From the NCBI GenBank assembly GCA_947453445.1, contig CANGGP010000021.1, positions 1-48,581 on the forward strand: DNA of 48,581 nt. The letters run 5' to 3'. Position 1 is the stretch's first letter; each line of letters begins with the position of its first letter. The notes beneath the pieces are model-generated. The model saw only the letters and a list, made by a program, of their open reading frames with translations, ran no database searches and had not been told where the DNA came from. The position numbers were made by a program, and so were the translations under genes. The stretch is from Sphingobacteriaceae bacterium. GTDB taxonomy: Bacteria; Bacteroidota; Bacteroidia; B-17B0; Aurantibacillaceae. Positions 1-48,581 of this stretch are shown one piece after another.

Positions 1-1
1 A

Positions 2-1438
2 ATAACTGTAAATGCTTTACCTACTTTAACTACCGGTTCAACTTCATCGGCTATCTGTCAAAGTGCCTCAGTTGGCTTGAATGTAAGCGGTGCTTCAACT
101 TATACTTGGATGCCTGGTTCATTAAGCGGAAATTCGGTAAACGTTAGTCCTGCCGCCAATACCACTTACACTGTAAATGGCACCGATGCCAACGGTTGTG
201 TGAATAGCAAAACTGTTGCTGTCATTGTAAACAACAATCCAACTTTAACTGCTACTTCAAGCAGCTCGTCCATTTGTGAAGCCGGTTCAGCAACCCTAAT
301 TTCAACTGGTGCAACCAATTATACTTGGAGTCCAGGACCATTGTTTAACGATACCATTATTGTAAGTTTATATCAAACTACAAATTTCACTGTTACCGGT
401 TCGCACACTACCGGATGTAGCAGTTCAACTGTATTGACTTTGGTGGTGAATCCATTGCCAACTATAACTGCTGTATCGAGTAATTCGGCTATTTGTCAAA
501 CTGTAACTGTAAATTTAACTGCAAACGGTGCACAAACTTATTCTTGGATGCCGGGCGCTTTAAATGGTGCTTCGGTAAGCGTGAGTCCAAGTGTAAATAC
601 CATTTATTCAGTAAGTGCAACCAATTCATTTGGTTGTATCAGTACCCGAACCTTATCGCAAGTGGTTTATGCCTTGCCAACCATTACTGCAGTTTCGGCT
701 TCAAGTGCCATTTGTCAAAATGCCAGCGTAAACATCACTGCCGGTGGTGCTCAAACTTATACTTGGATGCCTGGTGCATTGAGCGGATCGATGGTTTCGG
801 TGTCGCCTGCATCTTCAACCAATTATACTGTGAGCGGTACCGATGCCAATGGCTGTGTGAGCAGTGCAAGCAGGAGCTTGGTGGTAAATGCCAATCCAAC
901 CCTTTCGGCTGTTTCGAGCAGCTCGGCCATTTGTTTTAATGCATCGGCTGTATTAAGTGCAAGCGGTGCGGTTAACTATACTTGGAATCCGGGTGCGATT
1001 AACACTGCCAGTGCTAGTGTTTCACCAAGTGTAAATACTCAATATACTGTGTTAGGTACCAATGCAAATGGATGTTCTCATTCGCTTACTTTAAATTTGG
1101 TGGTGAATGCCAATCCAAGCGTAAGCGCTTCTAGTTCTTCATCAATTATTTGTAAAAATGCAAGTGTGAGTTTAAGTGCAATCGGAGCCAGTTCTTATAC
1201 TTGGTTACCAATTGCATCTAACGGTTCAAACACTGCCGATACCCCAAGTGCAAGTGTAATTTATACTGTGTTTGGTTCAAATGCTTTTGGTTGTACTTCA
1301 AGTGCCACTGTTCAGCAAGTGGTGAATGTTAATCCAACAGTTTCTATTGTATCGAGTAATTCGGCTGTTTGTGCCGGGTCTGCAGCAACCATTACTGCCT
1401 CTGGTGCCCAACTTATACTTGGTTGCCTGTATCATTAA
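2..1438 (+). CDS. Repetitive T9SS surface adhesin, upstream fragment (5' end outside window, ends in a frameshift)
   Basis: The frame is open from base 2, so the true start lies before the window. It encodes only tandem Ig/PKD-like modules of 73 residues, each with an AIC motif, a G-A-x-x-Y-T-W-x-P-G core, a T-x-Y-T-V strand and N-G-C near the end, then a linker such as LVVNANPT. The cysteine pair (AIC and NGC) probably forms one disulfide per module in the secreted protein. The frame continues cleanly to about base 1410, then runs out of frame for nine codons to a stop at 1436-1438, while the same module carries on in another frame. This is therefore not a separate gene but the front part of the adhesin that ends at 5493. 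Whether the frameshift is biological or an assembly error cannot be decided here. Role: secreted, surface-exposed adhesin-like protein, inferred from the modules and the C-terminal domain further on. Confidence 0.85.
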   Translation: MTVNALPTLTTGSTSSAICQSASVGLNVSGASTYTWMPGSLSGNSVNVSPAANTTYTVNGTDANGCVNSKTVAVIVNNNPTLTATSSSSSICEAGSATLISTGATNYTWSPGPLFNDTIIVSLYQTTNFTVTGSHTTGCSSSTVLTLVVNPLPTITAVSSNSAICQTVTVNLTANGAQTYSWMPGALNGASVSVSPSVNTIYSVSATNSFGCISTRTLSQVVYALPTITAVSASSAICQNASVNITAGGAQTYTWMPGALSGSMVSVSPASSTNYTVSGTDANGCVSSASRSLVVNANPTLSAVSSSSAICFNASAVLSASGAVNYTWNPGAINTASASVSPSVNTQYTVLGTNANGCSHSLTLNLVVNANPSVSASSSSSIICKNASVSLSAIGASSYTWLPIASNGSNTADTPSASVIYTVFGSNAFGCTSSATVQQVVNVNPTVSIVSSNSAVCAGSAATITASGAQLILGCLYH

Positions 1439-3076
1439 ATGCTGCTTCTATTGCTGTTACTCCTTCAAACAACATCACTTATACTGTTATCGGTACCAAT
1501 TCTTTGGGCTGTAGCAATAGCTTGACTTTAAATTTGGCTGTAAATGCCAATCCTACCATATCAACTGTTGCTTCGGCCTCAGCCATTTGTGTGAATAGTT
1601 CAGCTACCTTAACTGCATCGGGTGTTCAAAATTATACTTGGATGCCGGGTAATTTAAGTACTGCTTCGGTGGTTGTGAATCCAACTGTAAGCACCACTTA
1701 TACCATTCGCGGTACCAATAGTGTGGGTTGCGAGTCATTTACCAATATTGCTTTGGTGGTGAACGCAAATCCTACCTTAAGTTTGAGTGCAAGCAGCAAT
1801 ACTTTGTGTGCCGGATCAAGTGCCAGCTTAAGCGCCTTGGGTGCACAAAATTATACTTGGAATCCTAGCGCCTTAATTGGTTCATTGGTGACTGTATCGC
1901 CTTCAATTACTACTGTTTATACTCTTGTTGCAAGAGACGCTAATGCTTGCTCTGCCAATGGAACTTTACAAGTGGTGGTGAATGCCAATCCTACTCTTCA
2001 AATTGTATCAAGCCAATCGGCTATTTGTGTGGGTGCAAATGCTTCTTATACTGTGAGTGGTGCAAGCAACTATACTTGGAATCCGGGTGCTTTGATTAGC
2101 AATAGCATTTCAGTGAGTCCTACCGCTAACATTGTGTATACTGTAAATGGTTTAAGCAGCTTGGGTTGTAGTGATTCTAAAACTGTTTCATTGCAGGTAA
2201 ATGCTAATCCAAGTTTAAATGTGAGTTCATCTTCAACTGCCATTTGTAATGGGGCCAGCGCAAGTTTAACTGCAAATGGTGCCATCAATTACTCTTGGAC
2301 TCCGAACGCCGCTACCGGCAGTTTGGTTAGCGTAAGCCCAACTGTAAATACCATTTATACTGTTAGTGGCACCAATGCAAATGCTTGTTCAGATACCAAA
2401 ACCATTGCATTAATGGTTAACGCAAATCCTACAGTGAGCAGCGTTCAATCATCAACTGCAATTTGTATTGGTCAAACTGCCACTTTAAGTGCTTCAGGCG
2501 CCAACAATTATACTTGGAATCCTGGTGCGCAAACTGCTTCACTGGTAACTGTTAATCCTACCATCAATACTACTTATACTGTATTGGGTATCAACGCATC
2601 GGGTTGTACTTCTACCAAAACCCTCAATGTTCAAGTGAATGCCTTGCCATCACTTACTGCTTCGGCTGCATCAACTGCCATTTGTTTTGGTGGCAGTGTG
2701 TCATTGAATGCAGCAGGTGCCCAAACTTATACTTGGAATCCGGGTGTGATCAGCGGTTCTTTGATTAGTGTTTCTCCAACTGTTTCAACTGTTTACACTT
2801 TAAGTGCAACCAATAACAATGGTTGTTCTGATAACGCAACTGTTTCTTTGGTGGTGAATGCCTTACCAAACTTTACTCTGAGTGTACCATTGGCAACTGT
2901 TTGCGCCAATACCACTGCCAGCTTAAGTGCTTCGGGTGCCAATACTTATACTTGGAATCCGGGCAACATCAACAGTGCTAACATCACTCCAACCATTAGC
3001 GGCAACACTGTATTTACTTTACAAGGTACCAGCGCGCAAGGCTGTCAAGCCAGCACTACCGTTGCCATTTATTTAA
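2..3076 (+). repeat. 219-bp in-frame tandem repeat array (at least 14 units) in the adhesin gene
   Basis: The TAT/TAC codon of the Y-T/S-W motif falls at 101, 320, 539, 758, 977, 1196, 1414, 1633, 1852, 2071, 2290, 2509, 2728 and 2947. Every step is 219 bases except 1196 to 1414, which is 218. Units are diverged in sequence but otherwise length-invariant, so selection or recombination preserves the exact module size. The array starts before the window. Confidence 0.97.
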
Positions 3077-5493
3077 ATAATTGTCCGGGTACCATCAATG
3101 ATTCATTGAGCACCATCGAAAACACTCCTGTGTTTGGTGATGCATCGCTGAATGATAATGGCACTAACGGTGGTGTATATACCGGTGGTAGTCCTAGTGG
3201 CGGCGCGGGCAGCTTTAGCATCAACCCTAGTAACGGTCAATATACTTTTACTCCTAACTCGGGCTTTACCGGCATCACTACCGTAACTTATACTTTGTGT
3301 AATGGTAGTCCTTTGGTGTGTTCTACTTCACAAATCACCTTTACTGTATATCCTACTTTATCGGCTGTACCTGATTTAATCATCACCAGTCCGGGTGTTA
3401 ACGTTAGCGGCACTTTAAGCAGCAACGACGCAGGTGTTGTGAGCAATGCCAATTACTCGGTAACCATTATCCAACCAAGTGCAGGGGCAGGTACATTAAG
3501 TATTAATCCTGCCAATGGTCAGTACACTTTTGTTCCGGCCTCAGGTTTCACCGGCACTGCTACTGCTAATTACACCATTTGCAACATCAGTGTCAATCCA
3601 ATTGTATGTAGCTCGGCTTCAATTTCATTATTGGTGGCCAACATACCTGTGGCTGTAAATGATATGACTACCACCATGCAAAATGTGCCTGTGGTTGGTG
3701 ATGCTTCATTAAACGACATGGGCACTCAATTGAGTCAAGGACCTGTTTTCATTGCCACCTTGTTAACTGCCAATGCAGGTACTTTAAATATGGATGCTTC
3801 AACCGGTTCATATACCTTTAATCCTGCAAGCGGCTTTACCGGAACTGCCAGTGCAAATTATACTTTGTGTAATTTGAGTACTGCACCTTGCGCTACCGCA
3901 AATATTGATTTGGTAGTATATCCAAACTTGGTGGCTGTGGCCGATATTATTTACGGACAACCAAACACTGTTGTAAGCGGCACCTTAACCAACAACGATT
4001 TGGGAATTTTAGCCGGCGCAAATTATTCGGTAATTGTAACTGCTTTATCAAACAGTGAAGGAACCATTGTTGTGAATGCTGCCAGCGGTGAATACACCTT
4101 TACTCCGGCTGCTTCATTTAGCGGATCAACTTCAACCACTTATACCATTTGTAATTTAAGTGTTAATCCTATGTATTGCAGCAATACCACCATCCAATTC
4201 TTAATTGGAAAACCGCAAATGGCTGCTACCAAAAATGTGATTGCCCATAAAAAATTAAATGCAAATACTTTCCAAACTGTGTTTGAATTTAACTTGAGCA
4301 ACATCGGCAATGCCATTGCAAACAATGTGCAGTTGGTAGATAATTTAAACAATGCATTCCCTTCACCGATTACTTATACTGTTGCAGGTTTAAATGCGAA
4401 CAACGGTTTAGATGTGAATAATCTTTATAACGGTTCTTCTCTTGTTGCATTGTTATCGGGCACCAATAGTTTAATGCCTGCACAAAACGCAGTGGTAACT
4501 TTGAGTGTAAATTACAATCCTAACGGAAACAGTTTAACCCAATTAAGCAACATGGCGATTGCATCCAGTGCTTATTTGCCTGATCCAAATGGCAATGCCG
4601 TTCACAATTCAATTGATACTACCAATGTTGGCAGCAACAACGATCCGAATGGCAATGGTAATCCAAACGAAAATGGTGAAAACAATCCAACTACTTTCGG
4701 TCAACAAATTGCCATCTCTAAAACTGCTTTACCATCAACTTCGGTTGCCAAGGGTGTTAGTCAAACTGCCTTTATTTTAAACATCGAAAACATTGGTGTT
4801 GTAAAAGCAACCAACATTGAAGTAATTGATAATTTGATGGCTACCTTCCCTTCACCAATTACTTTTACTGTTGTGGATGTGAAGAGTGGCGCACTGTTAA
4901 CCTTAAATTCGGCTTACGATGGCAAGAGCATTGTGAATCTTTTGGCTGCTAACAACGCACTTAACACCGGCGCCAAAGAAAGCATTACTTTAACTGTAAA
5001 CTACAGCATGAATGGCAGCAGCAATAACGGCTTGTTTAACACTGCAACTGCTATCACCAAAGACAACTTGGGTCATCAGTTGAGTATCGACATCAGTCAA
5101 AACGGAAGCAACTGTGATCCAAACGGAAATGGTAACCCGAACGAAAATGGTGAAAACGAAGTGACTTACTTCGCACCGGCCAACGACATCGATTCAGTAG
5201 AGGTTGAATTCAGTATTCCTCAAGGTTTCTCTCCTAACGGTGACGGGGTTAACGATTTGTTTGTGATCCGCGGTATTTCCAAATATCCAAACAACGAATT
5301 AAGCATCTTTAACCGTTGGGGCAATGTGGTTTACAAAATGAAAGGTTACGACAATACCTGGAATGGTAAAGCATCTGAAGGGATACATTATGGCAGTGAC
5401 GATTTGCCTGAAGGTACTTACTTCTTTGTGTTCGACTTGGGTAACGGTAAAATCCACAAAGGATACATTTACTTAAACCGTGCGGTAAAATAA
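1369..5493 (+). CDS. Repetitive T9SS surface adhesin, downstream fragment with gliding-associated (CHU_C) C-terminal domain
   Basis: This continues the adhesin after the one-base frameshift. The first codons (1369-1410) are out-of-frame read-through; genuine homology begins at about 1411. Order of modules: eight more 73-residue Ig-like repeats to about base 3076; four cadherin/VCBS-like modules (about 3090-4215) that alternate two types, one with N-x-P-V-x-G-D-A-S-L-N-D and one with V-S-G-T-L-x-x-N-D; two DUF11-like modules (about 4220-5160), each ending in an Asp/Asn/Gly-rich DPNGNGNPNENGEN stretch that could bind calcium; and a CHU_C domain (about 5214-5490) with FSPNGDGVND and FNRWGNVVY. 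CHU_C is the type B sorting signal of the T9SS. The next gene, 27 bases on, is a PorP/SprF barrel, the known partner of such cargo. Likely job: a very large exported adhesin or gliding-type filament. The ligand is unknown. Confidence 0.9.
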   Translation: MCRVCSNHYCLWCPTYTWLPVSLNAASIAVTPSNNITYTVIGTNSLGCSNSLTLNLAVNANPTISTVASASAICVNSSATLTASGVQNYTWMPGNLSTASVVVNPTVSTTYTIRGTNSVGCESFTNIALVVNANPTLSLSASSNTLCAGSSASLSALGAQNYTWNPSALIGSLVTVSPSITTVYTLVARDANACSANGTLQVVVNANPTLQIVSSQSAICVGANASYTVSGASNYTWNPGALISNSISVSPTANIVYTVNGLSSLGCSDSKTVSLQVNANPSLNVSSSSTAICNGASASLTANGAINYSWTPNAATGSLVSVSPTVNTIYTVSGTNANACSDTKTIALMVNANPTVSSVQSSTAICIGQTATLSASGANNYTWNPGAQTASLVTVNPTINTTYTVLGINASGCTSTKTLNVQVNALPSLTASAASTAICFGGSVSLNAAGAQTYTWNPGVISGSLISVSPTVSTVYTLSATNNNGCSDNATVSLVVNALPNFTLSVPLATVCANTTASLSASGANTYTWNPGNINSANITPTISGNTVFTLQGTSAQGCQASTTVAIYLNNCPGTINDSLSTIENTPVFGDASLNDNGTNGGVYTGGSPSGGAGSFSINPSNGQYTFTPNSGFTGITTVTYTLCNGSPLVCSTSQITFTVYPTLSAVPDLIITSPGVNVSGTLSSNDAGVVSNANYSVTIIQPSAGAGTLSINPANGQYTFVPASGFTGTATANYTICNISVNPIVCSSASISLLVANIPVAVNDMTTTMQNVPVVGDASLNDMGTQLSQGPVFIATLLTANAGTLNMDASTGSYTFNPASGFTGTASANYTLCNLSTAPCATANIDLVVYPNLVAVADIIYGQPNTVVSGTLTNNDLGILAGANYSVIVTALSNSEGTIVVNAASGEYTFTPAASFSGSTSTTYTICNLSVNPMYCSNTTIQFLIGKPQMAATKNVIAHKKLNANTFQTVFEFNLSNIGNAIANNVQLVDNLNNAFPSPITYTVAGLNANNGLDVNNLYNGSSLVALLSGTNSLMPAQNAVVTLSVNYNPNGNSLTQLSNMAIASSAYLPDPNGNAVHNSIDTTNVGSNNDPNGNGNPNENGENNPTTFGQQIAISKTALPSTSVAKGVSQTAFILNIENIGVVKATNIEVIDNLMATFPSPITFTVVDVKSGALLTLNSAYDGKSIVNLLAANNALNTGAKESITLTVNYSMNGSSNNGLFNTATAITKDNLGHQLSIDISQNGSNCDPNGNGNPNENGENEVTYFAPANDIDSVEVEFSIPQGFSPNGDGVNDLFVIRGISKYPNNELSIFNRWGNVVYKMKGYDNTWNGKASEGIHYGSDDLPEGTYFFVFDLGNGKIHKGYIYLNRAVK

Positions 5494-5520
5494 AAATTGA
5501 TCATTGAAAAAAAAGATATT

Positions 5521-6441
5521 ATGAAAACTATAGCATTAAAAATAGCGGTTCTGCTTTTCGCCATCCAAGGCTTAAAGGCACAACAAGAAAGCATGTATAC
5601 CCATTACATGTACAACACCCTTTGGCTCAACCCGGCTTATGCAGGCACCCGTGATGCTTTAACCGTAACAGGCATACACCGCTCACAATGGGTGGGTTTC
5701 GACGGCTCGCCAAATGATCAAACCATTACCATGCACACTCCTTTTTATAACGGCAAAATGGGTGCAGGCATTAGTTTATTAAACGATAAAATTGGACCCA
5801 CCAAAAGTACCATCGTGGCTTTTGATTATGCTTACCACATCCGTTTAGATAAAAAATCAAAATTAAGTTTTGGTGTAAAGGCATTGGTTAATTTTTATAC
5901 CAACAGCATCAATACACTGAGATTGGATAACCAAAACGACAATTCTTTCGCCGACAATGGTCAACGCGTATTACCCAATGTTGGTGCAGGGGTTTACTAT
6001 TCACGCGAGCGTTTTTTTGCGGGATTTTCTACTCCAAAATTGATGGAAAATAAATTGGTGACCAATTCAATCGGCGTATTATCTAAGGAGCAACGTCACT
6101 TTTATTTCATCATGGGAACTGTTTTAAAATTAAATGCCCGCGTGAAATTTAAACCTACCATGTTTATTCGTGCCACCGAAGCAGCGCCAATTGAAAGTGA
6201 TTTAACTGCCAATTTTATTTTTTACGATAAATTCACTGCAGGCGCCATGTACCGCACCGGCGATGCTTTTGGCACCCTTTTGGCTTATCAAGTAAATGAT
6301 AATTTTTCAATTGGTTATTCATTCGACTGGTCGATGGCCAACACCACCGGCAAATACAACAGCGGTAGTCACGAAATTATGTTGCGTTACGATTTGGTAT
6401 CCTTTTCGAAAGCAAAAATTAAATCACCACGTTACTTCTAA
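5521..6441 (+). CDS. PorP/SprF family outer-membrane barrel (T9SS partner)
   Basis: A protein of 306 residues with a signal peptide (MKTIALKIAVLLFAIQGLKA, cleaved before QQ) and the family's hallmark just after it: N-P-A-Y-A-G-T-R-D, then H-R-S-Q-W-V-G-F-D-G-S-P. The rest is alternating beta strands of an outer-membrane barrel. Known PorP/SprF proteins help secrete or anchor CHU_C-tailed (type B) cargo such as SprB. The gene lies 27 bases after the adhesin and 11 bases before the PorE-like gene on the same strand, so the three almost certainly form one operon. The ATG at 5521 is preferred over a TTG at 5497 because it places the signal peptide at the N-terminus. It is probably dedicated to the upstream adhesin; a housekeeping PorP may lie elsewhere. 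Confidence 0.92.
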   Translation: MKTIALKIAVLLFAIQGLKAQQESMYTHYMYNTLWLNPAYAGTRDALTVTGIHRSQWVGFDGSPNDQTITMHTPFYNGKMGAGISLLNDKIGPTKSTIVAFDYAYHIRLDKKSKLSFGVKALVNFYTNSINTLRLDNQNDNSFADNGQRVLPNVGAGVYYSRERFFAGFSTPKLMENKLVTNSIGVLSKEQRHFYFIMGTVLKLNARVKFKPTMFIRATEAAPIESDLTANFIFYDKFTAGAMYRTGDAFGTLLAYQVNDNFSIGYSFDWSMANTTGKYNSGSHEIMLRYDLVSFSKAKIKSPRYF

Positions 6442-6452
6442 AAAACATTGTT

Positions 6453-8684
6453 ATGAAAAAGTTAATCATTATCATCGTTAGTTTCTTCAGCGTGTATAGT
6501 TACGCGCAAGACACTCAAAACAATGTTGAACAACCTAAAAAGGTTCAAAAACCAAACAAGGTTGAAAAACATTATAACCAATACAGCTACTCAAAAGTGA
6601 TTGAAAGAGCAGAGGGAAAAAAATTGGTTTCCATTACCGTTCAACGCGAATTGGCTGAAAGTTACAAGCGTTTGGGACAATACCAAAAATGCGAAATGGC
6701 TTATGCTAGTTTAGCGAACATGCCCGAAAAAACAGCACCCGATGTTTTGGCGTACGCACAAATTTTAAGAATGAACGGTAAATACGGCGAATCTGATGAA
6801 CAAATGACCTTGTATGGCCAAATGAATGCAAACGATTCGCGTGTAATTGAATTGAATAAAAATAAAAATTACCTGCAATCGCTCTTAACCGATAACGGAA
6901 ATTATAAAATTAAAAACATCGACTTAAATAGCGCAGAACAAGATTTTGGTCCGGCTTATTATAAAAACCAATTGGTGTACACTTCGTCAAGAGCAGAAAT
7001 AGCGGCATCTATGCGTAAATGGAATGGTAATAATTTATCTTTTTTAGATGTTTACATAGCCGACATTGATTCGGTTAGTGCTGAATTAAGCCATAGCAAA
7101 CGATTAAACATGATTAACCGGAAATACCACGAAGGACCAATTTCTTATAGTGAAGATGGCAATGTGGTTTTTTACACCAGAAATAATTATAACGAAAACA
7201 GTAGCGATGGCGTAACAAAACTGGAGTTATATGAGTCTACCTTAAAAGATGGCGTGTGGACCGAAGCCAAACCTTTTCAGTATAACAACAAGGAGTATTC
7301 TGTAGGTCAACCTGCTTTAAGCGCCGACGGTCACATTTTATATTTCTCTTCTGATATGCCCGGTGGTAAAGGCGGTACTGATATTTACCGTTGCGAGCGA
7401 TTGGGCGATGGATCTTGGACAACACCACAAAATCTTGGTGATACCATCAATACCGAAGGCAACGAAATGTTTCCCTTTTTACACGACAATGATATGTTGT
7501 TTTTCTCTTCCGACGGACATCCGGGTCTTGGTGGATTGGATGTTTTTGTAACCCCCATGAGTGAGCACATTACTCAAAAGGTGGTAAACTTAGGTGTTCC
7601 TGTAAACAGCTCTAAAGATGATTTTTCATTCATCATGAATAAAGAACAAAGCAAGGGTTATTTTGCCTCGAACCGCGAAGGCGGAAAAGGTGATGATGAT
7701 ATTTACAGTGTTGTTATTCATAAAGCCATTCATTTCGGTATTCGCATCAAAGGCGTAGCGCTTGATAAAGATAGTTTGCCTCTAGGCGGTACCATTGTGA
7801 ATTTATACGCGAACGAAAATTCAAGCGAACCATTGCTAAGCACCTTTACCAAAAAGAATGGCAGTTTTAAATTTGATATGGTTGAGTCTAGCAATTTACG
7901 CATCACCGGCACCAAAGTAGGATACGAAGGGGATAAAAAGAATATTTTATCTGATTCAAGCAATCATTTTGTAACATTGGTATTGACAAAAAATTTAGGT
8001 TATTCATTATTTGCACACATCACCGATAAAAAAACCAAAGAAGTAATTACCGGAGTACATGTAAAAATTCAAGAAGTTAAATCCGGAAAGGTGATGGAAT
8101 TTGTAACCGATAGCATTGGTGAATTCAGAAAGAAATTAGAAGACAATCACTTGGGTGATTCATTAAAATATAACATTGAAATTAAGAAAGAAGGATATTT
8201 GACCAAACACCTTGATTTTCAAAAAACATTGGCAAACGAGTCTGAAATTAAACTGCATGAGGGTTTAGACATTTCGCTTTCAAAAGTGGAAGTTGGTGTA
8301 GATATTGGCGCTGTAATTAATATTAACCCAATTTATTTTGATGTGGATAAATCAATTATTCGCAAAGATGCTGCCCTTGAATTGGACAAAATTGTAGAGA
8401 TCATGCTCGAAAACAAAGGCATGGTGGTTGAATTGGGCTCGCATACCGATTGCCGCGCACCAGCAGCCTATAATTTGAGTTTATCTGATCGTCGTGCCAA
8501 AGCCAGTGCAGCTTACATCATTAATAAGGGTATTAGCAAAGACCGTATATACGGCAAGGGTTATGGTGAAACCAAACTTAAAAATGGTTGCGCATGCGAA
8601 GGCATCGTAAAATCAGTTTGCAGCGAAGAAGAGCACCAACAAAATCGCCGAACCGAGTTTATCATCGTAAAATTGAAAGACTAA
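6453..8684 (+). CDS. PorE-like OmpA-family protein with PD40 propeller and regulatory domains
   Basis: 743 residues. Order: signal peptide (1-19, ending SYAQ); a helical TPR-like part (about 45-150); a PD40/WD40-like propeller (about 150-425) with repeated blades such as ALSADGHILYFSSDMPGGKGG and a second FFSSDGHPG blade; two carboxypeptidase-regulatory-like beta domains (about 428-520 and 525-605); and an OmpA C-terminal domain (about 615-743) with YFDVDKS and the peptidoglycan-binding-like SLSDRRAKAS. This order (TPR, PD40, CRD, OmpA) matches PorE of the T9SS, which binds peptidoglycan and tethers the translocon periphery. Unlike PorE, which is a lipoprotein, no lipobox cysteine is visible. 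Third gene of the adhesin operon, 11 bases after the barrel and followed by a terminator. Inferred role: anchor the barrel or adhesin complex to the cell wall. Confidence 0.88.
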   Translation: MKKLIIIIVSFFSVYSYAQDTQNNVEQPKKVQKPNKVEKHYNQYSYSKVIERAEGKKLVSITVQRELAESYKRLGQYQKCEMAYASLANMPEKTAPDVLAYAQILRMNGKYGESDEQMTLYGQMNANDSRVIELNKNKNYLQSLLTDNGNYKIKNIDLNSAEQDFGPAYYKNQLVYTSSRAEIAASMRKWNGNNLSFLDVYIADIDSVSAELSHSKRLNMINRKYHEGPISYSEDGNVVFYTRNNYNENSSDGVTKLELYESTLKDGVWTEAKPFQYNNKEYSVGQPALSADGHILYFSSDMPGGKGGTDIYRCERLGDGSWTTPQNLGDTINTEGNEMFPFLHDNDMLFFSSDGHPGLGGLDVFVTPMSEHITQKVVNLGVPVNSSKDDFSFIMNKEQSKGYFASNREGGKGDDDIYSVVIHKAIHFGIRIKGVALDKDSLPLGGTIVNLYANENSSEPLLSTFTKKNGSFKFDMVESSNLRITGTKVGYEGDKKNILSDSSNHFVTLVLTKNLGYSLFAHITDKKTKEVITGVHVKIQEVKSGKVMEFVTDSIGEFRKKLEDNHLGDSLKYNIEIKKEGYLTKHLDFQKTLANESEIKLHEGLDISLSKVEVGVDIGAVININPIYFDVDKSIIRKDAALELDKIVEIMLENKGMVVELGSHTDCRAPAAYNLSLSDRRAKASAAYIINKGISKDRIYGKGYGETKLKNGCACEGIVKSVCSEEEHQQNRRTEFIIVKLKD

Positions 8685-8700
8685 TTAAACAAATTTATTT

Positions 8701-8735
8701 AAAAGCACTAAGCCCCTTGCTTGGTGCTTTTTTTT
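8701..8735 (+). terminator. Rho-independent terminator after the adhesin operon
   Basis: Stem AAGCACTAAG / CTTGGTGCTT (one G-U pair) with a short CCCCTTG-type loop, followed by eight T. It sits 17 bases after the PorE-like stop and ends the adhesin, barrel and PorE-like operon. Confidence 0.85.
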
Positions 8736-8903
8736 GCCCTACATGTTCATGTAGTTCTGAGAAGCTTATTTTTTTGCAAATTCATCATGCAGAGCAAACC
8801 ACCATGTTGTTCTATTGTTTATGCAGAGATTCACAACATATTATTTTTTTATTATCTTGTAGTTAATTCGCATGGCAAGAATCAAATCTGTAAATCCAAT
8901 TGT

Positions 8904-10925
8904 ATGCAAATAACATTAAAAGACATTAAAAAAAAATTCACTTTTTTAGCCTTGTGCTGCGCATTGCAGTTGGCGCAGGCTTTTGGACAAAACATCGCAA
9001 AAATTGATTCCTTACAAAAAGTATTAAAAAAGCAATTGGCTGATTTTAGTACATCATCGCACGATTTAAAAGACACCTTACCGTCAAAAACCTATTATGC
9101 GCTTGCAATGGAGTTTATGGATTTTGAACCTCAAAAATCTAAAAACTATTTTTTGGAAGGCTTGAAAATTAGTGAGCAATTGCATTTTGTTAGGGGCTTG
9201 GCAAGTTTTAACCACGAGTTAGGGGTGTATTCAATTAACAGTGGTGAATATAATGAAGCCTTAAAATATTTAAATGAATCAATAAAGCATTATGAAGCCA
9301 AAGGTGATAAATTAAATTCTGCCATTAATTACGGGAATATTGGCATCGTTTATGATTTAAAAGGGAATCAACCTGAAGCATTAAAAATTCAGCTCAAGGC
9401 CCTCAAGTTATTTAAGGAATTGAAAAAAGATGGCGGTATTGCCTTTTGTTTAAATAACATTGGCATCATTTATGAAATTCAAAAAAAATACGACAAAGCA
9501 AAGAGCTATTATTTTGAAGCCTTGGAAATTCGAAAAAAACAAAATGACAAGAAAGGTTTGGGTGATGTGTATTGCAACCTAGGTAATTTATTTAATTGCT
9601 TAAAACAAAATGATGAGGCTTTAAAATACCTCCAGCTTGGTCTCGAAGCAAAACGCGCCGTTGAAGATCCTTATGGCATTTCGGATGCATTGCACAACAT
9701 GGCGAATATATACGTCACAAAAGGTGAATTAAACAAAGCCTTGAAAATGGAAGCGGAAGCCGTTGAAATCAAAGAAAAATTAGGAAACAATGATTTACTT
9801 GAATCAAGTTATTCTAATATTGGCTTCATCTATATTAAAAAGCACCAATTGGACATCGCTAAAAAATATCTTCAAAAAGCGCAGCACATTGCCGAAGAAG
9901 TGCCAAGCTACGAATTAAAACAAGATTGTTACTTTAATTTATCGCTGCTCGATAGTGCCATGGGCAATTACCCGGCTGCGCTAAAGCATTTTAAAATGCA
10001 TGTAAAATACCGCGATAGTTTAATCAATGAGGAAAACACCGAAAAAATTCTTCAGCAGCAAATGCAAAACGATTACGATTTAAAGGAAGCCAAATTAATT
10101 GCCGAACAAGATAAAAAAGACAAAATTAATCAAGCTGAAATGTCGGCCCACAAAACCGAAAGAATACTCTACATCATTCTTGCCCTGATATTGTTTTTTG
10201 CGGTATTTGTTTTATGGAGTCGCCTAAATTTAGCACGTAAAACCAGGCTGCTATTAGAAGAAAAAAACAAACAAATTCAATTGGCGCAAGAATGGGCTGA
10301 AGAAGAACGAACCAGGGCTGAAGTGATGCAAATGCGAAATAAAATCGCCAAAGATTTGCACGACGATATTGGTTCATCCCTCAGCAGCATTGCCATTTAT
10401 GGGGAGTTGGCACAAAAAATCATTGCCGAAAAAGTACCTGAAGCAAAAAAGGTTTTGAGCAATTTGGAAGAAATTGCCCTCGAAGCCATGGAGAACATGA
10501 ACGACATCGTTTGGGCCATTAATCCGGTGAACGAAAAACTCGAAGACATTATGTCGCGCTTAAGCCTTTTGGCAGAACGATTACATGAAAGTTCAAACAT
10601 TGAAATTCATTTTGAAGTGCCTGCCGATGTAAAACAATTAAAACTCAGCATGCAACAACGTAAAAATATTTACCTTATTTTTAAAGAGGCACTGAATAAT
10701 ATCGCCAAATATGCAGACGCAAAAAATTGTTATCTGCGTTTTAAAAATTTGAATGGTAAATTATTAATCAGCATCAAAGACGACGGCAAAGGATTTGATG
10801 AACTGCCCGAAAGTTTTGGCGGCAATGGTTTAATGAACATGCGGGCCAGGGTGCAGGAAATAAACGGACAAATTGAAATTATTTCATCACTCGGAAAAGG
10901 AACAGAAATTAAATTAGAATTTTAA
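8904..10925 (+). CDS. TPR-containing sensor histidine kinase (NarL-partner type)
   Basis: 673 residues from the ATG at 8904, which puts a signal peptide first (LALCCALQLAQAFGQ). A longer reading from 8721 would begin inside the preceding terminator and is rejected. Order: periplasmic TPR repeats (about 60-370; recurrent N-I-G-I-x-Y and A-L-K-Y-L motifs), coiled coil (370-420), one membrane helix (about 421-443, ILYIILALILFFAVFVLW), HisKA_3 dimerisation region with the phosphoacceptor in KDLHDDIGSS (His486), and an HATPase_c domain (about 570-673; N-box FKEALNNIAKY, G1 DDGKGF, G2 GGNGLMN). HisKA_3 kinases pair with LuxR/NarL regulators, and such a regulator starts on the base right after this stop codon. 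The signal sensed is unknown. Control of the T9SS operon upstream is possible but is an inference from proximity only. Confidence 0.93.
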   Translation: MQITLKDIKKKFTFLALCCALQLAQAFGQNIAKIDSLQKVLKKQLADFSTSSHDLKDTLPSKTYYALAMEFMDFEPQKSKNYFLEGLKISEQLHFVRGLASFNHELGVYSINSGEYNEALKYLNESIKHYEAKGDKLNSAINYGNIGIVYDLKGNQPEALKIQLKALKLFKELKKDGGIAFCLNNIGIIYEIQKKYDKAKSYYFEALEIRKKQNDKKGLGDVYCNLGNLFNCLKQNDEALKYLQLGLEAKRAVEDPYGISDALHNMANIYVTKGELNKALKMEAEAVEIKEKLGNNDLLESSYSNIGFIYIKKHQLDIAKKYLQKAQHIAEEVPSYELKQDCYFNLSLLDSAMGNYPAALKHFKMHVKYRDSLINEENTEKILQQQMQNDYDLKEAKLIAEQDKKDKINQAEMSAHKTERILYIILALILFFAVFVLWSRLNLARKTRLLLEEKNKQIQLAQEWAEEERTRAEVMQMRNKIAKDLHDDIGSSLSSIAIYGELAQKIIAEKVPEAKKVLSNLEEIALEAMENMNDIVWAINPVNEKLEDIMSRLSLLAERLHESSNIEIHFEVPADVKQLKLSMQQRKNIYLIFKEALNNIAKYADAKNCYLRFKNLNGKLLISIKDDGKGFDELPESFGGNGLMNMRARVQEINGQIEIISSLGKGTEIKLEF

Positions 10926-11579
10926 ATGACATCAAACCCAAGTAAAATTCGCGTGTCGCTTTATGAAGATAATCACGCATTGCGCGAAAGTTTAAGCAGT
11001 TTATTCGAGTTGTTTCCTGAGTTCGAGCTCACAGGTGCTTATGCCAACCCTTTACGCATTATTGAAAACATTAAAGAAAGAAAACCCGATGTAATTGTAA
11101 TGGATATAGATATGCCCGGCATGAACGGCATCGAAGCGGTTACCTTGGTACACAAACATTTTCCGGAGATCAAAATTCTCATGCAAACCGTTTTTGATGA
11201 TGAAGAAAAAATATTCAATTCCATCTGCGCCGGGGCAGTGGGTTATATCTTAAAAAAAACCCGTCCACTCGATATTGTTGAAGCCATTAAAGATGCCAAT
11301 GTTGGCGGCTCGCCCATGTCGCAAGCCATTGCCACTAAAGTGCTCAAAATGTTTCGACAATATTCGCCGCCTAAAGCCGATGAAAAAATTAATTTAAGCG
11401 ATCGCGAAAAAGAAGTGTTGCTGGCACTTACCCAAGGCAAAAGTTATAAAATGATCGCCGAATCTTGTGCCATTAGCCTTGATACGGTACGTTTTCATAT
11501 CAAAAACATCTACGATAAATTACACGTGCATTCAATGACCGAGGCTGTGTCAAAGGCCTTGCGCGAAAAGCTCATTTAA
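10926..11579 (+). CDS. NarL/LuxR-family response regulator
   Basis: 217 residues. The receiver domain (about 8-125) has the acidic pair YEDN near its start, the phosphoacceptor Asp60 in VIVMDIDMPGMNG, and the conserved lysine in GYILKK. The C-terminal LuxR helix-turn-helix (about 153-215) reads LSDREKEVLLALTQGKSYK, then SLDTVRFHIKNIYDKL. The start codon abuts the stop of the TPR kinase with no gap, so the pair is translationally coupled and should form one two-component system. Target genes are unknown. Confidence 0.95.
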   Translation: MTSNPSKIRVSLYEDNHALRESLSSLFELFPEFELTGAYANPLRIIENIKERKPDVIVMDIDMPGMNGIEAVTLVHKHFPEIKILMQTVFDDEEKIFNSICAGAVGYILKKTRPLDIVEAIKDANVGGSPMSQAIATKVLKMFRQYSPPKADEKINLSDREKEVLLALTQGKSYKMIAESCAISLDTVRFHIKNIYDKLHVHSMTEAVSKALREKLI

Positions 11580-11706
11580 TTGATGGCAGATCATTAACAA
11601 TCAATTAATTTTTAATCAATTATTTTCGTTTCTTTTCTGTTTAAAATCATTGCAAAAATTGCTTCCGGCAAAAGGAATAAATCTATCTTTGGCGAAAATA
11701 TTATTC

Positions 11707-13449
11707 ATGATTCATATTTACCCAAACCAAAAAAGTTTTGCAGTTGCTTTGATCAGTAAATTCCGCAGAACCCAAAAGCCACTCAGCCTAAATTTCAATC
11801 TAGGCCTTAGCCTCAGTCTTCTTTTCATTCTTTCCTTTAACTTATCAGCACAAGATTTACCCCTTAAAATAACTGTTCCACCGGTGTGCATCGACCCAAA
11901 TCAACAATTTAATGTCATTAATTTTGATTCTCCCGATAAAGACCAGTTCAGTATTTTGTATTCACATTTTATTTATGGCTCGGTAATGCGTGCCGATGAA
12001 TACGTTCAGGATACCGGAAGTGTCGTGTTTAAAGACAAACGCAAAACCGAAGCAATCTATAACAGCAACCAATTGTTGTTAATCAAAAAACAACGCTTAA
12101 ACGCATCAGGACAAATTATTTTTGAAGAGCAATGGTTACTTGCTACCCGTAAATTAGATTCAGAGGGTGAATTCAAACTTTACTTTCAAAAGGGATACAA
12201 ACACCCAATGGTACAAAACCGAACACCAATTACCTTGAGTATTTATAATATCAATCAAATGCAAGGTCTCAGCAACGATGAAATGGCTGCGCTTGTAAAT
12301 CTCACCAGCAACATGATTCCGCGTGAGATTGATAACTCCTCAAATGCCTCAAACCCATCACGTGAGCCTACAATTGCCGATGACATTAAATCCATGAAAA
12401 AACAAATCAAAGCTTTGCGCGAAGCAGGCATGATGTTTAAAGGTGATTTGCCTTCAAATGAAAAAGTACTTACCCGTTACCCCATGGCACCTGAACGCAC
12501 CTTTGTAATTACCAAAACAAAAGGGGATGATTTTTTAATGAAGTTTTATATCACCGAAGATTACAAGTCATACGAACTACTCGATTCAATCAGAGTCAAA
12601 GGCGATATTTTAATTACCTCCATTGGCACCATTTACAATAACACTTCTGAAGCAGTTGGTGTGTTTGCTAATTTTCATTACAAAACAAAAAATGAAAAGG
12701 GCGAAGAAATTCAACAGCAATATTCATTCGCCATGGACCCTGAATATAAAATCAGTGGTTGGATTCATTCGGTTGGAAAAAACAAACTCAATTCAATGGC
12801 CATTGAAGTGTGTTGGTACGAAGGCACTAAATTGTGGGTATTAAGCAACAACCGCGAAAAGTTTTTTAAATCTTACATGCAACTCAATACCTTCGAAAAG
12901 GGCAAAAACGCCGAAAACGTATTTCCTTTAAGTGAAGAAGACAAAGGTTCCGAAAAATCAAAATTCGCCACCACATTCCAACCGCCTGTGCCTTTTAATG
13001 CTTCACAAGTGAGTCCCATTGCCGATAAAAACATCACCATGTACTCAACCATTGTAGGCGATACACGTTATTTTATTACCGAAGGAACCAAATATGACGA
13101 CACACGCAAATTAACCGAATACCTCGATTTAAATGTATATCGCGTTGATGGCAAAGGCCGTTTAACCAATATCGATTTTATTTCTCCTTACCGTGGCACC
13201 GAACCTTTACCAATAAAAAAATTATGTAAAAACGCTGGCGCTGAATACCTCATGCTTGAATTACCAATCAGAATACAATTGGTTTTTAGTCCCGAAAAAA
13301 TGGAAATACAACCAATCACTGCCGATAACACCTACCTCGTAGCCAATTTAAACAAACAGTTATTGGTCACCAAAGAGCATGGCACTGTGATGTTAAAATG
13401 CACACAAATTGGTTATAAATATACTTTCCTTTGGTATCCAAAATCATAG
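11707..13449 (+). CDS. Secreted protein of unknown function
   Basis: 580 residues from ATG 11707; an upstream TTG at 11650 would add 19 residues and is less likely. A basic N-region of about 30 residues precedes a hydrophobic stretch (LGLSLSLLFILSFNLSAQ) that looks like a signal peptide cleaved after residue 48 or so. The mature part is mixed alpha/beta with many Lys/Asp/Tyr and no sorting domain or lipobox, suggesting a periplasmic or loosely outer-membrane-associated protein. I recognise no family. It stands alone between the regulator and a terminator at 13541, so it is probably a single-gene unit. It could be expressed under the preceding two-component system, but nothing in the sequence proves it. 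Confidence 0.8.
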   Translation: MIHIYPNQKSFAVALISKFRRTQKPLSLNFNLGLSLSLLFILSFNLSAQDLPLKITVPPVCIDPNQQFNVINFDSPDKDQFSILYSHFIYGSVMRADEYVQDTGSVVFKDKRKTEAIYNSNQLLLIKKQRLNASGQIIFEEQWLLATRKLDSEGEFKLYFQKGYKHPMVQNRTPITLSIYNINQMQGLSNDEMAALVNLTSNMIPREIDNSSNASNPSREPTIADDIKSMKKQIKALREAGMMFKGDLPSNEKVLTRYPMAPERTFVITKTKGDDFLMKFYITEDYKSYELLDSIRVKGDILITSIGTIYNNTSEAVGVFANFHYKTKNEKGEEIQQQYSFAMDPEYKISGWIHSVGKNKLNSMAIEVCWYEGTKLWVLSNNREKFFKSYMQLNTFEKGKNAENVFPLSEEDKGSEKSKFATTFQPPVPFNASQVSPIADKNITMYSTIVGDTRYFITEGTKYDDTRKLTEYLDLNVYRVDGKGRLTNIDFISPYRGTEPLPIKKLCKNAGAEYLMLELPIRIQLVFSPEKMEIQPITADNTYLVANLNKQLLVTKEHGTVMLKCTQIGYKYTFLWYPKS

Positions 13450-13540
13450 TACTTCATCACTAAACCAATTAAGAGCAATTGTAGGCCAATTATTTGTTTG
13501 AGGTTTACACTTAAAAAACTCACACTGCTTTTTGAAACGC

Positions 13541-13584
13541 AGGCGCGCAAGGTAACGTAAACAATACCAAGCGCGCCTTTTTTA
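13541..13584 (+). terminator. Rho-independent terminator after the secreted unknown
   Basis: Arms AGGCGCGC..GGTA and TACC..GCGCGCCT pair with an AA/AA internal mismatch and a loop of about 14 bases, then TTTTTTA. The GC-rich stem contrasts with AT-rich flanks. It lies 26 bases before the next start codon, so it separates the two secreted-protein genes. Confidence 0.75.
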
Positions 13585-13610
13585 TTGTTTCACTTTTAAA
13601 AAGCAGTTTT

Positions 13611-14366
13611 ATGAAAACAAATTACAATTACGGTTTTTACCGCAGCATGTTCCTCGCCATTTTATTTTGTTTAACCAGCCTAAACCACTCAAGCCAAACC
13701 GTTCAGGCAGTGATTTCTAAAACCATCACCATTCAAGTTGTTGATGCCACTAGTAAAGAAGCCATACCTTTTGCCAATTTAGTGGTATATAATATTAAGG
13801 GAGAACAAATCAAAGTGGGTACTACCAATTTAGACGGCGAATGCCAATTTATTCTCGATCCTTTAGATGATTATATTTTTAAGGCAGTGTATGTGGGCTA
13901 CAAAGCCAAACAAGACACCCTTTCATGTAAACTGCCCGGCTGCATTCGCCATTATACCATCGAAATGAATGATGGGGGAGGCATAGCATGCGGAGATGAC
14001 GGTGTTGGTTTTTGTTGTTGCTGTTGTTGTTGTGGCTGTGTGATTATTGAAGAGGCAGAAGATGTGCAAGAACTCGAACGGGTAATGGAGCGCACCGACA
14101 TTGAGAAAAATATACAAGAAGCTTTAAATGATTTTATCTGTTATCCAAATCCACTACAAAATGAATTGCACATTCAAGTAAATGGATTAAACGCCAAGGA
14201 AGTACTCATACTCAATACTGCCGGCGCTTGCATCAAACGTTTATTGGTAGATGAAAAAAATACTGATTTGGAAATTGATTTTTCTGCCTATGCAAAAGGT
14301 GCTTATTATGTAATTTGCAAAGGCGATGGTTTAAGTTCACATACCAAAACAATTATCAAACAATAA
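13611..14366 (+). CDS. Secreted T9SS type A cargo with a CarboxypepD_reg-like domain and a seven-cysteine run
   Basis: 251 residues. A signal-peptide-like hydrophobic segment (about 10-30) is followed by a carboxypeptidase-regulatory-like beta domain (about 37-105: ITIQVVDATSKEAIPFANLVVY, then T-x-L-D-G-E). Residues 121-143 hold DGGG, CGDDG and then FCCCCCCCGCV, that is seven consecutive cysteines, Gly and an eighth. A charged helix (145-170) follows and a type A T9SS sorting domain ends the protein (about 176-251; YPNPLQNELHI, YAKGAYYVI). The cysteine run is encoded by TGT/TGC triplets at 14013-14039. Possible roles are metal binding, lipid modification, or disulfide cross-linking at the surface; none can be chosen from sequence. 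The beta domain and tail are typical of Bacteroidota surface proteins, so export by the T9SS is well supported while the function is not. Confidence 0.88.
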   Translation: MKTNYNYGFYRSMFLAILFCLTSLNHSSQTVQAVISKTITIQVVDATSKEAIPFANLVVYNIKGEQIKVGTTNLDGECQFILDPLDDYIFKAVYVGYKAKQDTLSCKLPGCIRHYTIEMNDGGGIACGDDGVGFCCCCCCCGCVIIEEAEDVQELERVMERTDIEKNIQEALNDFICYPNPLQNELHIQVNGLNAKEVLILNTAGACIKRLLVDEKNTDLEIDFSAYAKGAYYVICKGDGLSSHTKTIIKQ

Positions 14367-14387
14367 TAACATCCCTCCTCCAAATAG

Positions 14388-14446
14388 GGTCTTGAGAGAA
14401 ATCTTTATGCGACTAAAATTTAAGGCATAAAAATCTTTCAAGACCT
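14388..14446. terminator. Bidirectional terminator between convergent genes
   Basis: Outer arms GGTCTTGAGAGA / TCTTTCAAGACC and inner arms TTTATGC / GCATAAA form one long hairpin, followed on the plus side by TTTATTTTTT. It lies between the stop of the polycysteine gene (14366) and the stop of the minus-strand gene (14454) and can serve both. Confidence 0.75.
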
Positions 14447-14453
14447 TTATTTT

Positions 14454-14804
14454 TTAATCATTAAAATTCACATTATATACATCGCTCTTGTTGCGCTGTA
14501 TGCCCAATGCCTCAAATCCTCCGTCTTCGGGAATAATTTCTTTTAAATCGAAAAACGCACAATTTTTACTCAAGCCTTCAAAGATGAGCGTAAATCCTTT
14601 GCCATCATTGTGGGTCCACATAGGAGCAAAAGTAATGTTAAAAGCATTCAGCAATTTGGCTCGTCGATTGCTTTCGCGTTCAATTAAAAAAGTACTTGGC
14701 CAAATACGATAAGCAAAGCCATGGGGCACCATACAATGCACAATGGTTTGTCGTTCTTCACTCTCCAGCGTTTTTACTTCCGTTACTGTGGCCGCCTCTG
14801 TCAT
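14454..14804 (-). CDS. Small conserved-type protein of unknown function
   Basis: 116 residues, no signal peptide or membrane segment, so cytoplasmic. The sequence has balanced composition, with aromatic motifs (VPHGFAYRIWPSTFLI, FAPMWTHNDGKGFTLIFEG) and an acidic end (IIPEDGGFEALGI). I do not recognise the family. It is the only minus-strand gene in this stretch, is convergent with the polycysteine gene, and shares the hairpin terminator with it. Its start lies 66 bases from the divergent lipoprotein gene at 14871. Coding status rests on length, composition and the flanking terminator. Confidence 0.7.
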   Translation of the reverse strand: MTEAATVTEVKTLESEERQTIVHCMVPHGFAYRIWPSTFLIERESNRRAKLLNAFNITFAPMWTHNDGKGFTLIFEGLSKNCAFFDLKEIIPEDGGFEALGIQRNKSDVYNVNFND

Positions 14805-14870
14805 ACAATAAAATTAAAGGCTTTTTAGTTGTTGCGCAAATTTTGTAGATTGGTTGATCTAATTTAAGCC

Positions 14871-15323
14871 ATGATAAAACTAAGCCTATTCAAGTTCAAT
14901 TCCTACCATTATTTTTTGATCACACTCTTGTTTCTTTTTACAGCTTGTAAAAAGCAAGAAATTAAAGGACCACAAGGCGATCCGGGTACCAATGGAAGTG
15001 GTGGTAATTCATACATCGCCTCCTCAACCGTGTTTAGCATCGATTCAACAGCATGGCTCATAAACGCCGACAATACCATCTGGGAAGCAACGAGTAGTCA
15101 AAGCATCATCAGTCAAGCGGTTGTCGACAAAGGAGCCGTTAAAGTTTATATGCAACTAAACAATGCTTGGTGGGAATTGCCTTATTCCATAGCTGATCAA
15201 GTAACACAGTTTTCATTTAAGTTAGGTCAGCTTAATTTTATTACACACGATGTTGAAGGCGCCAAACCAAAGCGCCCAAGTACCAAAAATTACCGCGTGG
15301 TGGTTTTAACTGAAGGCATTTAA
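14871..15323 (+). CDS. Lipoprotein with short collagen-like segment (paralogue 1)
   Basis: 150 residues. A lipoprotein signal peptide ends in LFTACKKQ (lipidated Cys26). Directly after comes a short collagen-like G-x-y stretch (KGPQGDPGTNG, then GSGG). The rest is a small beta-rich domain with VKVYMQLNNAWWELPYS and a final NYRVVVLTEG strand. The gene 15 bases downstream has the same layout, so the pair arose by tandem duplication. Bacteroidota lipoproteins of this general style with a GPQGDPG-like linker are common and usually lack a known function. Probably anchored in the outer membrane; the ligand is unknown. Confidence 0.85.
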   Translation: MIKLSLFKFNSYHYFLITLLFLFTACKKQEIKGPQGDPGTNGSGGNSYIASSTVFSIDSTAWLINADNTIWEATSSQSIISQAVVDKGAVKVYMQLNNAWWELPYSIADQVTQFSFKLGQLNFITHDVEGAKPKRPSTKNYRVVVLTEGI

Positions 15324-15338
15324 TTAAATCGTTTTAAA

Positions 15339-15767
15339 ATGAAAAACATATTTAAATTCATTTTTTGTTTGGCCACTTTGCTTGTGTTTTTAACGGGCTG
15401 CAAAAAGCAGGTGGCAGGACCAAAAGGCGAATCAGGCTTAAACGGTAAAAATGGCAATGCCAATCAAACAAGCATGAGCAGTTTTATTATTTTGTCGCAG
15501 GCTTGGCAAACCAATAATGTTCGAAAAGATTGGAACACCGATTACTATACAGATTTAATTAACGATGAGGTGATACAAAAATCATCCATCAGCGTGTATG
15601 TACAAATTAACGGTGCATGGTTTCCATTGCCATACACAAAAGAAGATTACCACATCCAATACAATTTAATCAGTGGTAGCTTGCACCTCAATTATTTTAA
15701 ATCGCACCAAGTGGCCAATCAGCCGGCATCCATGAATTTTCGATTGGTAATTGTTTCTCCAAAATAG
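15339..15767 (+). CDS. Lipoprotein with short collagen-like segment (paralogue 2)
   Basis: 142 residues. Lipobox LTGCKKQ (Cys21), then AGPKGESGLNGKNGN, the same collagen-like linker as in the preceding gene. The body aligns by eye with paralogue 1: ISVYVQINGAWFPLPYT matches its VKVYMQLNNAWWELPYS, and the last strand MNFRLVIVSPK matches NYRVVVLTEG. Identity is low to moderate, so the duplication is old. The 15-base gap implies co-transcription. Function unknown; outer-membrane or surface lipoprotein. Confidence 0.85.
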   Translation: MKNIFKFIFCLATLLVFLTGCKKQVAGPKGESGLNGKNGNANQTSMSSFIILSQAWQTNNVRKDWNTDYYTDLINDEVIQKSSISVYVQINGAWFPLPYTKEDYHIQYNLISGSLHLNYFKSHQVANQPASMNFRLVIVSPK

Positions 15768-15907
15768 AAATGGTTGGGTCGTTTCTTTAATTTTTCTCAC
15801 TAATTAAGATGTATATTTCAATCATTAAAGGACATTAAAATTATTTTTTGTCTCCTTAGTTTAATAATTTTACAGCCTCACAATGCCCTATTTTAAAATA
15901 TGTATCT

Positions 15908-16312
15908 ATGGAAAATTTAATAGGAAAACGCGTTAAATCTTTGCGCAACGCTTACAATTTAGGATTAAAAGATTTTGCTGCTTATTGCGGTTTATCACAC
16001 GTGGCCATTTTTCATTTAGAGAGTGGCAAAACTGCAAAACCACACCGCAATTCAATACAGCGCATTGCCAATCATTTTGGCACCACCTCCAATTGGTTAT
16101 TGTATGGCGAAGATTGTATGTTGCCAAACGGCAAAGCACCATTGGATTTACAGCCATCACCCGATCAAAACGACTGGAAAGAATCTGCCTTCGAAGAACT
16201 TAAAAATACCAACCGCTTACTTGAACAAGAAAATGAACGCCTTTGGCAGTTGATTCAGAATATGCAGATAATGCGCAACAAAAGCTTAGAACAAGTGAAA
16301 GAAGCCGTGTAA
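15908..16312 (+). CDS. XRE-family transcriptional regulator with C-terminal coiled coil
   Basis: 134 residues. An XRE/Cro-type helix-turn-helix occupies about residues 8-66 (VKSLRNAYNLGLKDFAAYCG, then HVAIFHLESGK and NWLLYGED). The linker is proline-rich (about 75-90) and residues 90-132 form an amphipathic coiled coil (ELKNTNRLLEQENERLWQLI), likely for dimerisation. This layout is common in Bacteroidota, where the regulator often acts on neighbouring genes or itself. A promoter-like pair (TTTTTTG at 15845, TAATTTTA at 15866) precedes it. No effector domain is present. The regulon is unknown; the nearest candidates are the lipoprotein pair upstream and the SSB genes downstream. Confidence 0.9.
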   Translation: MENLIGKRVKSLRNAYNLGLKDFAAYCGLSHVAIFHLESGKTAKPHRNSIQRIANHFGTTSNWLLYGEDCMLPNGKAPLDLQPSPDQNDWKESAFEELKNTNRLLEQENERLWQLIQNMQIMRNKSLEQVKEAV

Positions 16313-16827
16313 TTTTTTGACGAAATGTGAATCCATTTCTCATTCAAGCTTCAACATTCCTCATTCAACATTTTTAATTTATCATTCAAAATTCTTCTTC
16401 ATGCCCCTGGCGCAATTACTGGTTTGTAAGTTTTTAAATCACGCTTGGTCTTTAAATGTTTACGTTTCTAAAGATGAGCGTAGCATCATACCCAATTTTA
16501 GGCGCCAAAAAATCCCCAACAAATAAATTTTAACATCTAAATGCATTATTTTCTTTAGGCAACACAGCATTTTTTTAGAATTTTTTTCTGCCGGTTAAAA
16601 ATATCTAAAAGGCCAATATTTAAAGGCCTTTCAAGCCTATTCGGTCCCCAAAATTATCCGACAACAAACGTTTACAATTGACTTTATTCGAATGTAAATG
16701 TGTAAAAACCGAATAAACTTTTCTGCTCATCACACCTTTGCAGTGTCGAATCAAATCAAGGCCTTTTGAATTCAAGTTTTGACCCGACACAAATAAAAAA
16801 ATGTAAAACCTAAAAAAAAGAAAAGTC
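16313..16827. other. 515-bp spacer before the SSB genes, with inverted repeats
   Basis: No convincing gene. 16330-16400 is low-complexity sequence built on CATTCAA-like repeats. 16683-16690 and 16710-16717 form a perfect 8-base inverted repeat (TTTATTCG / CGAATAAA, 19-base spacer). GTGTCG (16743) and CGACAC (16785) form another, enclosing the palindrome TTGAATTCAA (16766-16775). These may be operator sites or a structured leader for the SSB gene at 16828. Confidence 0.45.
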
Positions 16828-17169
16828 ATGATGAACATTAAGAATCACGTGCAGTTAATCGGTCGGTTAGGAGCAAACCCCGAAGTAAAAGTGTTAAACA
16901 ATGGCAACAAACGTGTGCGTTTTTCAATTGCCGTGTCGCAAAGTTACACAAGCAAATCAGGTGAAAAAATAAAGGATGTGCAATGGCACTCAGTTGTAGC
17001 CTGGGGTAACCTTGCCACAATTGCCGAACGCCTCTTGCAAAAGGGCAGTCACGTAACCATCGACGGTAAATTGATGAAACGTGTATACACCAACAAAGAA
17101 GGCCAAAAGCTAAGCAGCACCGAAGTACAAGCCAATGAGTTTTTTCTCTTGGAAAAAAAGGCAGCTTAA
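16828..17169 (+). CDS. ssb: Short single-stranded DNA-binding protein (paralogue 1)
   Basis: 113 residues covering one OB fold: NHVQLIGRLGANPEVKVLNNGN, FSIAVSQSY, DVQWHSVVAWGNLATIAERLLQKGS and VTIDGKLMKR are classic SSB motifs, including the W-H and W-G aromatic/basic positions that contact ssDNA. It stops right after the fold (FFLLEKKAA) and lacks the Gly/Pro linker and acidic D-D-x-P-F tip by which a housekeeping SSB recruits repair and replication partners. It starts at 16828 or at the next ATG (16831). A second short SSB follows 102 bases on. It may be an auxiliary SSB for recombination, uptake or phage/plasmid DNA rather than the main replication protein. Confidence 0.92.
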   Translation: MMNIKNHVQLIGRLGANPEVKVLNNGNKRVRFSIAVSQSYTSKSGEKIKDVQWHSVVAWGNLATIAERLLQKGSHVTIDGKLMKRVYTNKEGQKLSSTEVQANEFFLLEKKAA

Positions 17170-17271
17170 ACGGAATTAATAATTAAAAATTAATAATTAA
17201 TAAGCAATCCATAATAAACAATAAATAATAAACAATAAATAATAAGTAATAATCAATAAAAACAAGAAATC
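17170..17271. repeat. AT-only low-complexity spacer between the SSB genes
   Basis: Made of overlapping AATTAATAATT and AATAAACAATAAATAAT units with almost no G or C. It probably reflects slippage; it may also lower melting energy or act as an unstructured leader for the second SSB gene. Confidence 0.6.
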
Positions 17272-17601
17272 ATGAATGCAATTAACAAAGTACAATTAAC
17301 CGGAAACCTAGGCAACAACCCTGAAGTAAAAGTGTTTGAAAACGGCAACAAATTGGCCAAATTCTCTTTGGCAACAAAAGAAGAGTATTTTTCAAAAAGT
17401 GGCGACAAAGGTTCCGAAACGCAATGGCACCTCATTACTGCCTGGGGAAAAGTAGCCGAAAAAATTGAAACTGAATTTAAAAAAGGCAGCTTCGTGAGTG
17501 TTGAAGGCCGATTGGTAACCCGCTCTTACATTGACAAAAACGGTCAAAAACGTTTTGTAACCGAAGTGGTATTAAATGAAGCCCAATTAAACCAACGCTA
17601 A
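17272..17601 (+). CDS. ssb: Short single-stranded DNA-binding protein (paralogue 2)
   Basis: 109 residues, one OB fold. NKVQLTGNLGNNPEVKVFENGN, FSLATKEEY, TQWHLITAWGKVAEKIE and VSVEGRLVTRSY match the SSB family and align end to end with the gene at 16828. It ends LNEAQLNQR, again without the acidic partner-binding tip. Its clear but diverged similarity to paralogue 1 indicates an old tandem duplication, possibly giving hetero-oligomers. A strong terminator follows at 17616. Confidence 0.92.
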   Translation: MNAINKVQLTGNLGNNPEVKVFENGNKLAKFSLATKEEYFSKSGDKGSETQWHLITAWGKVAEKIETEFKKGSFVSVEGRLVTRSYIDKNGQKRFVTEVVLNEAQLNQR

Positions 17602-17615
17602 CAATTTCCATCAAT

Positions 17616-17655
17616 AAAAAAGCCGCTACGACATTCGCAGCGGCTTTTTTTATTT
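17616..17655 (+). terminator. Rho-independent terminator after the SSB pair
   Basis: Perfect arms AAAAAGCCGCT / AGCGGCTTTTT with a loop of about 12 bases and a T-run. The A-run on the other side also gives a U-tract for the minus-strand cargo gene that ends at 17671, so it can work in both directions. Confidence 0.9.
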
Positions 17656-17670
17656 TAAAACAATTATCAA

Positions 17671-20352
17671 TTATTTTGTCACAACAATTTTGCGCTCAAT
17701 TTTTTCAGTACCGTTTTTATTCATGATAAAATAAATACCGCTACTTAAGCCGCTTACATTTACTTTGTAATCGTTGCTTGCATTAAGAGTTAAAACTTTA
17801 ATCAATTGACCCAATTCATTTACCAATTCTAATTTAATATCTGAATCAAACGAAACAGTAAATTCTCCTGAACTTGGATTTGGATAAATTTCTAAAGCTG
17901 TTGCCAAGCCTTTAATTTCACCCAAGCCGGTACATGAATTAATTTTTACCTGTGCACTTGCGGTCGAAATACAGCCATTGCTTGAAGTACCAATCACCGA
18001 ATAATTCACAGTGGTTACCAACGATGAAGTTACCACAATCGAGGTGGTTGTTGCTGAAGTGTTCCAACTATAAGTATTGGCACCTGATGCATTAATCACC
18101 GTAGATTCGGTTTTACAAATGGCTGTTTTAGTGGCCACTGCTGTTACTGTTGGATTTGGTTTTACAGTTAATTGAAACACCGCACCACTCGGACAGTTAA
18201 TGCCTGCTGAGTTTGTTAATGCCGATACTGTATAAGAAGTAGTAGCACCCGGCGTTACCAAAATTGATTGTGTGGTAAAACCATTGTTCCATGAATAGGT
18301 ATCAGCGTTAGAAGCTGTTAATGTAGCCGATTTACCCGCACATATAGCCGTAGCGCCGCTAATGGCCATGGTTGGTGCAAATACACTAATTTGAATGGTT
18401 TGAGTGGCATTACAGCCATTGCTTGTTCCGTCAACTGTATAAATGGTGGTCGATACCGGATTCACCGTAATCGATGAAGCATTCGAACCTGTACTCCAAG
18501 TATAGGTGCCGGCACCACTCACTGTAATGTTCACCGCATCGCCCGAACACACCAAGTTGTTGGCAGTAACCACATTTAAACTAGGACTGGCACTTGTAAT
18601 AATAGCTGCTGCTGCCGATGAAGTACAACCCAATGCATTAGATCCAACAACATTGTATCCTGTAGGAGCGTTTGGACTAACGGTTACCGAAGAACCGCTT
18701 AAGTTACCCGGTGTCCAAGTATATGAAGTACCTCCGGTGGCCGTTAATACTACCGGCACACCCGCACAAATGGTTGTGAGGGTAGGGCTAATGGCAATGG
18801 TTGGAACAGGAATGGTATTTACCGATACTGTTGCTAATCCAAAACATGTTCCGTCAGACACAGCAACCGTGTAAATTGTGTTAACTGCAGGACTCACAAT
18901 CATGCTGGCTGTTGCATTCGAAATTGGAAACCACGAATAAGAAGTAGCCGCAGTTGCTGCAGTTAATGTTGAAGAACTTCCCGCACAAACCACTGTTGGA
19001 TTACTAATTAATGTAACCGGCAAAGGTGCAATGCTTATGGTGGTTACAGCAGTTGTTATACCACATCCATTTTGACCTTGCACTGTATATGTATTGGTTA
19101 CCGAAGGCGTAAATGAAGCACCGTTGCTTACATTGTTCGACCAGGTGTAAGTCATGGCACCTGTTGCAGTTAAAGTAGCTGTTTTACCCAAACAAGTTTG
19201 GTTGGTGCTGCTGGTTACCGCTAAAGTTGGTACACCGGCACTTACTGTTAAGTTAATTACACCAATGGCAGTGCAACCTGCCGAAGTAATACCACTTACT
19301 GTATAAGTTGCATTGCTTGTAGGTGCTACAGTAATAGAAGGCGTTGTTGCACTATTGCTCCATACATAAGAAGTCATACTAGGACAAGATAAAACGGCTG
19401 AATTTCCGGCACAAATAGGGTTTTGCGCCACAACCGGCACACCAATATTGCCAATTTGATATGAGAAGGTAATAATACCATTGCCTGTATTCATAGCACT
19501 TGTGGTGTTGGCACTCAATAAACCAATTAAAAATGATGATCCGCCGCCGCCACCGCCGCCACCAACGCCTGAACCATAAGTTGCACCGCCACCGCCGCCG
19601 CCGCCATAATATCCGCCGCCGCCACCGCCGCCGGCAACGTCTAAGGAACCATTAGCTGCCGAACCACCAATACCTAGTGAACCTGTTGAACCAGCTGCCC
19701 CACTGCCATCTCCTGGTCCTGCGATACCACCTAAAGTAGGAGTACCACCACCTCCAAAATTAATACCTGATCCTGCATATCCATTGTTGCAATTGTTAGC
19801 AGCTGTACCTGGTACACCTGATAAACCGCCGCCGCCGCCGCCGCTTCCGCCACACCCGCAAGGCTGACATGAACCATTACAATAATCTCTACCTGCACCG
19901 CCACCGCCTGCTGCAACCAAAACACGATTTGCTAAACCTATACCGCCAATGCGAATATCAGAAGCTCCTCCGCCACCGCCGGCTGAACCGCCGTTACAAC
20001 CGCTTCCTGCACTAGCTGATCCGCCGGTGCCGCCGCCGTTGTATCCACCTGAACCATTGGTGTTTCCTTGACCGCCCACGTATATATTTAATACTTGTCC
20101 CGGTGTTACTGTAAGTACACCTAAAACTCTACCTCCCATGCCACCTGTTGAATTGCCGGGAAGAACATCAATGGCATTTGCGCCTTGGCCTCCTCTTGCA
20201 TCAATCGTAATTGTACCCACACATTGTGGAACCGTAAATGTTTGTACACTTCCCGTATAAGAAAATGTTTGTACTGTCTGTGCTTTTAGCCCCGCTATTA
20301 CTAGCGAAAACAAACAAGTCAGCAAAAATAATAATGAATAATTTTTTTTCAT
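17671..20352 (-). CDS. Glycine-rich, Ig-repeat T9SS type A cargo protein
   Basis: 893 residues. Signal peptide (1-24, ending GLKA), a short beta region (FSYTGSVQTFTVPQC), then a long glycine-rich domain (about 50-290) with GGGGGGG runs and the motif GGGGGASDIRIGG seen in Gly_rich-type domains of ALK-like receptors and many Bacteroidota surface proteins. About seven Ig/PKD-like modules follow (about 300-815), each with a central T-Y-T/S-W core, the same broad family as in the adhesin at the window start. A type A T9SS sorting domain closes the protein (about 820-893: LEIYPNPSSGEFTVSF, LSSGIYFI). The glycine-rich part makes 19540-20080 locally GC-rich with GCC/CCG runs. Likely a large cell-surface or secreted protein. 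Partner or ligand unknown. Confidence 0.92.
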   Translation of the reverse strand: MKKNYSLLFLLTCLFSLVIAGLKAQTVQTFSYTGSVQTFTVPQCVGTITIDARGGQGANAIDVLPGNSTGGMGGRVLGVLTVTPGQVLNIYVGGQGNTNGSGGYNGGGTGGSASAGSGCNGGSAGGGGGASDIRIGGIGLANRVLVAAGGGGAGRDYCNGSCQPCGCGGSGGGGGGLSGVPGTAANNCNNGYAGSGINFGGGGTPTLGGIAGPGDGSGAAGSTGSLGIGGSAANGSLDVAGGGGGGGYYGGGGGGGATYGSGVGGGGGGGGSSFLIGLLSANTTSAMNTGNGIITFSYQIGNIGVPVVAQNPICAGNSAVLSCPSMTSYVWSNSATTPSITVAPTSNATYTVSGITSAGCTAIGVINLTVSAGVPTLAVTSSTNQTCLGKTATLTATGAMTYTWSNNVSNGASFTPSVTNTYTVQGQNGCGITTAVTTISIAPLPVTLISNPTVVCAGSSSTLTAATAATSYSWFPISNATASMIVSPAVNTIYTVAVSDGTCFGLATVSVNTIPVPTIAISPTLTTICAGVPVVLTATGGTSYTWTPGNLSGSSVTVSPNAPTGYNVVGSNALGCTSSAAAAIITSASPSLNVVTANNLVCSGDAVNITVSGAGTYTWSTGSNASSITVNPVSTTIYTVDGTSNGCNATQTIQISVFAPTMAISGATAICAGKSATLTASNADTYSWNNGFTTQSILVTPGATTSYTVSALTNSAGINCPSGAVFQLTVKPNPTVTAVATKTAICKTESTVINASGANTYSWNTSATTTSIVVTSSLVTTVNYSVIGTSSNGCISTASAQVKINSCTGLGEIKGLATALEIYPNPSSGEFTVSFDSDIKLELVNELGQLIKVLTLNASNDYKVNVSGLSSGIYFIMNKNGTEKIERKIVVTK

Positions 20353-20831
20353 GGTTAGTTTTTAATGGTTAAACAATGTGCTTCGTGATTTATAAATGTA
20401 AAAAATTTAAGATACAAATGAAAGATTTGAAAAAAAATAGCGCATTGAATGAGAATAATTGTTCCGAAATGAAACAAAAATACAGATCTCGCTGACGCAT
20501 GAGAATAAGCAATCGAAATGATTTAGGGGTGACAGTTAATTTTTTCACACCAATAAATATTAATGTGGCTAGAAATAAAGCAAGCCTCTGTTATAGTTTT
20601 ACATTTAGCAGCCAAAGCCAAACAAGCAAAACACAATATGATGCCTTTAAACTGCTAGCCAAAGAATGGGGCGGGGCTGACCGAAGGCGCCCAAATTTTA
20701 GAAATCTGTCGATTTAGCGAGGTCTTTTTTAAATCCACCAATCAAACATGGCTTTCACTCATTCATAGATTGGCTTTGCTAAGTCGCAAGTTTTGTATTT
20801 ATAAAATACTTAGTTTAGTAAAAAAATAGCC
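20353..20831. other. 479-bp spacer between divergent genes
   Basis: No supported gene; a 72-codon frame at 20499 has unconvincing composition. Around 20655-20692 is a short GC-rich patch ending GGCGCCC, which resembles the end of the GC-rich elements described at 42918 and 44804 and may be a remnant. Otherwise AT-rich, with promoter sequence for the LytTR regulator at its right end. Confidence 0.4.
20791..20818 (+). promoter_or_regulatory. Possible Bacteroidota-type promoter for the LytTR regulator
   Basis: TTTTG (20791-20795) and TAGTTTAG (20811-20818, 7 of 8 match to TAnnTTTG) lie 13 bases before the start codon. The 15-base spacing is shorter than usual, so support is weak. Confidence 0.3.
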
Positions 20832-21569
20832 ATGCAAAAATACAGAGCAGTTATTATCGACGACGAAGAAGACAGCAGAAGTAATACGCGCAACATGATT
20901 GAGAAGTATTGCTCTGAACTTGAAATTGTCGGCGAAGCAGAAAACGGTCCTGATGGAAAAATAAAAATTCAGGAATTAAAACCACACGTTGTTTTTTTAG
21001 ACATTAACATGCCCGGTATGAATGGCTTTCAAATGCTGGAAGGTATTTATAACCGCGATTTTTGTGTGATATTTTTAACGGCTTACAGTGAGCATGGCAT
21101 TACTGCTGTAAAAGCGGGGGCCACCGATTATTTGTTAAAACCCCTCATGTTAAGCGAACTGCAAAGCGCCATAAAAAAAGTAGTACAACATTACGAAAGC
21201 AAATCAGCCGCACCAAAAACAGAAGATAAAAACTTGGTATTAATCAACCATAGCAAAGGTTTTACCTTGGTTGATTTTAAAGACATTGTTTGGTTAGAAG
21301 CCAGCGATAATTACACCAATTTGTACCTCAATGGTCAGAAGAAAATTATTGCCAGCAAAACATTAAAAGAATTTGAAACCATTTTACCTGAAGTAGATTT
21401 TTTCAGGGTTCACCGTTCCGCCCTCATCAATATTCATTACGTAAAAGAATACAGCAACCACGATGGTGGTGAAGTTATATTAAGCGACGGCACCCGCGTG
21501 CAAGTGAGCAAAGCCCGCATCCAAGAATTCGGTGATTTCATTAAAACCAAATCGGTTACACCAAAGTGA
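20832..21569 (+). CDS. LytTR-family response regulator
   Basis: 245 residues. Receiver domain (about 4-122) with the acidic cluster IIDDEED, phosphoacceptor Asp57 in VVFLDINMPGMNG, and the conserved Thr/Lys in FLTAYSEH and YLLKPL. A LytTR DNA-binding domain follows (about 140-240), with IVWLEASDNYTNLYL, SKTLKEFE and FFRVHRSALINI, all typical. LytTR regulators pair with LytS-type kinases carrying a His_kinase domain; exactly such a kinase lies 1.09 kb downstream on the same strand, separated by the 207-bp repeat array. The pair probably forms one system that was pulled apart by repeat expansion. Likely targets are its neighbours, including the CHU_C and barrel genes, but this is inference. Confidence 0.95.
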   Translation: MQKYRAVIIDDEEDSRSNTRNMIEKYCSELEIVGEAENGPDGKIKIQELKPHVVFLDINMPGMNGFQMLEGIYNRDFCVIFLTAYSEHGITAVKAGATDYLLKPLMLSELQSAIKKVVQHYESKSAAPKTEDKNLVLINHSKGFTLVDFKDIVWLEASDNYTNLYLNGQKKIIASKTLKEFETILPEVDFFRVHRSALINIHYVKEYSNHDGGEVILSDGTRVQVSKARIQEFGDFIKTKSVTPK

Positions 21570-21610
21570 TTGTGCGTTTTATAGAATGCAGATGACGCAG
21601 TTCATTGTTC

Positions 21611-22328
21611 ACGTTTTACGGAACGCTGATAAGGCAGATTTAATAGATGAACACAGATAAAAAATATGCGATAATCATATTTTTCAGTGTCATCTGCGCT
21701 CCATCACTATCTACTGCCATTACAAAAATCAATTACTTCCAATCTACTTAGTGTCCTTTGTGCCACAGTGGTAAAAAGGAGGTAAGCGTCAAGAAGGCAA
21801 GAGTTAAGACTTAGTTCACGTTTTATAGAACGCTGATAAGGCAGATTTAAAAGATGAACACAGATAAATAATCTGCGATAATCATATTTTTCAGAGTCAT
21901 CTGCGTTCAATCACTATCTATTGCAATTACAAAAATCAATTACTTCCAATCCCCTAAGTGTCCTTTGTGCCTCAGTGGTAAAAAGGAGGTAAGCGTCAAG
22001 ACGGCAAGAGTTAAGACTTAGTTCACGTTTTACGGAACGCTGATAAGGCAGATTTAATAGATGAACACAGATAAAAAATATGCGATAATCATATTTTTCA
22101 GTGTCATCCGCGTTCAATCACTATCTATTGCCCATTACAAAAATCAATTACTTCCAATCTACTTAGTGTCCTTTGTGCCTCAGTGGTAAAAAGGAGGTAA
22201 GCTTCAAGACGGCAAGAGTTAAGACTTAGTTCACGTTTTATTGAACGCTGATAAGGCAGATTTAATAGATGAACACAGATGAATAATCTGCGATAATCAT
22301 ATTTTTCAGTGTCATCTGCGTTCAATCA
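21611..22328. repeat. Tandem array of a 207-bp mosaic repeat (3 full copies plus a partial)
   Basis: Copies start with ACGTTTTA at 21611, 21818, 22025 and 22233 (steps 207, 207, 208) and are very similar to one another; the fourth stops after its foldback. Each unit holds, in order: a foldback bounded by GAACGC and GCGTTC-like ends; a spacer; a CTTAGTGTCCTTTGTGCC-type motif ending in GTGGTAAAAA; and a CAAGACGGCAAGAGTTAAGAC-type motif. Minus-strand frames of about 67 codons in each unit look like by-products. The array separates a LytTR regulator from its probable kinase. Confidence 0.95.
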
Positions 22329-22658
22329 CCCACCGCTAAATGTTACATCAAGTAGTGCCAATTCCCCCTTAATGTTCTTCGTGCCTATCCCGAAACAAGT
22401 TCGGGACAAGAGTGGTTCAAAAAAGAGACTAGAGTCAAGACAATAGAAGGTGCAAACAATGCAAGAATATTGTTAGTGTGTAGTAGGCAATGCATAAGTC
22501 ATATCGACAACAAGTCTCAACAAAGCCCACCATGTGTTCTATGTGTTTTAATAATAGAGCATTTCTTAAAAAAAACCGCATCAACGCTACTATTTTCCCG
22601 CCCTCTTTTTGTACATTTACAATACTTGTTGCTTTAAGCAATAAGCATTTTCAAGTCT
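22329..22658. other. 330-bp spacer before the propeller kinase
   Basis: No gene seen. It begins with decayed repeat modules continuing the array: a GTTCTTCGTGCC motif, then a TCCCGAA / TTCGGGA palindrome (22388-22406), then a GAGTCAAGACAATAGAAGG motif. The right part is AT-rich and contains TTTTTG (about 22605) upstream of the kinase start, which could belong to its promoter. Confidence 0.45.
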
Positions 22659-25574
22659 ATGCATCATATGCGTCATTTTTTTCTGCTTATCATTTTTTTC
22701 TTAGGTCTTATTGCTAAAGGACAAAGCCCTACGTTTAATTTTCAAAAACTTGGCAGCGAAGACGGATTAAACAATGCCAATATTTTTAACATCGACCAGC
22801 ATCCAAATGGCATGATGTATTTTACCACGCAAAATGGTATTTATTATTACGACGGCTATTTTTTTAATAAACTCGAAATCGATAGTCTTAAAAGCAATGC
22901 CTTGTTAGGCGCCACCATCAAAAACGCCGAAGAGCTTTACTTGTCGATTGGGGGAGAAGGAATTGCCAAATACCATTTCGGAAACAAAAATTACAAACCC
23001 ATGAATGCCCTGCGCATTCAAGATAACAATGCCGACGATTTTATCATCGATAACGATTATGCATACCTCTTAACTTGGAGTATTAAATTGTTGATGGTGG
23101 ATTTAAAAAACAATCGCCTCATTCAAGATGAAATAAAACAGAAAGACAATAGCAATTTGGCTTATTGTGTTTATAAATGTAAGGACGGAAAAGTATTGGT
23201 AGGTCGCCGCGACGGTTTATACGAAGTTCGGGCCGGTCGTCAGGTAAAACTCAGTGTACTCAACAACACTGCTGTGCATGCCATCACACAAAACCAAGAA
23301 GGTAAACTCATTATTGGCAGCAACAACAAATTATATGTGTTGAATAATTTTCAAATCGAAAAAGAAATTGTTCCCAATTACCTTGGTAAAGGCAATGCCT
23401 TTCAAATGGGCGGCGAAAAAAGCATCGATAAAGTCATCGCCGATGTATACGGCCGAATATGGTTCACCTCTTTCCCAAATGAAAATTTATACCTCTACGA
23501 AAACAACCAAGTTTACGATGTGTTTGAGGCCTTAGACATTACGCCCACACTCATTAATTGTTTGTTCAAAGATAAATCGGAAAACCTGTGGATTGGCACA
23601 TTCAACGATGGCGTTTATTATTTGCAAAATCCTTTTTTCTCATGCATGAACTTTAATTTTAACAACAAAAATTTAAACGTTAACCAAGTGTACATGCAGC
23701 AAAACCTAATTGTTGCAGCCACCAGCAATGGTTTGTTCGGACTAAACATTAAAACCAACGAAACAAAAATTCTGTCGAAGCCTGACGAAATATTTACCGA
23801 GGCCATCAATAATATTTTGGCCTTGAACCACAACATTTATTATACCAAGCGCAGCGAATTCGACATGAAATCGGTAGCCTTGCGCGATTCGAATAGAGTG
23901 TACGTATTTAAACCGCTTATTGCCAAACAAGTGTATGCCTATAACCACGAACAAAATATTCTCGCCGATTGGAACGCCAATATTTTGCTTTGCGATGCTT
24001 TTAGCAACAAGGTGCTTGATACCTTAATTACATTTAATGATTACCGCATTAGCGTAAATGCTTTTTTAAAACAAGGCGACCAACTTTACATTGGTACCAA
24101 CAAGGGTTTGTTTCAATACGATTTTAAACTTAAATCCTCACGCCACATCATTCGGCCTGAATTAAATTATAACATCAACGATATTGTCGACATCGGCAAA
24201 AACATTTACGTGGCCCATGAGGCGGGTATTAGCGAAGTAAATAATGCCAAGTTAATTCAAGAATGCGGTAAATTTCGTTTAAACAGTGTCAAAAAAATTA
24301 AAGTGTACAACGATTTAATATGGTTGGCAACACTCGATGGTATTTTGGTTTGCAATGCGCAATTTGATGTTGTAAAAACGTTTAATAAATCAACAGGCTT
24401 ACCTTCTAATTCAATCAACGACATTACCTTTTCGGGTGATATGCTTTGTTTATCCACCGCCAGAGGCATCGCTTACAGTTCGGTGAAAAACGTTTTAAAA
24501 TACAGTTCTAAATTAGATCCGGTAACCATTCGCGAAATTTCGTTTAAAGGCGAAAGCATTAAAGCCGATAAAAATGTGTATCATTTTTCAAACGAAATGG
24601 AATCGGTAAACATTTCATTTGTAAGTGCGTTTTTTAATAAACCCAACAAACAATTTTTTAAGTGGCGCGATAATGGAGAGGCATGGACCTATATTGGCAA
24701 TCCGGCATTCGATTTAAGTTTAAGCGGCGGTACCCATCAACTCGAAATTTGTGCCTCCAACGACAATATCAATTGGAGCGAAGCCACCGTGATTAACATT
24801 GTAAAAGAAGAAAAATTAAGCGAGCGTCAATTGTGGTATTGGTTCCTTACTTTGTTAAGCAGTTTCATAATTATTCTAATTAGTTTTATTTTAATTCGTC
24901 GCGTGAAATTAAAAGCCAAGCGCCGCTTGCAAGATGAACAACAAGTAAACTTACTCAAACACCAGGCCATGAACGCACTTTTGAGTCCGCATTTTATTTT
25001 TAATTCACTTACTTCCATTCAAAATTACATCAACACCAACAACGGTTTAAGGGCGAGTGAGTATTTGGCCAAGTTTTCGCGATTAATCCGCATGATTATT
25101 GAAAAGGCGGCCTTAAGCGAAATTAGTTTGCACGACGAGATTACGCGACTGACTTATTATTTAGAATTGGAAAAAGAACGCTTCAAAAATAAATTCGATT
25201 ATTCAATCAATTTAGATGAGAACATTAGTACCCACCAGGTCATGATTCCAAATATGATCATTCAACCGTATGTTGAAAACAGCATCCTACATGGCATCTT
25301 GCCAAAAAATGAACATGGGCATCTAAACATCAACTTTAAAAGTATACACGCAAAAAAACTTCAAATTGTTATCGAAGACAATGGCATTGGATTAATCAAG
25401 GCCCGCGAATTGGCAAAGGCCGGACATAAATCAATTGGCACCAACACCATTCAAAATATTTTGGAGGTGAATTCAAAATTAACGGGCAAAAAACAATATG
25501 TCACCATGGTCGATAAATCTACCTTGGATGATACGCAAAATGGCACCATCATTACCATCGAAATTGAATTGTAA
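22659..25574 (+). CDS. Two-component-propeller sensor kinase of the LytS type
   Basis: 971 residues; the start is ATG 22659 or 22668. A signal peptide (FFLLIIFFLGLIAKGQ) precedes a periplasmic beta-propeller region (about 25-620) with Reg_prop-type blades (NLWIGTFNDGVYYL, YIGTNKGLFQYD, IWLATLDGILVC). A Y_Y_Y-like Ig domain follows (about 640-715), one membrane helix (about 727-750), then a His_kinase domain with the phosphoacceptor in LLSPHFIFNSL (His778), and an HATPase_c domain (IIQPYVENSILHG, EDNGIGL). This is the partner type for LytTR regulators such as the one at 20832. Its last 35 bases overlap the following CHU_C gene, which couples sensing and cargo genes in one transcript. The ligand is unknown; related hybrid propeller sensors in Bacteroidota often bind glycans. 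Confidence 0.93.
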   Translation: MHHMRHFFLLIIFFLGLIAKGQSPTFNFQKLGSEDGLNNANIFNIDQHPNGMMYFTTQNGIYYYDGYFFNKLEIDSLKSNALLGATIKNAEELYLSIGGEGIAKYHFGNKNYKPMNALRIQDNNADDFIIDNDYAYLLTWSIKLLMVDLKNNRLIQDEIKQKDNSNLAYCVYKCKDGKVLVGRRDGLYEVRAGRQVKLSVLNNTAVHAITQNQEGKLIIGSNNKLYVLNNFQIEKEIVPNYLGKGNAFQMGGEKSIDKVIADVYGRIWFTSFPNENLYLYENNQVYDVFEALDITPTLINCLFKDKSENLWIGTFNDGVYYLQNPFFSCMNFNFNNKNLNVNQVYMQQNLIVAATSNGLFGLNIKTNETKILSKPDEIFTEAINNILALNHNIYYTKRSEFDMKSVALRDSNRVYVFKPLIAKQVYAYNHEQNILADWNANILLCDAFSNKVLDTLITFNDYRISVNAFLKQGDQLYIGTNKGLFQYDFKLKSSRHIIRPELNYNINDIVDIGKNIYVAHEAGISEVNNAKLIQECGKFRLNSVKKIKVYNDLIWLATLDGILVCNAQFDVVKTFNKSTGLPSNSINDITFSGDMLCLSTARGIAYSSVKNVLKYSSKLDPVTIREISFKGESIKADKNVYHFSNEMESVNISFVSAFFNKPNKQFFKWRDNGEAWTYIGNPAFDLSLSGGTHQLEICASNDNINWSEATVINIVKEEKLSERQLWYWFLTLLSSFIIILISFILIRRVKLKAKRRLQDEQQVNLLKHQAMNALLSPHFIFNSLTSIQNYINTNNGLRASEYLAKFSRLIRMIIEKAALSEISLHDEITRLTYYLELEKERFKNKFDYSINLDENISTHQVMIPNMIIQPYVENSILHGILPKNEHGHLNINFKSIHAKKLQIVIEDNGIGLIKARELAKAGHKSIGTNTIQNILEVNSKLTGKKQYVTMVDKSTLDDTQNGTIITIEIEL

Positions 25575-26568
25575 AAAACACATATTCATCACCTTGCTTT
25601 GGCTTGGTTTTTTGCAACAAATTGTGGCACAAAACAACCGTTTGCTGCCCGATACCTTGGTGTTTTGCGAAGGCGATAGCGCTTACATTGAATTGAAGCA
25701 GGCGCCCGAAACGAATTATTCCATCACCTGGTCAACACCCTACAGCATTATCACCAACATCAAAAAAATAAAAGCCCTACGCCAAGGTAAATACATGGTG
25801 AAGGTAAGTTACCCGCGTTTTAAAATGCCGATGCTCGATAGTACTTATGTGAAATTATTTTCAAAACAAAAATCTTTGGTGAAAGATACCGTGCTTTGTC
25901 GTGGTCGCTTTTTGTGGTTGGAAGAAAACAGACATGGTGTTCGCAATTTATGGAATACCGGCGAAATAACGCCACGCATCAAAGTGCTTAATCCGGGTAA
26001 GTATTATGTGAACTCTAATTATGGCTCCTGCAGTGTAACCGATACATTCAAGGTAAAATTGTCGCCGAGCTTAGAATTGGCCTTGCCCAGCGAAACAGTT
26101 TTTTGTAATAACACCGTCAATAAAATGATTCAGTTAAACGCTTCAAACGAACTCGATTTTGTTTGGAACAATGGTTTAAAAGGCAATAACATCAATGTGT
26201 TTAAAGAGGGTATGTATTGGGTGAAGGCATCTTATTTAAACTGCGGCAGTCAAAGCGACACCATTCATGTAAAGTTTAAGGCCTGCGATTGTGAGATTTT
26301 AATTCCCAATAGTTTTACGCCCAATGACGATTTTAAAAACGATTATTTTTTTCCTGTGTTAAGTTGCGAGTATTCATATTATACCATTTTAATCACCGAC
26401 CGTTGGGGCAATACCGTGTTTTCATCAAACAACGTGAATGCCAAATGGGATGGTAAATACAAAGGGAATCTTTGTCCTGAAGACATATACATTTACAAAA
26501 TTGAAAGCACTGAAAAGGGCAGCGATAAACATTTAAGCCGCAGTGGCCATATCGCTTTATTTAGATAA
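25540..26568 (+). CDS. CHU_C (type B T9SS) surface protein coupled to the propeller kinase
   Basis: 342 residues from ATG 25540. Other in-frame starts are ATG 25498, ATG 25528 and TTG 25564; all leave a signal peptide (HIFITLLWLGFLQQIVAQ). The start lies inside the kinase gene, which stops at 25574. The mature protein has two or three short Ig/PKD-like beta modules (about 30-245) with paired cysteines (LVFCEGDSAYIEL, TVLCRGRFLWLEE, TVFCNNTVNK), then a CHU_C domain (about 250-342: IPNSFTPNDDFKNDYF, ITDRWGNTVF, CPEDIYIYKI). CHU_C marks type B T9SS export. The next gene starts one base after this stop and encodes a probable outer-membrane barrel. A small, single-tail cargo with its own sensor and barrel is unusual and suggests a dedicated surface system. 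Confidence 0.88.
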   Translation: MAPSLPSKLNCKKHIFITLLWLGFLQQIVAQNNRLLPDTLVFCEGDSAYIELKQAPETNYSITWSTPYSIITNIKKIKALRQGKYMVKVSYPRFKMPMLDSTYVKLFSKQKSLVKDTVLCRGRFLWLEENRHGVRNLWNTGEITPRIKVLNPGKYYVNSNYGSCSVTDTFKVKLSPSLELALPSETVFCNNTVNKMIQLNASNELDFVWNNGLKGNNINVFKEGMYWVKASYLNCGSQSDTIHVKFKACDCEILIPNSFTPNDDFKNDYFFPVLSCEYSYYTILITDRWGNTVFSSNNVNAKWDGKYKGNLCPEDIYIYKIESTEKGSDKHLSRSGHIALFR

Positions 26569-26569
26569 A

Positions 26570-28003
26570 ATGAAAAAAATTAAAGCCGTCTTTTTTCTAT
26601 TGATACTTGTAATGTCAATGCCAAATATTGCACAGGAGCAAATGGGGATGCGGCAAAGTAATTTTTTAAGCAGTTCAAGTATTTTTTTAAATCCCTCTTC
26701 TTCTGCCGATGCACATGTGTACATGCAATTAAATTTGGCTTCGGCAGGTGCTTTTGCATACACCAACGGAGCTTATATTCCATCTTTTAGTGTGTGGCGC
26801 ATGAAACGCGCCAATGGTGAAGTGCAATACCCAAAAGCTTCTACCGTTAAGGTGAGTAAATTTGTTTATGCCAATGCCTTTGCCGAAGGTCCTGCTTTTG
26901 TGATCAGTAAACGTTTGTATGGTGCCGGGTTTTTTGTGAGGGCCCGCTCAATTCTTGATATCCGCGGTATTCCTTATCCTCTGGCCAATATGCTGTTGCA
27001 GCAAAATCCTTATGCTAATCCGCCTTCAACATACAACATCAACAAACGCAATATCAAAGGCGCCAATTTATCTTGGCTCGAATACGGAGGTAATTTTTCA
27101 TACATCATTCGTAAACAACAAAAAGATTTAATCAGCATTGGCGGCAATCTTAAATACATTACCGGCATCAACATCTTTTATTTTAACATCGCCCACATGA
27201 AGGGTTTTTACAACGATACTGTGGTGAGTGTTGATGAAGTAAATGCAAAATTACGCATGAACAGCCCGGCCTTTAACAGTGGCAAGGGCTTGGGACTGGA
27301 TTTGGGCATCACCTATAAAAAAATGTTGAAGAACATTGAAACCTATTATCCCAATTCAGAACAATCGAATTGTACTTACATCGATTACAAATATAAGCTT
27401 GCATTGAGTTTGCGCGATGCGGGTTATATTCGTTTTAAAGGCAGTACCATCAACGCCAATTTTAATGCCTCGGGTTATTACCGCATAGATACCACACGCA
27501 GTATCACCGAAGCCGCTATTACAAATAGTTTAAACGGCACATTATACAGCGGCAACATTACGGCATCATTGCCAACAAATATTTGTGCCCAAGCCGATTA
27601 TAATTTTGAAAATGGTTTTTTTGCCTCTGCACTCATCGTCAAAAATATTTTACCCAATCAGGTTACCGGTGTGGCGGGCAGCAATATTTGGGCAATTTGC
27701 GGAAGGTTTGAACGTAAAAACTTTGAACTCGCATTACCGATAACATTTCAAAAATTTATTTACCCGCAGTTGGGCATGGCTGTTCGTTACCGCTCATTTG
27801 TGTTGGGTTTCGACAATGTGTTTCCTTTGTTGTTTATGAAAAATACCTATGGCCTGGGAATCTATACAAAATTGGCCATCAGTTTATTTAAAAATCCGGC
27901 ATGCCGCAAACGCAGTCGTATTGCCGATTGTCCGCCTTCCATTTTGGAGAAGGACCACAATTTTGTGAAGAAGGTGAAGCGTGTTTTTAAAAGGAAAAAA
28001 TAA
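26570..28003 (+). CDS. Probable outer-membrane barrel partner of the CHU_C protein (DUF5723-like)
   Basis: 477 residues with a signal peptide (MKKIKAVFFLLILVMSMPNIAQ). A short N-terminal motif (SSSIFLNPSSSADAHVYMQLNL) recalls the N-P-A motif of PorP/SprF and of the DUF5723 family, after which come many alternating strands with glycine and aromatic ends (GLGLDLGITYKK, FFASALIVKNILP, GMAVRYRSFVLGFDNVF). The C-terminal 35 residues are basic with two cysteines (NPACRKRSRIADC, ending KRVFKRKK), unusual for a barrel end and possibly periplasmic. The start is one base after the CHU_C stop, so the two are translationally coupled. It resembles DUF5723 more than PorP, and I make that assignment with moderate confidence. 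Inferred role: secretion or anchoring of the coupled cargo. Confidence 0.75.
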   Translation: MKKIKAVFFLLILVMSMPNIAQEQMGMRQSNFLSSSSIFLNPSSSADAHVYMQLNLASAGAFAYTNGAYIPSFSVWRMKRANGEVQYPKASTVKVSKFVYANAFAEGPAFVISKRLYGAGFFVRARSILDIRGIPYPLANMLLQQNPYANPPSTYNINKRNIKGANLSWLEYGGNFSYIIRKQQKDLISIGGNLKYITGINIFYFNIAHMKGFYNDTVVSVDEVNAKLRMNSPAFNSGKGLGLDLGITYKKMLKNIETYYPNSEQSNCTYIDYKYKLALSLRDAGYIRFKGSTINANFNASGYYRIDTTRSITEAAITNSLNGTLYSGNITASLPTNICAQADYNFENGFFASALIVKNILPNQVTGVAGSNIWAICGRFERKNFELALPITFQKFIYPQLGMAVRYRSFVLGFDNVFPLLFMKNTYGLGIYTKLAISLFKNPACRKRSRIADCPPSILEKDHNFVKKVKRVFKRKK

Positions 28004-28008
28004 CAGTT

Positions 28009-28539
28009 TTAAGCTTTTGCTTTTTTCTTGAGTGTTAATGCCGCCACAAACGATCCGGATAATCCAAATATCATCATGGGGATTAATTTACCGGTGGTTG
28101 CCTTTAAGGGCGATAGCTGTGCAATTTGTTCACTGATAATTTTTGGAAAATCTTCAGTTTTTAATTTGTCGGGATACAAACTTTGTTGTTTTTGCAATAT
28201 GCCTAAATATTCATTGCTGTTGTAATATTGAATGGCAATGTCTTTAAACCGCCAAGCAAACTCAATGTAATTGTAAACACTGATAAAAATTGTCGACAAG
28301 GCCAAAACCGTTAGTGCCACACGAATGCCTTCACGTCCGCCAATCAAACCATTGTAATCTTTTTCACGAACCCAATACACTGCCGCAAACAAAAATGGCA
28401 GAATAAAAAAGATGCCCACTATATTCGAATAATAAAAACCAAATTTAGTAAGGGTGTATCCGCCCAGTAAAATATAAAGTTTAAACACAATGATGAGTAG
28501 CGAATAAACAAGGCTGAGGTAGAAAGCTTTTTTATTCAT
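28009..28539 (-). CDS. DUF4199-family membrane protein
   Basis: 176 residues with four predicted membrane helices (about 7-28, 37-57, 73-95, 150-169) and a soluble loop between the third and fourth helix (about 100-148, with KLKTEDFPKIISEQI). The helix pattern and the GGREGIRVAL turn fit DUF4199, a Bacteroidota inner-membrane family of unknown role. The start codon overlaps the rho stop by one base (TAATG), so it is translated together with rho. It converges with the barrel gene, with only 5 bases between the two stop codons and no room for a separate terminator. Confidence 0.82.
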   Translation of the reverse strand: MNKKAFYLSLVYSLLIIVFKLYILLGGYTLTKFGFYYSNIVGIFFILPFLFAAVYWVREKDYNGLIGGREGIRVALTVLALSTIFISVYNYIEFAWRFKDIAIQYYNSNEYLGILQKQQSLYPDKLKTEDFPKIISEQIAQLSPLKATTGKLIPMMIFGLSGSFVAALTLKKKAKA

Positions 28540-30128
28540 TAACTGTTCATGCTAATTAAAAACTCTTCGTTGGTTTGGCTTCTGCGCAAGCGATCCAATA
28601 AAAATTCCATGGCTTCTTGCGGGTTCATATCACCCAAGTGTTTACGCAACACCCACAAACGACTCAAGGTTTCTTTGTCCAATAATAAATCATCACGACG
28701 GGTAGAAGAGGCCAATAAATCAATGGCAGGATAAATACGGCGGTTCGATAATTTTCTATCCAACTGCAATTCCATATTACCGGTACCTTTAAATTCTTCA
28801 AAAATTACCTCGTCCATTTTAGAACCAGTTTCAGTTAAAGCAGTTGCCAAAATGGTCAATGATCCACCATTCTCAACTTTACGTGCTGCACCAAAAAAGC
28901 GTTTTGGTTTGTGAAGCGCATTGGCATCCACACCACCGGTGAGCACTTTACCGCTGGCAGGCGATACAGTATTGTATGCACGTGCTAAACGGGTAATGCT
29001 ATCCAATAAAATCACCACATCGTGTCCACACTCAACCATGCGTTTTGCTTTTTCCAAAACAATGTTGGCAATCTTCACGTGTTTTTCGGCCGGCTCATCA
29101 AAGGTACTCGAAATCACTTCCGCCTTAACGCTGCGGGCCATGTCGGTTACCTCTTCCGGACGTTCATCAATCAATAAAATGATCAAATAAATTTCAGGAT
29201 GGTTGTAGGCAATGGCATTGGCCACATCTTTTAATAAAACAGTTTTACCTGTTTTTGGTTGCGCCACAATTAATCCCCTTTGTCCTTTACCAATTGGCGA
29301 AAACATATCCATCACACGGGTACTCATGTTTTCTTGCGGGTGACCGGTAAGTTTAATTTTTTCGTAAGGAAAGAGTGGGGTGAGGTAATCAAAAATAACA
29401 CGGTCGCGCACAAATGAAGGATCGCGGCCATTGATTTGATCAACTTTAATTAAGGGAAAATATTTTTCACCTTCTTTGGGTGGACGAACGCCGCCTTTTA
29501 CCACATCGCCGGCTTTTAAACCAAACAATTTAATTTGTGATTGCGAAACATAAACGTCATCAGGTGAATTTAAATAATCATAATCTGAGCTTCTTAAAAA
29601 ACCATAACCATCGGGCATGATTTCTAAAACACCCGTTACAAAAACGATGTTATCGAAATTATAAAATACCTTTTCAGGTTTTTTGGCGGGCTCAGCTTCA
29701 GGCTCTGCTTCTGTAATTTGCGGACTTTGTTCCACTTCTTCTGCCGGCGCTTCGATTGGATTTACGCTTTGAATCGAGGCATTGTTTTGACTGTCTTCTG
29801 TTTTTATTTCAGCAACAGGCGCAACAACTTCTTCTTCTTGCTGAGCGGCAATTGTTTCGTGTACACTCTCTTCCGAAATAGGATCGAGTTTTACCTTACG
29901 AGGGCGTTTTTCGCGTACGTTTTCTTTTTGCTCTTTATGCTCCTTTGGGGCTTTTTTGTTGAATTTACTGCGAATTTGTTTCGCCAATTCAGCGTCCTTA
30001 CTTTGTGCATCTACAATTTGCAAAATTAAGTCTGCTTTTACTGCGCTTCTATTCTCAATCGAAAAAGCTTTTGCAATTTCTTTTAATTCTTGGAGTGGCC
30101 TTGCCCCCAAATCCATTACTTCAAACAT
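28539..30128 (-). CDS. rho: Transcription termination factor Rho
   Basis: 529 residues. Rho_N domain (about 7-45: [18 protein letters not shown]), an acidic and lysine-rich insert (about 55-155) typical of Bacteroidota Rho, a cold-shock-like RNA-binding domain (about 160-235: [15 protein letters not shown]) and the hexameric ATPase core (about 245-529) with Walker [10 protein letters not shown] (288-296), [31 protein letters not shown] and the R-loop region ([20 protein letters not shown]). It ends factor-dependent transcripts by translocating along nascent RNA. The following DUF4199 gene overlaps its stop by one base. The insert differs from E. coli Rho and may extend RNA contacts, as reported for other high-insert Rho proteins. 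Confidence 0.98.
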
Positions 30129-30636
30129 GGGAAATATAAATTTTATGAACTGATGTTATTCTCGATTTTTTTTGTGTGATTTTGATTTCAAGAAAATGAA
30201 ACCATCTTAATACAAGACAATATTAGTGAATTACTTTGATAACAAAAAAATTATTTTCAGAATTATGTTGAATTAACACGAATCAGAATCATCAAGGCCG
30301 TAGAAAGGATTTTTTGACCGATAAATGGCATTTAATGACATGTATTTCTGATCATAACACATTGGCCATGCGCACATGAATTAATTTGATATTGAATAAA
30401 AAAAATTGGAATCCCACTTCGTGGCATTTGCTCCTTAGTGTTAAAAAAGGCACGAATGACGATAAACATGGCATTCAATAGAAATTTGGAAAACCCTTCG
30501 TGTTTTTAGCGCCTTAGTTGTAAAAAAGTAACCAAATCAAAAGGCAAGATTTTGCATAAAGCAAATAAATAATTTTATATTGTAACCCTATAGTGCGGTT
30601 TGTTGATAAGGGCGTTTGAGGTACTATAAAAAAACT
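30129..30636. other. 508-bp spacer between rho and the SDR gene
   Basis: No gene seen. AT-rich and probably contains the divergent promoters for rho and the SDR gene. 30418-30452 and 30494-30527 are two decayed copies of the dispersed motif CTTCGTG..CTTAGTG..AAAAAA, spaced about 75 bases apart. Confidence 0.45.
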
Positions 30637-31623
30637 ATGAAAAAAGTATTTATTACCGGAGCCAACGGCATGTTGGGTTCGCACATTTGTAGAGCGCTGC
30701 TCCAACAAGGTTATGCCGTAAAGGCCATGTGCTTAAAAGGTGCACCAACAGCAACCATCAATACCTTGCCAATTGAAGTGGTGTTTGGTGATATTTTGGA
30801 TCGTGAATTTTTATTGGAAGCCATGAAAGGTTGCGACTATGTAATTCACGTGGCAGCCATGACCAATGTGTGGCCGCGACGTTTTCCTTTTTTACGCCGC
30901 GTAAACATTGAAGGCACAAAAAATGTGGTGGAAGTGGCCGAAGTATTAAAAATAAAGCGCATGGTGCACGTGGGTTCAGCCAGTTCATTTAACCATGGCA
31001 GTATGGCACAACCGGGCAACGAAAACAGCTTGTACCAAGGTTGGCAACATGGCATGGATTATTTAGACAGTAAATACGAGGCACAAGAGATGCTGGTAAA
31101 AAAGCACAATGACGCTGCATTTCCTGTGATTATTATCAATCCCACTTTTATGATTGGGGCTTTTGATTCGGGGCCTTCTTCAGGACAATTATTAATCAAT
31201 TTATACAAAGGCAAATTACCGGGTTATACCGAGGGCGGAAAAAATTTCGTCTGCACCAAAGATGTGGCCTCGGCCGCAGTAAGCGCCTTAGAGCATGGCA
31301 AACTTGGTGAGTGTTATATTGCAGGAAATCAAAACTTAAGCTATAAAGATTTTTTCAGCAAAGCTTCTGAAGTCATGCACAAACCTTTTAAGCTCAAACG
31401 CATGCCCATGTTTTTGGTTTTATTGGTTGGCATTCTAAGTTCTATAGCAGCTAAAATCAGCGGTAAAAAACCAAAAATATCTTATAGCATTGCCAAATTT
31501 TCAGGATTGCAACAGTATTTTTCAGCGCAAAAAGCCCATGTTGAGTTGCAAATGCCACACACACCTTTAGAAATCGGCATTCAAGAAGCACTTGATTGGT
31601 TCAAAGAAAATGGATATATCTAA
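30637..31623 (+). CDS. NAD-dependent epimerase/dehydratase (extended SDR)
   Basis: 328 residues from ATG 30637. Rossmann motif FITGANGMLGS (residues 5-15), substrate region H-V-A-A-M-T (71-76), Ser in VGSASS (112-117) and the catalytic pair Tyr142-x-x-x-Lys146 (DYLDSKYEAQ). The FNHGS, FMIGAFD and GYTEGGKNFV segments fit the dihydroflavonol-reductase / 3-beta-HSD-like branch of extended SDRs, which oxidise or reduce small alcohols and ketones. The exact substrate cannot be told. A hydrophobic stretch (MFLVLLVGILSSIAAKI, about 260) may associate with membrane. It stands alone between two repeat-rich spacers. Confidence 0.9.
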   Translation: MKKVFITGANGMLGSHICRALLQQGYAVKAMCLKGAPTATINTLPIEVVFGDILDREFLLEAMKGCDYVIHVAAMTNVWPRRFPFLRRVNIEGTKNVVEVAEVLKIKRMVHVGSASSFNHGSMAQPGNENSLYQGWQHGMDYLDSKYEAQEMLVKKHNDAAFPVIIINPTFMIGAFDSGPSSGQLLINLYKGKLPGYTEGGKNFVCTKDVASAAVSALEHGKLGECYIAGNQNLSYKDFFSKASEVMHKPFKLKRMPMFLVLLVGILSSIAAKISGKKPKISYSIAKFSGLQQYFSAQKAHVELQMPHTPLEIGIQEALDWFKENGYI

Positions 31624-31912
31624 CTTTCAATTAAAGCAATTAGAAAAAATGATCTTGTGCTGATTTAAAACACTTGATTGGTTGATGAAGAACTTACAGC
31701 CAAGATATGAAATCAAAGATTAGATTGATTTCGTATGCCACAACTTGCAATTCTGTAAATTAAGTCTGTTGCGCACTATACAAATAAGTTTTTGGTGATT
31801 TGCAATTCAAATGAGTTACACTAAATTATAGGCTCACATTTAAAGGTAGGTTTGATTTGTGCTAACAATCCTTGAATTTAAAATACAGGAAAGTTTTGGA
31901 CAGCTAAATGAC

Positions 31913-32126
31913 GATTCTGCGGCAGGGATAGAGGCGACAGCCCGCGGGGAATGGCTGTTTAATGCCTTAGCAGCGAGGGGGCTAAAGCCTCAACGGCTTT
32001 AGAGCCAGATGGTGTGAATGCAGGAACGGAGCCACCGCAGCACGGCAAAAACCTAGTAGGTTTTTGAGCGAGACGGTGCGTTAGCTAATGATAACCAACA
32101 CCGCGGCTACAGCCGATAGCCCCTTA
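31913..32126 (+). repeat. GC-rich structured intergenic element, copy 1
   Basis: Starts GATTCTGCGGCAGGGATAGAG, has AGCCC at 31938, GCCTTAGCAGCGAGG at 31964-31978, GAGCCACCGCAGCACGGC at about 32029-32046 and ends CCGATAGCCCC. The same landmarks in the same order occur at 42918-43132 on the other strand and, shortened, at 44804-44960. Two perfect hairpins sit inside: CTAAAGCC / GGCTTTAG (31982-32002) and AAAAACCT / AGGTTTTT (32047-32065). GC content is far above the flanks. Bases 31624-31912 to its left hold nothing I can recognise. Confidence 0.8.
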
Positions 32127-32299
32127 GCCTGCCCGCCGAAGAATGGCTTGCGCAAGGACAGGCGGGGCCGCCAAAAAATCAAAAGTTGGATAATTGACAT
32201 TTTATATAAATTCTTTCAATTTGATTTAAATACAAAACTTTCTGGCATAATTTTTAGCAGCATTTATGAGAAATGAACAATTGTGTTTACTTCTAACAT

Positions 32300-32690
32300 T
32301 TGAGCCTTTAAATTAATGAGCAAGGCCGCAATTTGCTTTAAAAGATGATTGAAATTTTATTCAGCGCGAACCAGCTTGGGTAGTGGTGGGCAGAAGTGGC
32401 CTTCGAGAAATTTCGTGAGAAAACAAGGACTAGCTTTCTGTTGTTCTAGCGCGCGGTCAGTCGCTAGGTCAACATTTGGATATGAGCAGCCCTTCGCGAC
32501 CTTCGCGCGCATCAGAAAGCTGCGACGTAGTTTTCAAGAAATTTCTCGTCAGCCTTGTCCCGAGTTTACCTCGGGATTGCTTCTTTTTTTCAAGAAAAAA
32601 GAAGGTATGAGATTTATCAGCGAAGTGGATAAAAACTCTAACCGATTTAATAATGAAATTCTACGATAAACTATTTTTAAAGTAAGCACA
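32300..32690 (+). repeat. Long structured repeat with 145-nt nested foldback, copy 1
   Basis: Matches 37125-37506. The core 32404-32548 folds with perfect paired arms from outside in: CGAGAAATTT / AAATTTCTCG, GAAAAC / GTTTTC, AGCTTTCTG / CAGAAAGCT, GCGCGC / GCGCGC, GTCGC / GCGAC. A conserved hairpin CTTCTTTTTTT / AAAAAAGAAG follows at about 32580-32605. A palindrome TCCCGAG / CTCGGGA (32558-32576) is present here but missing from the other copy. Confidence 0.9.
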
Positions 32691-32781
32691 CTAGCAAATT
32701 GATAACATGAAACACTTCCAGATAAATAGATACTGCTTTTTAGCATAATTTTTTCTGGAAAAGAATTTTTTAAATAAAAAC

Positions 32782-32813
32782 AAAAAAAGCCCCTCGTCTC
32801 CGAAGGGCTTTAA
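32782..32813 (-). terminator. Rho-independent terminator of the DEAD-box helicase gene
   Basis: Read on the minus strand: AAGCCCTTCG, loop GAGA, CGAGGGGCTT, then TTTTTTG. It lies 24 bases after the helicase stop. Confidence 0.88.
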
Positions 32814-32836
32814 TTTTATCTTAGCTGCTAAAAAAA

Positions 32837-34663
32837 CTAGAATCGGCTTTTACCAAATCCTTTTTTCTTTTCGCCACCGCTTTTACCGAAACTTTTTTCA
32901 CGGCTAAAACCGCCGCTTTTTTCGCCGCCACCCGAACTGCGTGGACGTTTGAATTCGCGTTTGTCGCCGCCTCTGAATCCGCCGCCTTCGCGACGTTCGC
33001 CACCACGGTAACCACCGCCGCCGCCACCGCCGCGACGTTCACCATCGCTGCTGCGACCTTCTTTCATTTTACGGTTACTTACCTCTAATGAAATTTTACG
33101 GTTATTAAATTCAATGTTCGAAGAGTTTAATGCCAAAAATGTATCCACCATTTTGCTTTCTGTTTCGAAGAAAGAGAAACTGCTTTTTACATCAACATTA
33201 AAAATCATGCGTTGGTGTAATTTTACGCTGTCGGCTAAAAATTCTTTTAAGCTGTGGATGTTAAAACCATCCAACTGACCCATGTTTACAAAGAAACGTG
33301 TGGTACGCGAATTGCCAAAAGCACCGTCAACCGCACCTTTTACAATGTTTAAATCAGGGGCGTTATCGTAATATTCATGAAAACGATTAAACTCTTCACT
33401 GATAAAACGTTTAATCAATTCTTCTTTGCTTAGGTCTTTTAACTCCTCGTAAATGGCCGGTAAAAAACTTTCAATTTCAACATCTTTTACTTCAACACTA
33501 TGCAATTTGTGAACCAAATTAAACAATTGTTTTTCGCAAACTTCCAAACCGTTAGGAACATCTTTACGCTCAAATTTCTTTTTAATGATGCGTTCAATGT
33601 CTTTTATTTTACCACTGTCTTTTGGTGTGATAATGGCAATGGCAATACCCGATTTGCCGGCACGTGCTGTACGGCCTGTGCGGTGGGTGTAGTTTTCTAC
33701 ATCTTCAGGTAAATTGTAATTAATAACATGCGTTACATCGTTTACATCAATACCGCGGGCAGCCACATCGGTAGCCACCAACATTTGTAAGGTTTTACTG
33801 CGGAAACGTTTCATAACAAAATCACGTTGACTTTGCGATAAATCACCGTGCAATGCATCGGCGCTGTAACCATCTTTAATCAAAGCATCAGCCACTTCTT
33901 GTGTTTCGGCTTTGGTACGGCAAAATACAATCCCAAAAATTTCAGGAAAATAATCGGCCACACGTTTTAAAGCTGAATAACGATCACGTGGACTCACCAC
34001 ATAATACACATGTTCCAAATTGTCGGCACCTTCGTTTTTCTTACCGGTGGTCAATTCCATTGGATTGCTCATGTAGGTTCTGGCAATGCGCTCCACTTCT
34101 TTCGGCATGGTGGCACTAAATAACCAAGTGTTTTTATCCTTAGGTGTTTCTTTTAAAATGATGTCTAAATCATCTTTAAAACCCATGTTCAACATTTCAT
34201 CGGCCTCATCTAAAACCACATTTTTCACAGTGGCCAAGCTAATGGCACGGCGTTCAATCATATCAATTAAACGACCCGGTGTGGCCACAACAACCTGAAC
34301 ACCACGTTTAATGTCTTTTATTTGTCCGTCGATTCTGGCACCGCCATAAATAGCAGTTGCACCAAAACCATTTAAAAATTTACCGTAATTTTTAATATCG
34401 TTGGTAATTTGCACACACAACTCGCGGGTTGGGGCTAAAATTAAGGCTTGCACAGTTTTATTGCTGCAATCCAACACATTTAATAAAGGTAAACCAAAAG
34501 CGGCTGTTTTGCCGGTACCGGTTTGGGCCAAAGCCACAATGTCGGTTTTTTGTTTCGATAACAAACCAATGGTTTGTTGTTGTATGGGCGTGGGCATAGT
34601 AAAGCCAAGCTCCGTAACAGCTTTTAATAGGTCGCTGTTAAGACCCAATTCTTGAAAAGTCAT
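32837..34663 (-). CDS. deaD: DEAD-box RNA helicase with DbpA-like RNA-binding domain and RGG-type tail
   Basis: 608 residues. Q motif (FTMPTPIQQQTIG), Walker A AQTGTGKTAA, APTRELCVQI, DEAD box VLDEADEMLNMGF, SAT motif FSATMPKEV, and motif VI HRTGRTARAG; the helicase core spans about 1-370. A DbpA-like RRM follows (about 460-540: RFFVNMGQLDGFNIHSLKEFLAD), then a Gly/Arg/Lys-rich tail (about 545-608) with GGGGGGGYRGG and repeated RGG-like and KKKGFGKS elements. It unwinds structured RNA, as CsdA/DeaD do in ribosome assembly and cold response. The low-complexity tail probably binds RNA and makes 32850-33060 GC-rich. Monocistronic: own terminator downstream and a divergent manC-like gene upstream. 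Confidence 0.95.
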   Translation of the reverse strand: MTFQELGLNSDLLKAVTELGFTMPTPIQQQTIGLLSKQKTDIVALAQTGTGKTAAFGLPLLNVLDCSNKTVQALILAPTRELCVQITNDIKNYGKFLNGFGATAIYGGARIDGQIKDIKRGVQVVVATPGRLIDMIERRAISLATVKNVVLDEADEMLNMGFKDDLDIILKETPKDKNTWLFSATMPKEVERIARTYMSNPMELTTGKKNEGADNLEHVYYVVSPRDRYSALKRVADYFPEIFGIVFCRTKAETQEVADALIKDGYSADALHGDLSQSQRDFVMKRFRSKTLQMLVATDVAARGIDVNDVTHVINYNLPEDVENYTHRTGRTARAGKSGIAIAIITPKDSGKIKDIERIIKKKFERKDVPNGLEVCEKQLFNLVHKLHSVEVKDVEIESFLPAIYEELKDLSKEELIKRFISEEFNRFHEYYDNAPDLNIVKGAVDGAFGNSRTTRFFVNMGQLDGFNIHSLKEFLADSVKLHQRMIFNVDVKSSFSFFETESKMVDTFLALNSSNIEFNNRKISLEVSNRKMKEGRSSDGERRGGGGGGGYRGGERREGGGFRGGDKREFKRPRSSGGGEKSGGFSREKSFGKSGGEKKKGFGKSRF

Positions 34664-34825
34664 TTTTAAATTATTTAATTAAACATTAAAGCTAAAAATA
34701 CCTCGCTTTAATGCTTCGAGCCGACAAAGGGCGAGATAAGTTTCAGATTACTGGCCGCAAAGATACGATAATATTTGGATAAATTGATATGTCTCATTTT
34801 TAGCCCAATTACTTGGTTTATTTTT

Positions 34826-34833
34826 TATTTTTG
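34826..34833 (+). promoter_or_regulatory. Possible -7 box for the mannose-1-phosphate guanylyltransferase gene
   Basis: TATTTTTG is an exact match to the Bacteroidota TAnnTTTG -7 motif, 9 bases before the start codon. It implies a very short or absent leader. No good -33 TTTG partner is seen. Confidence 0.35.
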
Positions 34834-34842
34834 TTGCCAATT

Positions 34843-35934
34843 ATGAGTAAGCACCATTATGCCATTATTATGGCCGGAGGCGTTGGGACTAGATTTTGGC
34901 CGATGAGCACCACCCAGCACCCCAAACAGTTTCTGGATATCCTGGGAACAGGACAAACTTTATTACAACAAACCTACCATAGATTATTGCAAATTGTTTC
35001 GAATGACCACATTTATGTGGTAACCAGCGAAGCTTACAAAGATTTGGTACATGAACAATTGCCCAAATTACCGAAAGACAATATTTTGGGTGAAACAGCA
35101 CGAAAAAACACCGCGCCTTGTATTGCTTATGCTTCTTATAAAATTCACCAACGCGATCCCAAGGCCATTACTGTAGTTGCGCCAAGTGATCACCTCATTA
35201 AAAAAGAAGATATTTTTATCAAAGCCCTGCGTTCGTGTTTTTCAAAAGCCGAAAAACAAGAATGTTTAATTACGCTTGGCATCAAACCTACCAGGCCCGA
35301 TACCGGTTATGGTTATATTCAGTTTGTGAAAAGCGATGTGGAAGAACAAGACAAACGCATTCACAAAGTAAAAACCTTTACCGAAAAACCAAACCACGAG
35401 ATGGCACAGTTTTTTATGGAGAGCGGTGACTTTTTGTGGAACTCAGGCATCTTTATTTGGAGTACCAAAAACATTTTGCATGCCCTCGAAACGCATGATC
35501 CTGAATTGGCCACTGTATTTAAGGAAGGATTGGAATTTTATAATACCGATAAAGAACTCGAATTTGTAAACCGTGCCTACAGCACTTGCAAAAATATTTC
35601 GATTGATTACAGTGTGCTTGAAAAAGCCACCAATGTGTATGTGCGTTCAAGCATTTTTGGGTGGAGCGATTTAGGCACTTGGGGCAGTTTGTACACGCAC
35701 ATTCCAAAAGACCATGATAAAAATGCATTGGTGGGAAAAAACATCATTACCTACGATTGCAACAATTGTATTGTACAAGTGCCAAAAGATAAATTGGTGG
35801 TATTGCAAGGTTTGGAAGATTATATTGTGGTTGAAAGCGAAGGCATTTTAATGATTTGTAAAAAACAAGACGAACAACAAATTCGCAATTTTGTGAATGA
35901 TGTGAAAGTAAAGAAGGGTGAGAAGTTCGTTTGA
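34843..35934 (+). CDS. manC: Mannose-1-phosphate guanylyltransferase
   Basis: 363 residues from ATG 34843. Nucleotidyltransferase signature AGGVGTRFWPMST (about 10-22), the P-K-Q-F-L contact, SDHLI, the GDP-sugar motif PDTGYGYIQ and FTEKP, then WNSGIF. It makes GDP-mannose from mannose-1-phosphate and GTP in the cytoplasm, feeding glycan, lipopolysaccharide or protein O-glycosylation pathways. The T9SS-exported proteins in this window are plausible consumers, because O-mannosylation of secreted proteins is known in the phylum; that link is inference. It is the single-domain form: no phosphomannose isomerase cupin is fused at the C-terminus. It stands alone on its strand. Confidence 0.93.
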   Translation: MSKHHYAIIMAGGVGTRFWPMSTTQHPKQFLDILGTGQTLLQQTYHRLLQIVSNDHIYVVTSEAYKDLVHEQLPKLPKDNILGETARKNTAPCIAYASYKIHQRDPKAITVVAPSDHLIKKEDIFIKALRSCFSKAEKQECLITLGIKPTRPDTGYGYIQFVKSDVEEQDKRIHKVKTFTEKPNHEMAQFFMESGDFLWNSGIFIWSTKNILHALETHDPELATVFKEGLEFYNTDKELEFVNRAYSTCKNISIDYSVLEKATNVYVRSSIFGWSDLGTWGSLYTHIPKDHDKNALVGKNIITYDCNNCIVQVPKDKLVVLQGLEDYIVVESEGILMICKKQDEQQIRNFVNDVKVKKGEKFV

Positions 35935-35984
35935 TGAAAAATAAAAATTCGTATTTTTAATTCATATAAAACAAAACAAAAAAA

Positions 35985-37031
35985 ATGAAACGATCAATAA
36001 TATTCCTTTTATCCGCCCTATTCATGGGCTTGGTAGGCATGGCGCAAGAAAAAGTAAATCTTGTGGTGTTTTCTGAAGACGGTGATGCATTTTATGTTTT
36101 CATCAATGGCATTAAACAAAATGAGCAACCTTTGGCAAATGTGAAAGTAACCGATGTAACACCAAATGTGAGTTTACGCATTGTATTTGAAAACAAAGCT
36201 TACCCGCAATTGACAAGAAACATGCCTTTGATGGCAGGATTTGAGCACACCTTCCGCATTAAAAAAGACAGCAAAATGGAAATGAAGTTGCGTTATTTTG
36301 GACAAGTACCATTGGCGGAGGCTTCAAAAGGTGTGGCAACCGTGCAATACCATGTTGCCAATCCAAATGATCCGGCTTCAACCGAAGGGAATTACACCTT
36401 TAATACAAATACCAATACAAACACCAACACAAATACCAATGTGAATGGCGGGATGAATGTAAACACAAACATGAACACAACTACTGTCACCACACAAACC
36501 AGCACAAAATCAAATGACGATGTATCCATCAACATGAATGTTGGCGGTATGGGCATTAACATGAATGTAAACGGCATGGGCATGAACACCAATACCAATG
36601 TAAACGGCATGAATACCACTACCTCCACCACTGTAACAAGCAGTTCATCATCTTCAGGTAATTACAACAACAATCAAAACAACAATTACAATTCTGCAAC
36701 AACCATGAACAATGCCACACCTGCGCCAAAAGCCGGTTGCGCAGTAGCCATGAGTCAAGCCAGCTTCGATAAAATGAAAGCATCGGTTGAAGCAAAACCA
36801 TTTTCGGATACCAAAATGAGTACCGCAAAAATTGCCACTAAAAACGCTTGTATTTCGGTGAACCAAGTGCGCGAAATTTGTAAATTGTTTAGTATGGATG
36901 AAGACAAATTAGAATACGCCAAATATGCTTATGCCTATTGCATCAATAAAAGTGAGTATTACCAAGTAAGCGAAATTTTTTCTTTCAGTACAACTACTGA
37001 TGATTTTAATAAATTTTTAGAACAACAGTAA
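35985..37031 (+). CDS. Secreted DUF4476 protein with Asn/Thr/Met repeat linker
   Basis: 348 residues. Signal peptide (MKRSIIFLLSALFMGLVGMA), an N-terminal beta domain (about 22-130: VNLVVFSEDGDAFYVFING), a low-complexity linker (about 130-250) of NTNTNT, NVNG, MNVNG and TTTSTTV repeats, and a DUF4476 domain (about 253-345: CAVAMSQASFDKMKASVE, FSDTKMSTAKIATKNACIS, LFSMDEDKLEYAKYAYAYCI). DUF4476 is a Bacteroidota secreted/periplasmic helical domain of unknown role. The linker is built from slippage-prone AAT/ACA/ATG units and should vary in length between strains. Preceded by TATTTTTA (35952), a near -7 box. Confidence 0.88.
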   Translation: MKRSIIFLLSALFMGLVGMAQEKVNLVVFSEDGDAFYVFINGIKQNEQPLANVKVTDVTPNVSLRIVFENKAYPQLTRNMPLMAGFEHTFRIKKDSKMEMKLRYFGQVPLAEASKGVATVQYHVANPNDPASTEGNYTFNTNTNTNTNTNTNVNGGMNVNTNMNTTTVTTQTSTKSNDDVSINMNVGGMGINMNVNGMGMNTNTNVNGMNTTTSTTVTSSSSSSGNYNNNQNNNYNSATTMNNATPAPKAGCAVAMSQASFDKMKASVEAKPFSDTKMSTAKIATKNACISVNQVREICKLFSMDEDKLEYAKYAYAYCINKSEYYQVSEIFSFSTTTDDFNKFLEQQ

Positions 37032-37124
37032 ATAATTAAAAATTGAGAATTAAAAATCACAAGTGTTCGTGATAATTTTAAAGTGGTATTTTTTAGAACG
37101 AGCGCATTTCTTCCACATTGCGCT

Positions 37125-37506
37125 TATGAACCTTTAATTTAATAAGTAAGGCCGCAATTTGCTTTAAGAAATTACTGTAATTTTCTGCTACCCTAAACGG
37201 ATTTCGGGTAATAGTGGTTAAGAGTGGCCTTCGAGAAATTTTGCACGAAAACAAGGAGCAGCTTTCTGCCGTTCTAGCGCGCGGTCAGTCGCTAAACTAA
37301 CCACTGCATTTGAGCAGACCTGCGCGACCTTCGCGCGCATCAGAAAGCTGCGACGTAGTTTTCAAGAAATTTCTCGGCAGCCTTGAATTTTTGCTTCTTT
37401 TTTTTCAAGAAAAAAGAAGGTAAGAAATTAATTGGCGAAATGGGTAAGATCTTAAACCAATTTCAAAGTGGAAGTTCTACTGTGTAACTTTTCTATAAGT
37501 AAACCC
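37125..37506 (+). repeat. Long structured repeat with 145-nt nested foldback, copy 2
   Basis: Matches 32300-32690. The foldback 37232-37376 has the same length (145 nt) and the same five stems as copy 1, while its apical loop differs. The downstream CTTCTTTTTTTT / AAAAAAGAAG hairpin is kept. The TCCCGAG-type palindrome of copy 1 is absent. Confidence 0.9.
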
Positions 37507-37710
37507 AATAACAGATTTTCAGCCTGAAACTCTTGCAGATTACATGAAAAAGCAGTAAGGCATAATTTATTCCGGATAGAAATGATAAAAAATTAAAAAT
37601 GCCACGCTTGGTGAATTAAATCACATCATCCTTCGGAGTACATTTTTGAACAAGCTTAAAGGAATGCCGAAAGGTGTTCCTTTTTTTGCATCAAATCACC
37701 GGGGAATGAA

Positions 37711-38175
37711 ACAAGAAACAAGACGGCAGGAGATAAGACCTTGATTGAATCATGCTGAGCTTTGCGAAGCGCCCTATGTTTTCTTACACATAAGGAATGT
37801 CCTACTATGTTGCCTATGTATCTATGTGGTAAAAAAAGCGACAAGAAACAAGACGGCAGGAGGTAAGACCTTGATTGAATCACGCTGAGCAATGCGAAGC
37901 GCCCTATGTTTTCTTACACATAAGGAATGTCCTACTATGTTACCTATGTATCTATGTGGTAAAAAAAGAAGCAAGAAAGAAGACGGCAGGAGTTAAGAGA
38001 TTGATTGAATCACGCTGAGCTTTGCGAAGCGCCTATGTGTTCTTAACTATGTTACCTATGTATCTATTGCCTGCCCTGAATTTATGAAGGGTGGTTAAAA
38101 AAGAAACAAGACAGCAGGAAATAAGAAAATGATTGAATCGCGCTCAGCATTTTGAAGCGCCTATGTGTTCGATTT
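37711..38175. repeat. Tandem array of a 130-bp mosaic repeat (about 3.5 copies)
   Basis: The ACAAGAAACAAGACGGCAGG-type motif recurs at 37711, 37841, 37971 and about 38099 (steps 130, 130, 128). Each unit continues with a TTGATTGAATC segment, a GCTGAGC..GCGAAGCGCC segment and an ATCTATGTGGTAAAAAA end. The last unit is decayed. It shares modules with the 207-bp array at 21611. Confidence 0.92.
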
Positions 38176-38219
38176 GTTTTAATTTAAAGCAACAAACATT
38201 TTTGCCCTTGTGCTTCAAT

Positions 38220-38228
38220 CCCCCCCCC
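38220..38228 (+). repeat. Nine-C homopolymer upstream of a promoter
   Basis: A run of nine C in AT-rich sequence, directly followed by an A-run and 29 bases before a promoter-like -33 box. Prone to slippage. Confidence 0.6.
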
Positions 38229-38256
38229 AAAAAACTATATGTTAAAATTTGAAGTG

Positions 38257-38289
38257 TTTGAACATCAAATAAAAATTACATTATATTTG
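38257..38289 (+). promoter_or_regulatory. Bacteroidota-type promoter of the DUF1761 gene
   Basis: TTTG (38257-38260), 21-base spacer, TATATTTG (38282-38289), an exact TAnnTTTG match. The start codon is 25 bases further on. Both elements and the spacing fit the phylum's -33/-7 pattern. Confidence 0.65.
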
Positions 38290-38314
38290 ATATACATTTT
38301 AAAAACTAAAAATT

Positions 38315-38812
38315 ATGCATGTAAATTTTGTCGTTCTACTCATCGCGGCCATTGTGCCATTAATCATGGGATTTATTTGGTATCACCCAAAAGTTTTCGG
38401 AACCGCATGGATGCGCGAAGCGGATATGACCGAAGATAAAATGAAATCAGTGAACATGGGAAAAATTTTAGGCCTTGCCTTTCTATTTAGTTTTATGTTG
38501 GCTTTTAGTATTCAATTCATGGTCATTCACCAATTCTCATTGTATTCATTGTTTTTTGGTCAGCCAATTGATGATGCTAATTCTGAAGCAGGACAATTCT
38601 TTAAAACCATCATCGACCGTGTAGGCAACAATTTCCGCACCTTTAAACATGGAGCATTTCATGGCTTCTTGGGTGGACTATTCAGTGCATTACCAATCAT
38701 CGCCGTAAACGCATTATTCGAACGCAAAAGCTTTAAATATGTGGCCATGCATGTCGGTTATTGGGTCATTACCATGATGCTAATGGGCGGGATTATTTGT
38801 CAGTTTTCGTAA
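38315..38812 (+). CDS. DUF1761-family membrane protein
   Basis: 165 residues with four membrane helices (about 4-23, 48-70, 110-130, 142-163). The N-terminal MGFIWYHPKVFGTAWM motif is the hallmark of DUF1761 and is followed by the expected polar loop (MTEDKMK) and a second conserved helix. The inner-membrane role is unknown. The start at 38315 is chosen because it places this motif at the N-terminus and sits just after a well-formed promoter; a longer frame from 38239 would run through the promoter. Single gene between repeat arrays. Confidence 0.88.
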   Translation: MHVNFVVLLIAAIVPLIMGFIWYHPKVFGTAWMREADMTEDKMKSVNMGKILGLAFLFSFMLAFSIQFMVIHQFSLYSLFFGQPIDDANSEAGQFFKTIIDRVGNNFRTFKHGAFHGFLGGLFSALPIIAVNALFERKSFKYVAMHVGYWVITMMLMGGIICQFS

Positions 38813-39178
38813 GGGTTTGAAGGGATTCAAGAGACAAGACAGCTAGAGATAAGAATTGGAAATAACCATCTTGAGCAAAGCGAAAGGCCCTTGGTGTTTT
38901 TAATATAACTGACAAATTGAGACTTAGTGACCTTAGTGTCCGATAGCTATAGGACTTAGTGGTGTTAAAAGGAAACAAGAATCAAGAGACAAGTGCTCGT
39001 TCGCGTTTAATAGAACACTGATGACACAGTTGATTATAATAAACAATGATCATATTAAATCAGCGTTATCTGCGTGCCATTTCATGCCAAGCCCTAACCC
39101 GAAATAATCAACCCGCAACCCGAAATAAACAATAGTAACAAGCCGACAGTTTTTTTATATTTGTAAACCCAAAACTTA
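38813..39178. repeat. 366-bp spacer with mosaic repeat modules
   Basis: Contains an AGAGACAAGACAGCTAGAGATAAG motif (about 38830), a CTTAGTGACCTTAGTGTCC motif continuing to GTGGTGTTAAAA (about 38920-38970) that carries a near palindrome GTCCGATAGCTATAGGAC, a second GACAAG motif (about 38980), and a foldback running from GAACACTGATGACAC to a TCTGCGT end (about 39008-39085). The module order resembles the 207-bp array. No gene. Confidence 0.7.
39156..39163 (+). promoter_or_regulatory. -7 box upstream of the aminotransferase gene
   Basis: TATATTTG is an exact TAnnTTTG match, 15 bases before ATG 39179. No clear -33 element was found. Confidence 0.4.
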
Positions 39179-40390
39179 ATGGGTTATTCTATGCCATCTA
39201 TTTCAAACAAAGCCCTTCAAATGCCGGCTTCTCCAATTCGTAAATTGGTACCTTTTGCCGAAGCAGCTAAAAAAAGGGGACTTAAAATTTTTCACTTAAA
39301 TATTGGTCAACCTGATATTGAAACACCGGCTTCTTTTTTAGATGCCATTAAAAATAATCAACTTAAAATAGTGGAATATAGCCACAGCGCCGGCAACGAA
39401 TCGTATCGCCGCAAGTTGTGTGATTATTACAAAACTTTTCAAATCAACATCGATTATAACGACATCATCATCACCAATGGCGGTAGCGAAGGCATTAGCA
39501 TTGCCATGCAAACTTGTTTTAATCCCGGTGATGAAATCATTATTCCTGAACCTTTTTATGCCAATTACAATGGCTTTAGTCGCGCGGCCGATGTTATTGT
39601 GAAGCCCGTGCGCAGTTTTATTGAAACGGGATTTGCTTTGCCGCCCATTGAAGAATTTGAAAAAATCATCACGCCAAAAACTAAAGGCATCATGATTTGT
39701 AATCCCGGTAATCCTACCGGTTATTTATATACCAAAGCCGAATTGGAAGCCTTGCGCGACTTGGTAAAAAAACACAATTTGTTTTTATTGAGCGATGAGG
39801 TGTACCGCGAATTTTGTTACGATGGTAAAGAGTACATAAGTGTAATGCATTTAGATGGCATTGAAAACAATGTGATTTTATTGGATTCCATTTCGAAACG
39901 TTACAGTGCTTGTGGGGCCCGCATTGGTGCACTCATCAGTAAAAACAAAGAGGTGATGAGCGCCGCTTTAAAATTTGCACAAGCGCGTTTAAGTCCGCCT
40001 ACCTATGGACAAATTGGTGCTGAAGCAGCTTTGGCTACACCGGCTTCTTATTTTGCTGAAGTAAAAAAAGAATACGTTGAACGCCGCGACTTTGTGATTG
40101 ATGCCCTCAATAAAATGAATGGTGTGTTTTGTCCGAAGCCCAGCGGTGCTTTTTATTGCATCGCCAAATTACCAATCGACAATGCCGATAAATTTTGCCA
40201 ATGGTTGTTAGAAGATTTTAATTTCAATCAACAAACCGTAATGTTGGCACCGGCAGCAGGCTTTTATTCTACGCCGGGCGCGGGATTAAACGAAGTGCGC
40301 ATTGCCTATGTGTTAAAGAAAGAAGACTTGGCCTCGGCAATGAACTGCTTAAAAGAAGCCTTATTGGTTTACCCGGGCAAAACCATCTAA
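39179..40390 (+). CDS. Class I/II PLP-dependent aminotransferase (aspartate aminotransferase-like)
   Basis: 403 residues; ATG 39191 is an alternative start. Fold type I aminotransferase with NIGQPDIETP (N-terminal substrate site), TNGGSEGISIAM, NPGNPTGYLY, LLSDEVYREFCYDG, the PLP-binding Lys240 in LDSISKRYSACG, and a C-terminal arginine region (NEVRIAYVL). This resembles the group Ib aspartate/aromatic branch. Transfers amino groups between an amino acid and 2-oxoglutarate; exact substrate not determinable. The lipoprotein gene begins one base after its stop (TAACATG), so they form an operon. Confidence 0.93.
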   Translation: MGYSMPSISNKALQMPASPIRKLVPFAEAAKKRGLKIFHLNIGQPDIETPASFLDAIKNNQLKIVEYSHSAGNESYRRKLCDYYKTFQINIDYNDIIITNGGSEGISIAMQTCFNPGDEIIIPEPFYANYNGFSRAADVIVKPVRSFIETGFALPPIEEFEKIITPKTKGIMICNPGNPTGYLYTKAELEALRDLVKKHNLFLLSDEVYREFCYDGKEYISVMHLDGIENNVILLDSISKRYSACGARIGALISKNKEVMSAALKFAQARLSPPTYGQIGAEAALATPASYFAEVKKEYVERRDFVIDALNKMNGVFCPKPSGAFYCIAKLPIDNADKFCQWLLEDFNFNQQTVMLAPAAGFYSTPGAGLNEVRIAYVLKKEDLASAMNCLKEALLVYPGKTI

Positions 40391-40391
40391 C

Positions 40392-41012
40392 ATGAAAAAC
40401 TTGTTTCGTTTTTTAGCCCTGAGTTTGATATGCCTTGTCGTGTCTTGTTCCCAAGGCAGCCAAAAAGAAGAGAGTCCAAAAGCCGACAGCAGCGCCGTTT
40501 CAAAAATCGACAGTGTGTATCACTATCAATTAATTTATGGCGAACAAGCGGGTTTGGTGGGCATTTACAAAGTACCCGAAATGTTATCGCTTTGTATACT
40601 CGATTCGGCACACCTAAGTAAAATGCCACAAAAAGTAGAAGCCGCTTACCATGGCTTACAAGTTGATTTAAGTGCTTTGGCAGTGCCGCATCCAACGGTA
40701 TCAGGACAGATAGTCTATACGAGCGACAGTAGTAACTTTAAGTTTGAATGTTTTCAATTGATTAATACTTTGCCTAAATCACAACCCAAATATTCGAAGC
40801 CTGTGGTGTTGGAGGCAGAACAAATGTTGGTGTTTAACCATTATGGTTTGTACCAGTATTTACCCGACACTTACATGGCCATGTTGAATTACGTAAAATC
40901 ACACAACTTAAAACAAGTTGGTGCTTTTCGTGAATATTACGTAAACGACCCTACCAAAGAAAAAGATTCAAAAAAGTGGCTAACGGTTGTGATGTTGCCG
41001 GTGAGGAAGTAG
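40392..41012 (+). CDS. Lipoprotein with GyrI/AraC-effector-like binding domain
   Basis: 206 residues. Lipobox VVSCSQ (Cys19) is followed by a short Ser/Lys-rich linker. The C-terminal half (about 110-205) has features of GyrI-like small-molecule-binding domains: LYQYLPDTYMAMLNYVKSH near the middle and FREYYVNDPTKEK..KWLTVVMLPV at the end, matching the typical E-Y-x-N-D-P...W-L-T-x-x-x-x-P-V pattern. Normally this domain is cytoplasmic and binds hydrophobic ligands; here it is exported and lipid-anchored. It starts one base after the aminotransferase stop. The ligand is unknown. Confidence 0.82.
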   Translation: MKNLFRFLALSLICLVVSCSQGSQKEESPKADSSAVSKIDSVYHYQLIYGEQAGLVGIYKVPEMLSLCILDSAHLSKMPQKVEAAYHGLQVDLSALAVPHPTVSGQIVYTSDSSNFKFECFQLINTLPKSQPKYSKPVVLEAEQMLVFNHYGLYQYLPDTYMAMLNYVKSHNLKQVGAFREYYVNDPTKEKDSKKWLTVVMLPVRK

Positions 41013-41023
41013 ATTACAGATTA

Positions 41024-41054
41024 CCGGTGGTCCCGAGGTACCTCGGGATCGAAG
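41024..41054. repeat. 31-bp repeat with perfect 18-bp palindrome (copy 1)
   Basis: The palindrome TCCCGAGGTACCTCGGGA (41031-41048) is flanked by CCGGTGG and TCGAAG. An identical 31-base copy lies at 48430-48460. Confidence 0.9.
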
Positions 41055-41071
41055 TCCAGATTATGGTGATT

Positions 41072-41300
41072 GAACGCGGATAACGCTGAAAAAAGGATTA
41101 ACGCAGAATATAAATCTGCGTCCATCTGCCCAATCTGTGTCATCTGCGTTCTATTATACCTGTTCAAAGTTTTATTTCATGGTGATTGAACGCGGATGAC
41201 GCTGAAAATAGGATTTACGCAGAATTTACATCAAGGACCATCCGCACCATCAGTGTCATCTCCGCTCTATAACACCTGAACAAAGTCTTATTTCTTACTG
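41072..41300. repeat. Two tandem foldback units (116-bp spacing)
   Basis: Unit 1 (41072-41151) runs from GAACGCGGATAACGC to GTGTCATCTGCGTTC and has an inner perfect hairpin ACGCAGA / TCTGCGT (41101-41121). Unit 2 starts with GAACGCGGATGACGC at 41188 and is more decayed. Both are preceded by ATGGTGATT and followed by a CCTG.ACAAAGT.TTATTTC segment. The tail (about 41297) holds the reverse complement of the GACAAGACAG motif. Confidence 0.85.
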
Positions 41301-41360
41301 TCTTGTCTCTTGCTTCAATATAAAAGTTAAGTTATTAAAAATCAACGCTTTAATAAAATT

Positions 41361-41475
41361 AACCCTAATTTTGTGTCAAAATTCGACTAAAATAACCCTA
41401 ATTCTGTGTTCTATTTTAAAAAAATAACCCTAATTCTGTGTTGTTTTTTCACTAAAATTACCCTAATTTTGTGTT
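41361..41475 (+). promoter_or_regulatory. Four iterons overlapping promoter-like boxes before the AAA ATPase
   Basis: AACCCTAATTTTGTGT-type units start at 41361, 41394, 41426 and 41459 (steps 33, 32, 33, about three helical turns). Units 1 and 4 contain TAATTTTG, an exact TAnnTTTG -7 motif; units 2 and 3 have TAATTCTG. The start codon follows directly after the fourth unit. A TTG at 41441 is 20 bases before the last -7 box. Confidence 0.8.
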
Positions 41476-42858
41476 ATGTTTAAAAGAAACATCATTACTG
41501 AACTCGAAAAATGGTCCAAAAAAAAGGGAAGAAAACCCCTTGTGTTACGTGGGGCCAGGCAGGTGGGTAAAACCACGGTGGTGAGCGAATTTGCCAAGCA
41601 GTTTGATCAATACATTTATTTAAACCTTGAAGTACCATACGACCGCGAAGCATTCGAAAATTTTGAAAACATGGAGGACTTTCTGCAAAGTATCTTCTTT
41701 TTAAAAGACAAAGCTTATGCCAAAAGAAACAAGACTTTGATCTTTATCGATGAAATTCAAGAAGTACCCGAAGCATTGAATATACTTCGTTTTTTTTATG
41801 AGCAAACGCCCCAAATACCCGTGATTGCGGCGGGTTCCTTGTTGGAAACAATTTTCAATAACAAAATGAATTTTCCGGTTGGTCGCGTTGAATTTATGGT
41901 CATGCGTCCCGTTTCGTTTACTGAGTTTTTAGCTGCTTGCAACGAAATACAAGCCCTTGAACAATTGCAACATGTGCCATTAAAAAACTTCGCGCATCAA
42001 AAACTATTGCACCTGTTTCATACATATGCCTTGATTGGCGGCATGCCCGAGGTGGTGCAAAACTATGCGCAAAACAAAGACCTTAGCGCCTTGGTGAGCA
42101 TGTACGATTCATTGTTAACGGCTTACTTCGACGACGTTGAAAAATACGCCGATAACAATACACAATTACAAGTGATCAGGCATTTGGTTAAAAGCTGTTT
42201 TTTTGAAGCCGGTAAACGCATCAAATTTCAAGGCTTTGCTAAATCAGCTTATGGTTCAAAAGAAATAGGCGATGCCTTTCGCACCTTAGAAAAAACAATG
42301 CTGATCAATTTGGTGTATCCCTGCACCGGCAGTAATTTGCCCATGTTGCCCGAAATTAAAAAGTCGCCGCGCTTACATGTGTTAGATACCGGCCTCATGA
42401 ATTACATGTTGGGTTTGCAAAAAGAAATGCTTGGCAAGGATGATTTAAGCGCCGTGTACCAAGGCACTTTGATTGAACATTTGGTAGGACAAGAATTGAT
42501 GAGTAATCAATACAACGCTTTGGGTAGTTTAAATTTTTGGGTGCGTGAAAAAAATTCGTCCATGGCAGAAGTTGATTATGTGATTGCATGGCAAGGCAAA
42601 TTAATTCCAATTGAAGTAAAATCGGGTAAAGAAGGAAAATTAAAATCTTTGCATTTATTTATGGATGAAGCCAAACACCCTTTCGCGGTGCGTTTTTACG
42701 CGGGTGAATTCTCATTGATAGAAGCCACAAGCAGCAAGGGTAAAAAATACCACTTGTTAAACTTGCCTTATTTTTTGGTCTCGCAATTACCGCATTATCT
42801 TGAATGGATGGTGAAGGAGCTTGAGAAGCTGGGCGATAAGAAGTTAAAGAAGAAATAA
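41476..42858 (+). CDS. AAA ATPase with C-terminal DUF4143 (nuclease-fold-like)
   Basis: 460 residues. AAA_14-type ATPase domain: Walker A RGARQVGKTTV (about 25-35), Walker B TLIFIDEIQEVP (about 89-99) and sensor region IPVIAAGSLLE. A helical middle part follows, with LIGGMPEVV. The C-terminal DUF4143 region (about 330-420) has a PD-(D/E)xK-like signature: LIEHLVGQEL, EVDYVI and IPIEVKSGK. Such proteins are widespread, frequently duplicated and of uncertain role, and some are suspected defence or mobile-element proteins; none of that is shown here. It begins right after the four iterons, so dosage or autoregulation by the repeat array is plausible. No neighbour is obviously linked to it. Confidence 0.92.
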   Translation: MFKRNIITELEKWSKKKGRKPLVLRGARQVGKTTVVSEFAKQFDQYIYLNLEVPYDREAFENFENMEDFLQSIFFLKDKAYAKRNKTLIFIDEIQEVPEALNILRFFYEQTPQIPVIAAGSLLETIFNNKMNFPVGRVEFMVMRPVSFTEFLAACNEIQALEQLQHVPLKNFAHQKLLHLFHTYALIGGMPEVVQNYAQNKDLSALVSMYDSLLTAYFDDVEKYADNNTQLQVIRHLVKSCFFEAGKRIKFQGFAKSAYGSKEIGDAFRTLEKTMLINLVYPCTGSNLPMLPEIKKSPRLHVLDTGLMNYMLGLQKEMLGKDDLSAVYQGTLIEHLVGQELMSNQYNALGSLNFWVREKNSSMAEVDYVIAWQGKLIPIEVKSGKEGKLKSLHLFMDEAKHPFAVRFYAGEFSLIEATSSKGKKYHLLNLPYFLVSQLPHYLEWMVKELEKLGDKKLKKK

Positions 42859-42917
42859 TTTATTTTGGGTGACTTCTTTGTCTTTTTCTTTCATTCTTGA
42901 AATGAGAATTATTTTTT

Positions 42918-43132
42918 GGGCGCCATAACGCGCTTACACAATCTTTCACACAAGCTCGCCTGTCAAGCCACAGGCTTGCCATCGTGCTTCAAGCCTACTT
43001 ATAAAATAAAATGCCTGTGCGCTGCGGTGGCTTCCTTTGGTCGCCTCCTCGCTGCTACGGCATTTTTTATTTAATTACGTAGGGCTTTCCCTGCCTGCAG
43101 CAGGCAGGCGCTCTAATCGCTGGCGCTAAGCG
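42918..43132 (-). repeat. GC-rich structured intergenic element, copy 2 (inverted)
   Basis: Read on the minus strand it begins TTAGCGCCAGCGATTAGAGCG, then GAAAGCCC, GCCGTAGCAGCGAGGAGGC, GAAGCCACCGCAGCGCA and ends near GGCGCCC. These match copy 1 at 31913 in order. A palindrome CCTGCCTGCaGCAGGCAGG (43090-43108) sits exactly between GAGCG and GAAAGCCC, where copy 1 has none. Confidence 0.8.
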
Positions 43133-43180
43133 TAATGTGAAATCACGAAATTCCTTTTATTTTGAAATCAAGGAATTGGT

Positions 43181-44704
43181 TTACTCCTTAATTATTTTCC
43201 TCTTCAAATCACCTTGTTCCGTATCAATCATCAAAAAATAAATGCCTTTGCTTAAATGACTTAAATCGATTGATGATTCTGCACTTGAAAGCGGCGTTGA
43301 AAAAATTTCTTCTCCAAGCAAGGATGTGATTTTAATGAGGCCATTCATTCCCGCGCCATTCCTTATTGTTAAGTGTTCATTAAAAGGATTGGGGTAAACC
43401 AACAAGGCATTGTCGGGTAAACTGTTTTCACCAATGCCAACATATGGATTGCCAAATAGATTGATGTTATTTCGAGTAAAACAGGTTTTTTGATAATCTA
43501 TTCTTAATTCAAACTGTTTGATATGTTCATCATAACGACCAAATTTTTCAGAGAATAAAAATGAACGATAGACTTGATTTAAATTGCCTTGGTAATATGC
43601 TGCTAATGAATAATTATTAGAAAAGGGAAGATAATTACCTTGAGGGAAGTTAGTGCTGAAATTATTAGGCCGAATGCCAACAGCTTTATAAAAAACACCG
43701 TTCACATCTAAAGTAAAACTAATTACATTGGTAAAAGGATTAAAGGTAGGATTAGATAAAGAGTGATTATAAACAACCATTCCGGGATACATCAAATTTT
43801 CGAGTTTTGATTTGGAATTTAAAGAGCTGTAGGTGACTAAAGTGCTAGTATGCACGTATGGTACATCCGCACAATTGGCCGAAATTTGAGATAAGCCATA
43901 TAGATTTTTAGCTGCTTCATAAACGTCAAATTTATACGTATAGGAACTAGGAGTAATGGTTTTTGAAATCACACCAAATTGTGTTTTTTTACAAGTTGAA
44001 TACATGCCGGCTGTACTTTGATCAAAATAGTCTGTGCAAAAAATATCCCCTACCTGATAATTATAAAAATCCCAGGCATTGGGCACCTTATAACCATACA
44101 AGGCAATACTATCATATGATGCAGAGGCTTCAATGCCAACCAATTTGTAATAACGGTGGCTCGAATTAAATAGGGGGAAGCGCAAAATACCAAAAGACTT
44201 GCTTAATTCAATCGTATCAGCGCCTGAAGTGACAATGGTTTTAATGCTGTCGTTTGTACCGAAAACATTACGCGGGCCAATACTAACGCAGCTTGCACTC
44301 AATGAAAAAGTGGTTTCGAAAATCCAGGATTGATTTAAGGCACAATTTGGTTTAAATACATAGCCCAAAGGATCACTCAAAGTAACATCGCCATTGCTTA
44401 ATTTATGCACAGCCCTTTGCATAAACTGTGGCATATTGGTCACCAATGCCGGCGCTGTGGGTGTAAAGGCAATTGAAAAACCCGGACAAGAACCTGCGCA
44501 GATGCGTCCTACGCGGTTAAGGTAAAAAACTGTATCGCCAATAAACACTTTTGAAGAATCATGAAAAACAACACTTGTCACAACATTGGCAGAATCAATT
44601 TTATAATTGTAACGGTAATTGGGGTTAAAGGGTGTCCAGTTTTGTGCAAACAAAACGCCGGAATAAAAAATGAAGAATAAATATTTGAAAAAAAAGTTTT
44701 TCAA
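43181..44704 (-). CDS. Secreted T9SS type A cargo protein of unknown function
   Basis: 507 residues; the start is a TTG at 44704, chosen because it gives a signal peptide (FFFKYLFFIFYSGVLFAQ) and no suitable ATG is near. The mature part (20-430) is a beta-rich, Tyr/Ser/Asn-rich region with scattered cysteines and no family I recognise. The C-terminus (about 432-507) is a clear type A T9SS sorting domain: LLVYPNPFNEHLTI, ITSLLGEEIF, LSKGIYFLMI. Monocistronic on its strand. Function unknown; export via the T9SS is well supported. Confidence 0.9.
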   Translation of the reverse strand: MKNFFFKYLFFIFYSGVLFAQNWTPFNPNYRYNYKIDSANVVTSVVFHDSSKVFIGDTVFYLNRVGRICAGSCPGFSIAFTPTAPALVTNMPQFMQRAVHKLSNGDVTLSDPLGYVFKPNCALNQSWIFETTFSLSASCVSIGPRNVFGTNDSIKTIVTSGADTIELSKSFGILRFPLFNSSHRYYKLVGIEASASYDSIALYGYKVPNAWDFYNYQVGDIFCTDYFDQSTAGMYSTCKKTQFGVISKTITPSSYTYKFDVYEAAKNLYGLSQISANCADVPYVHTSTLVTYSSLNSKSKLENLMYPGMVVYNHSLSNPTFNPFTNVISFTLDVNGVFYKAVGIRPNNFSTNFPQGNYLPFSNNYSLAAYYQGNLNQVYRSFLFSEKFGRYDEHIKQFELRIDYQKTCFTRNNINLFGNPYVGIGENSLPDNALLVYPNPFNEHLTIRNGAGMNGLIKITSLLGEEIFSTPLSSAESSIDLSHLSKGIYFLMIDTEQGDLKRKIIKE

Positions 44705-44803
44705 AATAGTTGCAATTTGTTTGCGGATGATATTAAAGGTACATAAATATTCTTCACGATTATAAAAGCAAAGATGATTTAAGATGCCAAGAGCTCTATA
44801 CGG

Positions 44804-44960
44804 GATTCTGCGCCAGGGATGTGAAGGGTTTAGCTCTTTTTAGCGCTTGTCTCTTTAGCGCTAAAAAAGCCGTAGCGAAGCGAAGCCCGCAACAGCCCGG
44901 TTCCGAAACTGTAAAACAAGTTGAGGCACGAAACGTAGTTTTACGTTTCGGAAGGCGCCC
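44804..44960 (+). repeat. GC-rich structured intergenic element, copy 3 (short)
   Basis: Begins GATTCTGCGCCAGGGATGTGA like copy 1, contains GCCGTAGCGAAGCGAAGCCC and ends GGCGCCC like copy 2. A long hairpin TTCCGAAACTGTAAAAC / GTTTTACGTTTCGGAA (44901-44952) sits near the end. It lies between two minus-strand genes. Confidence 0.75.
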
Positions 44961-44986
44961 AAATAATAATGTTTTGAATGAAATGC

Positions 44987-46912
44987 TTAATCCCAAAAAT
45001 GCCAACGCCGCTGCCAATAAGCAATGCCATAGATGTCGAAATCAATCAAGCTTGCCCTTGATTTTTTATCGTTCCACAAATACACCGCCAAACTGGCGTG
45101 TGCATCGATGATGCGGTGATTACTGCCCGCATAATAGGGCGTGTAAACCGTGGTGCTTGAATCGGCTTCCATTAAAAAATCGGCAGCAGAAGTGGCATTG
45201 TAGGCCATGCTTTGGTGATTGCTTGCATTGTGCACCGCTATGCAGGTTTGAATGTTGTTGGTCTTTTGGCCGTTTTTATATTTGCAACGCACCAATAACA
45301 TTTGTCCTTCTTCGGGCAATACCATGTGGTAAAAGCTTTTACAAGCAAAAGGAAATTCATTGATTGAATCGATTTGCAAGGGCAAAGTTTGGGACTTAAA
45401 TACCACACTTTGTTCAATCACATAATCAAATGGGGCCCTTTGCGTGAACCCTGATTGAAACAAAACTGAATCCGGATTTTGTACTTCTTGTTTTGGCGCC
45501 AACTTTGAATACAAGGCATAGTGCAGGTTTTGGGCCTGTTTGAAGTTGACCAAATAAGGAAAATAACTTTTTGCAAGGGCTTGAAATTGTGGCATGGCGG
45601 CGCCAAGCACCAAATAGTCGGCCGGACTGTTTTTTACAAAATTGCTGAAGGCCTTGTAAGATTGGCAAACTGAATCAGTTGAAATGTAACAAGGAGAATT
45701 GCCGTATTGTTGGCCATACAATTTTTTCATAAAAGGATCTACATCAAAAAAGGCAGCAGCAACATGTTGCGAACCGTAAGTTTTTTGTAAGGCCGCATAT
45801 TTTTGAAAAACAAATTCGTAATTGTTTTTTACGGCTTCGTGAAAATAGTCTTTGTTAAAGTAGGTTTGAAACAGCAAGAGCGTTGTTAGTCCGCCCAATG
45901 CCAGCTTGTGTTGCAGGCTTTGCAGGTTTTTGAGCAAAGAACAAAAAAACAGAAGCAGGGCAGTGCCGCCAAACAACATCACTGAATTTTGAAAAATAGG
46001 TGCCCGCAACATCGAGTAGCCATAAATGATGGCGTAATTGACAATAAACACCAACAATAAAAACCACTGTGTTTTGTTCAGGGATAATTTTTTGTCTCTT
46101 AATAATACCATTAGCAACAACAAGGCGAACAAATAAAAGAGGTAACCGGTGCCCATGAGTACTTTGGTGAAAGTGTAAAAGGCATCCCAATAAGGCTTGT
46201 CGAGCCAGCCGTTTTGTGCAATGCCAATGCCGCCCAAGCCCAATTGCTGTAAGGTTACAGGCAAGTGAGGGCTATAAGCTAATAGCGTGCAGACCAAAGT
46301 AAGCAGGTATTTTTTTCGGATGTTGCTTGGCACAAGCACGAATCCAGCGCCCAACACGGAAGCTGCAAAAAGCGCATTCATGTGGTGATTGAGGGCTGAT
46401 AATAAGGCAAATAAAAAGAGGAGTGCAAAGTGTTTGTTGTTGTTTTGTTGCGCACGCACGATTTCAAAAAAATGGTAGAATAAAGCCAGACTAAAAAACA
46501 CACCGCAACCATACATGCGCGCAACAGGGGCGTAGAAAACAAAGATGAGTGAGAAAGCCAAAAAGCTCACAAACAATTGGGCAGTGCTTTTTGAAAAATT
46601 ATTCAGGGCCAAGCGGTAGCCATACCACAAGCCCCCTAAACTGCAAAGGATAAAGGGGAGCTTAATGAGCCAAGCCTTATAACCAAAAAGTTTCACCACA
46701 TAAAATAAAAATACTTGCAAAAGGGCAGGGTGGGCATCGATGGCAATGCCGTTTTTAAGAAGCTCCGAAAAGCCGCTGAATTCGGTCCTTTCTAAAGCAC
46801 TGAGTTCGTCGTATGTAAATTGGTAATCGAAGAGGGGGAATAAACGCAGGATGGCGCTTAAGATAAACACAAAGGTGAAGTAACTATGTTGTTTGAACCA
46901 TTTGATGGTCAT
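44987..46912 (-). CDS. GT-C (PMT_2/ArnT-like) membrane glycosyltransferase
   Basis: 641 residues. About ten to twelve membrane helices fill residues 12-370, then a soluble periplasmic domain (about 380-641). The first loop holds the acidic catalytic-type motif YDELSA (Asp35-Glu36) and IAIDAHPALL (Asp59, His61), the pattern of GT-C/GT39-like transferases that use polyprenyl-phosphate sugars. Likely reaction: transfer of a sugar from a lipid carrier to a protein, lipid or glycan on the periplasmic side; acceptor unknown. It is a single gene between repeat-rich spacers. A link to glycosylation of the exported surface proteins is possible but is inference. Confidence 0.85.
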   Translation of the reverse strand: MTIKWFKQHSYFTFVFILSAILRLFPLFDYQFTYDELSALERTEFSGFSELLKNGIAIDAHPALLQVFLFYVVKLFGYKAWLIKLPFILCSLGGLWYGYRLALNNFSKSTAQLFVSFLAFSLIFVFYAPVARMYGCGVFFSLALFYHFFEIVRAQQNNNKHFALLFLFALLSALNHHMNALFAASVLGAGFVLVPSNIRKKYLLTLVCTLLAYSPHLPVTLQQLGLGGIGIAQNGWLDKPYWDAFYTFTKVLMGTGYLFYLFALLLLMVLLRDKKLSLNKTQWFLLLVFIVNYAIIYGYSMLRAPIFQNSVMLFGGTALLLFFCSLLKNLQSLQHKLALGGLTTLLLFQTYFNKDYFHEAVKNNYEFVFQKYAALQKTYGSQHVAAAFFDVDPFMKKLYGQQYGNSPCYISTDSVCQSYKAFSNFVKNSPADYLVLGAAMPQFQALAKSYFPYLVNFKQAQNLHYALYSKLAPKQEVQNPDSVLFQSGFTQRAPFDYVIEQSVVFKSQTLPLQIDSINEFPFACKSFYHMVLPEEGQMLLVRCKYKNGQKTNNIQTCIAVHNASNHQSMAYNATSAADFLMEADSSTTVYTPYYAGSNHRIIDAHASLAVYLWNDKKSRASLIDFDIYGIAYWQRRWHFWD

Positions 46913-47159
46913 AAAAAATAAAGGTGCAAATTAAATGGGATTCTGCTGTTATGATGGCGTTCAAATTGATTTAAGCGCATGTAATTAAGTTTAGGCCGAG
47001 ATGCTGAAATAAATTCAGCATGACTTTGATCCCTTAAAGTATGTATTTTGAAGGCTTCATTACGCTGTCATTCTGAACTTGTTTCAGAATCTGCAGATGA
47101 ACTTAGCCTCAACCTTAAGCTCCCATAACTTTCTGGGCTTAAGCACCATCAATCCGGCA
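46913..47159. repeat. Spacer with two covarying palindromes and a third hairpin
   Basis: ATGCTGAA / TTCAGCAT (47001-47021) and ATTCTGAA / TTCAGAAT (47070-47090) are inverted relatives: GTCAT or its complement flanks each, and the stem differs by a matched base pair. A further stem CTTAAGC / TGGGCTTAAG region lies at 47114-47143, 16 bases after the ilvE stop on the minus strand, without a U-run. Confidence 0.7.
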
Positions 47160-48227
47160 TTAAGCCACCTTCATCATCCAACCAAAGCTATCTTTTAACT
47201 TACCTTTTCTGATTTGACGAAGGGTTTCATCCACCTTAGGTGAAAAGGCCCTTTGCTCAACAGGCGTTAAGGCATAGTCTTTACCATTGTGCCCAATGCC
47301 TACAATGTGTGCAATGGTGGCGGCTGTACCACAACCAAAAATTTCTTTAAGGGTATTGTTTTCAATGGCTTCAAACACTTCCTTGATGCTCACTTTACGC
47401 TCTTCAACTTTCATGTTCCAGCTGCGGGCCAATTCCAATACCGATTTGCGGGTTACCCCGTCTAAAATGGTATCGCTCAAGGCAGGGGTTAACAGGGTGT
47501 CACCAATCACAAACATCACGTTCATTGTTCCACTTTCTTCAAAGTATTGGTGTGTTTCACTGTCGGTCCAAATCACTTGTTGGTAGCCTTTTTGTTGTGC
47601 CAATTTGGTGGGGTATAAACTGCGACCGTAATTACCGGCTGCTTTTACAAAGCCTACACCGCCATGCACCGCACGGAAATAATTGGTTTCAACCAATACT
47701 TTGATGGGTTCGCCGTAGTATTTACCGGCAGGACAACAAATAATGATGAACTTATAAGAATCTGATATTTTTACACCAATGGCTTCATCGGTTGAAATTA
47801 AAAAAGGACGGATGTATAAGCTGCCTGTATCGGAGGTAGGCACCCAAGCCGCATCCAGCTTCATGAGTTCCATTAAACCACCCATAAATATTTCTTCAGG
47901 CACTTCAGGCATGGCCATGCGTATGGCGCTTTTGTTCATGCGCTTAAAATTTTCGAGGGGTCTAAACAACGACACTTCGCCTTGCTCGTTTTTATAAGCC
48001 TTCATGCCTTCAAAAATGGCTTGGCCGTAGTGAAGGGCACTCATGGCATAACTCAATGGCTCATCGCCATAAGGTTTAATATAAGCCTTTTGCCATTTGC
48101 CGTCGGCATATTCAGCCACAAACATGTGGTCGCTAAAGCATTTTCCAAAAGGAACATTATTGATGTCGTATTCAGAAACACGCGATTTTTTTATTTTGTC
48201 TATTTGTATGTTAAAAGTGCCGGTCAT
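47160..48227 (-). CDS. ilvE: Branched-chain amino acid aminotransferase
   Basis: 355 residues, class IV (D-amino-acid-transferase fold) PLP enzyme. Conserved parts: ALHYGQAIFEGMKAY, LFRPLENFKRMN, YIRPFLI, the PLP-binding Lys195 in GFVKAAGNYG, FEESGTMNVMFV and LSDTILDGVTRKSVLELA. It carries out the last step of valine, leucine and isoleucine synthesis and their first degradation step, using 2-oxoglutarate/glutamate. Length and motifs are those of type II BCATs of about 350 residues. A possible promoter lies upstream (minus strand TTTG, 19 bases, GTTATTTG near 48246-48280). Monocistronic. Confidence 0.97.
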   Translation of the reverse strand: MTGTFNIQIDKIKKSRVSEYDINNVPFGKCFSDHMFVAEYADGKWQKAYIKPYGDEPLSYAMSALHYGQAIFEGMKAYKNEQGEVSLFRPLENFKRMNKSAIRMAMPEVPEEIFMGGLMELMKLDAAWVPTSDTGSLYIRPFLISTDEAIGVKISDSYKFIIICCPAGKYYGEPIKVLVETNYFRAVHGGVGFVKAAGNYGRSLYPTKLAQQKGYQQVIWTDSETHQYFEESGTMNVMFVIGDTLLTPALSDTILDGVTRKSVLELARSWNMKVEERKVSIKEVFEAIENNTLKEIFGCGTAATIAHIVGIGHNGKDYALTPVEQRAFSPKVDETLRQIRKGKLKDSFGWMMKVA

Positions 48228-48581
48228 AGCATTGTTGTTAGTTTAACAAATAACTATAAATTTTTTGAATTCGCAAAGAAATGGGAATTGTTGAATGTTA
48301 AATTTTGATTTTTGTCATGGGAGTGCTGGTATTGAAGGCTGATGACGCAGATGGAAGGGACTTAAGGGACTGAAAAGACTGAAGGGACTTAAGAGACAAG
48401 AGTCAAGACAGCAGGAGATAAGACAAAACCCGGTGGTCCCGAGGTACCTCGGGATCGAAGCCCGGTGGCTGAGCTTGTCGAAGCCAGCGATATAAAAAGT
48501 AAGATTAGGTCAAACAGTGTTGTGCCTTCGACAGGCTCAGGCACCGAAAATTTCCAGCTGCTGAGCATGTCGAGTAGCCCG
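48228..48581. repeat. Repeat-rich end of the window
   Basis: No gene. 48340-48352 is a GATGACGCAGATGG foldback remnant; 48355-48424 has GGGACTTAAG and GAGACAAGAGTCAAGACAGC modules; 48430-48460 is the second identical copy of the 31-base palindrome repeat; then GGCTGAGCTTGTCGAAGCC (about 48466-48484) and, inverted, CCTTCGACAGGCTCAGGC (about 48525-48542), and a further CTGAGCATGTCGAG. Confidence 0.8.

Follow-up and report, generated by a model that had tools for sequence, protein, structure and literature searches.

The conserved unit of this locus comprises a LytTR response regulator, a sensor histidine kinase and a small CHU_C protein; the kinase/CHU_C/barrel unit of the initial annotation was drawn one gene too wide. 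Going by its distribution among the sequenced relatives, the outer-membrane barrel encoded downstream is an optional extra. We tentatively favour, at slightly short of an even chance, a reading in which the two-component system and one small type B T9SS protein constitute the constant unit, with the CHU_C protein as the dedicated partner of the kinase. Within this reading, the CHU_C protein would most likely be the input of the kinase.

Kinase orthologues (E ≤ 1e-90) were found in 69 of the 87 genomes of the family. All 69 carry the CHU_C cargo, in 66 cases directly downstream of the kinase. The pairing spans six genera, and is kept in G007, whose kinase has only 31% identity. That in this uncultured Bacteroidota group the kinase gene is almost always followed by the CHU_C gene suggests a joint function of sensor and exported protein. 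Cargo orthologues (E ≤ 1e-45) are present in 71/87 family genomes. G042 and G045 have a cargo with no kinase match: the cargo frame of the former contains stop codons, and the contig of the latter starts about 0.3 kb before the cargo. In G059, kinase and cargo lie on separate contigs. A search at the order level covered the same 87 genomes and hence added nothing. Across 395 genomes of the class, with five candidates scored per genome, the cargo was restricted to the family: the best match outside it reached 2.9e-60 over partial length, those inside 4.0e-121 or better, and a single family genome (G063) gave no cargo match. A LytTR regulator on the same strand and no more than 5.5 kb 5' of the cargo gene was present in 41 of 63 distinct loci, contig ends being among the 22 misses.

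Table 1. Features of the locus within the window, i.e. the whole stretch of DNA analysed (48,581 nucleotides).
Feature	Position	Strand	Remarks
Candidate promoter/operator of the cassette	20755..20824	+	Block conserved 5' of the regulator gene; putative function
LytTR response regulator	20832..21569	+	Pfam Response_reg E 4.7e-22, LytTR E 8.9e-22
Tandem repeat	21607..22329	.	3.5 copies with a period of 207; separates the regulator and kinase genes, outside the conserved cassette
Membrane sensor histidine kinase	22659..25574	+	Pfam Reg_prop propeller region and LytS-type His_kinase
Small secreted CHU_C protein (cargo), type B sorting domain	25540..26568	+	Start ATG 25540 or TTG 25564
Short-form DUF5723 outer-membrane barrel, basic two-cysteine C-tail	26570..28003	+	Accessory gene

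The gene boundaries given for the kinase, the CHU_C frame and the barrel in the initial annotation check out (Table 1), as does the single base between the CHU_C stop and the barrel ATG. The 35-base overlap of kinase and CHU_C genes holds if the upstream ATG is the start; from the alternative TTG, at a place where the ORFs of several relatives begin, it shrinks to 11 bases. Across the 66 adjacent pairs the match edges lie -2 to 130 bases apart: it is the adjacency that is conserved, the length of the overlap varies. The regulator, described earlier as just upstream, is indeed there, but 1,089 bases separate its stop from the kinase ATG, most of them occupied by the tandem repeat. In the 22 inspected loci showing both genes, the two ORFs are 23-353 bases apart, and an exact pattern taken from the repeat unit had no match in the 293 loci searched.

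Read by eye, the kinase sequence has a signal peptide and one transmembrane segment, and its propeller should face the periplasm. The kinase (His_kinase and Reg_prop in Pfam) fits the regulator (Response_reg and LytTR), as had been supposed, and the two, encoded together in the window, belong to the LytS/LytTR two-component systems. Against the PorZ NCBIfam equivalog the kinase scores 44.9 bits, far from the cut-off of 260, a signal that probably reflects the shared propeller. The cargo belongs to the type B T9SS proteins by both its CHU_C domain (Pfam E 1.6e-14, 54.2 bits versus a cut-off of 27) and its TIGR04131 sorting domain (E 2.6e-16, 59.5 bits versus 35).

We propose the following course of events. 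On its way to the surface by the T9SS, the CHU_C protein would cross the periplasm, the expected site of the kinase propeller; through this passage its amount or state could inform the kinase on the cell surface or on secretion itself. The regulator would then act on its own operon and on further genes. Part of the genus would have gained, or retained, a DUF5723 barrel with the FadL/PorV fold immediately after the CHU_C gene; this barrel would probably serve as a helper able to hold a surface protein. In the least certain step, the barrel may be anchored to the GldK track through its basic two-cysteine tail, by analogy with SprF.

The link between CHU_C protein and kinase would probably be of the kind suggested for Porphyromonas PorA and PorXY, built here of unrelated parts within a single locus. 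In the PorA-PorXY-SigP system of Porphyromonas gingivalis, a small T9SS-CTD protein acts upstream of the two-component system, as we propose for the CHU_C protein. PorA contains a FimH-like domain and a CTD binding PorV, and its homologues are reported only in Porphyromonas (PMC7712824 and PMC8050853). The porX and porY genes lie far apart, whereas the regulator, kinase and CHU_C genes are neighbours here; moreover, the CTD of this locus is of type B and its kinase carries a propeller. PorX is not known to carry a LytTR domain. A direct interaction of PorA with PorY was not detected in P. gingivalis, according to PMC7712824, and this counts against the CHU_C protein as input of the kinase. The same paper raises the matters of PorY activation and of signalling from a surface protein to an inner-membrane kinase, for which the present kinase and T9SS protein, encoded side by side in 66/69 genomes, provide a genetically simple test pair.

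It is plausible, if doubtful, that we are dealing with ordinary regulation: the two-component system would control a co-transcribed surface protein with no physical coupling, and the barrel would be a passenger. Genes of surface proteins commonly adjoin regulators, and the same synteny is expected if the surface protein were merely controlled by its neighbouring regulator, which counts against the favoured reading. Operon autoregulation, in this reading as in the favoured one, is also consistent with a block upstream of the regulator gene, conserved as judged from alignment only, with a pattern of about TCACTCA..TCA - CTAAGTC - TTAG.TTAG. An alignment of the 15 genus members read has 16 invariant columns, and one of 13 members, with the less alike L054 and L057 left out, has 22. 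The expression TTT[GA]C[TA]AAGTC matches once in the window and nowhere in L190-L199. For LytTR consensus half-sites, a simple expression matched at most once per strand and genome in the 21 regions read 5' of the regulator gene, and we claim no site; promoter and terminator scans gave a signal at the shuffled level. What speaks against mere regulation is that one cargo is kept beside one kinase across six genera, stricter than a variable surface protein would predict.

The barrel is DUF5723-like and not of the PorP/SprF type, as the initial annotation held: it matches DUF5723 (PF18990) with E 2.6e-23 and 83.8 bits, above the gathering threshold of 26.8, and no PorP/SprF family in Pfam at E ≤ 1; its place is absent among the 12 PorP/SprF (PF11751) matches of its own genome. 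Conserved synteny of kinase, CHU_C gene and barrel was borne out for the first two genes only. Of 63 distinct loci, 11 have the barrel adjoining the cargo, each of them within one part of one genus, and the other 52 have no adjacent barrel in at least 1.6 kb of downstream sequence; synteny thereby rules it out as a constant part. In G020 the barrel is unlinked from the cassette (L037 versus L057). An adjacent CHU_C gene was found at none of the 39 barrel loci examined in other families of the class, three of which (L161, L164 and L179) have contigs ending about 0.5 kb or less upstream. A paralogue of the same barrel family (G000:C59) differs in its length of about 800 aa and in its TSP3 repeats and OmpA domain, and is unlinked to the cassette in L050 and L051. 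The short DUF5723 family is named in no paper of the literature searched.

Structure prediction yielded a beta-barrel (pLDDT 79.1) with a FadL/PorV-like fold, its matches including FadL (Z 21.8) and the T9SS translocon chain 6h3i_F (Z 20.5), with TodX and TbuX also among the best. The barrel may have the 14 strands of a PorP/SprF carrier, and its predicted fold is common to transporters. With FadL, PorV and BamG barrels the predicted fold is shared with no sequence match, and the barrel profile A1 found none among PDB chains at E ≤ 1.

The basic tail noticed at the end of the barrel does contain two cysteines, C445 and C454 as numbered from ATG 26570. At least two tail cysteines occur in 49 of 56 short DUF5723 forms (16/16 from the family, 33/40 from others), while shuffling of positions, which does not allow for kinship of the rows, gave two-cysteine tails in a mean of 2.1 and a maximum of 8 of 56. 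These tails hold 30% K+R versus 6.6% D+E, start with a cysteine immediately beyond the last strand in 48/56 (the C445 column) and contain Cys-Pro in 32/56. SprF and PorG are tethered to GldK by disulfides (PMC12635249). Here too an outer-membrane barrel has cysteines in its C-tail, and the genome encodes a GldJ-like gene and a GldK whose cysteine residue 385 aligns with the PorK cysteine in GCFLGNFKP. SprF and the PorG of F. johnsoniae, however, have Cys-X-Cys, whereas in the short forms 8-35 residues lie between the first and last tail cysteine. Two PorP/SprF proteins encoded in this genome have similar tails; one adjoins a GldJ-like gene, the other a 1716-aa CHU_C protein. The conserved tail bears on whether track tethering extends beyond SprF and PorG. 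Twin cysteines as such were rejected as proof of tethering, since 15 of 16 long DUF5723-OmpA forms likewise have at least two in the 40 residues past the approximate barrel end. Co-occurrence with GldK proved useless as a test because 370/395 class genomes have GldK.

These data also bear on a somewhat unlikely alternative, in which the barrel would let hydrophobic compounds through as a FadL-type channel and have no role in the T9SS, its tail cysteines forming an internal disulfide or being the remnant of a TSP3 repeat. FadL, TodX and TbuX as structural matches would agree with this, as would the barrels of other families standing with no CHU_C neighbours and the cysteine pairs of the long forms, which sit inside acidic TSP3-like repeats. 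In contrast, the short-form tail is basic, usually led by a cysteine after the last strand and often marked by Cys-Pro, and it resembles the tails of the two PorP/SprF proteins.

We consider it unlikely that the barrel is a dedicated carrier and anchor of the CHU_C protein, so that kinase, cargo and barrel would form one regulated surface system. As in the pairs SprB-SprF, Fjoh_3952-Fjoh_3951 and PG1035-PorP, a CHU_C/TIGR04131 cargo is followed by an outer-membrane barrel in 11 genomes, and the predicted FadL/PorV-like fold would suit a carrier. According to PMC12618676, many type B cargos show genetic linkage to their PorP/SprF carriers (9 of 12 in F. johnsoniae), and co-folding of cognate type B pairs gives an iPTM above 0.8; the same paper has orphan cargos of this type sharing a carrier in trans, so a missing neighbour, as in 52 of the loci, is not decisive. 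The present barrel differs from those pairs in being DUF5723 and not PF11751, and in a linkage limited to one part of the genus. The 52 loci with no adjacent barrel nonetheless weigh against this carrier role, as does the absence of CHU_C genes beside the barrel in other families, and the 12 PorP/SprF proteins of the genome could fill it instead.

The cargo sequences point the same way. In barrel-less loci the mean identity is 0.666 for the sorting domain versus 0.469 for the body, which speaks for the favoured reading, although sorting domains may be this well conserved in general. The sorting domain is somewhat more conserved among barrel-plus cargos (0.724), as a carrier would predict, but identity between barrel-plus and barrel-less cargos (0.661) is about that within the barrel-less ones. 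At matched body identity (0.30-0.45) it is 0.650 between the groups versus 0.619 within the barrel-less. The cargo tree leaves out four of 63 ORFs shorter than 240 aa, including the barrel-bearing L034, and the identity table these four and L040, which has a very long branch. A carrier switch tied to the barrel was looked for in this comparison and not found, which makes the barrel unlikely to be the cargo's obligate carrier. One D/E column of the sorting domain separates the two groups imperfectly.

Decidedly improbable, in our view, is an export checkpoint, in which unexported CHU_C protein would bind the kinase in the periplasm and let it read T9SS performance. FlgM plays such a role for the flagellum. 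The cargo must traverse the compartment where the kinase sensor should lie, and no part of it is more conserved than the sorting domain, whether a barrel is present or absent; feedback through PorA has been proposed for P. gingivalis (PMC7712824). Translocon and carrier alone could, however, explain that conservation. Slightly more improbable still is an extended version, with the CHU_C protein as secretion-coupled ligand of its kinase, the barrel tail, where a barrel is present, linking the protein once exported to the GldK track in motion, and the kinase reading secretion or motor activity; if true, SprF and PorG would be joined by the short DUF5723 family as a third class of track-linked outer-membrane proteins.

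The cargo was modelled with a pLDDT of 81.4 and a pTM of 0.43. Its profile matches GhpA of Aureispira (9flp_A) with E 1.2e-69, which we read as no more than a sign of how widespread modules of this kind are.

A histidine kinase and the small type B CHU_C protein encoded next to it (hereafter the cargo) are almost always found as a pair in the Aurantibacillaceae genomes that have them. Among 87 family genomes, one per species, kinase orthologues (E≤1e-90) were found in 69 and cargo matches (E≤1e-45) in 71. All 69 genomes with the kinase encode the cargo, which in 66 of them lies downstream on the same strand, at most 130 bases past the kinase match. In the three exceptions the kinase match reaches the first base of its contig (G072), the cargo is partial (model positions 112-330; G012), probably owing to a contig end too, or the genes stand on separate contigs (G059). 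Two genomes have a cargo without a kinase hit: in G042 four stop codons interrupt the cargo frame, and in G045 the contig starts about 0.3 kb before the cargo. At the same thresholds, both genes are absent from four genera (g2, g4, g6 and g9). Across 395 genomes of the class, with five candidates scored in each, the weakest in-family cargo match was 4.0e-121 (G007), one family genome (G063) had no match, and the best out-of-family match, to part of the protein, was 2.9e-60. The G007 cargo is very divergent (25% identity; CHU_C score 26.7, just under the Pfam cut-off of 27 bits), still placed between kinase and barrel.

The initial annotation had described kinase, CHU_C gene and barrel, a short-form DUF5723 outer-membrane protein, as one coupled operon and a candidate regulated surface system. 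The positions of all three genes were reproduced, as was the 35-base overlap of the first two, given the ATG start; the alternative TTG start leaves 11 bases. The barrel is indeed not PorP/SprF, for which Pfam and NCBIfam gave no match at E≤1. The LytTR regulator was confirmed by Pfam, but it is 1,089 bases upstream of the kinase, with a tandem repeat between them; the spacing is 23-353 bases in the 22 loci showing both genes. Of 63 distinct loci, 41 have a regulator upstream of the cargo; the other 22 are a mix of contig ends and true absences (e.g. L053).

Coordinates of the features discussed, in the window unless another locus is named
Feature	Position	Strand	Match or description
Conserved block	20755-20824		5' of LytTR regulator
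Tandem repeat	21607-22329		3.5 copies of a 207-base unit (93% matches), separating regulator from kinase
Kinase	22659-25574	+	His_kinase with Reg_prop (Pfam)
CHU_C cargo gene	ATG 25540 (or TTG 25564) to 26568	+	CHU_C (Pfam), TIGR04131 (NCBIfam)
Barrel	ATG 26570 to 28003	+	DUF5723 (Pfam)
Barrel C268	27371-27373		third cysteine
Second run	1369-11579		five genes, same strand
CHU_C protein	1369-5493		1374 aa
PorP/SprF	5497-6441
PorE-like protein	6453-8684		PD40+OmpA
TPR histidine kinase	8721-10925
LuxR-type regulator	10926-11579
Second short barrel, L035 (G037:C283)	2577-3959
Divergent cargo, L040 (G007)	9972-10943
PorP/SprF and GldJ-like genes, L191 (G000:C20)	5305-8038
DUF5723-TSP3-OmpA fusion, L050 (G000:C59)	4648-7014
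DUF6089 protein, L283 (G000:C3)	1396-2322	-

Synteny is conserved for kinase and CHU_C gene (adjacent in 66 of the 69 kinase genomes), but the barrel follows directly in only 11 of 63 distinct loci, with ORF spacings of -44 to 112 bases. The barrel is an accessory gene. All 11 genomes belong to the window's genus (G000, the window's own, with G003, G004, G007, G017, G018, G023, G030, G037, G038 and G041), and downstream sequence amounts to 1.6 kb or more at every barrel-less locus. Close short barrels (E of 1e-97 or lower) occur in 12 of 40 genomes of this genus; in G020 the barrel adjoins DUF4199-rho genes and the cassette of regulator, kinase and cargo is elsewhere (L037, L057). G037 has, besides its cargo-linked barrel, a second short copy without a CHU_C neighbour. 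In three genomes of genus g10 a more distant barrel stands beside an OMP_b-brl_2 gene. Among 39 barrel loci of other families, hand-picked among the stronger matches and spread over families of the class, a CHU_C gene adjoins the barrel in none and lies within about 5 kb in three (L151, L159, L188); in three of the 39 (L161, L164, L179) no more than about 0.5 kb of contig precedes the barrel. On a quick-method cargo tree of 59 rows, four changes suffice to explain the barrel label, where shuffled labels need 9.4; all 10 barrel-plus rows of the tree fall within a single starred set of 13. The linkage may therefore have a single origin, followed by losses or moves, a reading made uncertain by the very long L040 branch.

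Because the pairing of one kinase with one type IX secretion (T9SS) protein is so strict, the cargo would be best explained as belonging to the kinase's signalling. A signal peptide, a propeller and one transmembrane segment, assigned by eye, place the putative sensor in the periplasm, which the cargo would cross on its way to the cell surface, where it should finish. Nearly as likely is plain co-regulation of a surface protein by the neighbouring two-component system. In the block 5' of the regulator, 16 columns are invariant across the 15 genus members read, which suggests a candidate common promoter or operator.

For the cargo as part of the signalling there is a known parallel: PorA of Porphyromonas gingivalis is described as a small T9SS CTD protein acting upstream of PorXY, direct PorA-PorY contact not being found (PMC7712824). 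The likeness is a T9SS protein linked with a two-component system; the cassette parts are unrelated to those of PorA-PorXY, and the cassette genes adjoin each other. The cassette would be a variant of such signalling, with an optional barrel. In the literature searched, with subscription journals mostly outside coverage, DUF5723 is not named, no work joins the type B sorting domain with a histidine kinase, and matches combining two-component systems, LytTR and type IX secretion were off topic by title. A second same-strand run in the window also puts a type B cargo gene together with the genes of a two-component system.

The barrel as carrier of the cargo fares less well. The best structural match of its model (pLDDT 79.1, pTM 0.75) is FadL (1t16_A; Z 21.8, rmsd 6.4 over 322), closely followed by chain F, presumably PorV, of the T9SS translocon entry 6h3i (Z 20.5, rmsd 4.5 over 253), so that the predicted fold allows a carrier and, equally, a transporter role. 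Identity in the sorting domain greatly exceeds that in the cargo body in every group compared: 0.724 versus 0.451 within barrel-plus loci (36 pairs), 0.666 versus 0.469 within barrel-less loci and 0.661 versus 0.404 between them. At matched body identity (0.30-0.45), the sorting domain stands at 0.701, 0.619 and 0.650, respectively. Barrel-plus cargos are somewhat more conserved than barrel-less ones, the groups differ at a single column (E in 8 of 9 barrel-plus versus D in 40 of 49 barrel-less cargos), and the identity comparison gave no sign of a partner switch in the cargo. This comparison went against the barrel as obligate carrier. The window's genome encodes 12 PorP/SprF proteins; in Flavobacterium johnsoniae, orphan type B cargos share a carrier in trans (PMC12618676).

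With short barrels defined by a profile E below 1e-55 and a length under 560 aa, 49 of 56 distinct sequences carry at least two cysteines past the last strand, six carry one and one carries none; such pairs occur in 16 of 16 family members and 33 of 40 from other families. The tail, 30% K+R, makes up 7% of residues, yet holds 104 of 243 cysteines. When cysteine positions were shuffled, a tail pair arose in 2.1 of the 56 on average and in no more than 8, row kinship not being allowed for. A further cysteine of the barrel, C268, lies in a loop, and 52 of the 56 short barrels conserve it.

Two of the genome's 12 PorP/SprF proteins carry a tail of this kind. One, on contig C20, is encoded immediately 5' of a GldJ-like gene, whose 373.8 bits fall short of the 458.2-bit GldJ cut-off; the other, on C70, adjoins a 1716-aa CHU_C protein. 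Where an OmpA-domain gene comes next, as for four of the PorP/SprF genes, the product has at most one tail cysteine; neighbours of the other eight were scanned in part. In F. johnsoniae, tail cysteines of SprF and PorG are reported to be disulfide-bonded to a GldK cysteine (PMC12635249). GldK of the window's genome retains the PorK-aligned cysteine, presumably the counterpart of Cys343. The tail is a possible lead on tethering, not a test of it. Against tethering speaks that 15 of 16 long DUF5723-OmpA forms carry two or more cysteines in the 40 residues past the approximate barrel end, inside acidic TSP3-like repeats. The DUF6089 proteins on C49 and C104 have no cysteine in their last 45 residues; that of L283, presumably of the PorG family, has one C-tail cysteine. 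Long open frames with a DUF5723 barrel, such as the L050 fusion, are present in many family genomes, and paired cysteines sit in their TSP3-like repeats.
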